The notes beneath the pieces were generated by a model, which worked only from the letters and a program-made list of their open reading frames with translations, ran no database searches and was not told the DNA's origin. 33,555 nucleotides of DNA, from positions 1 to 33,555 of the forward strand of contig JAQTMM010000015.1 of the NCBI GenBank assembly GCA_028714335.1. The letters run 5' to 3'. The translations under genes were made by a program, and so were the position numbers. This DNA comes from Dehalococcoidales bacterium. Its GTDB lineage: Bacteria; Chloroflexota; Dehalococcoidia; Dehalococcoidales; RBG-16-60-22. Of this stretch, positions 1 to 33,555 are shown piece after piece (within the stretch, counting starts at the first letter, position 1; each line of letters begins with the position of its first letter).

Positions 1-2
1 GA

Positions 3-791
3 ATTCCTCACACGCTTGAAGTCCCCGAGGTTATCAACGTGGACAGCGGCACTCGTTTTGCCTTTACCGGCTGGAACGATGGCGTTAGTTCAGCCTCGAG
101 GGTGGTGACTCACGGGTCGCTGCAAGCCAACTACCAAAAGGAATACCTCCTGACGATTAACTCGCCTTACGGCAATCCAACGGGCGCCGGCTGGTATGCC
201 ATGGGCGCTACCGCCAGTTTTTCCGTAACCGATTACGTTGAAACATTAAACACCAGGCGCACCTTCAACGGTTGGAGCGGGGCTTTTAGCGGCGCTACCG
301 CCAGCGGCACGTTGTTGATGGATAGCCCAAAGACGATAACCGCCGACTGGAGCAGTCAATACCTCCTAACGATAAATTCGGAATACGGCGCGCCTATCGG
401 AGCCGGCTGGTACAATGAAAGCCAATCGGCCAACGTATCCGTTGATTCTTCAACAGGCTCGATAATAAAACAGGTTTTTGACGGCTGGACGGGCGATATC
501 ACTACCACTAATCCCAGCACCAGCATTGATATGAATGGGCCAAAGGTTATCACCGCTGCCTGGCATACGGACTTGATGATGTTGTACATCATCATTATCG
601 TCGTCGTGGTTGTTGTGGCCGGCGTTATTACTTTTGTAGTACTCCGCCGCCGGGGCGGGACTCCGGGCGCTGCCGCAACGGCTGGCACACCTCCAGCTTC
701 AACTCGGATGACGGCGCATCCGCCGGTTGAACCTCCGCCGCCGGGCGGAACGCCTTCACCGCCGTCTCCGCCACCGCCGCCCACCAGATAA
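3..791 (+). CDS. Caspase/InlB-repeat surface protein, copy 1 (5' truncated)
   Basis: Only the C-terminal part is present; the reading frame is open to the window edge, so the ATG/GTG of the ORF track (39) is not the start. What is visible is the end of B-repeat 1, two full InlB-like B-repeats (YLLTINSPYG... and YLLTINSEYG...), a strongly hydrophobic helix of Ile/Val (IIIIVVVVVVAG) followed by RRR, and a proline-rich tail ending PPSPPPPPTR. By comparison with the downstream paralogues, a signal peptide and caspase-like domain should lie upstream, so the catalytic state of this copy is unknown. The predicted topology is extracellular repeats, a single membrane anchor and a short cytoplasmic tail. 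The C-terminal half is closest to copy 6. Confidence 0.88.
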   Translation: MPHTLEVPEVINVDSGTRFAFTGWNDGVSSASRVVTHGSLQANYQKEYLLTINSPYGNPTGAGWYAMGATASFSVTDYVETLNTRRTFNGWSGAFSGATASGTLLMDSPKTITADWSSQYLLTINSEYGAPIGAGWYNESQSANVSVDSSTGSIIKQVFDGWTGDITTTNPSTSIDMNGPKVITAAWHTDLMMLYIIIIVVVVVVAGVITFVVLRRRGGTPGAAATAGTPPASTRMTAHPPVEPPPPGGTPSPPSPPPPPTR

Positions 792-792
792 A

Positions 793-803
793 TGTGGTAG
801 AAT
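793..803 (+). promoter_or_regulatory. Promoter-like box upstream of copy 2
   Basis: TGTGGTAGAAT lies directly after the stop of copy 1 and 45 nt before the copy 2 start. TAGAAT fits a -10 hexamer and TGG before it gives an extended -10. The same box precedes copies 5 and 6, with weaker versions before copies 3 and 4. I see no good -35 at standard spacing. Confidence 0.5.
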
Positions 804-848
804 AGTACCCAATAGAGTCGAGGGTTCGTTAGCTGTGAAAGGATAACG

Positions 849-2411
849 ATGAGTAAGAGTTTATTTAAAATTCCTTTAGTTGTCTTTATCGTTGTTATCC
901 TGGTGTCGGCGGCATCTTTTATCCTGCCTTCCGCGCCAGCTCAGGCTGACGAATCCAGCCCCCAGTGCTGGGCTGTTTTTGCCGCTATATCCGACTACCA
1001 AAACGTCAACGACCTGCCTTACCCGGTGCAGGATTCTACCGCTCTTTACAACCTGTTCGGGCCAGTCTGGGGAGAGGACAACATGCAGCTGCTGGCGAAC
1101 TCCCAGGCAACCAAGGTGAACATTCTCCATGCCATCGATTGGCTGGCGGAGAACGCCGGAGTTAATGATACCGTGTTTTTCAGTTTTGCCGGGCACGGCG
1201 TTGAGGGCGGCTACCTCTGCCCTTATGAAGCCACAGCTTCTTATTCCAGCTATATTTCTTCCGACGAGCTTGCCGAAGCCTTAGCCGAGGTGCAGGCGCA
1301 AAGAATCGTTGTTGTCTTGAGCAACTGCTACGCCGGCGCCTTTAAACCCGATCTGACTAAAGACGGCAGGGTGGTTTTAATGGGCTGCCAGGCATCGGAA
1401 GTAGGCTGGGAAAGTACTAATCTGGGGCACGTGGTTTTTCTCTATTTCATCCTGCAGGCTTTTGAGAACTTTACCGACGCCGATGCCAATCACGATTACG
1501 AGCTTTCCGCCGAAGAGATTTTTAACTACGCCGCTCCGTTAGTCGTCCAGTATGAAACGGACCACCTTTTCGACCCCGTCCAGCACCCTGTACTCGGCGA
1601 CGGTTACATTAACGAACTGGCTTTGCTGGCGAGGTTCGTGTTCAATTTACAAACCAATTTACCGTCCGGCACACAAATCCTTACGGTGGACGACGTTGGG
1701 TATACCACAGCGCCGCCGTACCTGTGGTGGATTCCGGGTTCCAGTCATATAGTTACCGTGCCGGAAGAAGTGGCGGCGGGAACCGGCTCGCGTTATGCCT
1801 TTGCCGGTTGGAGCGACGGTGAAACCTCTGCGACCAGGATTCTCTCTAAAGGCTCTTTCAGCGTTAGTTATTATATGGAACGACTGCTTAATATCATTTC
1901 CGCTTACGACGAGCCTATTGGAGCCGGCTGGTATCTGGACCGCTCCTACGCCGATATCTCGGTAATACCCTACATAGAATCGGCAGACACCAGGCGCATT
2001 TTTACCGGCTGGAGCGGGGATATTACCGGAACAAGCTCTGCGGTTTCGCTGTTCATGGACGCACCGAAGACCGTCACCGCCAACTGGCGCAGCGAATACC
2101 TCCTCACGCTCAACTCGGAATACGGCAAGCCTGTTGGCGCCGGGTGGTATGATGAACTTGATTCGGTTAATGTTTCCGTGGAGCCGGTGCAGGGTTTCAT
2201 CGTCCGCCAGATTTTCGACGGGTGGAGTGGGGATTTAACGTCTAAAGATTCCAGAACCACCGTCACCATGAACGTCCCAAAGACCCTCACGGCTAGTTGG
2301 CACACCGATTACCTCCAGCTTTATATCCTGATTGTAGTTGTAGTGGTTATCGCCGGAGGCGTAATCTTCACCGTCGTTCTTATGCGGCGTAAAAGAACTG
2401 CCGGATTCTAG
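849..2411 (+). CDS. Surface caspase-like protease with InlB B-repeats, copy 2 (dyad intact)
   Basis: 520 residues. A signal peptide (residues 1-33, ending APAQA) is followed by a caspase-like peptidase C14 domain (about 38-255). The His is in AGHG (H116) and the Cys in SNCYAG (C160), so the His/Cys dyad is present. An EF-hand-like loop DANHDYELSAEE (212-223) sits late in the domain. Three B-repeat units follow, the first degenerate, then a Val/Ile transmembrane helix and the short tail RRKRTAGF. The family is related to meta- and orthocaspases, which cut after basic residues and are often calcium dependent; substrate and role here are unknown. The start is supported by AAAGGA 5 nt upstream. 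It is predicted to act outside the membrane, anchored at the C-terminus. Confidence 0.88.
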   Translation: MSKSLFKIPLVVFIVVILVSAASFILPSAPAQADESSPQCWAVFAAISDYQNVNDLPYPVQDSTALYNLFGPVWGEDNMQLLANSQATKVNILHAIDWLAENAGVNDTVFFSFAGHGVEGGYLCPYEATASYSSYISSDELAEALAEVQAQRIVVVLSNCYAGAFKPDLTKDGRVVLMGCQASEVGWESTNLGHVVFLYFILQAFENFTDADANHDYELSAEEIFNYAAPLVVQYETDHLFDPVQHPVLGDGYINELALLARFVFNLQTNLPSGTQILTVDDVGYTTAPPYLWWIPGSSHIVTVPEEVAAGTGSRYAFAGWSDGETSATRILSKGSFSVSYYMERLLNIISAYDEPIGAGWYLDRSYADISVIPYIESADTRRIFTGWSGDITGTSSAVSLFMDAPKTVTANWRSEYLLTLNSEYGKPVGAGWYDELDSVNVSVEPVQGFIVRQIFDGWSGDLTSKDSRTTVTMNVPKTLTASWHTDYLQLYILIVVVVVIAGGVIFTVVLMRRKRTAGF

Positions 2412-2429
2412 CCTTCAAACTGAAATCAA

Positions 2430-2440
2430 TGTGGTATATC
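2430..2440 (+). promoter_or_regulatory. Promoter-like box upstream of copy 3
   Basis: TGTGGTATATC matches the TGTGGTAxAAT box of the other spacers except at the hexamer end. It lies 56 nt before the chosen start of copy 3. Confidence 0.35.
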
Positions 2441-2496
2441 AGTAACATTCTTGATATCATATAGGTAGCATGCTTTTTAAGAGGGAAGGACCGGCC

Positions 2497-4086
2497 ATGA
2501 GAAAGTTATTATCTAAAACCCCAGTTTGTTTGTTACTGGTAACAGTTTTCTTATTATTATCGGCGTTTATTCTGCCCGGCGCCCCGGCTATGGCGGCAGA
2601 CACGGACCCTCAATGCTGGGGGGTTTTTGCCGGGATATCCGACTACGAATTTATCAACGACCTTAATTACGCCGATGATGATGCCATTGACCTCTATAGC
2701 GTTTTTACTCCGGTTTGGGGCGCTTCCAATACCAGGCTACTGGTGGATAGTGAGGCGTCAAAAGCCGATATTTTAGATGCCATTGCCTGGATGGCGGATA
2801 ATGCTGGAGAAAATGATACCGTCGTCTTTACATTTTCCGGGCACGGCACTGACCTTGGCGAATTATGCACATATGATTTCTATTTCACCGACTCCGGCAT
2901 ATCGACGACCGTGCTTTATCAGGCGCTTAACCAGGTAAAGGCCGAGAAAATCGTTGTTATTATAGATGTCTGCCACGCCGGTGAGTTCCAGTATATGCTA
3001 TCGAAAGATGGGCGGGTGCTGTTGCTGGCAAGCCAGGCGGACGAGTTGTCTCAAGAAAGTTATGAATTACGTAACGGAGTTTTCACTTACTATATTCTCC
3101 AGGCTATCAGTGAATTCGATGATATTGATACGAATCACGATTATGAGCTTTCCGCCGAAGAAATTGCCGCCTATGCCAGCCTGATGACATCGCTTTACGA
3201 TTATTCGCAAAACCCGGTTATTGACGATGAATTCATCGGGGAACTGGCGTTAATAGCGAAGTTCATCTTCATTCTGGACACGAGCCTCCCGCCCGGTACG
3301 GTAATCTTAACGCTGGACGGGGTTGACTATACATCGCTGCCCCCGGAAAAGTTGTGGAGCCCAGGTTCCACCCATACTATTGCTGTGCCCGAATGGGTGT
3401 ATATTAATAGCGGCACGCGTTACGCCTTTGCCGGCTGGAATGACGGCGAGGCTTTGGCCGTCAGGGTTATTACCAAGGGGTTTTTCAGCGCAGAGTATAA
3501 CATCGAACAACTTTTAAAAATAGTCTCGCCTTTTGGCGACTTTCCCGACGCCGGGTGGTATCTGGATAATTCGCTGGCCGAATTTTCCGTGACGCCCTAT
3601 ATCGAATACACGGGTACCAGGCACTACTTTATCAGTTGGAGCGGCGATTTTTCGGGCAATGCTGAAACAGGGTCGCTGTATATGGACAGCCCCAAAACCG
3701 TATATGCCAACTGGAGGACCGAATACCTCCTCAATGTCAGCTCGGAATACGGCACACCGACCGGCGCCGGCTGGTACGGTGAGGGCGAAACAGTAAGTAT
3801 TTCCATTGAGCCGGAACAGGGACTCTTTGTGCGGCAAATTTTTGACGGCTGGACCGGCGATTTAGCCGGCGTTCAGTCCAGTGTCAGCTTTACTATGGAT
3901 TCGCCTAAAGATATTATTGCTATCTGGCACACTGATTACGTGCAACTTTATATCCTGATTATCGTTATATTAGTTGTAGCTGGGGTAGTAACTGCAACTA
4001 TTATACTTCTACGACGGAGGGGTAGTACGCCACCTGTTCCACCCGCTGCAGTACCGCCGCCACCTCCTCCACCTCCTGCCAGCTAA
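2497..4086 (+). CDS. Surface caspase-like protease with InlB B-repeats, copy 3 (dyad intact)
   Basis: 529 residues from the chosen start. The ORF track begins at 2470, but the ATG at 2497 has a good AGGGAAGGA ribosome site, starts directly at the signal peptide (MRKLLSK...) and matches the other paralogues. The signal peptide ends around APAMAA. The caspase-like domain has SGHG (H116) and DVCHAG (C159), the most canonical dyad in the array. The EF-hand-like loop DTNHDYELSAEE is present. Three B-repeats, a transmembrane helix (LYILIIVILVVAGVV) and the tail RRR...PPPPPPPPAS follow. It is probably an active, surface-anchored cysteine protease. Substrate and activation are unknown. Confidence 0.88.
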   Translation: MRKLLSKTPVCLLLVTVFLLLSAFILPGAPAMAADTDPQCWGVFAGISDYEFINDLNYADDDAIDLYSVFTPVWGASNTRLLVDSEASKADILDAIAWMADNAGENDTVVFTFSGHGTDLGELCTYDFYFTDSGISTTVLYQALNQVKAEKIVVIIDVCHAGEFQYMLSKDGRVLLLASQADELSQESYELRNGVFTYYILQAISEFDDIDTNHDYELSAEEIAAYASLMTSLYDYSQNPVIDDEFIGELALIAKFIFILDTSLPPGTVILTLDGVDYTSLPPEKLWSPGSTHTIAVPEWVYINSGTRYAFAGWNDGEALAVRVITKGFFSAEYNIEQLLKIVSPFGDFPDAGWYLDNSLAEFSVTPYIEYTGTRHYFISWSGDFSGNAETGSLYMDSPKTVYANWRTEYLLNVSSEYGTPTGAGWYGEGETVSISIEPEQGLFVRQIFDGWTGDLAGVQSSVSFTMDSPKDIIAIWHTDYVQLYILIIVILVVAGVVTATIILLRRRGSTPPVPPAAVPPPPPPPPAS

Positions 4087-4105
4087 TTGAAGAGATGTGT
4101 AAAAA
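4087..4105 (+). promoter_or_regulatory. Promoter-like box upstream of copy 4
   Basis: TTGAAG, then TGTGTAAAAA 3 nt later, a degenerate form of the box seen before copies 5 and 6. The hexamer ends exactly 41 nt before the start codon, as it does in front of copies 5 and 6. Confidence 0.35.
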
Positions 4106-4146
4106 CATATCACCGACTCGTTAGCAGCCGGCAAGGAGAATATTAA

Positions 4147-5754
4147 ATGAAAAAGCTTTTGTTTAACAAAGCGATTACCGCTTTTGTTGCCACACTGATA
4201 CTTTTAGCAATTACATTCATATTACCGTGTCTGCCGGCGCAAGCCGATGAATCCAGCCCCGAGGTATGGGGACTATTTGTCGGTGTATCTTATAAATTGT
4301 CAGCCCCTGAGGTTAAGTATGCCGATGACGACGCCCGCGCTTTATACGAGACACTTTCTCCAATCTGGGGCGCTGCTAACACCAAACTCCTGGTTGATAG
4401 CGAAGCGGACGAACAAGAGATACTGGATGGCGTTGCCTGGCTGGCTCAAAACGCCGACGCCGATGATACGGTAGTTTTTACTTTCTCCGGGCTTGGCACG
4501 GGAGTCGGTGCTATCTGTCCTGCCGACTTTAATCCGCTTGAGGGTGGCCTGACTACAGATCAACTAGCTAAAGCTTTTGAACCTGTTAAGGCGGGTAAAA
4601 TACTTATAATTCTGGATTGCAACTATGCTGCAAAGTTCCGTGTTAGTCTAACCAAGGAAGGCCGATTTTTAATGTTTTCCAGTCCTATGTACGGAGGGGC
4701 TAGAGAAAGCGATGAAATCCAACACGGCTATTTGTCCTACTTTGTCCTGCAGGCGCTTAATAGTCCCGACGTTTACGACGTCAATGAAAACTACGAACTT
4801 TCCGCCGAGGAAATTGCTTCCTATGCTACTGAAATGACGGCTAATACAACCAGCAACCTTCCGCCGGTAATTGTTGACCTGAATAGCGACGAATTCCCTT
4901 TACTCACGTACTTTACATATACTTCGAGTCTGGAGTTGCCTGCTGAAGCCACTATCCTGACGCTTGACGGCGTTGATTATAATGCGCCGCCGGAAATGCA
5001 GATTTGGGCCCCCGGTTCCACTCATACGATGACCGTGCCCGATGTTATTGATGTAGGCACCGGAACACGTTATTTATTCGTCAGGTGGGATGACGACAGT
5101 GTTTCAACTGCACGGATTATTTCTAAAGGCTCATACAGTGCCGGTTACAGGCTGGAATACCTGTTCGATATTTCCTCCGCATATGGAGTGGTCACCAGCG
5201 CCGGTTGGTACAGTCGCAATACCACTGTAGATTTCTCGGTCACTCCTTTTTTGGAAACGGCATATGCCAAGTTCTACTTTGAGGGCTGGAGTGGTGACTA
5301 TACCGGGACATTGTCCACAGGCTCGATACTTATGGACGGGCCAAAAACCGTTACCGCCGTTTGGCGTACCGTGTATCTGTTAGTGTTGGAATCTGACTAC
5401 GGCAATCCCAACGGCGCGGGCTGGTATAACGAGGGGGCGCCGGTCAACATCTCCATTGAGTCTGTCCATGGCTCATTAATCCGGCAGATTTTCATCGGCT
5501 GGAGCGGCGACTTTTATAGCCTGGACGCCAGCACGATGGTTAGAATGGATTCGTCTAAAGTAATCGTGGCTAACTGGATGGTGGATTACCTATGGCTGTA
5601 TGTCTTCATTCTTATCATAACTGTGGTGGTTGGTATATCTGTTTATTTACTCGTCCATTACAGGGTGTTCCGCCGCCTTTTCCCCCCACCCCGCCAACCG
5701 CGCAAGGTTAAGATAATGCCGCCCTCACCGCCCCCGTCACGCCGTAAGAGATAA
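4147..5754 (+). CDS. Pseudocaspase/InlB-repeat surface protein, copy 4
   Basis: 535 residues with a signal peptide (to about residue 33, LPAQA). The caspase-like fold aligns throughout with copies 2 and 3, but the catalytic His is Leu (SGLG, L116) and the catalytic Cys position is Asn (LDCNYAA, N159). A Cys sits one residue earlier (C158). It is therefore probably inactive as a protease. The EF-hand-like loop DVNENYELSAEE is kept. Three B-repeats and a transmembrane helix (YVFILIITVVVGISVYLLV) follow. The tail is proline-rich and basic (PPPRQPRKVK..., ending PPPSRRKR). The ribosome site AAGGAG is 7-8 nt before the ATG. The reading frame is intact, so it is a maintained pseudoenzyme rather than a pseudogene. 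Confidence 0.87.
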   Translation: MKKLLFNKAITAFVATLILLAITFILPCLPAQADESSPEVWGLFVGVSYKLSAPEVKYADDDARALYETLSPIWGAANTKLLVDSEADEQEILDGVAWLAQNADADDTVVFTFSGLGTGVGAICPADFNPLEGGLTTDQLAKAFEPVKAGKILIILDCNYAAKFRVSLTKEGRFLMFSSPMYGGARESDEIQHGYLSYFVLQALNSPDVYDVNENYELSAEEIASYATEMTANTTSNLPPVIVDLNSDEFPLLTYFTYTSSLELPAEATILTLDGVDYNAPPEMQIWAPGSTHTMTVPDVIDVGTGTRYLFVRWDDDSVSTARIISKGSYSAGYRLEYLFDISSAYGVVTSAGWYSRNTTVDFSVTPFLETAYAKFYFEGWSGDYTGTLSTGSILMDGPKTVTAVWRTVYLLVLESDYGNPNGAGWYNEGAPVNISIESVHGSLIRQIFIGWSGDFYSLDASTMVRMDSSKVIVANWMVDYLWLYVFILIITVVVGISVYLLVHYRVFRRLFPPPRQPRKVKIMPPSPPPSRRKR

Positions 5755-5774
5755 TTGAATCGGTGTGGTAAAAT
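5755..5774 (+). promoter_or_regulatory. Promoter-like box upstream of copy 5
   Basis: TTGAAT, three bases, then TGTGGTAAAAT. The hexamer TAAAAT (5769-5774) ends 41 nt before the start of copy 5. TTGxAx lies only 8 nt from the hexamer, too close for a normal -35, but the arrangement recurs before copies 4 and 6. Confidence 0.5.
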
Positions 5775-5815
5775 AAAGGTATCATTCCCAAGGCGATGGC
5801 TGGTGAGGAGGCTGT

Positions 5816-7219
5816 TTGATAGTCAGGCATTTCTTTAAAGTCATACTGATTTTTATATGCGCCATAACCGTACTGATTACAGCTAATTTTGCCTTGCCTG
5901 GCGCCACTACCCAGGCGGCCGATGCCACTGCCGAGTGCTGGGGAGTCTTTATCGGGATTTCCACTTTTCAGAACCTCGATGATGAAGTAAAGTATGCCGC
6001 TAGCGGCCAGCAGGAACTCTGTAACGATTTTAGCGCCGTTTGGGGCGCCGACCATGTTAGACTAGTAACTGATTCCGAGGCGACCAAGAGCGGCATCATG
6101 GAAGCCATAGCGTGGCTGGACGAGCGGGCAGACGGTAACGATACGGTGCTTTTTAGCGTTACCAGCACCGGCGTTGCAGGCCCGGGGCCGGATTACTATT
6201 TCTGGACTTATGATTCTTTGCCTGATTCCTGGGATAACGATATTTCAGCTGAAGAGCTCGATAGTGCCTTTGAAGTTATAGACGCCGCCGGAGCGGTCTT
6301 TATCCTCTCTTTTGCCCACGCGGGCGGCTTCCTTAACAACTTGAGCGGCAGCAACAGAGTCATTTTAGCGGGTTGTGAGGAGGATGAGTGGGGCTACTAC
6401 GACGATTCCTTGGAGAACCCGGTTTTTATTTACCACATAATTGAGGCGCTTGATAATTTTGGTGAAGTAGATGTGGATAATAACTACGCCGTCACCGCCG
6501 AAGAAATTTTTAACTACGCCGCCCCAGCTACCACCAGTTTTGATGAAAGCCACGGCTATTTGCCTGCCCAGCACCCCGTGCTTAACGACCATTTTGACGG
6601 CGAACTGCCTTTGATTGCTGAATTCGCGCTTTTCACCAATATCAACCTTCCTGCCGGTTCCGTTATTACCATTAGCGGCGCGGAATATGATATTCTGCCG
6701 GTTATATTTCTTACCGCGCCGGGCATTGCCTATACCGTTAAAGTGCCGGATGTAATCTATATTAGCAGCGATACCCGTTACGTGTTCAGTGACTGGGGTG
6801 ACGATGATGTTTCAACCACAAGGGCAATGCTATACGGCGTCCATACCGCCAACTTTAATAAAGAATACCTCCTGAAAATATACTCCACCTACGGCGAGGC
6901 TGCCGGGGACGGCTGGTATAAAGACGGGGAGGAAGTCAACGTTTTTGTGGTGGCGTACCAAGAGCTGATAATTAAACATGTTTTTAATGGCTGGACCGGC
7001 GATTTTACAGGTAAGGAAGCTAATATCACATTTACTATGAATTCGCCAAAAGTTATCACCGCTATGTGGAGCGTGGAATATCTCAATCTGTACATCCTGT
7101 TGGCTATATTGATTATCTTTATTGCCGGTATATTTTTGACTATTTTCCTGGTGATTATTCGTAGAGGTGCTAAAAAACATAAGGCTAAAAGAAAAAAGCC
7201 GCGTCGTTCTGCCAAATAG
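5816..7219 (+). CDS. Pseudocaspase/InlB-repeat surface protein, copy 5 (short form)
   Basis: 467 residues from a TTG start preceded by GAGGAGG (only 4 nt spacing); no better start gives the signal peptide (MIVRHFFKVILIFI...). The caspase-like fold has lost both catalytic residues: the His position is Thr (VTSTG, T118) and the Cys position is Ala (SFAHAG, A167). The EF-hand-like loop DVDNNYAVTAEE is kept. Only one well-formed B-repeat follows the degenerate first unit, where the other copies have two, which explains the shorter length. A transmembrane helix (LYILLAILIIFIAGIFLTIFLVI) leads to a strongly basic tail (KKHKAKRKKPRRSAK) without the poly-proline of copies 1, 3 and 6. Confidence 0.85.
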   Translation: MIVRHFFKVILIFICAITVLITANFALPGATTQAADATAECWGVFIGISTFQNLDDEVKYAASGQQELCNDFSAVWGADHVRLVTDSEATKSGIMEAIAWLDERADGNDTVLFSVTSTGVAGPGPDYYFWTYDSLPDSWDNDISAEELDSAFEVIDAAGAVFILSFAHAGGFLNNLSGSNRVILAGCEEDEWGYYDDSLENPVFIYHIIEALDNFGEVDVDNNYAVTAEEIFNYAAPATTSFDESHGYLPAQHPVLNDHFDGELPLIAEFALFTNINLPAGSVITISGAEYDILPVIFLTAPGIAYTVKVPDVIYISSDTRYVFSDWGDDDVSTTRAMLYGVHTANFNKEYLLKIYSTYGEAAGDGWYKDGEEVNVFVVAYQELIIKHVFNGWTGDFTGKEANITFTMNSPKVITAMWSVEYLNLYILLAILIIFIAGIFLTIFLVIIRRGAKKHKAKRKKPRRSAK

Positions 7220-7239
7220 TTGCATAAATGTGGTAAAAT
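7220..7239 (+). promoter_or_regulatory. Promoter-like box upstream of copy 6
   Basis: TTGCAT, three bases, then TGTGGTAAAAT. The hexamer (7234-7239) ends 41 nt before the ATG of copy 6, the same distance as for copies 4 and 5. Confidence 0.5.
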
Positions 7240-7280
7240 AACGCATTGATTACTGTTACGTTATAAAAGGAGAAAGTACA

Positions 7281-8933
7281 ATGAAAAAATTGTTTGGTAA
7301 AATATCTTTTCTAATACTGATGGTTCTACTTGCCACTACCTTCATTATGCCGTGTGCCGTTGCGCAGGCAGCCGCAGGCGACCCCGAATGCTGGGCAGTT
7401 ATTGTCGGCATTAATGAGAATCAAAGTGGTACGCGTAACTGGCATTTCGGTATTGAAGATGCCCAGGCTTTTAATGATGCCATCTCACCGACCTGGGGTT
7501 CCGACCACATCAGACTGCTGACAGGAACTGAGGCAACCAAGGCAGCTATCCTGCAGTCCGTCGGTTGGCTAGCTTCAAATGCAGGAGCCGATGATACTGT
7601 ATTATTCTATTTTTCTGGTTGGGATGATGATGTTCTTTATCCGTACGATTACAATGCGGCCGGTAGTGAGATAACAGCCGCGCAATTAGGTACCGCCTTC
7701 AATGCTGTTACCGCTCAAAAAGCCGTTTTTGTTTTTGGTGGTTGGGAAGCGAATGTTATGCGAAGCGCCCTGATGGCAAATGGACGAGTTATCATGTTTG
7801 CCGCTGAAGAAACCGGTGCAGTGTGGTATTCCAACACCAATCAATCCCATATCTTCAATAAATATATTACAGCTGCTCTCGATAACTTCAACGACGCTGA
7901 TGCTAACAGCGACTATCAATTGACCGCTGAAGAAATTTTCTACTACGCGGCGGATTTAACCACGCAGGACCATATTTCCCAGGTACCCGTAATGGTTGAT
8001 AATTACACGGGCGGCCTGGCAATAATGGCCAAGTTTATATTCGATACTAATATGATTCTGCCTGCCGGAGCAACAATCGTAACGATTGACGGCACCAACT
8101 ATACCTCGATACCGTCACCGTTCCTCTGGGTGCCGGGCGGCAACCATACTGTGACCGTGCCCGGTGAAATCAGCGGAGATACCGGAACACGCTACGTCTT
8201 TACCGGCTGGAATGGGGGCGCTACTGTGCCCACCCAGACCTTCTCTTACGGGCAACATACCGCTAACTTTGAAAAGCAATATCTACTCACGGTTAATTCC
8301 ACTTACGGGAATCCAACCGGCCAGGGGTGGTATACCGCCGGTTCTACCGCCAGTTTCTCCATCACTAACTACATTGAAACCTCCGACACCAAACGTTACT
8401 TCGGCGGCTGGAGCGGCGATGTTACCGGTTCTACCACCAGCGGCTCTCTAGTAATGAATGCCCCGAAAACGATTACCGCCAGCTGGGATTCCGAATATCT
8501 CCTGACGATAAACTCGGAGTACGGCACGCCTACCGGTGCCGGCTGGTATAACGCCGGACAAACTGCCAACGTTGCTGTTGCCGAATCCGAAGGTTTCATG
8601 ATCAAGAATGTCTTCGATGGCTGGACCGGCGACCTGAATACCGCTACCGCCAGCACCAGCATCGTTATGAACGGCCCCAAGGTTATCACCGCTACCTGGC
8701 ACTCCGACTACATGATGCTGATTATTATCATCGTGGTTGTGGTGGTTGTCATCGGTGTGGTAATCACCCTCGTGCTTATCCGCCGCAAGGGCGGTACCCC
8801 GGGCGTTCCTCCTACTGCTATGGCGCCTGCCGGTACTCCTCCGATGGGTTCAGCACCGCCGGCTTCAACACCGCCTCCGGCAGCAGGCCCACCTCCGGTG
8901 CCTCCACCTCCGCCTCCTCCACCGGCCGCGTAG
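7281..8933 (+). CDS. Pseudocaspase/InlB-repeat surface protein, copy 6
   Basis: 550 residues with ribosome site AAGGAGAAAG before the ATG. The signal peptide ends around VAQAAA. In the caspase-like fold the His position is Trp (FSGWDDD, W114) and the Cys position is Trp (FGGWEAN, W155), so no protease activity is expected. The EF-hand-like loop DANSDYQLTAEE remains. Three B-repeats, a very hydrophobic helix (IIIIVVVVVVIGVV), RRK and a long Pro/Ala tail ending in eight prolines and AA follow. The repeats and tail resemble copy 1 more than the neighbouring copies. Its role is unknown; a decoy, scaffold or calcium-responsive adhesion role would fit. Confidence 0.87.
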   Translation: MKKLFGKISFLILMVLLATTFIMPCAVAQAAAGDPECWAVIVGINENQSGTRNWHFGIEDAQAFNDAISPTWGSDHIRLLTGTEATKAAILQSVGWLASNAGADDTVLFYFSGWDDDVLYPYDYNAAGSEITAAQLGTAFNAVTAQKAVFVFGGWEANVMRSALMANGRVIMFAAEETGAVWYSNTNQSHIFNKYITAALDNFNDADANSDYQLTAEEIFYYAADLTTQDHISQVPVMVDNYTGGLAIMAKFIFDTNMILPAGATIVTIDGTNYTSIPSPFLWVPGGNHTVTVPGEISGDTGTRYVFTGWNGGATVPTQTFSYGQHTANFEKQYLLTVNSTYGNPTGQGWYTAGSTASFSITNYIETSDTKRYFGGWSGDVTGSTTSGSLVMNAPKTITASWDSEYLLTINSEYGTPTGAGWYNAGQTANVAVAESEGFMIKNVFDGWTGDLNTATASTSIVMNGPKVITATWHSDYMMLIIIIVVVVVVIGVVITLVLIRRKGGTPGVPPTAMAPAGTPPMGSAPPASTPPPAAGPPPVPPPPPPPPAA

Positions 8934-9039
8934 CGGAATAGCGCGATAAACTATATAAAACAGAATATCCTTCTATCAACAGGAAAGATAGAAAGCGAAA
9001 TGCTGGTTACCAGAAAATCCGGTAGAAAGCAAGGCAGGG
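8934..9039. other. Spacer after the array
   Basis: About 100 bp between copy 6 and the next promoter. I see no ORF with a ribosome site. A weak inverted repeat (TTCTATC/GATAGAA, 8971-8993) is present but is AT-rich and has no T-run, so it is not a convincing terminator. Confidence 0.4.
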
Positions 9040-9068
9040 TTGACATTGACTTTCACCGTGTGTAATCT
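9040..9068 (+). promoter_or_regulatory. Promoter of the zinc-ribbon/OB-fold gene
   Basis: TTGACA (9040-9045), a 17 nt spacer and TAATCT (9063-9068). The -35 is perfect and the -10 is poor. It lies 17 nt before the start codon, with the ribosome site in between. Confidence 0.45.
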
Positions 9069-9085
9069 AAGGGTGAGGTATCTTC

Positions 9086-10120
9086 ATGCCGGAATGTCCT
9101 AACTGTGGACTTGAAGCTCTAAGAACTAAAGATTGGGTTTGTCAGTGGTGCGGTTATCCGCTGATATCGAACTCATTTAAGACAATAGATAAGACGTACA
9201 AAGAGCTGCAGGAAGAACGGTCGCCGGCGCAAATGCCGCCGCCCGAAACTACGCAGCCCCGGCCGCGACCCGAAAGTAGGCCGGAGCCGCAACCGAGAAT
9301 TGAGCAGCCCGAACAGCCTGTTTATGAGATGCCGGAGCGACCGGTATCTCCTTCCCAGCCTCACCCAAAAGCGGAACGCGCGGCTCCTGAACCTCCCGTT
9401 GAACGGCAGCCAGAGGCCATACCTCCGCGCATACCTGAAGAACAAGCCCGCCCCGAGGCTAAAACAACTCCACCTGTTGCCAAAACTCCGGTTGTGCCTG
9501 AACCCGAACCCAAACCTGAACCTGAACCTGAACCTTACGTTCCCGAGGCTGTTGAGGATACCGCCCCCGAATCGCCGCAGTATGAAGAGGAAGCTCCGCC
9601 CGAAGAGGCAACTCCCCCCGCCCGGCAAGAGCTCCAAGACGAGGCCCAGCTAGAGCCCCAGGAAGAGTTCCCGCAAGAGCCGGCTATACCGGAGGAACAG
9701 CCGCCCGTTCAGAATGAGCCGCTGCCATCGGCGTCAAAGCCGGAATTCAACATGGAGCCGGAACCGGTGCCGGACTTTGAGATTGAACCGGAAGACATTG
9801 AAGACGGCATGGAAATAGCCGTAGAACAAATCGACGCCTTATTCAGAAAGGACCAGGATGTCGCCAATCATGTCTTCACCGGCAAGACCTTCATCATCAA
9901 CGGCATCGTGGAGAAGGTATTTATCAGGGACCACCTCGATATCCGTTATATCATGCTGACCGGCATTATGCAGGGGATTAGCTGGAATCTGCGCTGCACC
10001 TTTGAAAAGGAAAACACCCGGGATTTAAGCGGGCTTCAAGAGGGGCAGGTGGTAAAGGTTCAGGGCACTTACGACGGCGTTGGCAAGAACATTATCTTTA
10101 AGGATTGCGCCTTGGTTTAG
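9086..10120 (+). CDS. Zinc-ribbon protein with Pro/Glu-rich linker and OB-fold-like domain
   Basis: 344 residues in three parts. An N-terminal zinc ribbon (CPNC and CQWC, residues 4-23) is followed by about 190 residues of low-complexity Pro/Glu sequence including PEPEPKPEPEPEP, probably disordered. The C-terminal domain of about 90 residues (from HVFTGKTFIINGIVEKV to FKDCALV) resembles the tRNA_anti-like OB-fold family. No signal peptide or transmembrane helix is seen, so it should be cytoplasmic. GGGTGAGGT 6 nt before the ATG supports the start. The role is unknown; OB folds bind nucleic acid, oligosaccharide or protein. Its 3' end overlaps the convergent NUDIX gene by 23 nt. Confidence 0.75.
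   Translation: MPECPNCGLEALRTKDWVCQWCGYPLISNSFKTIDKTYKELQEERSPAQMPPPETTQPRPRPESRPEPQPRIEQPEQPVYEMPERPVSPSQPHPKAERAAPEPPVERQPEAIPPRIPEEQARPEAKTTPPVAKTPVVPEPEPKPEPEPEPYVPEAVEDTAPESPQYEEEAPPEEATPPARQELQDEAQLEPQEEFPQEPAIPEEQPPVQNEPLPSASKPEFNMEPEPVPDFEIEPEDIEDGMEIAVEQIDALFRKDQDVANHVFTGKTFIINGIVEKVFIRDHLDIRYIMLTGIMQGISWNLRCTFEKENTRDLSGLQEGQVVKVQGTYDGVGKNIIFKDCALV
9497..9535 (+). repeat. CCTGAA-type hexanucleotide microrepeat
   Basis: Six or so imperfect tandem CCTGAA/CCCGAA units encode the PEPEPKPEPEPEP stretch. The tract may be prone to length change by slippage in whole codon pairs. Confidence 0.7.
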
Positions 10121-10685
10121 TAACCGGTAATTCCGCGATAATTCCTAATAGCTTATACAATATACGGGCTGTTGCGCCCCAGATTCTCGTTCCCTGGTAG
10201 TAATACGCGAACGACTCTATTTCTTCTCCGTCCAGCATTTCCTTTTCCGGTTTACGGCATTCCTTGTCCAAAAGTGTCTTGAGGGGTACGGTTAGAATAT
10301 ATTCCACCTCACCCTGGTTTGGGACAAGGCGGTAGGGCCAGGGTATCATTGCCACAAAGGGCGTGACGATGTAGTTGGACGTTGTTGTAATCTCATCGTC
10401 CATCTCGCCGATTTTGTTCACATCCGCCGAACGTAATCCTATCTCCTCGTCCGATTCCCTTAAAGCCGTATCCCAAAGCGATTTGTCTCCATCGTCCCGC
10501 ATCCCCCCGGGGAAGGAAATTTGCCCCTGATGGGATTTAATAGTCATCGTCCGCTTGATGAAAACGATGTTATATTCGCCGTTGTCTTTGTAGATGGGAA
10601 TCAGTACCGCCGCCGGCACGCGGCTATTATCGGTGATGTAGATTTTCTTTCTTTGCGCTAAGGCTTTTTTGAGCTCGGCTTCCAT
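10098..10685 (-). CDS. NUDIX hydrolase, CoA-pyrophosphatase type
   Basis: 195 residues. The sequence SHQGQISFPGG followed by a NUDIX box ending ALRESDEEIGL matches the CoA pyrophosphatase (NudL/UPF0035) group, where the extended motif before the box distinguishes coenzyme A hydrolases. Such enzymes split CoA or oxidised CoA to 4'-phosphopantetheine and 3',5'-ADP using Mg2+ or Mn2+ held by the Glu residues of the REx2EE core. It is cytoplasmic. It is transcribed divergently from the acyl-CoA dehydrogenase, another CoA-linked gene. There is no ribosome site before the ATG; the promoter placement suggests a leaderless mRNA. Its end overlaps the zinc-ribbon/OB gene by 23 nt. Confidence 0.85.
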   Translation of the reverse strand: MEAELKKALAQRKKIYITDNSRVPAAVLIPIYKDNGEYNIVFIKRTMTIKSHQGQISFPGGMRDDGDKSLWDTALRESDEEIGLRSADVNKIGEMDDEITTTSNYIVTPFVAMIPWPYRLVPNQGEVEYILTVPLKTLLDKECRKPEKEMLDGEEIESFAYYYQGTRIWGATARILYKLLGIIAELPVTKPRRNP

Positions 10686-10692
10686 CAGCCTA

Positions 10693-10721
10693 ATCTTATA
10701 AGAACGTAAAGATAATTACAA
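10693..10721 (-). promoter_or_regulatory. Promoter of the NUDIX gene, possibly leaderless
   Basis: On the minus strand: TTGTAA, 17 nt, TAAGAT, then only 7 nt to the ATG. A start site at the usual distance from the -10 would fall at or next to the start codon. Confidence 0.4.
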
Positions 10722-10755
10722 ATGACTTTTCTTTCCCCATTCCACTGGTATTGTG

Positions 10756-10761
10756 TATAAT
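10756..10761 (+). promoter_or_regulatory. -10 element of the acyl-CoA dehydrogenase gene
   Basis: A perfect TATAAT in the context TTGTGTATAAT, 24 nt before the ATG. No clear -35 at standard spacing. The TTGTGTAxAAT context also occurs before selA. Confidence 0.5.
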
Positions 10762-10785
10762 TTAAGTGTCACCGGCGGAGGCATT

Positions 10786-11913
10786 ATGGACTTTACTTTA
10801 ACCGAACAAGAGAAGATGCTGCAAAGCCTGGCGCGGGATTTTGCCCAAAAAGAAGTCGCCTCCCGCGCCGCAGAAATCGACCGCACCAACGAGGTTCCTT
10901 TGGATTTGGCGCAAAAGATGGCAGAGCTTGGTTTGCGGGGATTGCCCTATCCCGCCGAATATGGCGGTGGTGGGGCTGGTTACTTGAGCTTTATCCTGGC
11001 GCTGGAGCAGGTCTGCCAGGCGTCGGTCACTGTGGGCGCTATCATGTCGGTCAATACCGTCCCGCAGGAAGGCATCTACCGCTTTGGGACGGAAGAACAG
11101 AAGAAACGCCTGTTAACTCCACTGGCGAGCGGTAAATTGCTTGGAGGTATTGGCTTTACCGAACCGGACACCGGCTCCGACCCCCGCCTGATTAAAACCG
11201 TCGCCCGGCGTTCCGGCGATGGCTATAAAATCAGCGGGCAAAAGATATTCATGTCGCTGGCGCCGGTGCTGGACGTAGTGCTTTTATTCGCCCGCGACGG
11301 GGACTCCGAAGGGATAAACGCCTTTATTTTAGAATCGAAGTCCAAGGGCTACAGCGTGCAGGAAGTGCTGGAGACGATGGGGTTAAGGGGCATGGGCGCC
11401 TCCATCGTTAATTTCGATGATATTTATGTGCCGCAGGAAAACCTGATAGGCAAGCCGGGGCAAGGCTTTGAGATTTTACTGGACGCCATCAGCGTGGAGC
11501 GGATGAGCGTGGCGATGCAGGGGGCGGGGGCGGCGCAGGCGGCTTTAGACCTCGCTGTAGATTATGCCAAGCAGCGCGTGGCGCAGGGCAAGCCCATCGC
11601 CAAGATGCAGGCAATTCAGCAGCAGCTGGCCGAAATGGCTTCCCGCATCGAAGCGGCACGATGGCTGGTTTACCGAACGGCATTCATCCGGGACCAGGGG
11701 CAGAGCATTCAATATGAGTCTTCGATGGCAAAATTATTTGCTACGCAGGTGGCGGTGGACGTTACCCGCATGGCGATGCAAATCCACGGCGCTTTTGGGG
11801 TGATGAAGTCGCTGCCGATAGAGCGCTTCTACCGCGACGCCAAGATGACAGAAATTTACGTTGGCATCAACGAGGTGCACCGCAGTATTGTTGCCAATAG
11901 GCTTTTGAAGTAA
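10786..11913 (+). CDS. Acyl-CoA dehydrogenase
   Basis: 375 residues, the normal family length. The ORF track starts at 10753, but the ATG at 10786 follows a strong GGCGGAGG ribosome site and begins the conserved N-terminus MDFTLTEQEKML. It is an FAD flavoprotein that oxidises acyl-CoA to 2-enoyl-CoA and passes electrons to ETF. The FAD/substrate motif GGIGFTEPDTGSDP and the C-terminal QIHGAFG are present. The catalytic Glu of the common position (IYEGT in MCAD) is Val here (IYVGI). A Glu lies at the alternative isovaleryl/long-chain position (ISVERMSVA, E238), so the base is probably supplied from there. Chain length or branching of the substrate cannot be told. It stands alone, without etf or thiolase genes nearby. 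Confidence 0.92.
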   Translation: MDFTLTEQEKMLQSLARDFAQKEVASRAAEIDRTNEVPLDLAQKMAELGLRGLPYPAEYGGGGAGYLSFILALEQVCQASVTVGAIMSVNTVPQEGIYRFGTEEQKKRLLTPLASGKLLGGIGFTEPDTGSDPRLIKTVARRSGDGYKISGQKIFMSLAPVLDVVLLFARDGDSEGINAFILESKSKGYSVQEVLETMGLRGMGASIVNFDDIYVPQENLIGKPGQGFEILLDAISVERMSVAMQGAGAAQAALDLAVDYAKQRVAQGKPIAKMQAIQQQLAEMASRIEAARWLVYRTAFIRDQGQSIQYESSMAKLFATQVAVDVTRMAMQIHGAFGVMKSLPIERFYRDAKMTEIYVGINEVHRSIVANRLLK

Positions 11914-11919
11914 AACGAA

Positions 11920-11950
11920 AAACCATACCGGCGTAAGCCGGTATCCAGGT
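11920..11950 (-). repeat. Palindromic repeat, left flank of GIY-YIG gene
   Basis: Read on the minus strand this is CTGGATACCGGCTTACGCC GGTATGGTTT, with an 8 bp stem (ATACCGGC/GCCGGTAT) and 4 nt loop at 11925-11944. It matches the right-flank copy at most positions outside compensated stem changes, in opposite orientation. Confidence 0.75.
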
Positions 11951-11957
11951 AGAAACA

Positions 11958-12254
11958 ATGAGTGAGGGTTTCGTATATATTTTAGCCAATGAACGTAATG
12001 GTACATTGTATACCGGCGTCACCAGTGATCTGATGCGGCGTGTTTACGAACACAAGAATGATTTTGTAGAAGGATTTACCAAAAAATACGGTGTTCACAA
12101 ATTGGTGTATTTTGAACGGTGTGATGATTGCGACACTGTACTTCTTAGAGAAAAACAAATCAAAGAATGGAAAAGGAAGTGGAAACTCGAACTAATAGAA
12201 AAAGTGAACCCATTTTGGAAAGATTTGTTTGATGAATTGATAAATCAAGGATAA
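11958..12254 (+). CDS. Small GIY-YIG domain protein
   Basis: 98 residues consisting of a single GIY-YIG nuclease domain: VYIL (degenerate GIY), then YTGVTS (YIG), the conserved Arg in RRVYEHK, and the Glu in LREKQIKEWKR. This is the UPF0213/YhbQ-like class of short single-domain proteins, often annotated as excinuclease-like; cellular roles are poorly known. The ATG is inside the area next to the left palindrome; no good ribosome site is visible. Base composition is more AT-rich than the acyl-CoA dehydrogenase and tgt genes on either side. The gene is bracketed by two inverted copies of a palindromic repeat, suggesting the gene and repeats moved in together. Confidence 0.88.
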   Translation: MSEGFVYILANERNGTLYTGVTSDLMRRVYEHKNDFVEGFTKKYGVHKLVYFERCDDCDTVLLREKQIKEWKRKWKLELIEKVNPFWKDLFDELINQG

Positions 12255-12261
12255 CTCAATT

Positions 12262-12294
12262 AACTGGATTCCGGTTTTCACCGGAATGGTTTAA
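12262..12294 (+). repeat. Palindromic repeat, right flank of GIY-YIG gene
   Basis: CTGGATTCCGGTTTTCACC GGAATGGTTT with an 8 bp stem (ATTCCGGT/ACCGGAAT) and TTTC loop at 12268-12287. Stem differences from the left copy are compensated on both arms, so the hairpin is conserved rather than the exact bases. Confidence 0.75.
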
Positions 12295-12305
12295 ACTAAA
12301 AAAGA

Positions 12306-13469
12306 ATGAATACCCAAAAACATTTTACTCTCCTGAAAACCTGCGACAATGCCCGCGCCGGGGAACTTAATACCCCTCACGGTAAAATCCCTACGCCCGT
12401 CTTTATGCCCGTCGGCAGCCAAGCGACGGTTAAGACCCTCACCCCGGAGGATGTAAAGTCTCTGGGCTTTAACATGATTTTAACCAACACCTATCACCTC
12501 TATTTGCGCCCCGGCGTTGACGTCGTTAAAAAGCTGGGCGGACTCCACGACTTTATGGGCTGGGGCGGCGCGATTCTTACCGACAGCGGCGGCTACCAGG
12601 TCTTTAGCCTTTCCCCCCTCTGCAAAATCACCGACGAAGGCGTTAAGTTCCGCTCGCACATTGACGGCTCCGAACACTTCCTTACCCCCGAACTGGCCGT
12701 TAAATACCAGGAAGCTTTGGGTGCCGACGTTATCATGGTGTTGGATGAATGTTCCGCTTACGGCGACGCCAAAGAGAAAATCCAGAAGGCGATGGACAGG
12801 ACCCACCGATGGGCGAAGCGGTGCCTTAAATCCCACAAAACCAAGAACCAGGCGCTTTACGCCATTGTTCAGGGCGGCATGTTCCCGGACTTAAGAAAAG
12901 CCTCCGCGGAATATTTAACTCAGCTCGATTTTCCTGGCTATGCCATCGGCGGCTTAAGCGTCGGCGAGCCTAAAGACGTCACCTTCCCCCTTATCGAACA
13001 GACCACAGCGCTTTTGCCCCCCGCTAAGCCCCGCTACCTGATGGGCGTCGGCGCGCCGGAGGACTTAGTCGAAGGCGTGGCGCGGGGCATCGATATGTTC
13101 GATTGCGCTTTGCCTACCCGTGTTGCACGTAACGGCGCGCTTTATACGAGGCAGGGGAGGGTGAATATCCGCCGCGCTATTTACTCTAAGATAGATAAGC
13201 CCATTGACCCATCATGCGACTGCTATACCTGCCGCACCTTTTCCGCCGCCTATCTTAACCACCTCTTCCGCGCTGAGGAGCTTTTAGCTTTACGCCTGGC
13301 GACCAACCACAACCTGCGCTTTTTAAACAACCTGATGAAAGACATCCGCAGCGCTATCATGGACGGCACGTTCGACCGCTTTGCTAAAAGCTTCCTGAAA
13401 ACCTACCAAACGACTAACGAACAGACCCGCGTGGCGCAGAAGGGCAAGTGGCTTAAGGGCAGAAAATAA
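12306..13469 (+). CDS. tgt: Queuine tRNA-ribosyltransferase (tRNA-guanine transglycosylase)
   Basis: 387 residues, the bacterial Tgt length. The enzyme replaces guanine 34 in GUN anticodons of tRNA Asp, Asn, His and Tyr with preQ1 on the way to queuosine. Visible signatures are TDSGGYQVFSL (substrate pocket and general Asp), GGLSVGE, the nucleophile region MFDCALPTR, and the zinc site CDCYTC with a downstream His (NHLF). The reading frame starts directly with MNTQKHFTLLKTCDNARAG, typical of the family. The ribosome site is weak (AAAAAAGA). No queA or yajC neighbour is present; the gene stands between the GIY-YIG unit and a small zinc-ribbon gene. Confidence 0.96.
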   Translation: MNTQKHFTLLKTCDNARAGELNTPHGKIPTPVFMPVGSQATVKTLTPEDVKSLGFNMILTNTYHLYLRPGVDVVKKLGGLHDFMGWGGAILTDSGGYQVFSLSPLCKITDEGVKFRSHIDGSEHFLTPELAVKYQEALGADVIMVLDECSAYGDAKEKIQKAMDRTHRWAKRCLKSHKTKNQALYAIVQGGMFPDLRKASAEYLTQLDFPGYAIGGLSVGEPKDVTFPLIEQTTALLPPAKPRYLMGVGAPEDLVEGVARGIDMFDCALPTRVARNGALYTRQGRVNIRRAIYSKIDKPIDPSCDCYTCRTFSAAYLNHLFRAEELLALRLATNHNLRFLNNLMKDIRSAIMDGTFDRFAKSFLKTYQTTNEQTRVAQKGKWLKGRK

Positions 13470-13516
13470 CCTTTTAAATGTGACTTTTTTCTTATTTTCT
13501 GTTATTGTGTTTCCAC

Positions 13517-13522
13517 TATAAT
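13517..13522 (+). promoter_or_regulatory. -10 element of the small zinc-ribbon gene
   Basis: A perfect TATAAT 29 nt before the ATG, in a T-rich spacer after tgt. The -35 is weak. Confidence 0.4.
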
Positions 13523-13551
13523 ATGCTTAAAAGGTTTAGTGGAGGCGCATT

Positions 13552-13701
13552 ATGGCGAAAGATAAAGATAAGAAAGAACACAAACATTTGCCCCCGGTGA
13601 AATCCGGCGATAAATACATTTGCCCGCACTGCCATATAGAATTGCCATACAATAAAGACTGCCCGACGTGTAAGCTGGGCATTGACTGGTCGAAGATTTA
13701 A
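13552..13701 (+). CDS. Small zinc-ribbon protein (49 aa, not in ORF track)
   Basis: The ORF encodes 49 residues: a lysine-rich start (MAKDKDKKEHKHLPP) and a zinc ribbon with CPHC and CPTC separated by ten residues, ending LGIDWSKI. The ATG is preceded by GTGGAGG with good spacing and a TATAAT further up, so it is very likely a real gene. Function is unknown; the basic arm plus zinc ribbon would suit binding to nucleic acid or to a larger complex. Its stop codon abuts the stop of the convergent moaD-like gene. Confidence 0.8.
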   Translation: MAKDKDKKEHKHLPPVKSGDKYICPHCHIELPYNKDCPTCKLGIDWSKI

Positions 13702-13974
13702 TTATCCGCCGTGAATCACGTATAAAAGACTAAACTTATCGCCATTTTTTAACGGTTGGTTCATATCCTTGGGGTAAACGCTTTGCCCGTTGATAAAGTA
13801 GTCGTAAGTACGCGCCAGATTGCCGTTCTTGTCCAGCAATAAACGTTTTAGCTTGGGGAAGCGTTCTACCAGAGCGTGCAGACATTCGCGGACGGTTTTG
13901 CCCTCAACATCAACACTTAGAGTGTCATTGGTATATAACCCGAAAAACGAGGACATCTCGATATTTACACTCAT
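13702..13974 (-). CDS. MoaD/ThiS-like ubiquitin-fold sulfur carrier
   Basis: 90 residues ending in the diagnostic Gly-Gly (VIHGG) needed for adenylation and thiocarboxylate formation. The ubiquitin-like pattern includes EGKTVRECLHALVERFP and a C-terminal LKNGDKFSLLYVIHGG. Its start overlaps the stop of the MoeB-like gene by 4 nt (ATGA), so the two are translationally coupled, which supports an E1/carrier pair. Given the fdhD and MOSC genes in the same run, molybdopterin synthesis is likelier than thiamine synthesis, but a role in another thio-transfer pathway is possible. Confidence 0.85.
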   Translation of the reverse strand: MSVNIEMSSFFGLYTNDTLSVDVEGKTVRECLHALVERFPKLKRLLLDKNGNLARTYDYFINGQSVYPKDMNQPLKNGDKFSLLYVIHGG

Positions 13975-14714
13975 CGTTTCCTCTTGTCGCCGCAGACTTC
14001 ACAGTAGGGGTCGCGGTTGACTCTAAATTCGTTGAATTTCATTTGCAGGCCGTCGTAGGTCAGCAGCCGGTTCGTTAACAATTCACCTTGTCCTGTAATA
14101 CATTTTATCACCTCGGTTGCCTGGATGCAGCCGATAATCCCCGGCGTTACCCCGATGACGGGGAATTTTTCCGCAGGCATTTTAATCCCATGGAATAGGC
14201 AATTAAGGCAGGCGCTCTTGCCCGGTAAAACTGTCAGCGCTCTCCCCTCAAAGCCGTATACCGCCCCGTGAAACAAGGGTAATTTTTTCTCTACCGCCGC
14301 TCTGTTCAGTATATAACGGGTGGGCAGGTTATCCATGGCGTCCACAATAACGTCTGAGTCTCCGACTAATTTTAAGACATTTTTATCGTCTATCGTCTCA
14401 CTGGTGGTTTCTATCTTGGTATTGGGATTGAACTCGTGTAGTTTTTCCGCCGCCGACTTCACCTTGTTTTTACCGATGTCCGCTTGCCACTGCAGTATCT
14501 GCCGGTTGAGGTTGCTTAATTCCACTTTATCGTGGTCGGTGATGCGCAGTGTACCGATGCCGGCCACCGCCAGATAAATTGCCACCGGCGAACCTAACCC
14601 CCCCGCCCCGGCCAGGAAGACCTTAGCCTTCTTGAGCTTTTCCTGCCCCGCCTTCCCGAATCCGTGCAGGATTATCTGGCGGGTATATCTCTCCTGCTCT
14701 TCTTTAGTAAGCAT
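13971..14714 (-). CDS. MoeB/ThiF/HesA-type E1-like adenylyltransferase
   Basis: 247 residues. It activates the C-terminal glycine of a ubiquitin-like sulfur carrier with ATP. Signatures: N-terminal RYTRQIILHGFG, nucleotide motif GAGGLGSP, NLNRQIL, DAMDNLPTR, and the zinc cysteines in CLNC and CEVC. There is no C-terminal rhodanese domain. A conserved Cys thioester site is not obvious to me. It ends overlapping the moaD-like start, giving the obvious partner. It follows nadA by 11 nt, so it belongs to the same transcript. Confidence 0.9.
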   Translation of the reverse strand: MLTKEEQERYTRQIILHGFGKAGQEKLKKAKVFLAGAGGLGSPVAIYLAVAGIGTLRITDHDKVELSNLNRQILQWQADIGKNKVKSAAEKLHEFNPNTKIETTSETIDDKNVLKLVGDSDVIVDAMDNLPTRYILNRAAVEKKLPLFHGAVYGFEGRALTVLPGKSACLNCLFHGIKMPAEKFPVIGVTPGIIGCIQATEVIKCITGQGELLTNRLLTYDGLQMKFNEFRVNRDPYCEVCGDKRKR

Positions 14715-14725
14715 GTTATTTCTCT

Positions 14726-15631
14726 TTACACAATCTCCAGCATGCGGTCCACGGCCGCTTTGGCTCTGATGCGGATTTCTTCCGGTACTCTAACTACCGG
14801 CATCATCATTTCCAGCGACTGCAGGACTTTTTCCAGCGTGATGCGCTTCATGTTGGGGCATACCGCCTTGAGCGAAGCCGGGTAGAACTGCTTGCCCGGA
14901 TTTTCTTTCTTTAAACGGTGCAATATCTCTACCTCCGTCCCGACGATTAGTTCTTGAACGTCCGGCCGGGCGGCGTAGCGGATAATACCGCTGGTGCTCA
15001 GGGCTTCATCCGCCAGTTTAATGACTTCCGGAGTGCATTCCGGATGCACCACCACTTTTGCCTTGGGGTGTTCCATCCTTTTTTGTTTAATATCCTCTGC
15101 CTTAATATTGGCGTGGGTAGGGCAGTAGCCGGGCCAGAGTTCCATCTTCTTGCCGGTCTTTTTCATAATATAGTCGCCGAGGTATTGGTCTGGCACAAAG
15201 AGGATTTTATCGTTCTTGACGGCATTGACTACCTTAACGCCGTTCGCTGATGTGCAGCAGTAGTCGGATTCCGCTTTGACGGCGGCAGTGGAATTGACGT
15301 AAGTGACGACCGTATAACCGGGCAGTTCCTGCTTTTTCTTGCGCAGCTGTTCGGAGTTAATCATGTCCGCCATCGGACAGCCGGAAGCAGCATCGGGCAG
15401 CAGGATGGTTTTTTGAGGATTCAATATCGAGGCTGTTTCCGCCATGAAGTGTACGCCGCAAAAGACGATAACCTCGGCATCAACGGCAACGGCTTTCTGG
15501 CTTAGCTCCAGCGAGTCCCCTACAAAGTCCCCGATATCCTGCACCTCACCGCGCTGGTAGTTGTGGACTAAAATTACTGCGTTCTTTTCTTTTTTTAACG
15601 CCTGGATTCGTTCTACCGTATTATCTGCCAT
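14726..15631 (-). CDS. nadA: Quinolinate synthase
   Basis: 301 residues. NadA condenses iminoaspartate and dihydroxyacetone phosphate to quinolinate for NAD synthesis, using an oxygen-sensitive [4Fe-4S] cluster. The family motifs are clear: AVILVHNYQRGEVQDIGDFVGDSL, FCGVHFMAETASIL, CPMADMI, CPTHANI, HPECTPEV and CPNMKRITLEKV; the three cluster cysteines fall in the expected places. Length fits the short NadA type. nadB and nadC are not nearby, so the gene sits in a sulfur/molybdenum operon instead; FeS demand is the possible link. A TAAAAT lies 6 nt before the ATG, but without a -35 I do not claim a promoter. Confidence 0.95.
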   Translation of the reverse strand: MADNTVERIQALKKEKNAVILVHNYQRGEVQDIGDFVGDSLELSQKAVAVDAEVIVFCGVHFMAETASILNPQKTILLPDAASGCPMADMINSEQLRKKKQELPGYTVVTYVNSTAAVKAESDYCCTSANGVKVVNAVKNDKILFVPDQYLGDYIMKKTGKKMELWPGYCPTHANIKAEDIKQKRMEHPKAKVVVHPECTPEVIKLADEALSTSGIIRYAARPDVQELIVGTEVEILHRLKKENPGKQFYPASLKAVCPNMKRITLEKVLQSLEMMMPVVRVPEEIRIRAKAAVDRMLEIV

Positions 15632-15658
15632 ACTTTAATTTTACCCTAAAATGCGCCG

Positions 15659-16489
15659 TTAAGCACTGCGTACCCTCTCGGCGCCGCAGTAAATCTTCAT
15701 GCTGTTCTTTTTGGGCGTCCTTGCAGACGCGTCGGTGATAGCCTTTGAACCTATCGTCCGTACGAACCCGGCGATGGTTAAGCCGCACTTCTTAGCCGTC
15801 TCCAGACCTTTATTGGTGACGGCCGTTCTCGTAGCGACAACCGGGATGCCGCTGCGGCAGATTTTTGTCACCATCTCCGAAGCCATACGCCCCGTGGATA
15901 CTAAAAACAGGCGGCTGCAGTCTATTTTATGCAGTAATGTATAGCCGATTATTTTATCCAGCGTGTTGTGCCGCCCAATGTCTTCCACGATGCAGACGGG
16001 GCTGGCTCTGGTATTAAAAAGGCCGGTGGCATGGACGCCTTCGGTCTCGGAGTAGAGCAGGGCGTTTTTAAAGAGCTGATTCATCGCCGAAAAGAGCGTG
16101 CGTTTGCTAATGACTAAGTCAGACTTTATTTCACTCAAATCGGCTTCCGGGAAATATATTGACTTGCCGCCGCCGGAAACAATGCGGTAATTGGTTTTAG
16201 CAGCGTCTGTGAGAGTCTTGCGCCGGTCTTTAAGGGTTACATGCGCTGTGTTATTCAATATTTCCAACGATGCTACTTCTTCCAGGCTGTTGATGATTCC
16301 CTGCCCGAAGAGGTAGCCCATAGCGAATTCCTTGAGAAGGTTGGGGGTAATGGACGGAATGACCAGCTGTTTGCCGTTGACGAAAATGGGGAACTCCTGC
16401 TCGATGGCGACGTCCGCCTTGAACGGAGCCGCCCGCCCAGCGCTGTATTGCCAGCCGCTTAATTTCCTCGATGATTTAACGCTTGCCAT
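15659..16489 (-). CDS. fdhD: FdhD-like sulfurtransferase, copy 1
   Basis: 276 residues. FdhD moves sulfur from a cysteine desulfurase to the Mo/W cofactor of formate dehydrogenase. Family motifs present: PVCIVEDIGRHNTLDKIIGY, STGRMASEMV, and VVATRTAVTNKGLETAKKCG. In the loop where E. coli FdhD carries its CxxC (Cys121/Cys124), this protein reads IVSGGGKSIYF, without cysteine. Either another residue serves, or the protein delivers cofactor without carrying persulfide. It begins 1 nt after the stop of the second fdhD-like gene; the two are paralogues in tandem, and this one is longer. Confidence 0.88.
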   Translation of the reverse strand: MASVKSSRKLSGWQYSAGRAAPFKADVAIEQEFPIFVNGKQLVIPSITPNLLKEFAMGYLFGQGIINSLEEVASLEILNNTAHVTLKDRRKTLTDAAKTNYRIVSGGGKSIYFPEADLSEIKSDLVISKRTLFSAMNQLFKNALLYSETEGVHATGLFNTRASPVCIVEDIGRHNTLDKIIGYTLLHKIDCSRLFLVSTGRMASEMVTKICRSGIPVVATRTAVTNKGLETAKKCGLTIAGFVRTIGSKAITDASARTPKKNSMKIYCGAERVRSA

Positions 16490-16490
16490 T

Positions 16491-17192
16491 TTATGCGATT
16501 TTCTCCGGGTGAGTAAACACCACCATATCTTTACCCCGCACCAGCCCGATTAAAGTAATACCGGCTTTCTCGGCGGTTTCTATTGCCAGCGTCGTCGGCA
16601 CGCTCCTGGTGGCGATAACCGGGATGTTAACGTTGCGGCACTTGACTATCATCTCCGATGGCTGTTTGCCGGTGACGGTAACAATGGTATTGGTAAAATC
16701 AACGTTATGCAGCAGACCGTAGCCGATGGCTTTATCTAAAGCGTTATGGCGCCCCAGATCCTCCGCGATGCACACCGGTTCGCTGCCATTAATAAATAAG
16801 CCGGCGCAATGCACGGCTTCGGTTTCGGAAAACAGGTCGGATTTGTTTACAGCTCGAACACAATTTATAATGTCGTTCTGTTTAACTTTAAATTTGCTGC
16901 TGACCTTACGGCCAACACGCTGTTTCTTATACGTGTCGATTAATGCAACCTCGGCGACGTAGTTCCTGATGGTTAGAGAGCGGATTTCCCGGGCGCTTTT
17001 GATGACTCCCTGCGTCAGCAGGTGCCCTAAAACGAATTCCCTTTCCATCACCGCCAATATCATCGCGGTGGTGTAATGCTTGCCGCCGATGCGGATGGAC
17101 AACGCGGTTTCTTTTATGATTCTTTCTGCGGCTTTTCTGCCGCCGCCGTCCACCCGCGTGTATTCGATTTGTTCCAGGATTTTACTTTCCAT
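16491..17192 (-). CDS. FdhD-like protein, copy 2 (shorter)
   Basis: 233 residues. The FdhD core is evident: ETEAVHCAGLF, PVCIAEDLGRHNALDKAIGYGLL, VTGKQPSEMIVK and VIATRSVPTTLAIETAEKAG. The region that should hold the CxxC loop is shortened (VGRKVSSKFKVKQND) and has no cysteine. It is more divergent than copy 1. Its start lies inside the end of the MOSC gene (11 nt overlap), implying coupled translation. MOSC domains and FdhD both handle sulfur and molybdenum cofactor, so the three probably act together on a formate dehydrogenase or related molybdoenzyme encoded elsewhere. A subfunction or heteromeric partner role relative to copy 1 is possible. Confidence 0.82.
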   Translation of the reverse strand: MESKILEQIEYTRVDGGGRKAAERIIKETALSIRIGGKHYTTAMILAVMEREFVLGHLLTQGVIKSAREIRSLTIRNYVAEVALIDTYKKQRVGRKVSSKFKVKQNDIINCVRAVNKSDLFSETEAVHCAGLFINGSEPVCIAEDLGRHNALDKAIGYGLLHNVDFTNTIVTVTGKQPSEMIVKCRNVNIPVIATRSVPTTLAIETAEKAGITLIGLVRGKDMVVFTHPEKIA

Positions 17193-17637
17193 GTTCTACT
17201 TCGGTTACTAGAATAGCATCTCCGGCCCTTATCTTACCACCTTGAATAACTTTTGCAAAAACACCTTCCCGCGGCATCACGCAATCGCCTACCTGCTGGC
17301 GGATGGCGCAGGCGGCGTGACATTCTTTGCCTATCTGGGTTATCTCCAATAATACATCCTTGCCGGCTTTAAGTCTTGCCCCGACCGGCAGCGCCGCCAG
17401 GCCGATACCTTCAGTAGTGATGTTTTCCGCAAAGTCGCCCGGCTTAAGAAAATCAAAACCCTTGCTGCGCATTTTATCAATACTTTCCATCGCAAGCAAG
17501 CTTACCTGCCGGTGAGTCGTGCCATCAGCATGAGCATCACCCACCACACCGTGGTTTTCTTTAAGGATTATTTCTTCAACAGCCTTTTTACTGATGCCCT
17601 TTTTTTCGCTAAGGCATACCGCGATTATTTTAGCCAT
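17182..17637 (-). CDS. MOSC-domain protein
   Basis: 151 residues, a stand-alone MOSC (molybdenum cofactor sulfurase C-terminal) domain. Visible features: GVVGDAHADGTTHRQVSLL near the N-terminus, GDFAENITTEGI, LPVGARLKAGKDVLLEITQIGKECH and the Cys-containing stretch ending DCVMPREGVFAKV. MOSC proteins bind Mo cofactor and are thought to carry sulfur on a conserved Cys. The length and pattern match the small MOSC group found beside moaC/mogA or fdhD genes. It follows mnmA by 3 nt and overlaps fdhD-like 2. Confidence 0.9.
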   Translation of the reverse strand: MAKIIAVCLSEKKGISKKAVEEIILKENHGVVGDAHADGTTHRQVSLLAMESIDKMRSKGFDFLKPGDFAENITTEGIGLAALPVGARLKAGKDVLLEITQIGKECHAACAIRQQVGDCVMPREGVFAKVIQGGKIRAGDAILVTEVEHGK

Positions 17638-17640
17638 GAT

Positions 17641-18687
17641 TTATTCTCCTTGCCTGACTATTCTGCCGCCCCCGATGACCCTATCTCCCTGATAAAACAC
17701 TGCCGTCTGGCCCGGCGTAACCGCCATCTGAGGTCTAGTAAACTTCACAAAAACGGCATCTTCGTTGATGGCGTTTACCGTTGACGGCGCTGTCGGGTGG
17801 TGGTGTCGGATTCTGGTTTTCGCTTTAAACGGTTTTTCTGGAACGGGTTCTATTAGCCAGTTCATATTGTCGGCGGCAAGTTCACTGGAGTAGGTTTGCG
17901 TTTTAGTACCAACGATGATGGCATTTTTCTCTGGTTTAATGGCAATAACGTAAAGCGGTTCGGCGGCGGCAATGCCCAAGCCCTTGCGCTGGCCGACGGT
18001 ATAAAACATGATGCCCTGGTGTTCCCCCATTTTTTTGCCGCTGCTATCTAAAATGGGGCCGGTCTCTATCTTGCCCTTATAATATTCTTTTAAAAATTGA
18101 ACGTGGTCATTGTCCTTAATGAAGCATATTTCCTGACTTTCATCGCGTTCTGCGGCGGGCAGCCCCATTTCTTTAGCTATTTTTTTTACCTGGATTTTGG
18201 TCAGGCCGCCGATGGGAAACAAGGTATGCTTTAGTTGTTCGGGCGTCAGCCGGCAGAGGAAATATGACTGGTCTTTGTCTCTATCCTTTCCCTTTTTTAG
18301 TAAGTAGCTGCCGTCTTTGGATTTTTCTATTCTGGCATAATGCCCCGTCGCTAAAAATTCCGCACCCAGCCCCTTAGCCTTTTCCCACAGCACGCCGAAC
18401 TTAATATGCCGGTTGCACAGGACGCAGGGATTCGGCGTGTAGCCCAAGCTGTATTCCCGGCAAAAATCGGCGATGATAGTACGCTTGAATATGTCTTGCA
18501 GGTCGATAACGTGGTGGGGTATCTTTAGCTTTTCGGTAACCTTACGCGCGTCATCAATGGCGCTTTGGCTGGCGGGGATATCGGTCAGCTTCATCGTTAC
18601 GCCGATGATATTGTGACCTTGTTGTTTGAGTAAGGCGGCGGCTACCGAGGAATCAACGCCGCCGCTCATGGCTACGGCTATTTTCAT
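17641..18687 (-). CDS. mnmA: tRNA-specific 2-thiouridylase
   Basis: 348 residues. MnmA thiolates U34 of tRNA Lys, Glu and Gln with ATP and a persulfide from a desulfurase. The PP-loop SGGVDSSVAAALL is at residues 9-21. The catalytic cysteines are in NPCVLCN and SQEICFI, and GEHQGIMFYTVGQRKGLGI and the C-terminal AVFYQGDRVIGGGRI are typical. The start is clear (MKIAVAMSGGVDSS). It lies 9 nt after cysE and 3 nt before the MOSC gene, so cysteine synthesis, tRNA thiolation and cofactor sulfuration are transcribed together. No iscS is within the window. Confidence 0.96.
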   Translation of the reverse strand: MKIAVAMSGGVDSSVAAALLKQQGHNIIGVTMKLTDIPASQSAIDDARKVTEKLKIPHHVIDLQDIFKRTIIADFCREYSLGYTPNPCVLCNRHIKFGVLWEKAKGLGAEFLATGHYARIEKSKDGSYLLKKGKDRDKDQSYFLCRLTPEQLKHTLFPIGGLTKIQVKKIAKEMGLPAAERDESQEICFIKDNDHVQFLKEYYKGKIETGPILDSSGKKMGEHQGIMFYTVGQRKGLGIAAAEPLYVIAIKPEKNAIIVGTKTQTYSSELAADNMNWLIEPVPEKPFKAKTRIRHHHPTAPSTVNAINEDAVFVKFTRPQMAVTPGQTAVFYQGDRVIGGGRIVRQGE

Positions 18688-18696
18688 TGATTGCCT

Positions 18697-19407
18697 CTAT
18701 TTAGATTTTGCCGCCCTGGAACTGCCGCCCGTTTTCTTTTTATTGGGTTTTTCCGGCGCATCGGAGATGCCGTTTAGACGTTCCAGCTTTTTAAGGCGCT
18801 CGTTAAGTTTCTGGTGGTCTCGAATCATCAGCTTAAGCACCTCGGCAACCGGGTCGGGCAGTTGGCCGTGCTCAAGGTCGGCGGCCGGTTTTTCGCGCTT
18901 GGTGACGACCCTGGCGGGAACGCCCACCACCGTCACGCCCGGCGGCACCGGCTTTATCACCACCGACCCCGCCCCGATTCTTACATCGTCCCCAACGGTT
19001 ATGGCACCCATGACGAATGCCCCGGCGCCTATTTCCACGCAATTCCCGATGGTCGGATGGCGTTTTTCTTTCTTGGTTGAGGTCCCGATTAGTCCACAGC
19101 CCTGGTACATCAGGACGTCGTCGCCGATTTCCGAAGTTTCACCAATGACGATACCCGTGCCGTGGTCAATAAAGCACCGCCGCCCGATTTTTGCCCCGGG
19201 GTGAATCTCGACACCTGTCAGCATCCTCGCTAAATTAGAACAGTAACGCGCCAGCCATTTTAAATGATGCGTCCAGAAAAAGTGATTGATACGGTGTGCC
19301 CAGATGGCGTGGAGGCCATTATAGCAAAAGATGATTTCCAGCGAACTTCTGGCCGCCGGGTCTTTGGCGAATACTGTTTTAATGTCTTCCCGTATGGTCT
19401 TGAACAC
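18697..19407 (-). CDS. cysE: Serine O-acetyltransferase
   Basis: 236 residues, the short EpsC/CysE form. It acetylates L-serine from acetyl-CoA, the first step of cysteine synthesis. The left-handed beta-helix hexapeptides run from GVEIHPGAKIGRRCFIDHGTGIVIGET onwards, with the catalytic His in FIDHGTG and IGNCVEIGAGAFVMGAITVG after it. The start is GTG with AAGGT upstream. The C-terminal 50 residues (from PAADLEHGQLPDP) are charged and probably coiled coil. No cysK is adjacent. First gene of the minus-strand sulfur/molybdenum run. Confidence 0.93.
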   Translation of the reverse strand: MFKTIREDIKTVFAKDPAARSSLEIIFCYNGLHAIWAHRINHFFWTHHLKWLARYCSNLARMLTGVEIHPGAKIGRRCFIDHGTGIVIGETSEIGDDVLMYQGCGLIGTSTKKEKRHPTIGNCVEIGAGAFVMGAITVGDDVRIGAGSVVIKPVPPGVTVVGVPARVVTKREKPAADLEHGQLPDPVAEVLKLMIRDHQKLNERLKKLERLNGISDAPEKPNKKKTGGSSRAAKSK

Positions 19408-19438
19408 TATTTTACCTTAGATTCAATCCTTTATTTTC

Positions 19439-19444
19439 ATTATA
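19439..19444 (-). promoter_or_regulatory. -10 element of the cysE operon
   Basis: TATAAT on the minus strand, 31 nt upstream of the GTG start of cysE. The -35 region is weak (TTATTG at 17 nt). It shares a 106 bp divergent spacer with the selA promoter. Confidence 0.45.
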
Positions 19445-19477
19445 CTCCATGACGCGCAAAACAATAAAAGCCCCCCT

Positions 19478-19506
19478 TTGAAGTACGCCCGTTTATTGTG
19501 TAGAAT
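19478..19506 (+). promoter_or_regulatory. selA promoter, apparently leaderless
   Basis: TTGAAG (19478-19483), 17 nt, TAGAAT (19501-19506) in the context TTGTGTAGAAT. The selA ATG is only 7 nt after the -10, so transcription would start at or next to the start codon. Confidence 0.55.
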
Positions 19507-19513
19507 TAAGCCG

Positions 19514-20854
19514 ATGGCTAAAGAATTACGAAGCTTGCCCGGTGTTAATAAAGTACTGACGGACGAACGCTTTAGTCGCATGGCTAAAGAGTACTCGCAC
19601 GACCTGGCGGTTAGCGTTATCCGGGAGGAATTAGAGCGGCAAAGGGAGTCCATTCAGGCAGGCAAGTCCGGCGATTTTTTAGACGTAATTGTAGATAACG
19701 CGCTGGAACGTTTAGCCGCTATTTTCACACCGAGCCTGCGCCGTGTTATCAATGCCTCCGGCGTTATTTTGCATACCAATCTCGGCCGCGCGCCTTTAAG
19801 CGACGATGCCCTTAAAGCGATGGCGGTTGCCGGCTACTCCAACCTTGAGTTTGATTTAGACAGCGGCAGTCGGGGGCAACGTCACGTCCATGTAGAAGAC
19901 CTGCTGTGCCGGTTGACCGGCGCCGAAGCCGCATTTGTCGTCAACAACAACGCCTCCGGCGTGATGCTGGGGCTGTCCGCTCTAGCCAAGCGTAAGGAGG
20001 TTATCGTCTCACGCGGGCAGGCGGTGGAAATAGGGGGAGGCTTCAGGGTGCCCGATGTCATGCGTCAGAGCGGCGCTAAACTTATTGAGGTGGGGACGAC
20101 CAACCGCACCTACTCCCGCGATTATGAAGAAGCCATTACGCCGTCCACCTGCGCTTTAATGCGCGTCCACTCCAGCAACTTTAAGCTGGTGGGCTTTACC
20201 AGCGAGGTCGCATTAGAAGAACTGGCGGCTATTGCCAAAAAGCATAACCTGATGCTGCTGGATGACCTCGGCAGCGGCAGTTTATTGAATACTACAGCTT
20301 TCGGCCTCGCTGCCGAACCGATGGTTCAGCAAAGCGTTAAAGCCGGGGCGTCGTTAACCTTCTTTTCCGGCGATAAGCTTTTAGGCGGCCCGCAGGCGGG
20401 CATCATCGTTGGAGAAAAGCAGTATATTGATAAACTAAAACGCCATCCCCTTGCCCGCGCCTTGCGCATAGATAAAACGCGGCTGACGGGACTGGCAGTG
20501 ACGTTAATGCATTATCTTAAGGACGAAGCTGTTGCCAAAATCCCCATCTGGCGCATGATTGCCGCGCCGCTTAAGGACATCGAAAAACGCGCCGGTATTT
20601 GGGCTAAAGCCTGCGGCGCCAAAGTCATTGACGGGGAGACGATGGTCGGCGGCGGCTCTTTACCCGGCGGCAGTTTGCCCACTAAACTGGTGGTATTGCC
20701 GGGCGGCAGCGCTTTAGCGAAAAAACTCCGATTACAAACGATGCCGGTCATCGGGCGGGTGGAAAAAGACCATTTGCTTTTAGACCCCCGCACCGTCCTC
20801 CCGGAAGAAGATGATATCGTTATCAAAGCTCTTACCAGCCTTGCTGTAAAATAA
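19514..20854 (+). CDS. selA: L-seryl-tRNA(Sec) selenium transferase
   Basis: 446 residues. SelA converts seryl-tRNA(Sec) to selenocysteyl-tRNA(Sec) with selenophosphate, using PLP. The PLP lysine is in FFSGDKLLGGPQAG (K288). RRVINASGVILHTNLGRAPLS and VEDLLCRLTGAEAAFVVNNNASG are family signatures. The ORF track starts at a TTG (19478) that is part of the -35; the ATG at 19514 gives the normal N-terminus (MAKELRSLPGVNKVL). No ribosome site is seen, in line with a leaderless message. selB follows two genes on the same strand and tRNA-Sec lies 6 kb away. selD is not in the window. Confidence 0.96.
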   Translation: MAKELRSLPGVNKVLTDERFSRMAKEYSHDLAVSVIREELERQRESIQAGKSGDFLDVIVDNALERLAAIFTPSLRRVINASGVILHTNLGRAPLSDDALKAMAVAGYSNLEFDLDSGSRGQRHVHVEDLLCRLTGAEAAFVVNNNASGVMLGLSALAKRKEVIVSRGQAVEIGGGFRVPDVMRQSGAKLIEVGTTNRTYSRDYEEAITPSTCALMRVHSSNFKLVGFTSEVALEELAAIAKKHNLMLLDDLGSGSLLNTTAFGLAAEPMVQQSVKAGASLTFFSGDKLLGGPQAGIIVGEKQYIDKLKRHPLARALRIDKTRLTGLAVTLMHYLKDEAVAKIPIWRMIAAPLKDIEKRAGIWAKACGAKVIDGETMVGGGSLPGGSLPTKLVVLPGGSALAKKLRLQTMPVIGRVEKDHLLLDPRTVLPEEDDIVIKALTSLAVK

Positions 20855-20874
20855 TATAAAACAGGAGTCTTGCC

Positions 20875-22050
20875 ATGAGTGCTAAAGAAATCGTCCTACG
20901 CTATGGTTTTAATCCCCACCAGAAACCCGCCCGTATTTTCGTTAAAAGCGGCGACTTGCCGTTTAAAGTCGTAAACGGCGCACCGGGCTACATCAATATG
21001 CTGGACGCCTTGAACTCATGGCAGCTGGTTAAAGAGTTGAAGCAAGCCCTCAACCTGCCGGCGGCCGCCTCTTTTAAACACGTCAGCCCGGCTGGAACGG
21101 CGGTAGGCATACCGCTGACCGATACGCTTAAGAGGGCGTACTTTGTGGATGATATGGAAGAATCGCCGGTGATGGCAGCTTACGCCCGGGCGCGCGGCGC
21201 CGACCGAGTTTCTTCCTACGGCGACTTCGTGGCGGTGAGTGATACTGTTGACGGCCCGACAGCGAAACTGATTGTGCGCGAGGTCTGCGACGGCATGATT
21301 GCCCCGGGCTATGAAAAGGGCGCTTTAGAGATACTTAAAGCCAAGAAAAACGGCAAGTTCCTGTTAATTGAGGTTGACCCCGATTATGAGCCGGATGAGA
21401 CGGAAACCCGCGAGGTCTTCGGGATTCAAATGGAACAAATGCGGAATAATGCTGTAGCCACACCCGACCTCCTGAAAGATGTGGTTACACGAAAGAAAGA
21501 CTTCCCGCCGGACGCTGTCCGTGACCTGATTATTGCCACGGCGGCAATAAAGTACACCCAGAGCAACACCATCGGTTTTGCCGTGGACGGGCAGGCTATC
21601 GGCATCGGGGCGGGGCAGCAATCGCGCATTCACTGCACGCGGTTAGCGGCGGAAAAAGCCGACCGCTGGTACTTAAGACAGCATCCCACTATCCTTGACA
21701 TAAAGTTTAAGCCGGGGGTATCAAGAGCGGACAAAAACAACGCCATTGACCTGTATTTACAGGAACGATTGAACAAATTTGAAAGAGAGACGATGGAAGC
21801 GGCGATGGTGGACGTGCCGCCGCAGCTGACCTACGACCAGAAACGAGACTGGCTGAAAGGACTCAAGGGCGTATCGCTTTCGTCCGACGGCATGATACCC
21901 TTCCGCGACACCATCGACCGTGCTTACGAAAGCGGCGTGGAATACGTGCTGCAGCCCGGCGGCTCCATCCGCGACGAAGGCGTTATCAAAGCCTGCGACG
22001 ACTACGGCATGGTGATGGCCTTTTCCAACCTCCGCCTTTTCCACCATTAA
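20875..22050 (+). CDS. Stand-alone AICAR transformylase (PurH C-terminal domain)
   Basis: 391 residues corresponding only to the AICAR formyltransferase part of PurH; the IMP cyclohydrolase domain is absent. The enzyme formylates AICAR with 10-formyl-tetrahydrofolate in purine synthesis. Present: YGFNPHQKPA, catalytic Lys-His in FKHVSPAGTAVG, GDFVAVSD, the IKYTQSNTIGFA and GIGAGQQSRIHCTRLA motifs, and the C-terminal RLFHH. The ribosome site ACAGGAG is 7 nt before the ATG. It starts 20 nt after selA and ends 6 nt before selB, so it is in the same transcript. A separate IMP cyclohydrolase must be encoded elsewhere if the pathway is complete. Formate supply to 10-formyl-THF could link it to the formate dehydrogenase theme. 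Confidence 0.9.
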   Translation: MSAKEIVLRYGFNPHQKPARIFVKSGDLPFKVVNGAPGYINMLDALNSWQLVKELKQALNLPAAASFKHVSPAGTAVGIPLTDTLKRAYFVDDMEESPVMAAYARARGADRVSSYGDFVAVSDTVDGPTAKLIVREVCDGMIAPGYEKGALEILKAKKNGKFLLIEVDPDYEPDETETREVFGIQMEQMRNNAVATPDLLKDVVTRKKDFPPDAVRDLIIATAAIKYTQSNTIGFAVDGQAIGIGAGQQSRIHCTRLAAEKADRWYLRQHPTILDIKFKPGVSRADKNNAIDLYLQERLNKFERETMEAAMVDVPPQLTYDQKRDWLKGLKGVSLSSDGMIPFRDTIDRAYESGVEYVLQPGGSIRDEGVIKACDDYGMVMAFSNLRLFHH

Positions 22051-22056
22051 AGAAAA

Positions 22057-23907
22057 ATGTTTGTTTTAGGCACAGCCGGACATATCGACCACGGCAAGTC
22101 GGTGCTGGTGCAGGCTCTGACCGGCATGGACCCCGACCGCTTGCGGGAGGAAAAGGAGCGGGGCATGACCATCGACCTGGGTTTTGCCTGGCTCAAGTTC
22201 CCCAGCGGCAGGGAAGCGGGCATCGTTGACGTGCCGGGCCACGAACGCTTTGTGAAGAATATGCTGGCGGGCGTCGGCGGTATAGACCTCGCTTTGGTGG
22301 TAGTTGCCGCCAACGAGGGCATTATGCCCCAGACACGCGAACACCTCGCCATCTTAGACCTTATCGGCGTCAAGCGCGGCGTAGTGGCTGTCACCAAGAA
22401 AGACCTCGTGGACGATGATATGCTCGCCCTCGTTAAGATGGAAGTGGAGGAGCTCATCGCCACCACCACCCTCGCCGGGTCGCCCGTCGTTGCCGTTTCT
22501 TCGGTAACTAAAGAGGGCGTCCCCGAGCTTTTACAAATCCTCGATGCTCAACTGGAAAAAACCGAGACAAAGAAGGATACCGGCCACCCACGCCTCCCCA
22601 TCGACAGGATATTTACGATTGCCGGCGCCGGTACGGTGGTCACCGGCACGCTGATTGACGGCGCTTTGACCGTGGGGCAGGAGGTGGAAATCGTCCCTGC
22701 CGGTCTTAAATCGCGAATACGCGCCCTGCAGACGCATAAGGCGAAGATGGATACAGCTACGCCGGGCAGCCGCGTGGCGGCGAACCTGGTGGGCATTGAG
22801 ACCGCCCAGCTTACCCGCGGCGACGTTGTAACCCGCCCCGGCTGGTTGACCAGCACGAAATTGATTACGGTGCGTCTTAAGCTGATTGACTACCTGAAGC
22901 GCGGTATCAAACACGGCGCTGAAGTCAGTTTTCATACCCTGGCGGCGGAGGCAATGGCTAAGGTGCGCCTTTTGGAGAGTGAAACCCTCCAGCCCGGCGC
23001 GGAAACCTGGGCGCAATTGATGTTAGAGACGCCACTGGCTATCGTTAACGGCGACCGCTTTATCATCCGCTCCCCGATGGAAACGCTGGGGGGTGGGGAA
23101 ATTATAGACGCCCACGCCCGGCGACTCCGACGCTTTAAGCCGGACGTTATTAAGAATCTAAAGGTTAAAGAAAGCGGCGCCGCCGATGAGGTTATCCTGG
23201 CGCTTTTGGAGACGAAACAGCCGCTGGAATATAGCGCTTTAACCGCCCAGGCTAATATCCCTCCCGCCGAACTCGCCCCCGCATTAGAATCACTGGTAAA
23301 AGAGAAACGCGTGGTGGTTTTAGGGGAGGGGGAACACCGGCTGTTTTTCACGGCGGGTGGCTGGAAGAACTTGAGCGATAAAGCCCTTGGCGCTTTAGCC
23401 GAATATCATAAAAAGTACCCCGCCCGTCCCGGCATGCCCCGCGCCGAGTTCGCCACGCGCTTAAGGCTGGGTAATTTCGTGAATATGGCGCTGGAGGCTT
23501 TAACCAGGCAGGGAGCATTAGTCGCCGAGGGGGTTACCCTCCGCCTCCCCAGTCACGAGGTTAAACTCACCACCGCCCAGCAGGGTAAAATCGACGCTTT
23601 TCTTAAAGCGTTGGCCGCCGAGCCTTATGCCCCACCATCCGACCTTATCCCCGAACCCGACCTGCTCAACATCCTCATCGCGCAGGGCAAGGTCGTTAAG
23701 GTCAGCGACGCCATCGTCTTTTCCACCAAAGCCTACGACGAGATGAAGTCCAAAATCACCGCGCAGCTTAAGAAAAATGGTAAAATAACGCTGGGCGAGG
23801 TGCGGGATATGTTCGGGTCGAGCCGCAAATACGTCCAGGCTTTGCTGGAGCACCTCGATAGGGAAAAAGTGACCAAGCGCGTTGGGGACGACCGCGTTCT
23901 TTATTAG
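22057..23907 (+). CDS. selB: Selenocysteine-specific elongation factor
   Basis: 616 residues. SelB is the EF-Tu-like GTPase that brings Sec-tRNA(Sec) to UGA codons marked by a SECIS hairpin. GTPase motifs: GTAGHIDHGKS (G1, residues 5-15), the G2 region REEKERGMTIDLGFAW, DVPGHERF (G3) and TKKD (G4). The C-terminal third has winged-helix segments ending in KKNGKITLGEVRDMFGSSRKYVQALLEHLDREKVTKR, the mRNA-binding type. The ATG has little ribosome site and lies 6 nt after the AICAR transformylase stop, suggesting coupled translation. Confidence 0.96.
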   Translation: MFVLGTAGHIDHGKSVLVQALTGMDPDRLREEKERGMTIDLGFAWLKFPSGREAGIVDVPGHERFVKNMLAGVGGIDLALVVVAANEGIMPQTREHLAILDLIGVKRGVVAVTKKDLVDDDMLALVKMEVEELIATTTLAGSPVVAVSSVTKEGVPELLQILDAQLEKTETKKDTGHPRLPIDRIFTIAGAGTVVTGTLIDGALTVGQEVEIVPAGLKSRIRALQTHKAKMDTATPGSRVAANLVGIETAQLTRGDVVTRPGWLTSTKLITVRLKLIDYLKRGIKHGAEVSFHTLAAEAMAKVRLLESETLQPGAETWAQLMLETPLAIVNGDRFIIRSPMETLGGGEIIDAHARRLRRFKPDVIKNLKVKESGAADEVILALLETKQPLEYSALTAQANIPPAELAPALESLVKEKRVVVLGEGEHRLFFTAGGWKNLSDKALGALAEYHKKYPARPGMPRAEFATRLRLGNFVNMALEALTRQGALVAEGVTLRLPSHEVKLTTAQQGKIDAFLKALAAEPYAPPSDLIPEPDLLNILIAQGKVVKVSDAIVFSTKAYDEMKSKITAQLKKNGKITLGEVRDMFGSSRKYVQALLEHLDREKVTKRVGDDRVLY

Positions 23908-23918
23908 GAGGATATAAT

Positions 23919-24116
23919 ATGCAATGTCCTAATTGCGACACACCGATGGATTATATGGTCGTTCAGAAGAACATCCTGGAGTTTTTGGGCTGCGTTGGCT
24001 GCCTGGGCTGTATAGTATCACCGCTGGGCTGCCTTTTAGCGCCGCTGGCCTTCTTCCTGCCTAAAGACAAGTATTACCTCTGCCCCAACTGCGGGCATAG
24101 GGAAAAGGCGAAATAA
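23919..24116 (+). CDS. Small zinc-ribbon protein with hydrophobic insert (LITAF-like layout)
   Basis: 65 residues. A CPNC knuckle at the N-terminus and a CPNCGH knuckle at the C-terminus are separated by about 45 residues that include a Cys-rich hydrophobic stretch (LGCVGCLGCIVSPLGCLLAPLAFFL). This split zinc ribbon with an intervening membrane-dipping segment resembles LITAF-like domains, though that match is by layout only. The ribosome site AGGAGG is strong. It follows selB by 11 nt and may be co-transcribed. A degraded copy of its 3' end lies 170 bp downstream. Confidence 0.7.
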   Translation: MQCPNCDTPMDYMVVQKNILEFLGCVGCLGCIVSPLGCLLAPLAFFLPKDKYYLCPNCGHREKAK

Positions 24117-24160
24117 AAAAATATATGGAAGATATGTTAGGAGGTCGTAACAAATAAAAA

Positions 24161-24283
24161 ATGGAGAACAAAAGTTTAAGCTCAATGAGTAACGATGAAT
24201 ATAAGCTATATTTACGTAAAGAAAAACTACGAATACAGAGACTCCGGGAACTAGCGAAGAAAAGAAAAAATAAACGGAAATAG
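24161..24283 (+). CDS. Possible 40-residue basic protein (not in ORF track)
   Basis: A short ORF, MENKSLSSMSNDEYKLYLRK followed by a strongly basic helix-like end (RELAKKRKNKRK). AGGAGGT occurs upstream but about 15 nt from the ATG, which is far. Base composition is AT-rich like the 256-residue gene downstream. It sits exactly between the zinc-ribbon gene and the relic of that gene. Coding status is uncertain. Confidence 0.4.
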   Translation: MENKSLSSMSNDEYKLYLRKEKLRIQRLRELAKKRKNKRK

Positions 24284-24284
24284 T

Positions 24285-24329
24285 AAGTACTCCCACTACC
24301 CAAACTGCGGCCATAAAGAAGCTACGAGG
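24285..24329 (+). pseudogene. Relic of the zinc-ribbon gene 3' end
   Basis: AAGTACTCCCACTACCCAAA and the following bases translate to KYSHYPNCGHKEATR, matching KYYLCPNCGHREKAK at the end of the 23919-24116 gene. About 25 of the first 33 bases agree. The first Cys of the knuckle is now Tyr and no start codon is present. It is open in frame into the next gene but has no start of its own. Confidence 0.65.
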
Positions 24330-24341
24330 TCAAAACCAACG

Positions 24342-25112
24342 ATGGGATTATTTAAGAAAAAAGAAAAAATACCACAAGAATTTACTCTATTTAAAACTAA
24401 TCCTGAAACGTTTTCACTCATCTTCGTCCATACTGTTTTTTCAGATAATTTGCAAAATATGTCGCATTTGTTGGTACCGCCAAGTCTGGATCCTCAACCT
24501 ATTATGATTAATACGCCTTTAGGATTTTTTAGTTATTTAGAAGCATTGTCTGGGTTAAAACTAGTTCCTGTTCCTAGTATTAACAGGAAAGGATTCGTTG
24601 ATTATAAATATATAAGATGTGGATATTTAAGTGCTTTCTTAGCGGCGGGGGCAGCAAAACTGAATATAAGTCCCAAAGAATATGAAAAGGATTTGACTGA
24701 AGGACGACGTATCGTTCTTGTTGGAGTTGAAAGTGTACAACCTCCAATTATGATGTACAAAACATCAGAAGAAGCATTTAGAGCTTTACCATCACATGAG
24801 TTTCAAAAAGGTACCAAACCAGCCCTAGGGATATACACGGACAAAAGTATAAGAATGTATTGGTGGCCTAATGCACAAAGCCCTTTGCGCTTTAGCAAAG
24901 AGGAATACACATTCACTTTAAGTTTTGATTTAGATGACTCTTGGAATACTGTTGATCCTACATTTTTATATCTCCTAAAACTATTCGAAGAACAAGTGCA
25001 AGATTGTTTAAAAACTGGATTACGCGAAATTGATAAAAAAGCAACAATATTTTCATTAGATTCATTATTTGATAGAATCGATGAATTTAGGTCTAAAGAA
25101 AAAAAACGATAG
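24342..25112 (+). CDS. Unknown AT-rich 256-residue protein
   Basis: I do not recognise this protein. It starts MGLFKKKEKIPQEF, has no signal peptide or transmembrane helix, and reads as a soluble alpha/beta protein with a hydrophobic small-residue stretch (YLSAFLAAGAAKL), an aromatic pair in RMYWWPN and a charged C-terminus (RIDEFRSKEKKR). Codon use is clearly AT-rich compared with selB upstream and plsY downstream, a sign of recent acquisition. The start has no obvious ribosome site (CTACGAGGTC is 14 nt away). The relic of the zinc-ribbon gene lies immediately upstream in the same frame. An SseB-like fold is a remote possibility that I could not support. Confidence 0.65.
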   Translation: MGLFKKKEKIPQEFTLFKTNPETFSLIFVHTVFSDNLQNMSHLLVPPSLDPQPIMINTPLGFFSYLEALSGLKLVPVPSINRKGFVDYKYIRCGYLSAFLAAGAAKLNISPKEYEKDLTEGRRIVLVGVESVQPPIMMYKTSEEAFRALPSHEFQKGTKPALGIYTDKSIRMYWWPNAQSPLRFSKEEYTFTLSFDLDDSWNTVDPTFLYLLKLFEEQVQDCLKTGLREIDKKATIFSLDSLFDRIDEFRSKEKKR

Positions 25113-25130
25113 TTTACATTTATTCATCAT

Positions 25131-25160
25131 TTGGAAATTATCCTCCCAATATAGTACAAT
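25131..25160 (+). promoter_or_regulatory. Promoter of plsY copy 1
   Basis: TTGGAA, 18 nt, TACAAT, ending 30 nt before the ATG. The same hexamer and spacing occur before plsY copy 2. Confidence 0.5.
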
Positions 25161-25190
25161 CCTCTCAAATACAATCTTGAGGGTGCTCCT

Positions 25191-25817
25191 ATGTATTACT
25201 TTTTAATCGTACTCTCGCTCATTTGCTCCTACCTCATTGGGTCTTTCCCCACCGCCTACCTCATCGGCAAGCTGCGCAAGAAGGAAGACATCCGCAAAGT
25301 CGGCTCCAAGAACATGGGCGCCATGAACGTTTTCTATAAAGTCGGGGTTATTGAGGGGCTTGTGGTCTTGACTATAGACATCCTCAAAGGCGCCGCGGGC
25401 GTGGCGGTGGCTAAATACCTCGGCTCCGACTATATCGTCGTGCAAATGCTGGGCGGCTTTTTGGCGGTGGTCGGCCACAACCTGCCCATCTTCCTCAAGT
25501 TCAAGGGGGGAAAAGGCGGGGCAACAGCCATCGGCGTCCTGATATTCTTCATGCCCTGGGGCGTACCCACCTTTTTAGTGATTTTCCTGCCGGCGCTCTA
25601 TTTCTTACACAATCCTACGTTCGCCTACAGCATATCTTTTATCGTCTTTCCGTTTGTGGCGGCGTTTATCGACCACAGCTGGCCGCTGATTGTGTATTCC
25701 TGCCTATTGCCGCTGGTGCCTTTTGCCCGGTTCTTCCCGCGCTTTTTTGAAATGCGCAAGAGCGGCGGCAGCTGGAAGCACGTTTTCTACCGCAAGAACC
25801 TGAAAGACCGGCTGTAA
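25191..25817 (+). CDS. plsY: Glycerol-3-phosphate acyltransferase PlsY, copy 1
   Basis: 208 residues. PlsY transfers an acyl group from acyl-phosphate to sn-glycerol-3-phosphate to make lysophosphatidate, the first step of membrane lipid synthesis. It is a polytopic membrane protein with several predicted helices. Family motifs: GSFPTAYLIGKL, KVGSKNMGAMNVFYKVG, GHNLPIFLKFKGGKGGAT. The motif usually written GSGNxGATN is GSKNMGAMN here. The C-terminus is extended with a basic segment (FFPRFFEMRKSGGSWKHVFYRKNLKDRL) shared with copy 2. The ATG is preceded by GAGGG. Confidence 0.93.
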   Translation: MYYFLIVLSLICSYLIGSFPTAYLIGKLRKKEDIRKVGSKNMGAMNVFYKVGVIEGLVVLTIDILKGAAGVAVAKYLGSDYIVVQMLGGFLAVVGHNLPIFLKFKGGKGGATAIGVLIFFMPWGVPTFLVIFLPALYFLHNPTFAYSISFIVFPFVAAFIDHSWPLIVYSCLLPLVPFARFFPRFFEMRKSGGSWKHVFYRKNLKDRL

Positions 25818-25828
25818 ATTATCACCAC

Positions 25829-25858
25829 TTGGAAAAACATCCCATTCTGTAGTAATAT
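25829..25858 (+). promoter_or_regulatory. Promoter of plsY copy 2
   Basis: TTGGAA, 18 nt, TAATAT. The surrounding bases (ATCACTTGGAAA... against ATCATTTGGAAA...) resemble the copy 1 promoter, so the duplication included the promoter. Confidence 0.45.
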
Positions 25859-25887
25859 ACGGTGAAATAACCAACAAAGGACAAAAC

Positions 25888-26532
25888 TTGCAGATATTTT
25901 TAGTCGTCGTCTCCATGGTTTGCGCCTACATCATCGGCTCTATCCCCAGCGCCTATATCGTTGCCCGTTTGCGTAAAGGTGTGGATATCCGAGACGTGGG
26001 CAGCCGCAACCCCGGCGCGATGAATACCTTTTACAGCGTGGGCTTCTGGTGGGGTATTGTCGTCCTGCTGGCGGACATCGGTAAAGGCGCCGCCGGCGTG
26101 GCTGTAGCAAAATATATAATTGGGGCGGACTTCTGGTTCGGGACGCCTTACATCTGGCAGTACATGGCGGGTTTCTTCGTCGTCGTTGGGCATAATTTCC
26201 CCGTGTTCTTAAAGTTCAAAGGGGGAAAAGGCGGGGCGGCGTGCATCGGCATCTTAATGTTCCTCATGCCCTGGGGATTCCCCATCTACCTTGGGGTTTT
26301 CCTATTGCTGTTAGCGATACTCCGCTCCCCGACCATCGCCTACATGATTGATTTCTTCAGCTTTGGGTTCATCGGGTGGTTCATCAACCACAGCTGGGAG
26401 TTCGTCCTCTTTACGCTCTTTATCACGATGCTGCCCCTGTTACGCTATATCCCGCGCCTTAAAGAGATGCGCAAAAGCGGCGGCAGCTGGCGGCGGGTAG
26501 TTTATCGTAAAGACGTCAAAGACCGGCTGTGA
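25888..26532 (+). CDS. plsY: Glycerol-3-phosphate acyltransferase PlsY, copy 2
   Basis: 214 residues from a TTG start with AAAGGA 6 nt upstream. Same family and topology as copy 1: GSIPSAYIVARL, DVGSRNPGAMNTFY, GHNFPVFLKFKGGKGGAA. The C-terminal segment MRKSGGSWRRVVYRKDVKDRL is nearly that of copy 1, proving tandem duplication. The two copies have diverged in the loops and the middle (copy 2 has a longer insert, IGADFWFGTPYIWQ). Different acyl-chain preference is possible. It ends 2 nt before the terminal CCA side of the convergent tRNA-Sec gene. Confidence 0.93.
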   Translation: MQIFLVVVSMVCAYIIGSIPSAYIVARLRKGVDIRDVGSRNPGAMNTFYSVGFWWGIVVLLADIGKGAAGVAVAKYIIGADFWFGTPYIWQYMAGFFVVVGHNFPVFLKFKGGKGGAACIGILMFLMPWGFPIYLGVFLLLLAILRSPTIAYMIDFFSFGFIGWFINHSWEFVLFTLFITMLPLLRYIPRLKEMRKSGGSWRRVVYRKDVKDRL

Positions 26533-26534
26533 TT

Positions 26535-26631
26535 TGGCGGGAGCGCATGGGAGTCGAACCCACCGAAGACATTATTAATGCCCCCCAACGGATTTGAAGT
26601 CCGCGAAGCCCACCGGAACTCATCCGCTCCC
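26535..26631 (-). tRNA. selC: tRNA-Sec, anticodon UCA
   Basis: A 97 nt tRNA including encoded CCA. The anticodon loop CTTCAAA gives UCA, reading UGA. The extended D arm (6 bp stem with a CGGT loop), long variable arm (GGCATTA/AATGTC hairpin) and TTCGACT T-loop match bacterial tRNA-Sec. The acceptor has seven clean pairs, and the eighth (G8 with G66) is a mismatch where bacteria normally have 8 bp. It lies 33 nt downstream of the hydrogenase endopeptidase gene and has its own promoter. Confidence 0.95.
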
Positions 26632-26639
26632 GTAACACG

Positions 26640-26668
26640 AGTATATCCTAACGGTTTAGACGTATCAA
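26640..26668 (-). promoter_or_regulatory. tRNA-Sec promoter
   Basis: On the minus strand: TTGATA, 17 nt, TATACT, then 8 nt to the tRNA 5' end. The -35 overlaps the TGA stop of the upstream endopeptidase gene. This is among the best promoters in the window. Confidence 0.7.
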
Positions 26669-27132
26669 GAAACGCCTATTTCTTTTAAAACCACCTTTAC
26701 TAAATCCGGCAGTTTTTGCTTAAGCGCAGCCGAAAGCTCCAGGCCCCAGTCTATTTCCGCCGGTTCGATGCCGATGATAACGACGTCCTTAGGCTTGTTG
26801 CCTGTTAGCTCCATTAAGTTCAAATTCTCCACTACGCCCATCTCGTGCGCCGAGGTTAACAGTCCCTTCCCCGCCGTTAAATCCTCCGGATTAAAGCGAT
26901 AGATATCGCCCGGTTGGCCGCCCGCTTTAGCGCAATCGATGATGACCATCTTCTCGCCCGTGCGCGTATAGGCAATCAGGTCCGGCGACGTTCCTCCGTC
27001 CACCAGTTTAACGTCCGGCGGCAGGGCTAATTTCTCCAACGCCTGCAAAGCGTGGATGCCGGCGCCCTCGTCTTTTTGCAGTAAGTTCCCCACCCCGATG
27101 ACCACAACGCGGGGAGTATTTTCTTGATTCAT
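26665..27132 (-). CDS. Hydrogenase maturation endopeptidase (HyaD/HybD/HycI family)
   Basis: 155 residues from the chosen start. The ORF track begins at 27249, but the ATG at 27132 overlaps the hypE stop by 1 nt (TAATG) and gives the family N-terminus. The enzyme removes the C-terminal peptide of the [NiFe] hydrogenase large subunit after nickel insertion. Motifs: VIGVGNLLQKDEGAGI with the metal-binding Glu, VDGGTS, IIDCAKAG with the Asp, and SAHEMGV with the His. It is the last protein gene of the hyp run. Its presence implies a hydrogenase with a cleavable tail, encoded outside the window. Confidence 0.92.
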   Translation of the reverse strand: MNQENTPRVVVIGVGNLLQKDEGAGIHALQALEKLALPPDVKLVDGGTSPDLIAYTRTGEKMVIIDCAKAGGQPGDIYRFNPEDLTAGKGLLTSAHEMGVVENLNLMELTGNKPKDVVIIGIEPAEIDWGLELSAALKQKLPDLVKVVLKEIGVS

Positions 27133-28133
27133 TAACAAATCCTCGGCAGCAGCTCGCCCACCGGCATGTCTATAATCCGCGATGCCCCTAAAGCCGTCTT
27201 CATTACCACGCGCCCCGGGTGCTCGGCGGTTACTTCCCCAATAATGCACGCGTTTTTGCCGTATTTGTGTTTCTTCATCGCCGCCAGCACCGCCGCGGCG
27301 TCTTTAGCCGGCACCACCACTACCAGCTTCCCCTCGTTGGCGATGTAAAGCGGGTCCAGCCCCAACAATTCACAGGCTGCCAGCACCGCTTTGGCGATGG
27401 GGATTTGACCCTCTGCAACATTGATGCCCACCTTCGAGCTTTCCGCGAAATCGTTAAGCGTAGTCGACAGCCCGCCGCGGGTGGGGTCACGCATACAGCG
27501 GATATTTTTCGTCGCTTTAAGCATCTCCGCCGCTAGCCCGTTCAAAGGGGCGCAGTCGCTGGGGATGGGAGAGGTGAATTTAAGCCCCTCCCGCTGGGAA
27601 AGGACGGCGATGCCGTGGTCGCCGATGTTCCCGCTTAAAATCACCTTGTCGCCGGGTCTGGCGTTGGCCGCCGAGATGTTAACTCCGTCCGGCACAATGC
27701 CCACTCCCGCCGTATTGATAAATATTTTGTCTGCGCAACCTTTATTTACCACTTTAGTATCACCGGTGACGATTTTTACACCGGCTTCCGCCGCCGCTTT
27801 CTTAATCGAACCGAGGATTTTCTTAAGTTCGGCGACGGGCAAACCTTCTTCGATAATAAATGCTAAACTCAAATAAAGCGGCTTTGCCCCGCTCATAGCG
27901 ATATCGTTAACGGTGCCGCAGACCGATAATTTACCGATATCCCCGCCGGGGAAAAAGAGGGGCTGGACTGTATAACTATCCGTCGTAAAAGCCAGCTTGC
28001 CCTTAACGTCAAAAACGGCGGCGTCATCCATCTTGTCCAGCATCGGGTTGCCGATGTCCGATAGAAAGCTCTGGATGAGATCGTGCATCAGCTTGCCGCC
28101 GCTGCCGTGCGCCAGCAGGATTTTATCTTCCAT
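27132..28133 (-). CDS. hypE: Carbamoyl dehydratase HypE
   Basis: 333 residues from ATG 28133 (MEDKILLAHGSGGKLMHDLI). The longer ORF in the track runs into hypD and is not the start. HypE converts the carbamoyl group passed from HypF to a thiocyanate on its C-terminal Cys, supplying the CN ligands of the NiFe site. The C-terminus PRIC with final Cys is intact. Other motifs are AHGSGGK, TTDSYTVQPLFFPGGDIGKL and CMRDPTRGGLSTTLN. It is a PurM/SelD-fold protein. Its start overlaps hypD by 11 nt. Confidence 0.96.
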   Translation of the reverse strand: MEDKILLAHGSGGKLMHDLIQSFLSDIGNPMLDKMDDAAVFDVKGKLAFTTDSYTVQPLFFPGGDIGKLSVCGTVNDIAMSGAKPLYLSLAFIIEEGLPVAELKKILGSIKKAAAEAGVKIVTGDTKVVNKGCADKIFINTAGVGIVPDGVNISAANARPGDKVILSGNIGDHGIAVLSQREGLKFTSPIPSDCAPLNGLAAEMLKATKNIRCMRDPTRGGLSTTLNDFAESSKVGINVAEGQIPIAKAVLAACELLGLDPLYIANEGKLVVVVPAKDAAAVLAAMKKHKYGKNACIIGEVTAEHPGRVVMKTALGASRIIDMPVGELLPRIC

Positions 28134-29217
28134 AGCCTTCTCCATACTGGTAATAGGTGGCACAACTGCCCTCCGCCGATACCATACAGGGCCCAACCGG
28201 GTTTTCCGGTGTGCATGTCTTACGGAAAAGCTTACATTCTTTGGGGGTGCTAACGCCCCGCAGCACCGCCCCGCAAATACAGCCTTTCGGCTCTTTAGCG
28301 GGCGGCACATTAATATCAAAATGTTTGTCGGCATCATATTGGGCGTACTTTTCTCTAAGGTTTAAACCGCTGGCTGGCACATTGCCGATGCCCCGCCAAT
28401 TCGCCTCCCCCACCTCGAATACAGCGTCCATCAAGCGCAGGGCGGGTATGTTCCCCTCGTCCTTTACCCCCCGCCGATAGGTGTTCTCCACAATGAAGTG
28501 GTTGTGCTCAATTTGCGCCACGATGCTGTCCACCGCGTGTATCAGGTCTATTGGCTCAAAGCCTGCCACCGCCCCGGCAATGTGGTAATCGTCGGCGATG
28601 AACTGATAAGGCCTGGAACCGATTATCGAGGACACATGCCCCGGATAAATAATGCCGTTAACTTTCACCTCGCCCCGGTCGAGGATAGCTTTCATAATCG
28701 GCGGGCAAATCTTGTGCAGAGAGAGAATGTAGTAGTTTTTCAGCTTTTCCTGCTCCGCCTGCAATACTGATGCCGCTACCGTTGGGGCTGTAGTTTCAAA
28801 TCCGATGCCGATGAACACCACCGCTTTATCGGGGTTTTCGCGCGCGATGGCTAAAGCGTCCTGCGTTGAATAAACAATCCGAACGTCGGCGCCTTCGGCT
28901 TTTGCTTTTTGCAGAGAAGAATAACTCCCCGGCACCCGCACCATATCCCCGAAAGAGGTGATAATTACGTTAGGGATTTTACCTAAAGCTATCGCTTTAT
29001 CAAGGTCGGCGGCGGCGGTAACGCAAACCGGGCAGCCCGGGCCGGACAGCATCTCGATGTTTTTAGGCAATAGCTGGCGGAGTCCGTATTTAAAGATAGC
29101 CACCGTATGCCCGCCGCAAAACTCCATCAACTTAATGGGTTTATGGGAGTACTGACGGATTTTCTCTAACAGTTTCTTGCCCAGTTCCGGGTCGCGGTAT
29201 TCTTCGACGTATTTCAC
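28123..29217 (-). CDS. hypD: Hydrogenase Fe(CN)2CO assembly protein HypD
   Basis: 364 residues from a GTG start. HypD carries a [4Fe-4S] cluster and with HypC builds the Fe(CN)2CO unit. Motifs: EFCGGHTVAIF with the key Cys, SGPGCPVCVTAAADLD, GIGFETTAPTVAAS, and the C-terminal cluster cysteines (CICGAVLRG, CKLFRKTC, GPCMVSAEGSC). The GTG immediately follows the hypC stop TAA with no gap, so translation is probably coupled. All family cysteines seem present. Confidence 0.96.
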   Translation of the reverse strand: MKYVEEYRDPELGKKLLEKIRQYSHKPIKLMEFCGGHTVAIFKYGLRQLLPKNIEMLSGPGCPVCVTAAADLDKAIALGKIPNVIITSFGDMVRVPGSYSSLQKAKAEGADVRIVYSTQDALAIARENPDKAVVFIGIGFETTAPTVAASVLQAEQEKLKNYYILSLHKICPPIMKAILDRGEVKVNGIIYPGHVSSIIGSRPYQFIADDYHIAGAVAGFEPIDLIHAVDSIVAQIEHNHFIVENTYRRGVKDEGNIPALRLMDAVFEVGEANWRGIGNVPASGLNLREKYAQYDADKHFDINVPPAKEPKGCICGAVLRGVSTPKECKLFRKTCTPENPVGPCMVSAEGSCATYYQYGEGYGR

Positions 29218-29436
29218 TTACTCCGCCTCGCTCATCTCTCTTAAGAGCTTAAGCGTTTCCTCCGCTTCCTGCGCGTCAATGACGCTGATGGCGTAGCCGG
29301 TGTGCAGCAGGACGTAATCGCCCACCTTGGCTTCCGGCGTCAGCTGCAGGCTGATTTCCCGTGTCACGCCTTCGATGTCGGCGACGGCCTGGAATCCCTT
29401 TTTAGACTTAATTAAAGCCGGTACGGCTAAACACAT
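29218..29436 (-). CDS. hypC: Hydrogenase assembly chaperone HypC
   Basis: 72 residues. The start at 29436 gives MCLAVPALIKS with the essential Cys2 right after Met; the track's longer ORF is wrong because Cys2 must be N-terminal. AAGAGG provides a ribosome site. HypC holds the iron unit with HypD and passes it to the hydrogenase large subunit. GDYVLLHTGYAISVID is a typical beta-barrel motif. It lies 11 nt after the flavin reductase. Confidence 0.95.
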   Translation of the reverse strand: MCLAVPALIKSKKGFQAVADIEGVTREISLQLTPEAKVGDYVLLHTGYAISVIDAQEAEETLKLLREMSEAE

Positions 29437-29447
29437 AGTAGTTCCTC

Positions 29448-30029
29448 TTACTTCTTGGCTTTGGGTTTTACTTCCCACCCCACTTTAAAAGCGCTGGCAA
29501 CGGCATCACCGAGGGGGTAATACTTCATCGGGCCAAAGGCAAACGGTTTTACTTTTGTGATGTCCGGTCGGCCGTTAGTGATGCAATCCTCGTCAATATG
29601 CGTCTCGGTGATTTTGCCGACCACCAGTATGTGACTGCCCAGATTCAGTAAGTGTATAGCCTCGCATTCCAGGTTAATCGGACACTGCTCAATGAGCGGG
29701 GCGGTCTTCAATTCGCCGTAAAAAACCTGGAATTTACAGTCCGCTACTTTATCCACATCCTTACCGGAAACAAGGCCGCAATAATCGGTCTCTTTAACAA
29801 GGTCAACGGATGGGATATTGACCGAGAAAGCGCGATTCTGGTAGATGCCCTTAAGACTATAACGCTGTGGCTGCAGCGCTATTGAAACGGATGCTGGATT
29901 GCTGGCTGCTACGCCCGCCCAGGCTACTGCTGCGAAATCCGGTTTACCGTCCGTAATTGCTCCGACTAATACCGTCGGGTGCGGCCAAACCAGCGGCATG
30001 GGTGCTTGTCCTAAAGTTATCTTAGTCAT
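29448..30029 (-). CDS. Flavin reductase-like FMN-binding protein (flavoredoxin type)
   Basis: 193 residues. It has the flavin reductase-like split-barrel pattern of flavoredoxins: WPHPTVLVGAITDGKPDFAAVAWAGVAASNPASVSIALQ, NRAFSVNIPS, HILVVGKITE. Such proteins bind FMN and transfer electrons or reduce flavin. Its start codon overlaps the hypF stop by 1 nt and hypC follows 11 nt later, so it is an integral member of the hyp operon although it is not part of the standard hyp set. It may be an electron donor in maturation, or a passenger in the operon. Confidence 0.88.
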   Translation of the reverse strand: MTKITLGQAPMPLVWPHPTVLVGAITDGKPDFAAVAWAGVAASNPASVSIALQPQRYSLKGIYQNRAFSVNIPSVDLVKETDYCGLVSGKDVDKVADCKFQVFYGELKTAPLIEQCPINLECEAIHLLNLGSHILVVGKITETHIDEDCITNGRPDITKVKPFAFGPMKYYPLGDAVASAFKVGWEVKPKAKK

Positions 30030-32329
30030 TATTTACTCCCTATATTTGCATTAGCTATTGCCACCTGCCCCAGTGAGATGCCCCCGTCGTTACAGGGCAC
30101 CTGACGGTGAGTATATACCTCAAAGCCCGCCGACTCAAGCAGGGCGGTGGTTTTTCTCAAGAGCAGGCGGTTCTGAAATACCCCGCCGCTCAAGGCAACG
30201 CGCTTTAGCCCCGCCTCCCTTTTAATGGTTTGGCAGGTTTCTACTATCATTTGCGCTATAGTATTGTGAAAGCGTGCGGCAACGGCGGCTGGCGTTGTTT
30301 TATTTAAAACATCTTTTGTCACGGCTTCTAACAAATCTCTGATTTTTATAATGTTGACCGCATTTTGTGTTTCAAATGAATATGGGTAAACTCTTTTTTC
30401 ATCGGGGGCAGCATATGCCGCCATTTCCAGCTCGATGGCTGCCTGTGCCTCGTACTCGATAACGCCCCTCACGCCGCAAAGCGCCGCCACGGCGTCAAAT
30501 AATCGCCCCATGCTGGAAGTCAGCGGCGCGTTGACTTGCTTGGCCACCTGGTCTTTTATAATATCTATTTCTTCTTTATCAACCTGCTTCAAGAAGGGGA
30601 GGCTTTTGTCCAACTCTATTCCTAAAGCCGTCAGGTAGCCGATGGCGGTGCGGTAGGGTTTTTTTATCGCTAAAGCGCCCCCCGCCAGCGGGAGGTATTC
30701 CAGGTACGCTAAGCGTTTAAAGCCTTTATAGTCCGCCACCATGAATTCCCCGCCCCAGATAGCGCCGTCGGTTCCGTAGCCCGTGCCGTCCAATGCTACC
30801 CCGATGACTTTATCCTTTAGCCCGTTTTCCGCCATGCACGACGTGATATGTGCGTGGTGGTGCTGGACGGGGTACAATGTTAGCCCCGTTTTTGCCCCCA
30901 ATTCCTCGGCGTACTTGGTAGGGAGGTATTCCGGGTGCGTGTCGTGGGCGATGACCTCCGGCTTTATCCTAAAGAGTTTTTCATACAATTCCAACGTATT
31001 GACATAATGTTCCAGCGTTTCCATGTTTTCCATGTCCCCGATGTGCTGGCTGACAAAGGCGTAATTATCGCGCGTCAGGCAAAAGGTGTTCTTTTCCTCC
31101 GCGCCGCAGCCCAGTATCTGCCGGCTCTGGAAGGGGAGGCGGACGGGATAAGGGGCGTAGCCGCGAGCACGGCGCGTAAAGCGCGGCACGTTGTTTTCTA
31201 CAATCATCACGGAATCGTCGTAGCGCGCATAAATATCCCGGTTGTGCATTAGAAAATAATCAGCGATGCCGCCCAGCCGCCGTAAAGCCTCGTCGTTGTC
31301 TTTGGCGATTGGCTCCTCGCTGATGTTGCCGGAAGTCATGACCAGCGGCAGAGCCGTTTCTCTTAAGAGGAGGTGGTGGAGGGGAGTGTAGGGCAGCATA
31401 ACGCCCAGGTGCTTAAGCCCCGGCGCCACTGCTTTAGCTATAGTTGACTTGCCTTTCCACCTAACTAAAACAATCGGGGCACCCGGCGATTTAAGCAGGG
31501 TTTCTTCTTCTTTAGATACTTCGCAGTGCTGCTTGATTTCGTTAATATCCGCCAGCATTACCGCTAATGGTTTAGCCGGGCGGTTCTTACGCCGGCGCAA
31601 ACGTTGGACGGTTTGCTCGCTGGTGGCGTCGCAAGCGAGCAAAAAGCCCCCCAGCCCCTTTACCCCCATGGTTTTCCCTTCTTTTAGAATAGTGGCAGCC
31701 TGGATAATAACATCATCGCAAGCTATTGCCTTGCCTTGAGCATTCGTCAGTTCCAGCTGGGGGCCGCATACCGGGCAGGCGTTGGGCTGGGCATGAAAGC
31801 GCCGGTCCAGCGGGTCGTTGTATTCCTTCCGGCAGGCGGGGCACATCTTAAAGCGGTGCATCGTGGTATTGGGGCGGTCGTAGGGGATGTCCTTGATAAT
31901 CGTAAAGCGCGGGCCGCAGTTGGTGCAGTTGGTAAAGGGGTAACGATACCGCCGGTCTTTGGGGTTGAATATCTCCTTAAGACAGTCCGGGCAGGTGGCG
32001 ATGTCCGGGGAAACTAATTGATATTTACCCGCCTCGGCGACGCTGTCACGGATTTCAAACCCATCAAAGTGCTGGGGCGTTCCAGGTGCGGCTTCAATAC
32101 CCTCGATGTGTGCCATCGGCGGCGCGTTTTCCCGCAGGTCTTTAACGAACTGGGCGATGTTTTTAGCATCTCCTTCCACCTCTATCTTCACATCCTCCGA
32201 GGTGTTGCAGACCCACCCCCGCAGGTTATGCCGGGAGGCAAGCTGGTAAACGAAAGGACGGAAGCCCACCCCTTGCACAACACCGCGCACGCTAACGCGG
32301 GAAAGACTTAATGTGCTTGTTTTAACCAT
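30029..32329 (-). CDS. hypF: Carbamoyltransferase HypF
   Basis: 766 residues, full length. HypF makes carbamoyl-adenylate from carbamoyl phosphate and ATP and loads HypE. Domains in order: acylphosphatase (VRGVVQGVGFRPFVYQLA, about 14-100), two zinc fingers (CPDC...CTNC and CPAC...CPVC, about 115-190), YrdC-like (KGLGGFLLACDAT..., about 210-390), and the Kae1-like carbamoyltransferase half with VQHHHAHITSCM, GVALDGTGYGTDG and ALSGGVFQNRLLL. All signature motifs are intact. It lies 6 nt after hypB. Confidence 0.97.
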   Translation of the reverse strand: MVKTSTLSLSRVSVRGVVQGVGFRPFVYQLASRHNLRGWVCNTSEDVKIEVEGDAKNIAQFVKDLRENAPPMAHIEGIEAAPGTPQHFDGFEIRDSVAEAGKYQLVSPDIATCPDCLKEIFNPKDRRYRYPFTNCTNCGPRFTIIKDIPYDRPNTTMHRFKMCPACRKEYNDPLDRRFHAQPNACPVCGPQLELTNAQGKAIACDDVIIQAATILKEGKTMGVKGLGGFLLACDATSEQTVQRLRRRKNRPAKPLAVMLADINEIKQHCEVSKEEETLLKSPGAPIVLVRWKGKSTIAKAVAPGLKHLGVMLPYTPLHHLLLRETALPLVMTSGNISEEPIAKDNDEALRRLGGIADYFLMHNRDIYARYDDSVMIVENNVPRFTRRARGYAPYPVRLPFQSRQILGCGAEEKNTFCLTRDNYAFVSQHIGDMENMETLEHYVNTLELYEKLFRIKPEVIAHDTHPEYLPTKYAEELGAKTGLTLYPVQHHHAHITSCMAENGLKDKVIGVALDGTGYGTDGAIWGGEFMVADYKGFKRLAYLEYLPLAGGALAIKKPYRTAIGYLTALGIELDKSLPFLKQVDKEEIDIIKDQVAKQVNAPLTSSMGRLFDAVAALCGVRGVIEYEAQAAIELEMAAYAAPDEKRVYPYSFETQNAVNIIKIRDLLEAVTKDVLNKTTPAAVAARFHNTIAQMIVETCQTIKREAGLKRVALSGGVFQNRLLLRKTTALLESAGFEVYTHRQVPCNDGGISLGQVAIANANIGSK

Positions 32330-32335
32330 AAAGAA

Positions 32336-33004
32336 TTACTTGTTTTTCTTCTCTTTTATCTTGCCTTCCAGCCAGTCGAACCATTCCTGCATACCCGCCC
32401 CGGTCTTGCAGGAAACGGGGAAGAGGATGACGTCCGGGTTCAGCCCGTCCACCACTTTACGGAAGGCTTTTTCATTAAAATCGAGGTGGGGCTGGAGGTC
32501 GGTTTTGTTCAAAATCACCACGTCGCTATCGGCAAACATGGCGGGGTACTTGTAAGGCTTATCGTCGCCTTCCGGCGTACTGGAAATCATCAGTCGGACC
32601 TCTTCGCCCAACAGGTAGGCGTTGGGGCAGATGAGGTTGCCGACATTTTCAATGAAAAGCAGGTCGATGTTTGGCAAAGGGAGGTTGTTCAGTCCGTCCT
32701 CCACCATAAAGGCGTCCAGGTGGCAGCCGCCGCCGGTGTTGATTTGCACCACCGGTATCCCCACTGCGCTGACCTTTTCCGCGTCCACGCTGGAGGCTAC
32801 ATCGCCTTCAATCACGGCGATTTTGTACTTTTTACTCAGCTGTTTGATGGTGGCCATAATCAGGCTGGTCTTGCCTGCCCCCGGGGACGACATGATATTA
32901 ATAGTCAGGATTTTTTGGGCGTCCAACCGCTTTTTATTTTCGGCGGCTTTATCCTCGTTCTTGCCGAGGATTTTTTCGCCTACCTGAATGACTTTAATGT
33001 TCAT
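32336..33004 (-). CDS. hypB: Hydrogenase nickel-insertion GTPase HypB
   Basis: 222 residues. HypB is a SIMIBI GTPase that delivers nickel with HypA. P-loop SSPGAGKTSLI, switch regions IEGDV and ENVGNLICP, and NKTD are present. The metal site Cys-His in NTGGGCHLDA is conserved. The N-terminus is short and has neither the CxxCGC motif of E. coli HypB nor a His-rich nickel-storage arm. It starts directly after the hypA stop. Confidence 0.96.
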   Translation of the reverse strand: MNIKVIQVGEKILGKNEDKAAENKKRLDAQKILTINIMSSPGAGKTSLIMATIKQLSKKYKIAVIEGDVASSVDAEKVSAVGIPVVQINTGGGCHLDAFMVEDGLNNLPLPNIDLLFIENVGNLICPNAYLLGEEVRLMISSTPEGDDKPYKYPAMFADSDVVILNKTDLQPHLDFNEKAFRKVVDGLNPDVILFPVSCKTGAGMQEWFDWLEGKIKEKKNK

Positions 33005-33346
33005 TTACTCCACCTCTAAACTTTCCATATAACATTCCTGCCCGGAGGTTATCTCGACGCTGGTTTCGTTGCACTCTGGACACACCCACTTGTGGTCGGA
33101 CGGCGCAAAGACGATGTTGCATCGGCGGCAGCGTATCTGTATCGGTTTAGTCTCAAAATTCAGCTTGGCTCCTTCCGCCAGAGTGTTTTTGCTGATAACG
33201 TCGAAGTAAAACTGCACGCAGTCCGGCACTACCCCGGAAAGCTCGCCCACTACCAGGTTGATGCCGGCTATTTTCCTGGCTTTGGCTTCTTTAGCTTTCT
33301 CGACCGCCAGCGCTAACATGCTCTCCGTAATACTCGCTTCATGCAT
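33005..33346 (-). CDS. hypA: Hydrogenase nickel-insertion protein HypA
   Basis: 113 residues. The start at 33346 (MHEASITESML) is required because the nickel-binding His2 must follow the Met; the longer track ORF is rejected. The zinc site CRRC...CPEC is intact. It delivers nickel to the hydrogenase large subunit together with HypB. No strong ribosome site is seen; the leader is short. It is the first gene of the operon. Confidence 0.95.
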   Translation of the reverse strand: MHEASITESMLALAVEKAKEAKARKIAGINLVVGELSGVVPDCVQFYFDVISKNTLAEGAKLNFETKPIQIRCRRCNIVFAPSDHKWVCPECNETSVEITSGQECYMESLEVE

Positions 33347-33365
33347 AATGCAATACTCTAGTTTA

Positions 33366-33394
33366 ATTATAGATGAGGAATGGGGGAGGGGCAA
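33366..33394 (-). promoter_or_regulatory. Promoter of the hyp operon
   Basis: On the minus strand: TTGCCC, 17 nt, TATAAT, about 19 nt before the hypA ATG. The -10 is perfect, and the -35 matches in TTG only. The predicted leader is only about 12 nt. Confidence 0.5.
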
Positions 33395-33423
33395 ATAAAT
33401 ACGTTGCTTATTTTAAGGGGAAA

Positions 33424-33485
33424 CGAGTGAAGTATTTGCCATAAACAAATTTACTTCACTCCAATATTATGTTATAATTCACTCG
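33424..33485. promoter_or_regulatory. Repeated TTCACT inverted repeats (candidate operator)
   Basis: CGAGTGAAGTA (33424-33434), TACTTCACT (33452-33460) and TTCACTCG (33478-33485). The first pairs with the second (9 bp, AGTGAAGTA/TACTTCACT) and with the third (8 bp, CGAGTGAA/TTCACTCG). The second overlaps the -35 and the third the end of the -10 of the rightward promoter. Confidence 0.55.
33450..33478 (+). promoter_or_regulatory. Promoter of the rightmost gene
   Basis: TTTACT, 17 nt, TATAAT (33473-33478) with TGT directly before it, an extended -10. It lies 44 nt before the TTG start. Confidence 0.6.
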
Positions 33486-33522
33486 TAAATAATAATCAAC
33501 ATAAAGTCTGAAGAGGTACAAG

Positions 33523-33555
33523 TTGGACAAAGCTAAAAAGACAGAAGTCATCACG
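33523..33555 (+). CDS. Start of a gene cut by the window edge, possibly ribosomal protein S15
   Basis: TTG start with AGAGGT 5 nt upstream, then codons for MDKAKKTEVIT before the window ends. The first eleven residues look like the N-terminus of some bacterial S15 proteins (rpsO), but this is too little to be sure. A strong promoter precedes it, which would suit a ribosomal protein gene. Confidence 0.45.
   Translation, partial: MDKAKKTEVIT

Follow-up and report, generated by a model that had tools for sequence, protein, structure and literature searches.

A survey of orthocaspases counted 858 of 9,994 as pseudo-forms that lack part of the catalytic dyad, three of them in Chloroflexi and none in Dehalococcoidia (Klemencic et al. 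2019, PMC6426788). The known pseudo-orthocaspases are mainly those of Cyanobacteria and Rhizobiales with Y/S, Y/N, Y/A or F/S at the two positions, the cyanobacterial ones having a conserved acidic pocket (PMC6426788). Among putative bacterial metacaspases, the dyad is intact in 84% (Asplund-Samuelsson et al. 2012, PMC3501461). Prokaryotic pseudo-caspases have so far been known mostly as scattered genes of unknown role.

The locus described here lies in the window, a stretch of 33,555 nucleotides with which contig C15 begins. The genome amounts to 1.74 Mb over 105 contigs, and its named relatives are metagenome bins of Dehalococcoidales and Chloroflexi. As in the pseudo-orthocaspases (PMC6426788), the heads of four of its six tandem genes are domains of the prokaryotic C14 p20 type with a substituted dyad and a fold that is predicted to be kept. 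Unlike the known ones, the substitutions vary from copy to copy (L/N, T/A, W/W, F/N, R/D, K/W, Y/Y and Y/G, here and in a related genome), and the proteins are stalked, membrane-anchored and encoded several to one tandem array. The earlier note on this DNA had proposed an undescribed system. Pseudo-orthocaspases as such were already described (PMC6426788, PMC3501461), but a tandem, membrane-anchored, multi-paralogue and mostly dyad-less array appears to be new. The open-licence literature on Dehalococcoidia and caspases yielded nothing relevant.

Other families offer partial parallels. The inactivated protease paralogues of scabies mites are a multigene family of dead proteases, eukaryotic and of serine protease fold. 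Human FLIP(L) is an intracellular heterodimer partner with death-effector domains, unlike the array proteins. The likeness to FLIP(L) is that of a caspase fold without catalysis, which in the human protein is kept for regulation (PMC7586951). In Clostridioides difficile, the Csp set also joins active (CspB) and inactive (CspA and CspC) bacterial paralogues, with an inactive one proposed as a sensor, but these are soluble spore proteins of subtilisin fold from an unrelated family (PMC6636752). The named bacterial caspase models that match the array best are NCBIfam caspase_w_EACC1 and PADLOC caspase PDLC02987 (E down to 9e-16). Copies 2 and 3 reach 48.6 and 58.6 bits against the EACC1 model (NF047832), far under its cut-off of 140, and the flanks of the array hold no NTPase or EACC1 neighbors. 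Unlike the caspases of conflict systems, the array proteins are predicted to be exported and carry no NTPase, effector-associated or TPR domain.

Organization of the array

Five complete ORFs follow one another on the forward strand between positions 849 and 8933, preceded by a cut ORF at the contig edge (Table 1). Another contig of this genome, C4, carries the rest of the cut gene (locus L030, 13252-14285). The end of C4 and the start of the window share 127 identical bases, an exact overlap that is unique in the genome; 127 bases is also a typical assembler k-mer. The joined ORF of copy 1 is in frame, encodes 565 aa and has F/N at the dyad positions. With copy 1 completed in this manner, the array comprises six tandem copies, two with an H/C dyad (apparently active) and four without, in the order dyad-less, active, active and three dyad-less.

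Table 1 Array copies, dyad positions and neighboring features, numbered along the window
Feature	Position	Strand	Description
Copy 1, C-terminal part	1..791	+	InlB repeats, membrane helix, Pro-rich tail; 127-bp contig overlap, in-frame ORF
Copy 2	849..2411	+	Signal peptide, caspase head with H116/C160, InlB repeats, membrane helix
Copy 2 His116 codon	1194..1196	+	Cys160 codon at 1326-1328
Copy 3	2497..4086	+	Architecture as copy 2, H116/C159, Pro-rich tail; caspase fold in AlphaFold2 model
Copy 3 His116 codon	2842..2844	+	Cys159 codon at 2971-2973
Copy 3 EF-hand-like loop	3127..3162	+	DTNHDYELSAEE
Copy 4	4147..5754	+	Dyad-less head, L116/N159; orthologous G002 copy D (R/D) also dyad-less
Copy 4 Leu at His position	4492..4494	+	Asn at Cys position, 4621-4623
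Copy 5	5816..7219	+	TTG start at 5816; dyad-less head, T118/A167; one InlB repeat fewer
Copy 5 Thr at His position	6167..6169	+	Ala at Cys position, 6314-6316
Copy 6	7281..8933	+	Dyad-less head, W114/W155; orthologous G002 copy A (K/W) also dyad-less; modeled caspase fold
Copy 6 Trp at His position	7620..7622	+	Trp at Cys position, 7743-7745
Copy 6 EF-hand-like loop	7899-7934	+	DANSDYQLTAEE; equivalent of the copy 3 loop
Downstream neighbor gene	9086..10120	+	Zinc ribbon, Pro/Glu-rich linker, OB-fold (PF12869); by Pfam

The architecture that the earlier note had read for the five complete paralogues (signal peptide, C14 head, InlB-type repeats and C-terminal membrane helix) holds, as do their frames, strand and coordinates. 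Every copy begins with a hydrophobic stretch bearing an A-x-A motif, as in signal peptides, and ends with a hydrophobic helix followed by Arg/Lys; beyond this helix, copies 1, 3 and 6 have a Pro-rich tail. The InlB B-repeat model PF18998 scores at or over its cut-off in copies 2-6 and under it in the part of copy 1 within the window. Repeats of this type in copies 2-6, together with the signal-peptide-like N terminus and the C-terminal membrane helix, are the features of an InlB B-repeat protein and would place the array proteins at the cell surface.

Recomputation reproduced the dyad positions of copies 2-6 exactly as first reported (Table 1; residues of copy 3 are counted from the ATG at 2497, with a further in-frame ATG upstream at 2470, and those of copy 5 from the TTG). 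The His-Cys pair of an active enzyme is present in copies 2 and 3 and absent from copies 1 (F/N), 4 (L/N), 5 (T/A) and 6 (W/W). The latter four, p20-type domains with substituted dyad residues, are pseudo-orthocaspases by definition and are predicted from the missing residues to be catalytically inactive. At the putative S1-loop position, assigned by alignment only, copies 2 and 3 have a Glu that copies 4 and 6 have lost. One or two copies per genome probably remain extracellular cysteine proteases.

Retention of the caspase fold

The Pfam C14 profile (PF00656) is significant in copies 2, 3 and 4 (2.6e-9, 6e-12 and 1.1e-5, all over the cut-off) and below detection in copies 5 and 6. These two are ordinary paralogues, with heads 29-40% identical to those of the other copies. 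Family searches across genomes were alignment-based; the PF00656 genome search missed copies of this very genome that hmmscan finds.

Structure prediction gave a caspase fold for both an active and a dyad-less copy. The AlphaFold2 model of copy 6 (W/W) has a mean pLDDT of 85.3, with most of the head above 90, and that of copy 3 (H/C) has a pLDDT of 87.9 and the same order of elements. In Foldseek, both models match caspase-7, legumain, yeast metacaspase and Geobacter GSU0716; the best match of copy 6 is caspase-7 (TM 0.76 by target length, E 6e-9). The model thus indicates that the head of copy 6 is still a caspase fold. Membership of the C14/caspase fold is given by Pfam for copies 2, 3 and 4, by fold for copy 6 and by homology for copies 1 and 5. 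An EF-hand-like loop (D-x-N/D-x-D/N ... E) is present in all six heads, and its ligand positions are retained in eight of the nine dyad-less heads of the genus.

A shared site with variable copy number

The array site is shared within the genus, where the order is a divergent dnaJ / merR-type / Clp ATPase operon, the caspase gene or genes, the zinc-ribbon OB-fold gene (syntenic in G001, G002 and G003), Nudix, acyl-CoA dehydrogenase and tgt. At this site G001 and G003 have a single H/C gene. G002 has five to six copies, one of them H/C, distributed over two contigs: A (K/W), B (Y/Y), C (H/C), D (R/D) and E (Y/G), plus a fragment D', 94% identical to D, which could represent D itself or a sixth copy. 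In G004 one H/C copy occupies the site, and a further H/C copy lies at a second locus together with a dyad-less N/G copy that ends in an FHA domain. None of 25 genomes from other genera of the same family has a match; in the order, 22 of 156 genomes do, and 28 of 393 drawn from the class. A single genomic site offers a full series, from one active gene (two species) to mixed arrays of five to six genes (two others) and constrained orthologous dyad-less lineages, in which the purpose of keeping a caspase fold that does not cut can be addressed.

The copy number of one to six at this one site is what would be expected of a diversifying surface display, in which a variable exposed head (an adhesin, or a coat exposed to phages or predators) changes by duplication and recombination on a homogenized stalk, with no ligand specific to each copy. 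Within the array the heads are less alike than the stalks (means of 37% and 47%), and two copies of G004 have heads 55% identical but stalk DNA 93-100% identical along the ~220 bases that precede the contig ends, the pattern that gene conversion would leave. However, the stalks of the window are no closer to each other than to those of G002 (47% within and 49% between genomes), so that array-wide homogenization is absent from the window genome and is seen only in G004. The heads of informative orthologue pairs have omega of 0.05-0.17, with no sign of positive selection over the whole domain, and dyad-less orthologues are recognizable in two species, which argues for stable lineages. We consider a display of this kind unlikely and rank it second, jointly with a regulatory role discussed below.

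History of the dyad losses

Whether or not the dyad columns are included, head trees join copy 6 to G002-A and copy 4 to G002-D with 99-100% support. The copy 4/G002-D pair is sister to active copy 3 (99/96-97) and separate from copy 6; the H/C copies 2 and G002-C pair with moderate support (81-82/84-87). The two dyad-less orthologue pairs have heads 46-53% identical and intact frames. At least five changes between active and dyad-less states are required on this tree, suggesting that the dyad was lost several times independently after duplication. A single origin of all dyad-less array copies of the genus is formally not rejected (AU p = 0.058), with copy 4/G002-D standing beside active copy 3 at the support given above. 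Loss had been described as stepwise along the array, an impression that arose because the contig break hid the head of copy 1; with copy 1 also dyad-less and the losses on separate branches, this description does not hold.

Dyad loss goes together with the stalk among the homologues fetched. By automatic count, 14 of 28 stalked and 2 of 27 unstalked proteins are dyad-less (Fisher p = 0.0008, a value that is only indicative because the survey rows are related). By hand, with duplicates removed and truncated rows reassigned, the counts are 13 of 27 and 1 of 25.

Selection on the dyad-less copies

The dyad-less copies look maintained, as had been supposed, with intact frames, low omega and orthologues, dyad-less too, in a second species. 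In a pairwise codon model the heads have omega of 0.10 (copy 4/G002-D) and 0.13 (copy 6/G002-A), and omega = 1 is rejected by 2dlnL of 81 and 58; the values themselves are rough because dS is saturated (3.7-4.3 in these pairs). Elsewhere omega is 0.05 for the active pair copy 2/G002-C and 0.17 for G003/G004a, with omega = 1 rejected for each. If each species lost the dyad separately after the two had diverged, part of the constraint in the dyad-less pairs could be older than the losses. Neither of the outcomes that the earlier note had named as refuting, models that lack a caspase fold or related genomes with frameshifted or unconstrained dyad-less copies, was seen.

These values bear on the view that the copies are decaying duplicates, on their way to becoming pseudogenes, in a metagenome bin. 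The dyad is gone from four of the six copies, as decay would have it, and G002 D and D', the only recent dyad-less pair, differ by four non-synonymous and two synonymous codon changes, over 64 codons that are too few to estimate constraint. But none of the nine dyad-less copies of the genus has an internal stop, whereas simulated neutral drift at 0.3 changes per site gives 9-12 stops for each dyad-less window copy tested. Omega is about 0.1 in two orthologous pairs, and the fold (in the copy 6 model), signal peptide, EF-hand-like loop and membrane helix are retained. We reject decay on the intact frames and omega, place it last and regard it as highly improbable.

Conservation of the Cys loop relative to the rest of the head is 0.87 against 0.53 in copy 4/G002-D and 0.47 against 0.46 in copy 6/G002-A; being inconsistent between the pairs, it was discarded as a sign of ligand binding.

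Possible roles of the dyad-less heads

The reading that we favor, to which we give about an even chance, is that of a surface orthocaspase expanded in situ, its heads repeatedly turned into maintained, non-catalytic modules for binding or sensing. The expansion would have been tandem and lineage-specific, starting from a gene for an orthocaspase-like protein anchored at the surface (type I membrane) and staying at one fixed position on the chromosome. After duplication the His-Cys dyad would have been lost repeatedly and independently, while the fold and the EF-hand-like loop were kept under purifying selection. On its InlB stalk, away from the cell, the dyad-less head may use its former substrate groove to bind or sense a ligand, and it might signal through the tail that would lie in the cytoplasm, past the membrane helix. 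In bacteria, the locus suggests, the caspase fold has been put to new use as a surface module that does not cut.

The earlier note had instead proposed that the dyad-less copies may regulate active copies 2 and 3, which share their cell surface, or serve there as decoys or scaffolds; allosteric partnership would be one form of such regulation. Dyad-less and active copies are adjacent and have the stalk and membrane helix in common, and at least one H/C copy is kept in every genome of the genus in which a copy was detected. Caspase folds often dimerize, and the pseudo-caspase FLIP(L) regulates caspase-8. The proposal is weakened by G072 (90% complete) and G114 (79%), in which the sole family member detected is dyad-less and therefore needs no active paralogue there; most dyad-less lineages, moreover, are about as far from the active ones as from each other. 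Since a purely regulatory role fails to explain such genomes, we rank a binding or sensing head first, and regulation, which we think improbable, below it.

The G072 and G114 members have Y at the His position, a deletion in the Cys loop and, past the membrane helix, a zinc ribbon. The G072 gene lies downstream of genes for TIR-TPR and TIR-zinc-ribbon proteins (locus L097), and the gene at L042 (512 aa, apparently the G114 protein) lies downstream of a Ser/Thr kinase gene. This context, with the FHA domain in G004, suggests that the family may couple an outside head to phospho- or TIR-type signaling inside. The tails of the window copies are Pro-rich or basic only and carry no signaling domain; the links to FHA, zinc ribbon, kinase and TIR all come from other genomes. 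A fuller version of the binding or sensing reading is that of caspase-derived surface receptors, in which mostly dyad-less extracellular heads would bind ligand and signal through the membrane helix to FHA or zinc-ribbon tails, Ser/Thr kinases or TIR proteins, the array providing several specificities. We hold this version to be doubtful. If the heads were indeed receptors, bacterial caspase-fold proteins would be sensors too, beyond executioners.

Signals between and around the genes

A scan for promoters of individual array copies gave 13 sites, against 12.0 expected from shuffles. The downstream OB-fold gene has a promoter-like TTGACA..TAATCT of its own. No heat-shock operator (HspR HAIR) matched in the spacer between dnaJ and the array, even with four mismatches allowed. 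A TGTGGTAAAAT-like element is repeated between the array copies, and the dnaJ side of the spacer carries a conserved inverted repeat resembling CTTAAnnAT..ATnnTTAAG.

Genomic setting of the array and stalk exchange

In all five genus genomes having the site, the neighbour of the array is dnaJ, which in the genome of the window belongs to a divergent operon on contig C4. The spacer between dnaJ and the array presents a conserved inverted repeat near dnaJ and, in four genomes, a promoter-like TTGACA..TAgAAT oriented toward the caspase gene. In genome G004, the copies at loci L026 and L027 are near-identical in their stalk DNA vs just 55% identity of their heads, and the contigs of both loci end at this stalk DNA. 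The stalk has likely undergone gene conversion between the two copies.

Associated genes

Genes for Lamin Tail Domain (LTD; PF00932) proteins alternate with stalked caspase genes at L041, L043/L099 and L098; the order in L041 is LTD-caspase-LTD-caspase. This pairing is a conserved partnership. At L098 and L099, a double-zinc-ribbon/fibronectin-like gene follows next. Two dead stalked caspases carry C-terminal zinc-ribbon or FHA domains. The window itself encodes selA, selB and tRNA-Sec, and thus a selenocysteine system is present.

Coordinates of the features discussed
Feature	Location	Positions	Remarks
dnaJ/MerR-type regulator/Clp ATPase operon, divergent	L030 (C4)	9236-13014	Upstream of copy 1, adjoining array
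Near-identical stalk DNA	L026; L027	1-230; 1-230	
TIR genes and dead stalked caspase with zinc-ribbon tail	L097	2396-6200	Caspase directly downstream of TIR-zinc-ribbon and TIR-TPR genes
Dead stalked caspase, 755 aa	L026	1259-3523	FHA domain at C-terminal end after Pro-rich cytoplasmic linker
FdhD-like paralogues	Window	15659-17192	Two, side by side; by sequence motif only
selA, selB	Window	19478-23907	
PlsY-like acyltransferase paralogues	Window	25191-26532	Two, side by side; identified by eye
tRNA-Sec	Window	26535-26631

Follow-up and report, generated by a model that had tools for sequence, protein, structure and literature searches.

The window, by which we mean the whole stretch of 33,555 nucleotides analysed here, comes from the draft genome of a Dehalococcoidales bacterium (G000; 1.74 Mb, 105 contigs, 88.8% complete), the relatives of which are recorded as Dehalococcoidales or Dehalococcoidia MAGs. 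Two adjacent genes on its reverse strand encode FdhD-like proteins, called FdhD-1 and FdhD-2 in the following, and their surroundings are composed as listed below.

13702..13974, reverse strand: MoaD/ThiS-like small sulfur carrier (PF02597, 27 bits; NCBIfam SAMP1/moaD_arch below cut-off)
13971..14714, reverse strand: ThiF/MoeB-type adenylyltransferase (PF00899, 253 bits)
14726..15631, reverse strand: NadA quinolinate synthase, downstream of FdhD-1 (PF02445, 419 bits)
15659..16489, reverse strand: FdhD-1 (W1), 276 aa (PF02634, 202 bits; SGGGK loop; model matches 4PDE and 2PW9)
16491..17192, reverse strand: FdhD-2 (W2), 233 aa (PF02634, 192 bits; loop deletion; model with fold match)
17182..17637, reverse strand: MOSC-domain protein, a neighbour that overlaps the start of FdhD-2 (PF03473, 45 bits; orthologue comparison)
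17641..18687, reverse strand: MnmA-like tRNA 2-thiouridylase in the operon-like run (named from its translation; conserved neighbour)
18697..19407, reverse strand: CysE-like serine acetyltransferase, first gene of the run (named from its translation; conserved neighbour)
19478..20854, forward strand: SelA selenocysteine synthase, divergent neighbour (TIGR00474, 550 bits)
22057..23907, forward strand: SelB-like elongation factor (translation and synteny; kept with selA in relatives)

The genes on the reverse strand form an operon-like run in the order cysE-mnmA-MOSC-FdhD-2-FdhD-1-nadA-moeB/thiF-moaD with gaps of −11 to +27 bp, in which FdhD-1 and FdhD-2 are separated by 1 bp and the MOSC gene overlaps FdhD-2 by 11 bp. 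Judging from this overlap and from gaps of no more than 27 bp, it is plausible that the run from cysE to moaD is read as a single transcript. Running in the opposite direction are selA, a PurH-like gene and selB, and the position of SelA beside the run is relevant to the selenocysteine formate dehydrogenase that G000 encodes. The PurH-like (AICARFT/IMPCHase) protein (391 aa, window 20875-22050, forward strand) is located between selA and selB also in most relatives examined.

By profile and predicted fold FdhD-1 and FdhD-2 are genuine FdhD-family proteins. The cut-off of the PF02634 (FdhD/NarQ) profile is 27.2 bits, and with TIGR00129 they reach 168 (FdhD-1) and 150 bits (FdhD-2) at a cut-off of 140.9; the identity between the two is 38%. 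Their AlphaFold models have the FdhD fold (pLDDT 85.3 and pTM 0.85 for FdhD-1, pLDDT 92.8 and pTM 0.89 for FdhD-2), and the best Foldseek matches of both are the solved FdhD structures 4PDE and 2PW9, with a TM of 0.76–0.89 to E. coli FdhD (4PDE). As stated in an earlier sequence-only reading of this DNA, the DIGRHN/DLGRHN motif is retained, namely as EDIGRHN in FdhD-1 and EDLGRHN in FdhD-2, and the core motif (EDxGRHx..DK, GR.xSE) is invariant in both copies and their orthologues barring single substitutions. Both copies have E30, H153, EDxGRH..DK..G, TGR.xSE..K, Y267 and R272 (FdhD-1 numbering) in common with canonical FdhD, and FdhD-1 shows an insertion of 16–17 aa ahead of the C-terminal strand. 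For both genes dN/dS is about 0.1–0.3, indicating purifying selection and ruling out pseudogene decay of the pair.

What is absent from both proteins is the loop cysteine. Cysteine-type FdhDs sampled from the class carry the loop (I/T)TSGCG or a near variant of it, with the cysteine present in 26/26, and at the column of this cysteine all 15 FdhD-1 orthologues have a glycine (SGGG), while the loop is deleted in all 13 FdhD-2 orthologues. These counts bear out the sequence-only reading in that neither copy has a loop cysteine and that copy 1 has an SGGGKS loop, with SGGG where the class has TSGCG. Its wording ‘without the CxxC loop’ holds for the absence but not for the choice of reference, as a single loop cysteine (SGCG) is the norm in the class and the position of E. 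coli Cys124 is absent even from ordinary FdhDs of the class. Similarly, the ‘short basic loop’ it saw in FdhD-2 is indeed free of cysteine, but its basic stretch is unconserved among orthologues and corresponds to the deletion. The alignment, which for solved FdhDs rests on PDB sequences (4PDE, 2PW9), places no other conserved cysteine at the loop position, and invariant cysteines are found elsewhere in both proteins. Neither copy has a cysteine in a mobile loop, the feature of an E. coli-type sulfurtransferase. In the FdhD-1 model, residues 95–108 and 113–115 including the SGGG tract are of low confidence and predicted to be disordered, which agrees with the disordered loop in solved FdhD structures (PMC10609526). 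A misaligned loop could be ruled out as no more than one gap is needed to align R-I-x-S-G-[CG]-G, and a selenocysteine (in-frame TGA) in the FdhDs as neither ORF is interrupted and a glycine codon or a deletion is found at the loop position.

Elsewhere in the class the loop cysteine is replaced by glycine or the loop altered (L042, L053, L057, L061, L062, L149, L150) or the loop is deleted (L044, L063, L151), so this cysteine is often lost and its absence alone is not special. The family is already known to include FdhDs without loop cysteine (PMC6239281, PMC10609526). Formate dehydrogenase (FDH) activity persists when both loop cysteines of E. coli FdhD are replaced, and the loop cysteines of Rhodobacter capsulatus FdsC are not needed for active FDH (PMC6239281); for FdhDs devoid of the cysteines a different sulfuration route has been proposed in a review (PMC10609526).

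An order-wide search of 156 genomes and inspection of the loci show FdhD-2 followed by FdhD-1 in an identical position in ten members of the window's family f1, from four genera (G000, G376, G377, G380, G362, G368, G369, G370, G371 and G383; loci L102–L110 and L112), with the genes at contig ends in G369 and G380, and two genomes of the same genus (G378, G379) have one loop-less FdhD at the place of the pair. When about 85,000 species genomes were scanned, the pair also came up in five whose records carry the label Deltaproteobacteria or that of a member group (L176–L179, L188), namely AB_03_Bin_182, Syntrophus sp. PtaB.Bin001, Desulfobacteraceae BH30, strain NaphS2 and MASpbin.1. The label is that of the record itself, and because it is also borne by L180, which in our genome set belongs to Dehalococcoidales, we take only Syntrophus, BH30 and NaphS2 as firmly outside Chloroflexota; the spread given here is a lower bound. 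In the five labelled genomes the neighbours of the pair are unrelated to those in the window's family. Of the 13 measured pairs, 11 have FdhD-2 and FdhD-1 spaced by −4 to +4 bp, with a 4 bp overlap of the ATGA type in 4/5 pairs of the labelled genomes, and no genome with FdhD-1 alone or FdhD-2 alone was seen except at contig ends. The two genes make up a conserved module, in which FdhD takes a paired form and both copies lack the loop cysteine. In family f11 (L146, L147, L148) the order mnmA-MOSC-fdhD-nadA is present with a cysteine-containing FdhD, which suggests that the pair sits in the slot of a canonical fdhD.

In the phylogenetic tree FdhD-1 (n = 15; 99/99) and FdhD-2 (n = 13; 100/97) each form one clade and both clades include the same non-Chloroflexota lineages, from which it follows that the duplication is older than the transfer. 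The loop-bearing FdhD-1 branches from within loop-less lineages, which requires repeated independent losses or an exchange of the loop tract, and a sister relationship of FdhD-1 and FdhD-2 excluding the single-copy genes is weakly rejected (AU p 0.036). Loop-less relatives occurring as single genes without partner were found as well (L045, L083–L089, L118, L119), and the single genes of G378, G379 and of genomes from families f10 and f110 belong to the same clade as the pair.

No FdhD-family gene besides the pair was found in the G000 draft. The pair is also the sole FdhD found in nine of the ten pair-bearing f1 genomes, the exception being G370 with an additional TSGCG-type FdhD, and in four of the five labelled carriers including NaphS2, a status that is provisional as most of these genomes are incomplete MAGs. 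Each of the ten f1 carriers has a match to the FDH alpha subunit, in six of them with an in-frame TGA, and all four sole-pair genomes outside f1 have a TGA-containing FDH. The TGA is located at the active-site motif HCARL-U-H in 7/7 loci checked (G000 and six from the four sole-pair genomes outside f1), and G000 encodes a selenocysteine formate dehydrogenase; in Syntrophus PtaB.Bin001, which has the pair and a canonical FdhD, there was no FDH match above the cut-off. FDH is the most economical client of the pair, though the drafts are incomplete. Across the order, the presence of FdhD is associated with that of any FDH (chi-square p 1.6e-4, uncorrected for kinship), and FdhD is not significantly more frequent with a TGA-containing FDH (38/51) than with other FDH (39/66; Fisher p 0.12). 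In many FDH-bearing genomes of the order no FdhD was detected, among them 13 of the 51 with an in-frame-TGA formate dehydrogenase, including G068 (99% complete, one contig).

A different kind of client is raised by the single-copy relatives. In five genomes of f10 and f110 (L045, L114, L116, L117, L120) the single loop-less FdhD of the pair's clade is located head-to-head with a PaaX-like regulator and the operon of a BamB-like tungsten enzyme, and the AOR-family protein of this operon is closest to benzoyl-CoA reductase (BCR) BamB (PDB 4Z3W, 1166 bits). TSGCG/ASGCG-type FdhDs of other lineages are likewise found beside or between BamB-like operon genes (L139, L140 and L141 in G324, G394 and G395), in G395 between bamD-like and bamE-like genes, and an FdhD inside the Bam cluster of ORM2a has been described (PMC13101534). 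For the whole clade, the possibility that FdhD serves certain AOR-family enzymes has to be taken seriously as a rival. For the pair itself we regard another Mo/W enzyme, e.g. an AOR-family tungsten enzyme such as BCR, as an unlikely client in place of FDH: G000 does have several AOR-family genes, but no close BamB was found in it, class II BCR carries W-bis-MPT and not bis-MGD (PMC12096430), and FDH accompanies the pair in all f1 carriers with the pair nearly always as their only FdhD.

Concerning the route of sulfur, the sequence-only reading had suggested that a cysteine of the MOSC protein may carry the sulfur and that the FdhD pair merely binds the cofactor. The MOSC gene does overlap FdhD-2 and has conserved cysteines (GKECHxxCAI...GxCIMP), but these are identical in L146–L148, where the MOSC gene adjoins TSGCG FdhDs. 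Moreover, MOSC could not be detected in every carrier of the pair (none in the G371 draft, 81% complete), nor in G379 with its related single FdhD, and no MOSC gene adjoins the pair in the five labelled Deltaproteobacteria genomes. These observations speak against MOSC as a compensating sulfur carrier and leave such a relay highly improbable. Better candidates than MOSC are C166 and C235 of FdhD-1 (each invariant in 15/15) and C111 and C185 of FdhD-2 (each in 13/13), which are present in 0/26 of the cysteine-type FdhDs of the class. C235 has a cysteine counterpart in the 4PDE sequence and C185 in the 2PW9 sequence, so these two may be structural; more distinctive are C166, three residues ahead of EDIGRHN, and C111, in the helix following the deleted loop, and sulfur might be carried by C166/C111. 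It could also be that the pair is a pure insertion chaperone for bis-MGD with sulfuration taking place outside it, either by direct action of a cysteine desulfurase or through free sulfide, which we hold to be a serious possibility though not a probable one and which differs from the explanation preferred below, with which it overlaps, in the sulfur step only. The lack of a loop cysteine in both copies would fit, as would the cysteine-independence of E. coli FdhD and FdsC (PMC6239281), the alternative route of the review (PMC10609526) and two strong matches to the aminotransferase class V / cysteine desulfurase family in G000, but the invariant cysteines outside the loop of both proteins leave room for a transfer by the pair itself.

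The explanation we prefer, and consider probable, is that FdhD-1 and FdhD-2 are obligate paralogues which jointly do the job of a single canonical FdhD: most likely as a heterodimer with the known FdhD fold, they would bind bis-MGD and hand the sulfurated cofactor to formate dehydrogenase, here a selenocysteine enzyme, without a loop cysteine. The sulfur would reach the cofactor directly from a cysteine desulfurase or via lineage-specific cysteines outside the loop. Heterodimerisation, FDH as client and the sulfur route are what we infer from the patterns described above. The suggestion of a possible heterodimer in the sequence-only reading gains strong circumstantial support from the fixed and mostly coupled gene order, its occurrence in two phyla and in unrelated neighbourhoods and the lack of solo copies other than at contig ends; such conserved pairing is the trace expected of an obligate two-protein complex and no proof of one. 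The same observations, together with the tight spacing and the ancient separation of the copies, speak against two separate homodimers that serve different clients or steps and are adjacent only through tandem duplication. This arrangement would be in line with the partnerless loop-less relatives and with the full set of core residues in each copy, and we judge it improbable. Single-gene relatives in the same clade (G378, G379, f10, f110) indicate that one chain can suffice and count against an obligate pair. A more detailed version, in which an obligate heterodimer with diverged halves of the cofactor site (SGGG loop and lost loop) passes sulfur via C166 and C111 close to that site, was transferred between phyla as one block and has replaced canonical FdhD in organisms with selenocysteine FDH, is conceivable but rather doubtful.

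Compared to known systems, the pair resembles E. coli FdhD (PDB 4PDE) in the PF02634 profile, the predicted fold, the nucleotide-site motif EDxGRH and the TGR/SGR-type motif, but the E. coli protein is a homodimer encoded by one gene with the CxxC (Cys121/Cys124) on a disordered loop, whereas here two genes have an SGGG loop and a deleted loop. The closest solved sequence to both copies, FdhD from Desulfotalea psychrophila (PDB 2PW9), keeps a single loop cysteine (TSGCG) that both copies lack. Cys-less ‘group III’ FdhDs, e.g. from Methanococcus maripaludis, also have no loop cysteine and keep the nucleotide-binding motif, but are described as single genes, and a diverged paralogue pair is not described in these two papers (PMC6239281, PMC10609526). 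R. capsulatus FdsC still has its unneeded loop cysteines and is, unlike the pair, a single gene (PMC6239281). The FdhD of the ORM2a Bam cluster (PMC13101534) belongs to the same family and resembles the f10/f110 single FdhDs in its position near bamB-like genes, whereas the pair is not in a Bam cluster. In targeted literature searches covering mostly openly available papers, we found no description of a conserved paired two-gene FdhD, which is not proof of absence. How sulfur is delivered to the FDH cofactor without an FdhD loop cysteine is an open question (PMC6239281, PMC10609526), and as apparently the sole FdhD in organisms with selenocysteine FDH, NaphS2 included, the pair offers a clean natural test between a sulfurtransferase and a mere cofactor carrier as well as specific cysteines to test.

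A divergent FdhD-like group (PF02634; L046–L052, L054–L056) also has no Cys loop and shows EDxSRHCA instead of EDxGRHNA and CRQT instead of GRxSSE; it is sometimes present in genomes also having a canonical FdhD. Elsewhere in the window (849-8933, forward strand) five complete tandem paralogues are located, and a partial sixth lies at 39-791. The complete copies begin with a caspase-like region, recognised by Pfam C14 in the first three, and further have Flg_new_2/InlB-type repeats and a membrane-like segment at the C-terminus. The catalytic dyad of His-Gly and Cys is kept in the first two paralogues, with one or both lost in the other three, and the relatives L103 and L118 have one such caspase-like gene in the stretch read.
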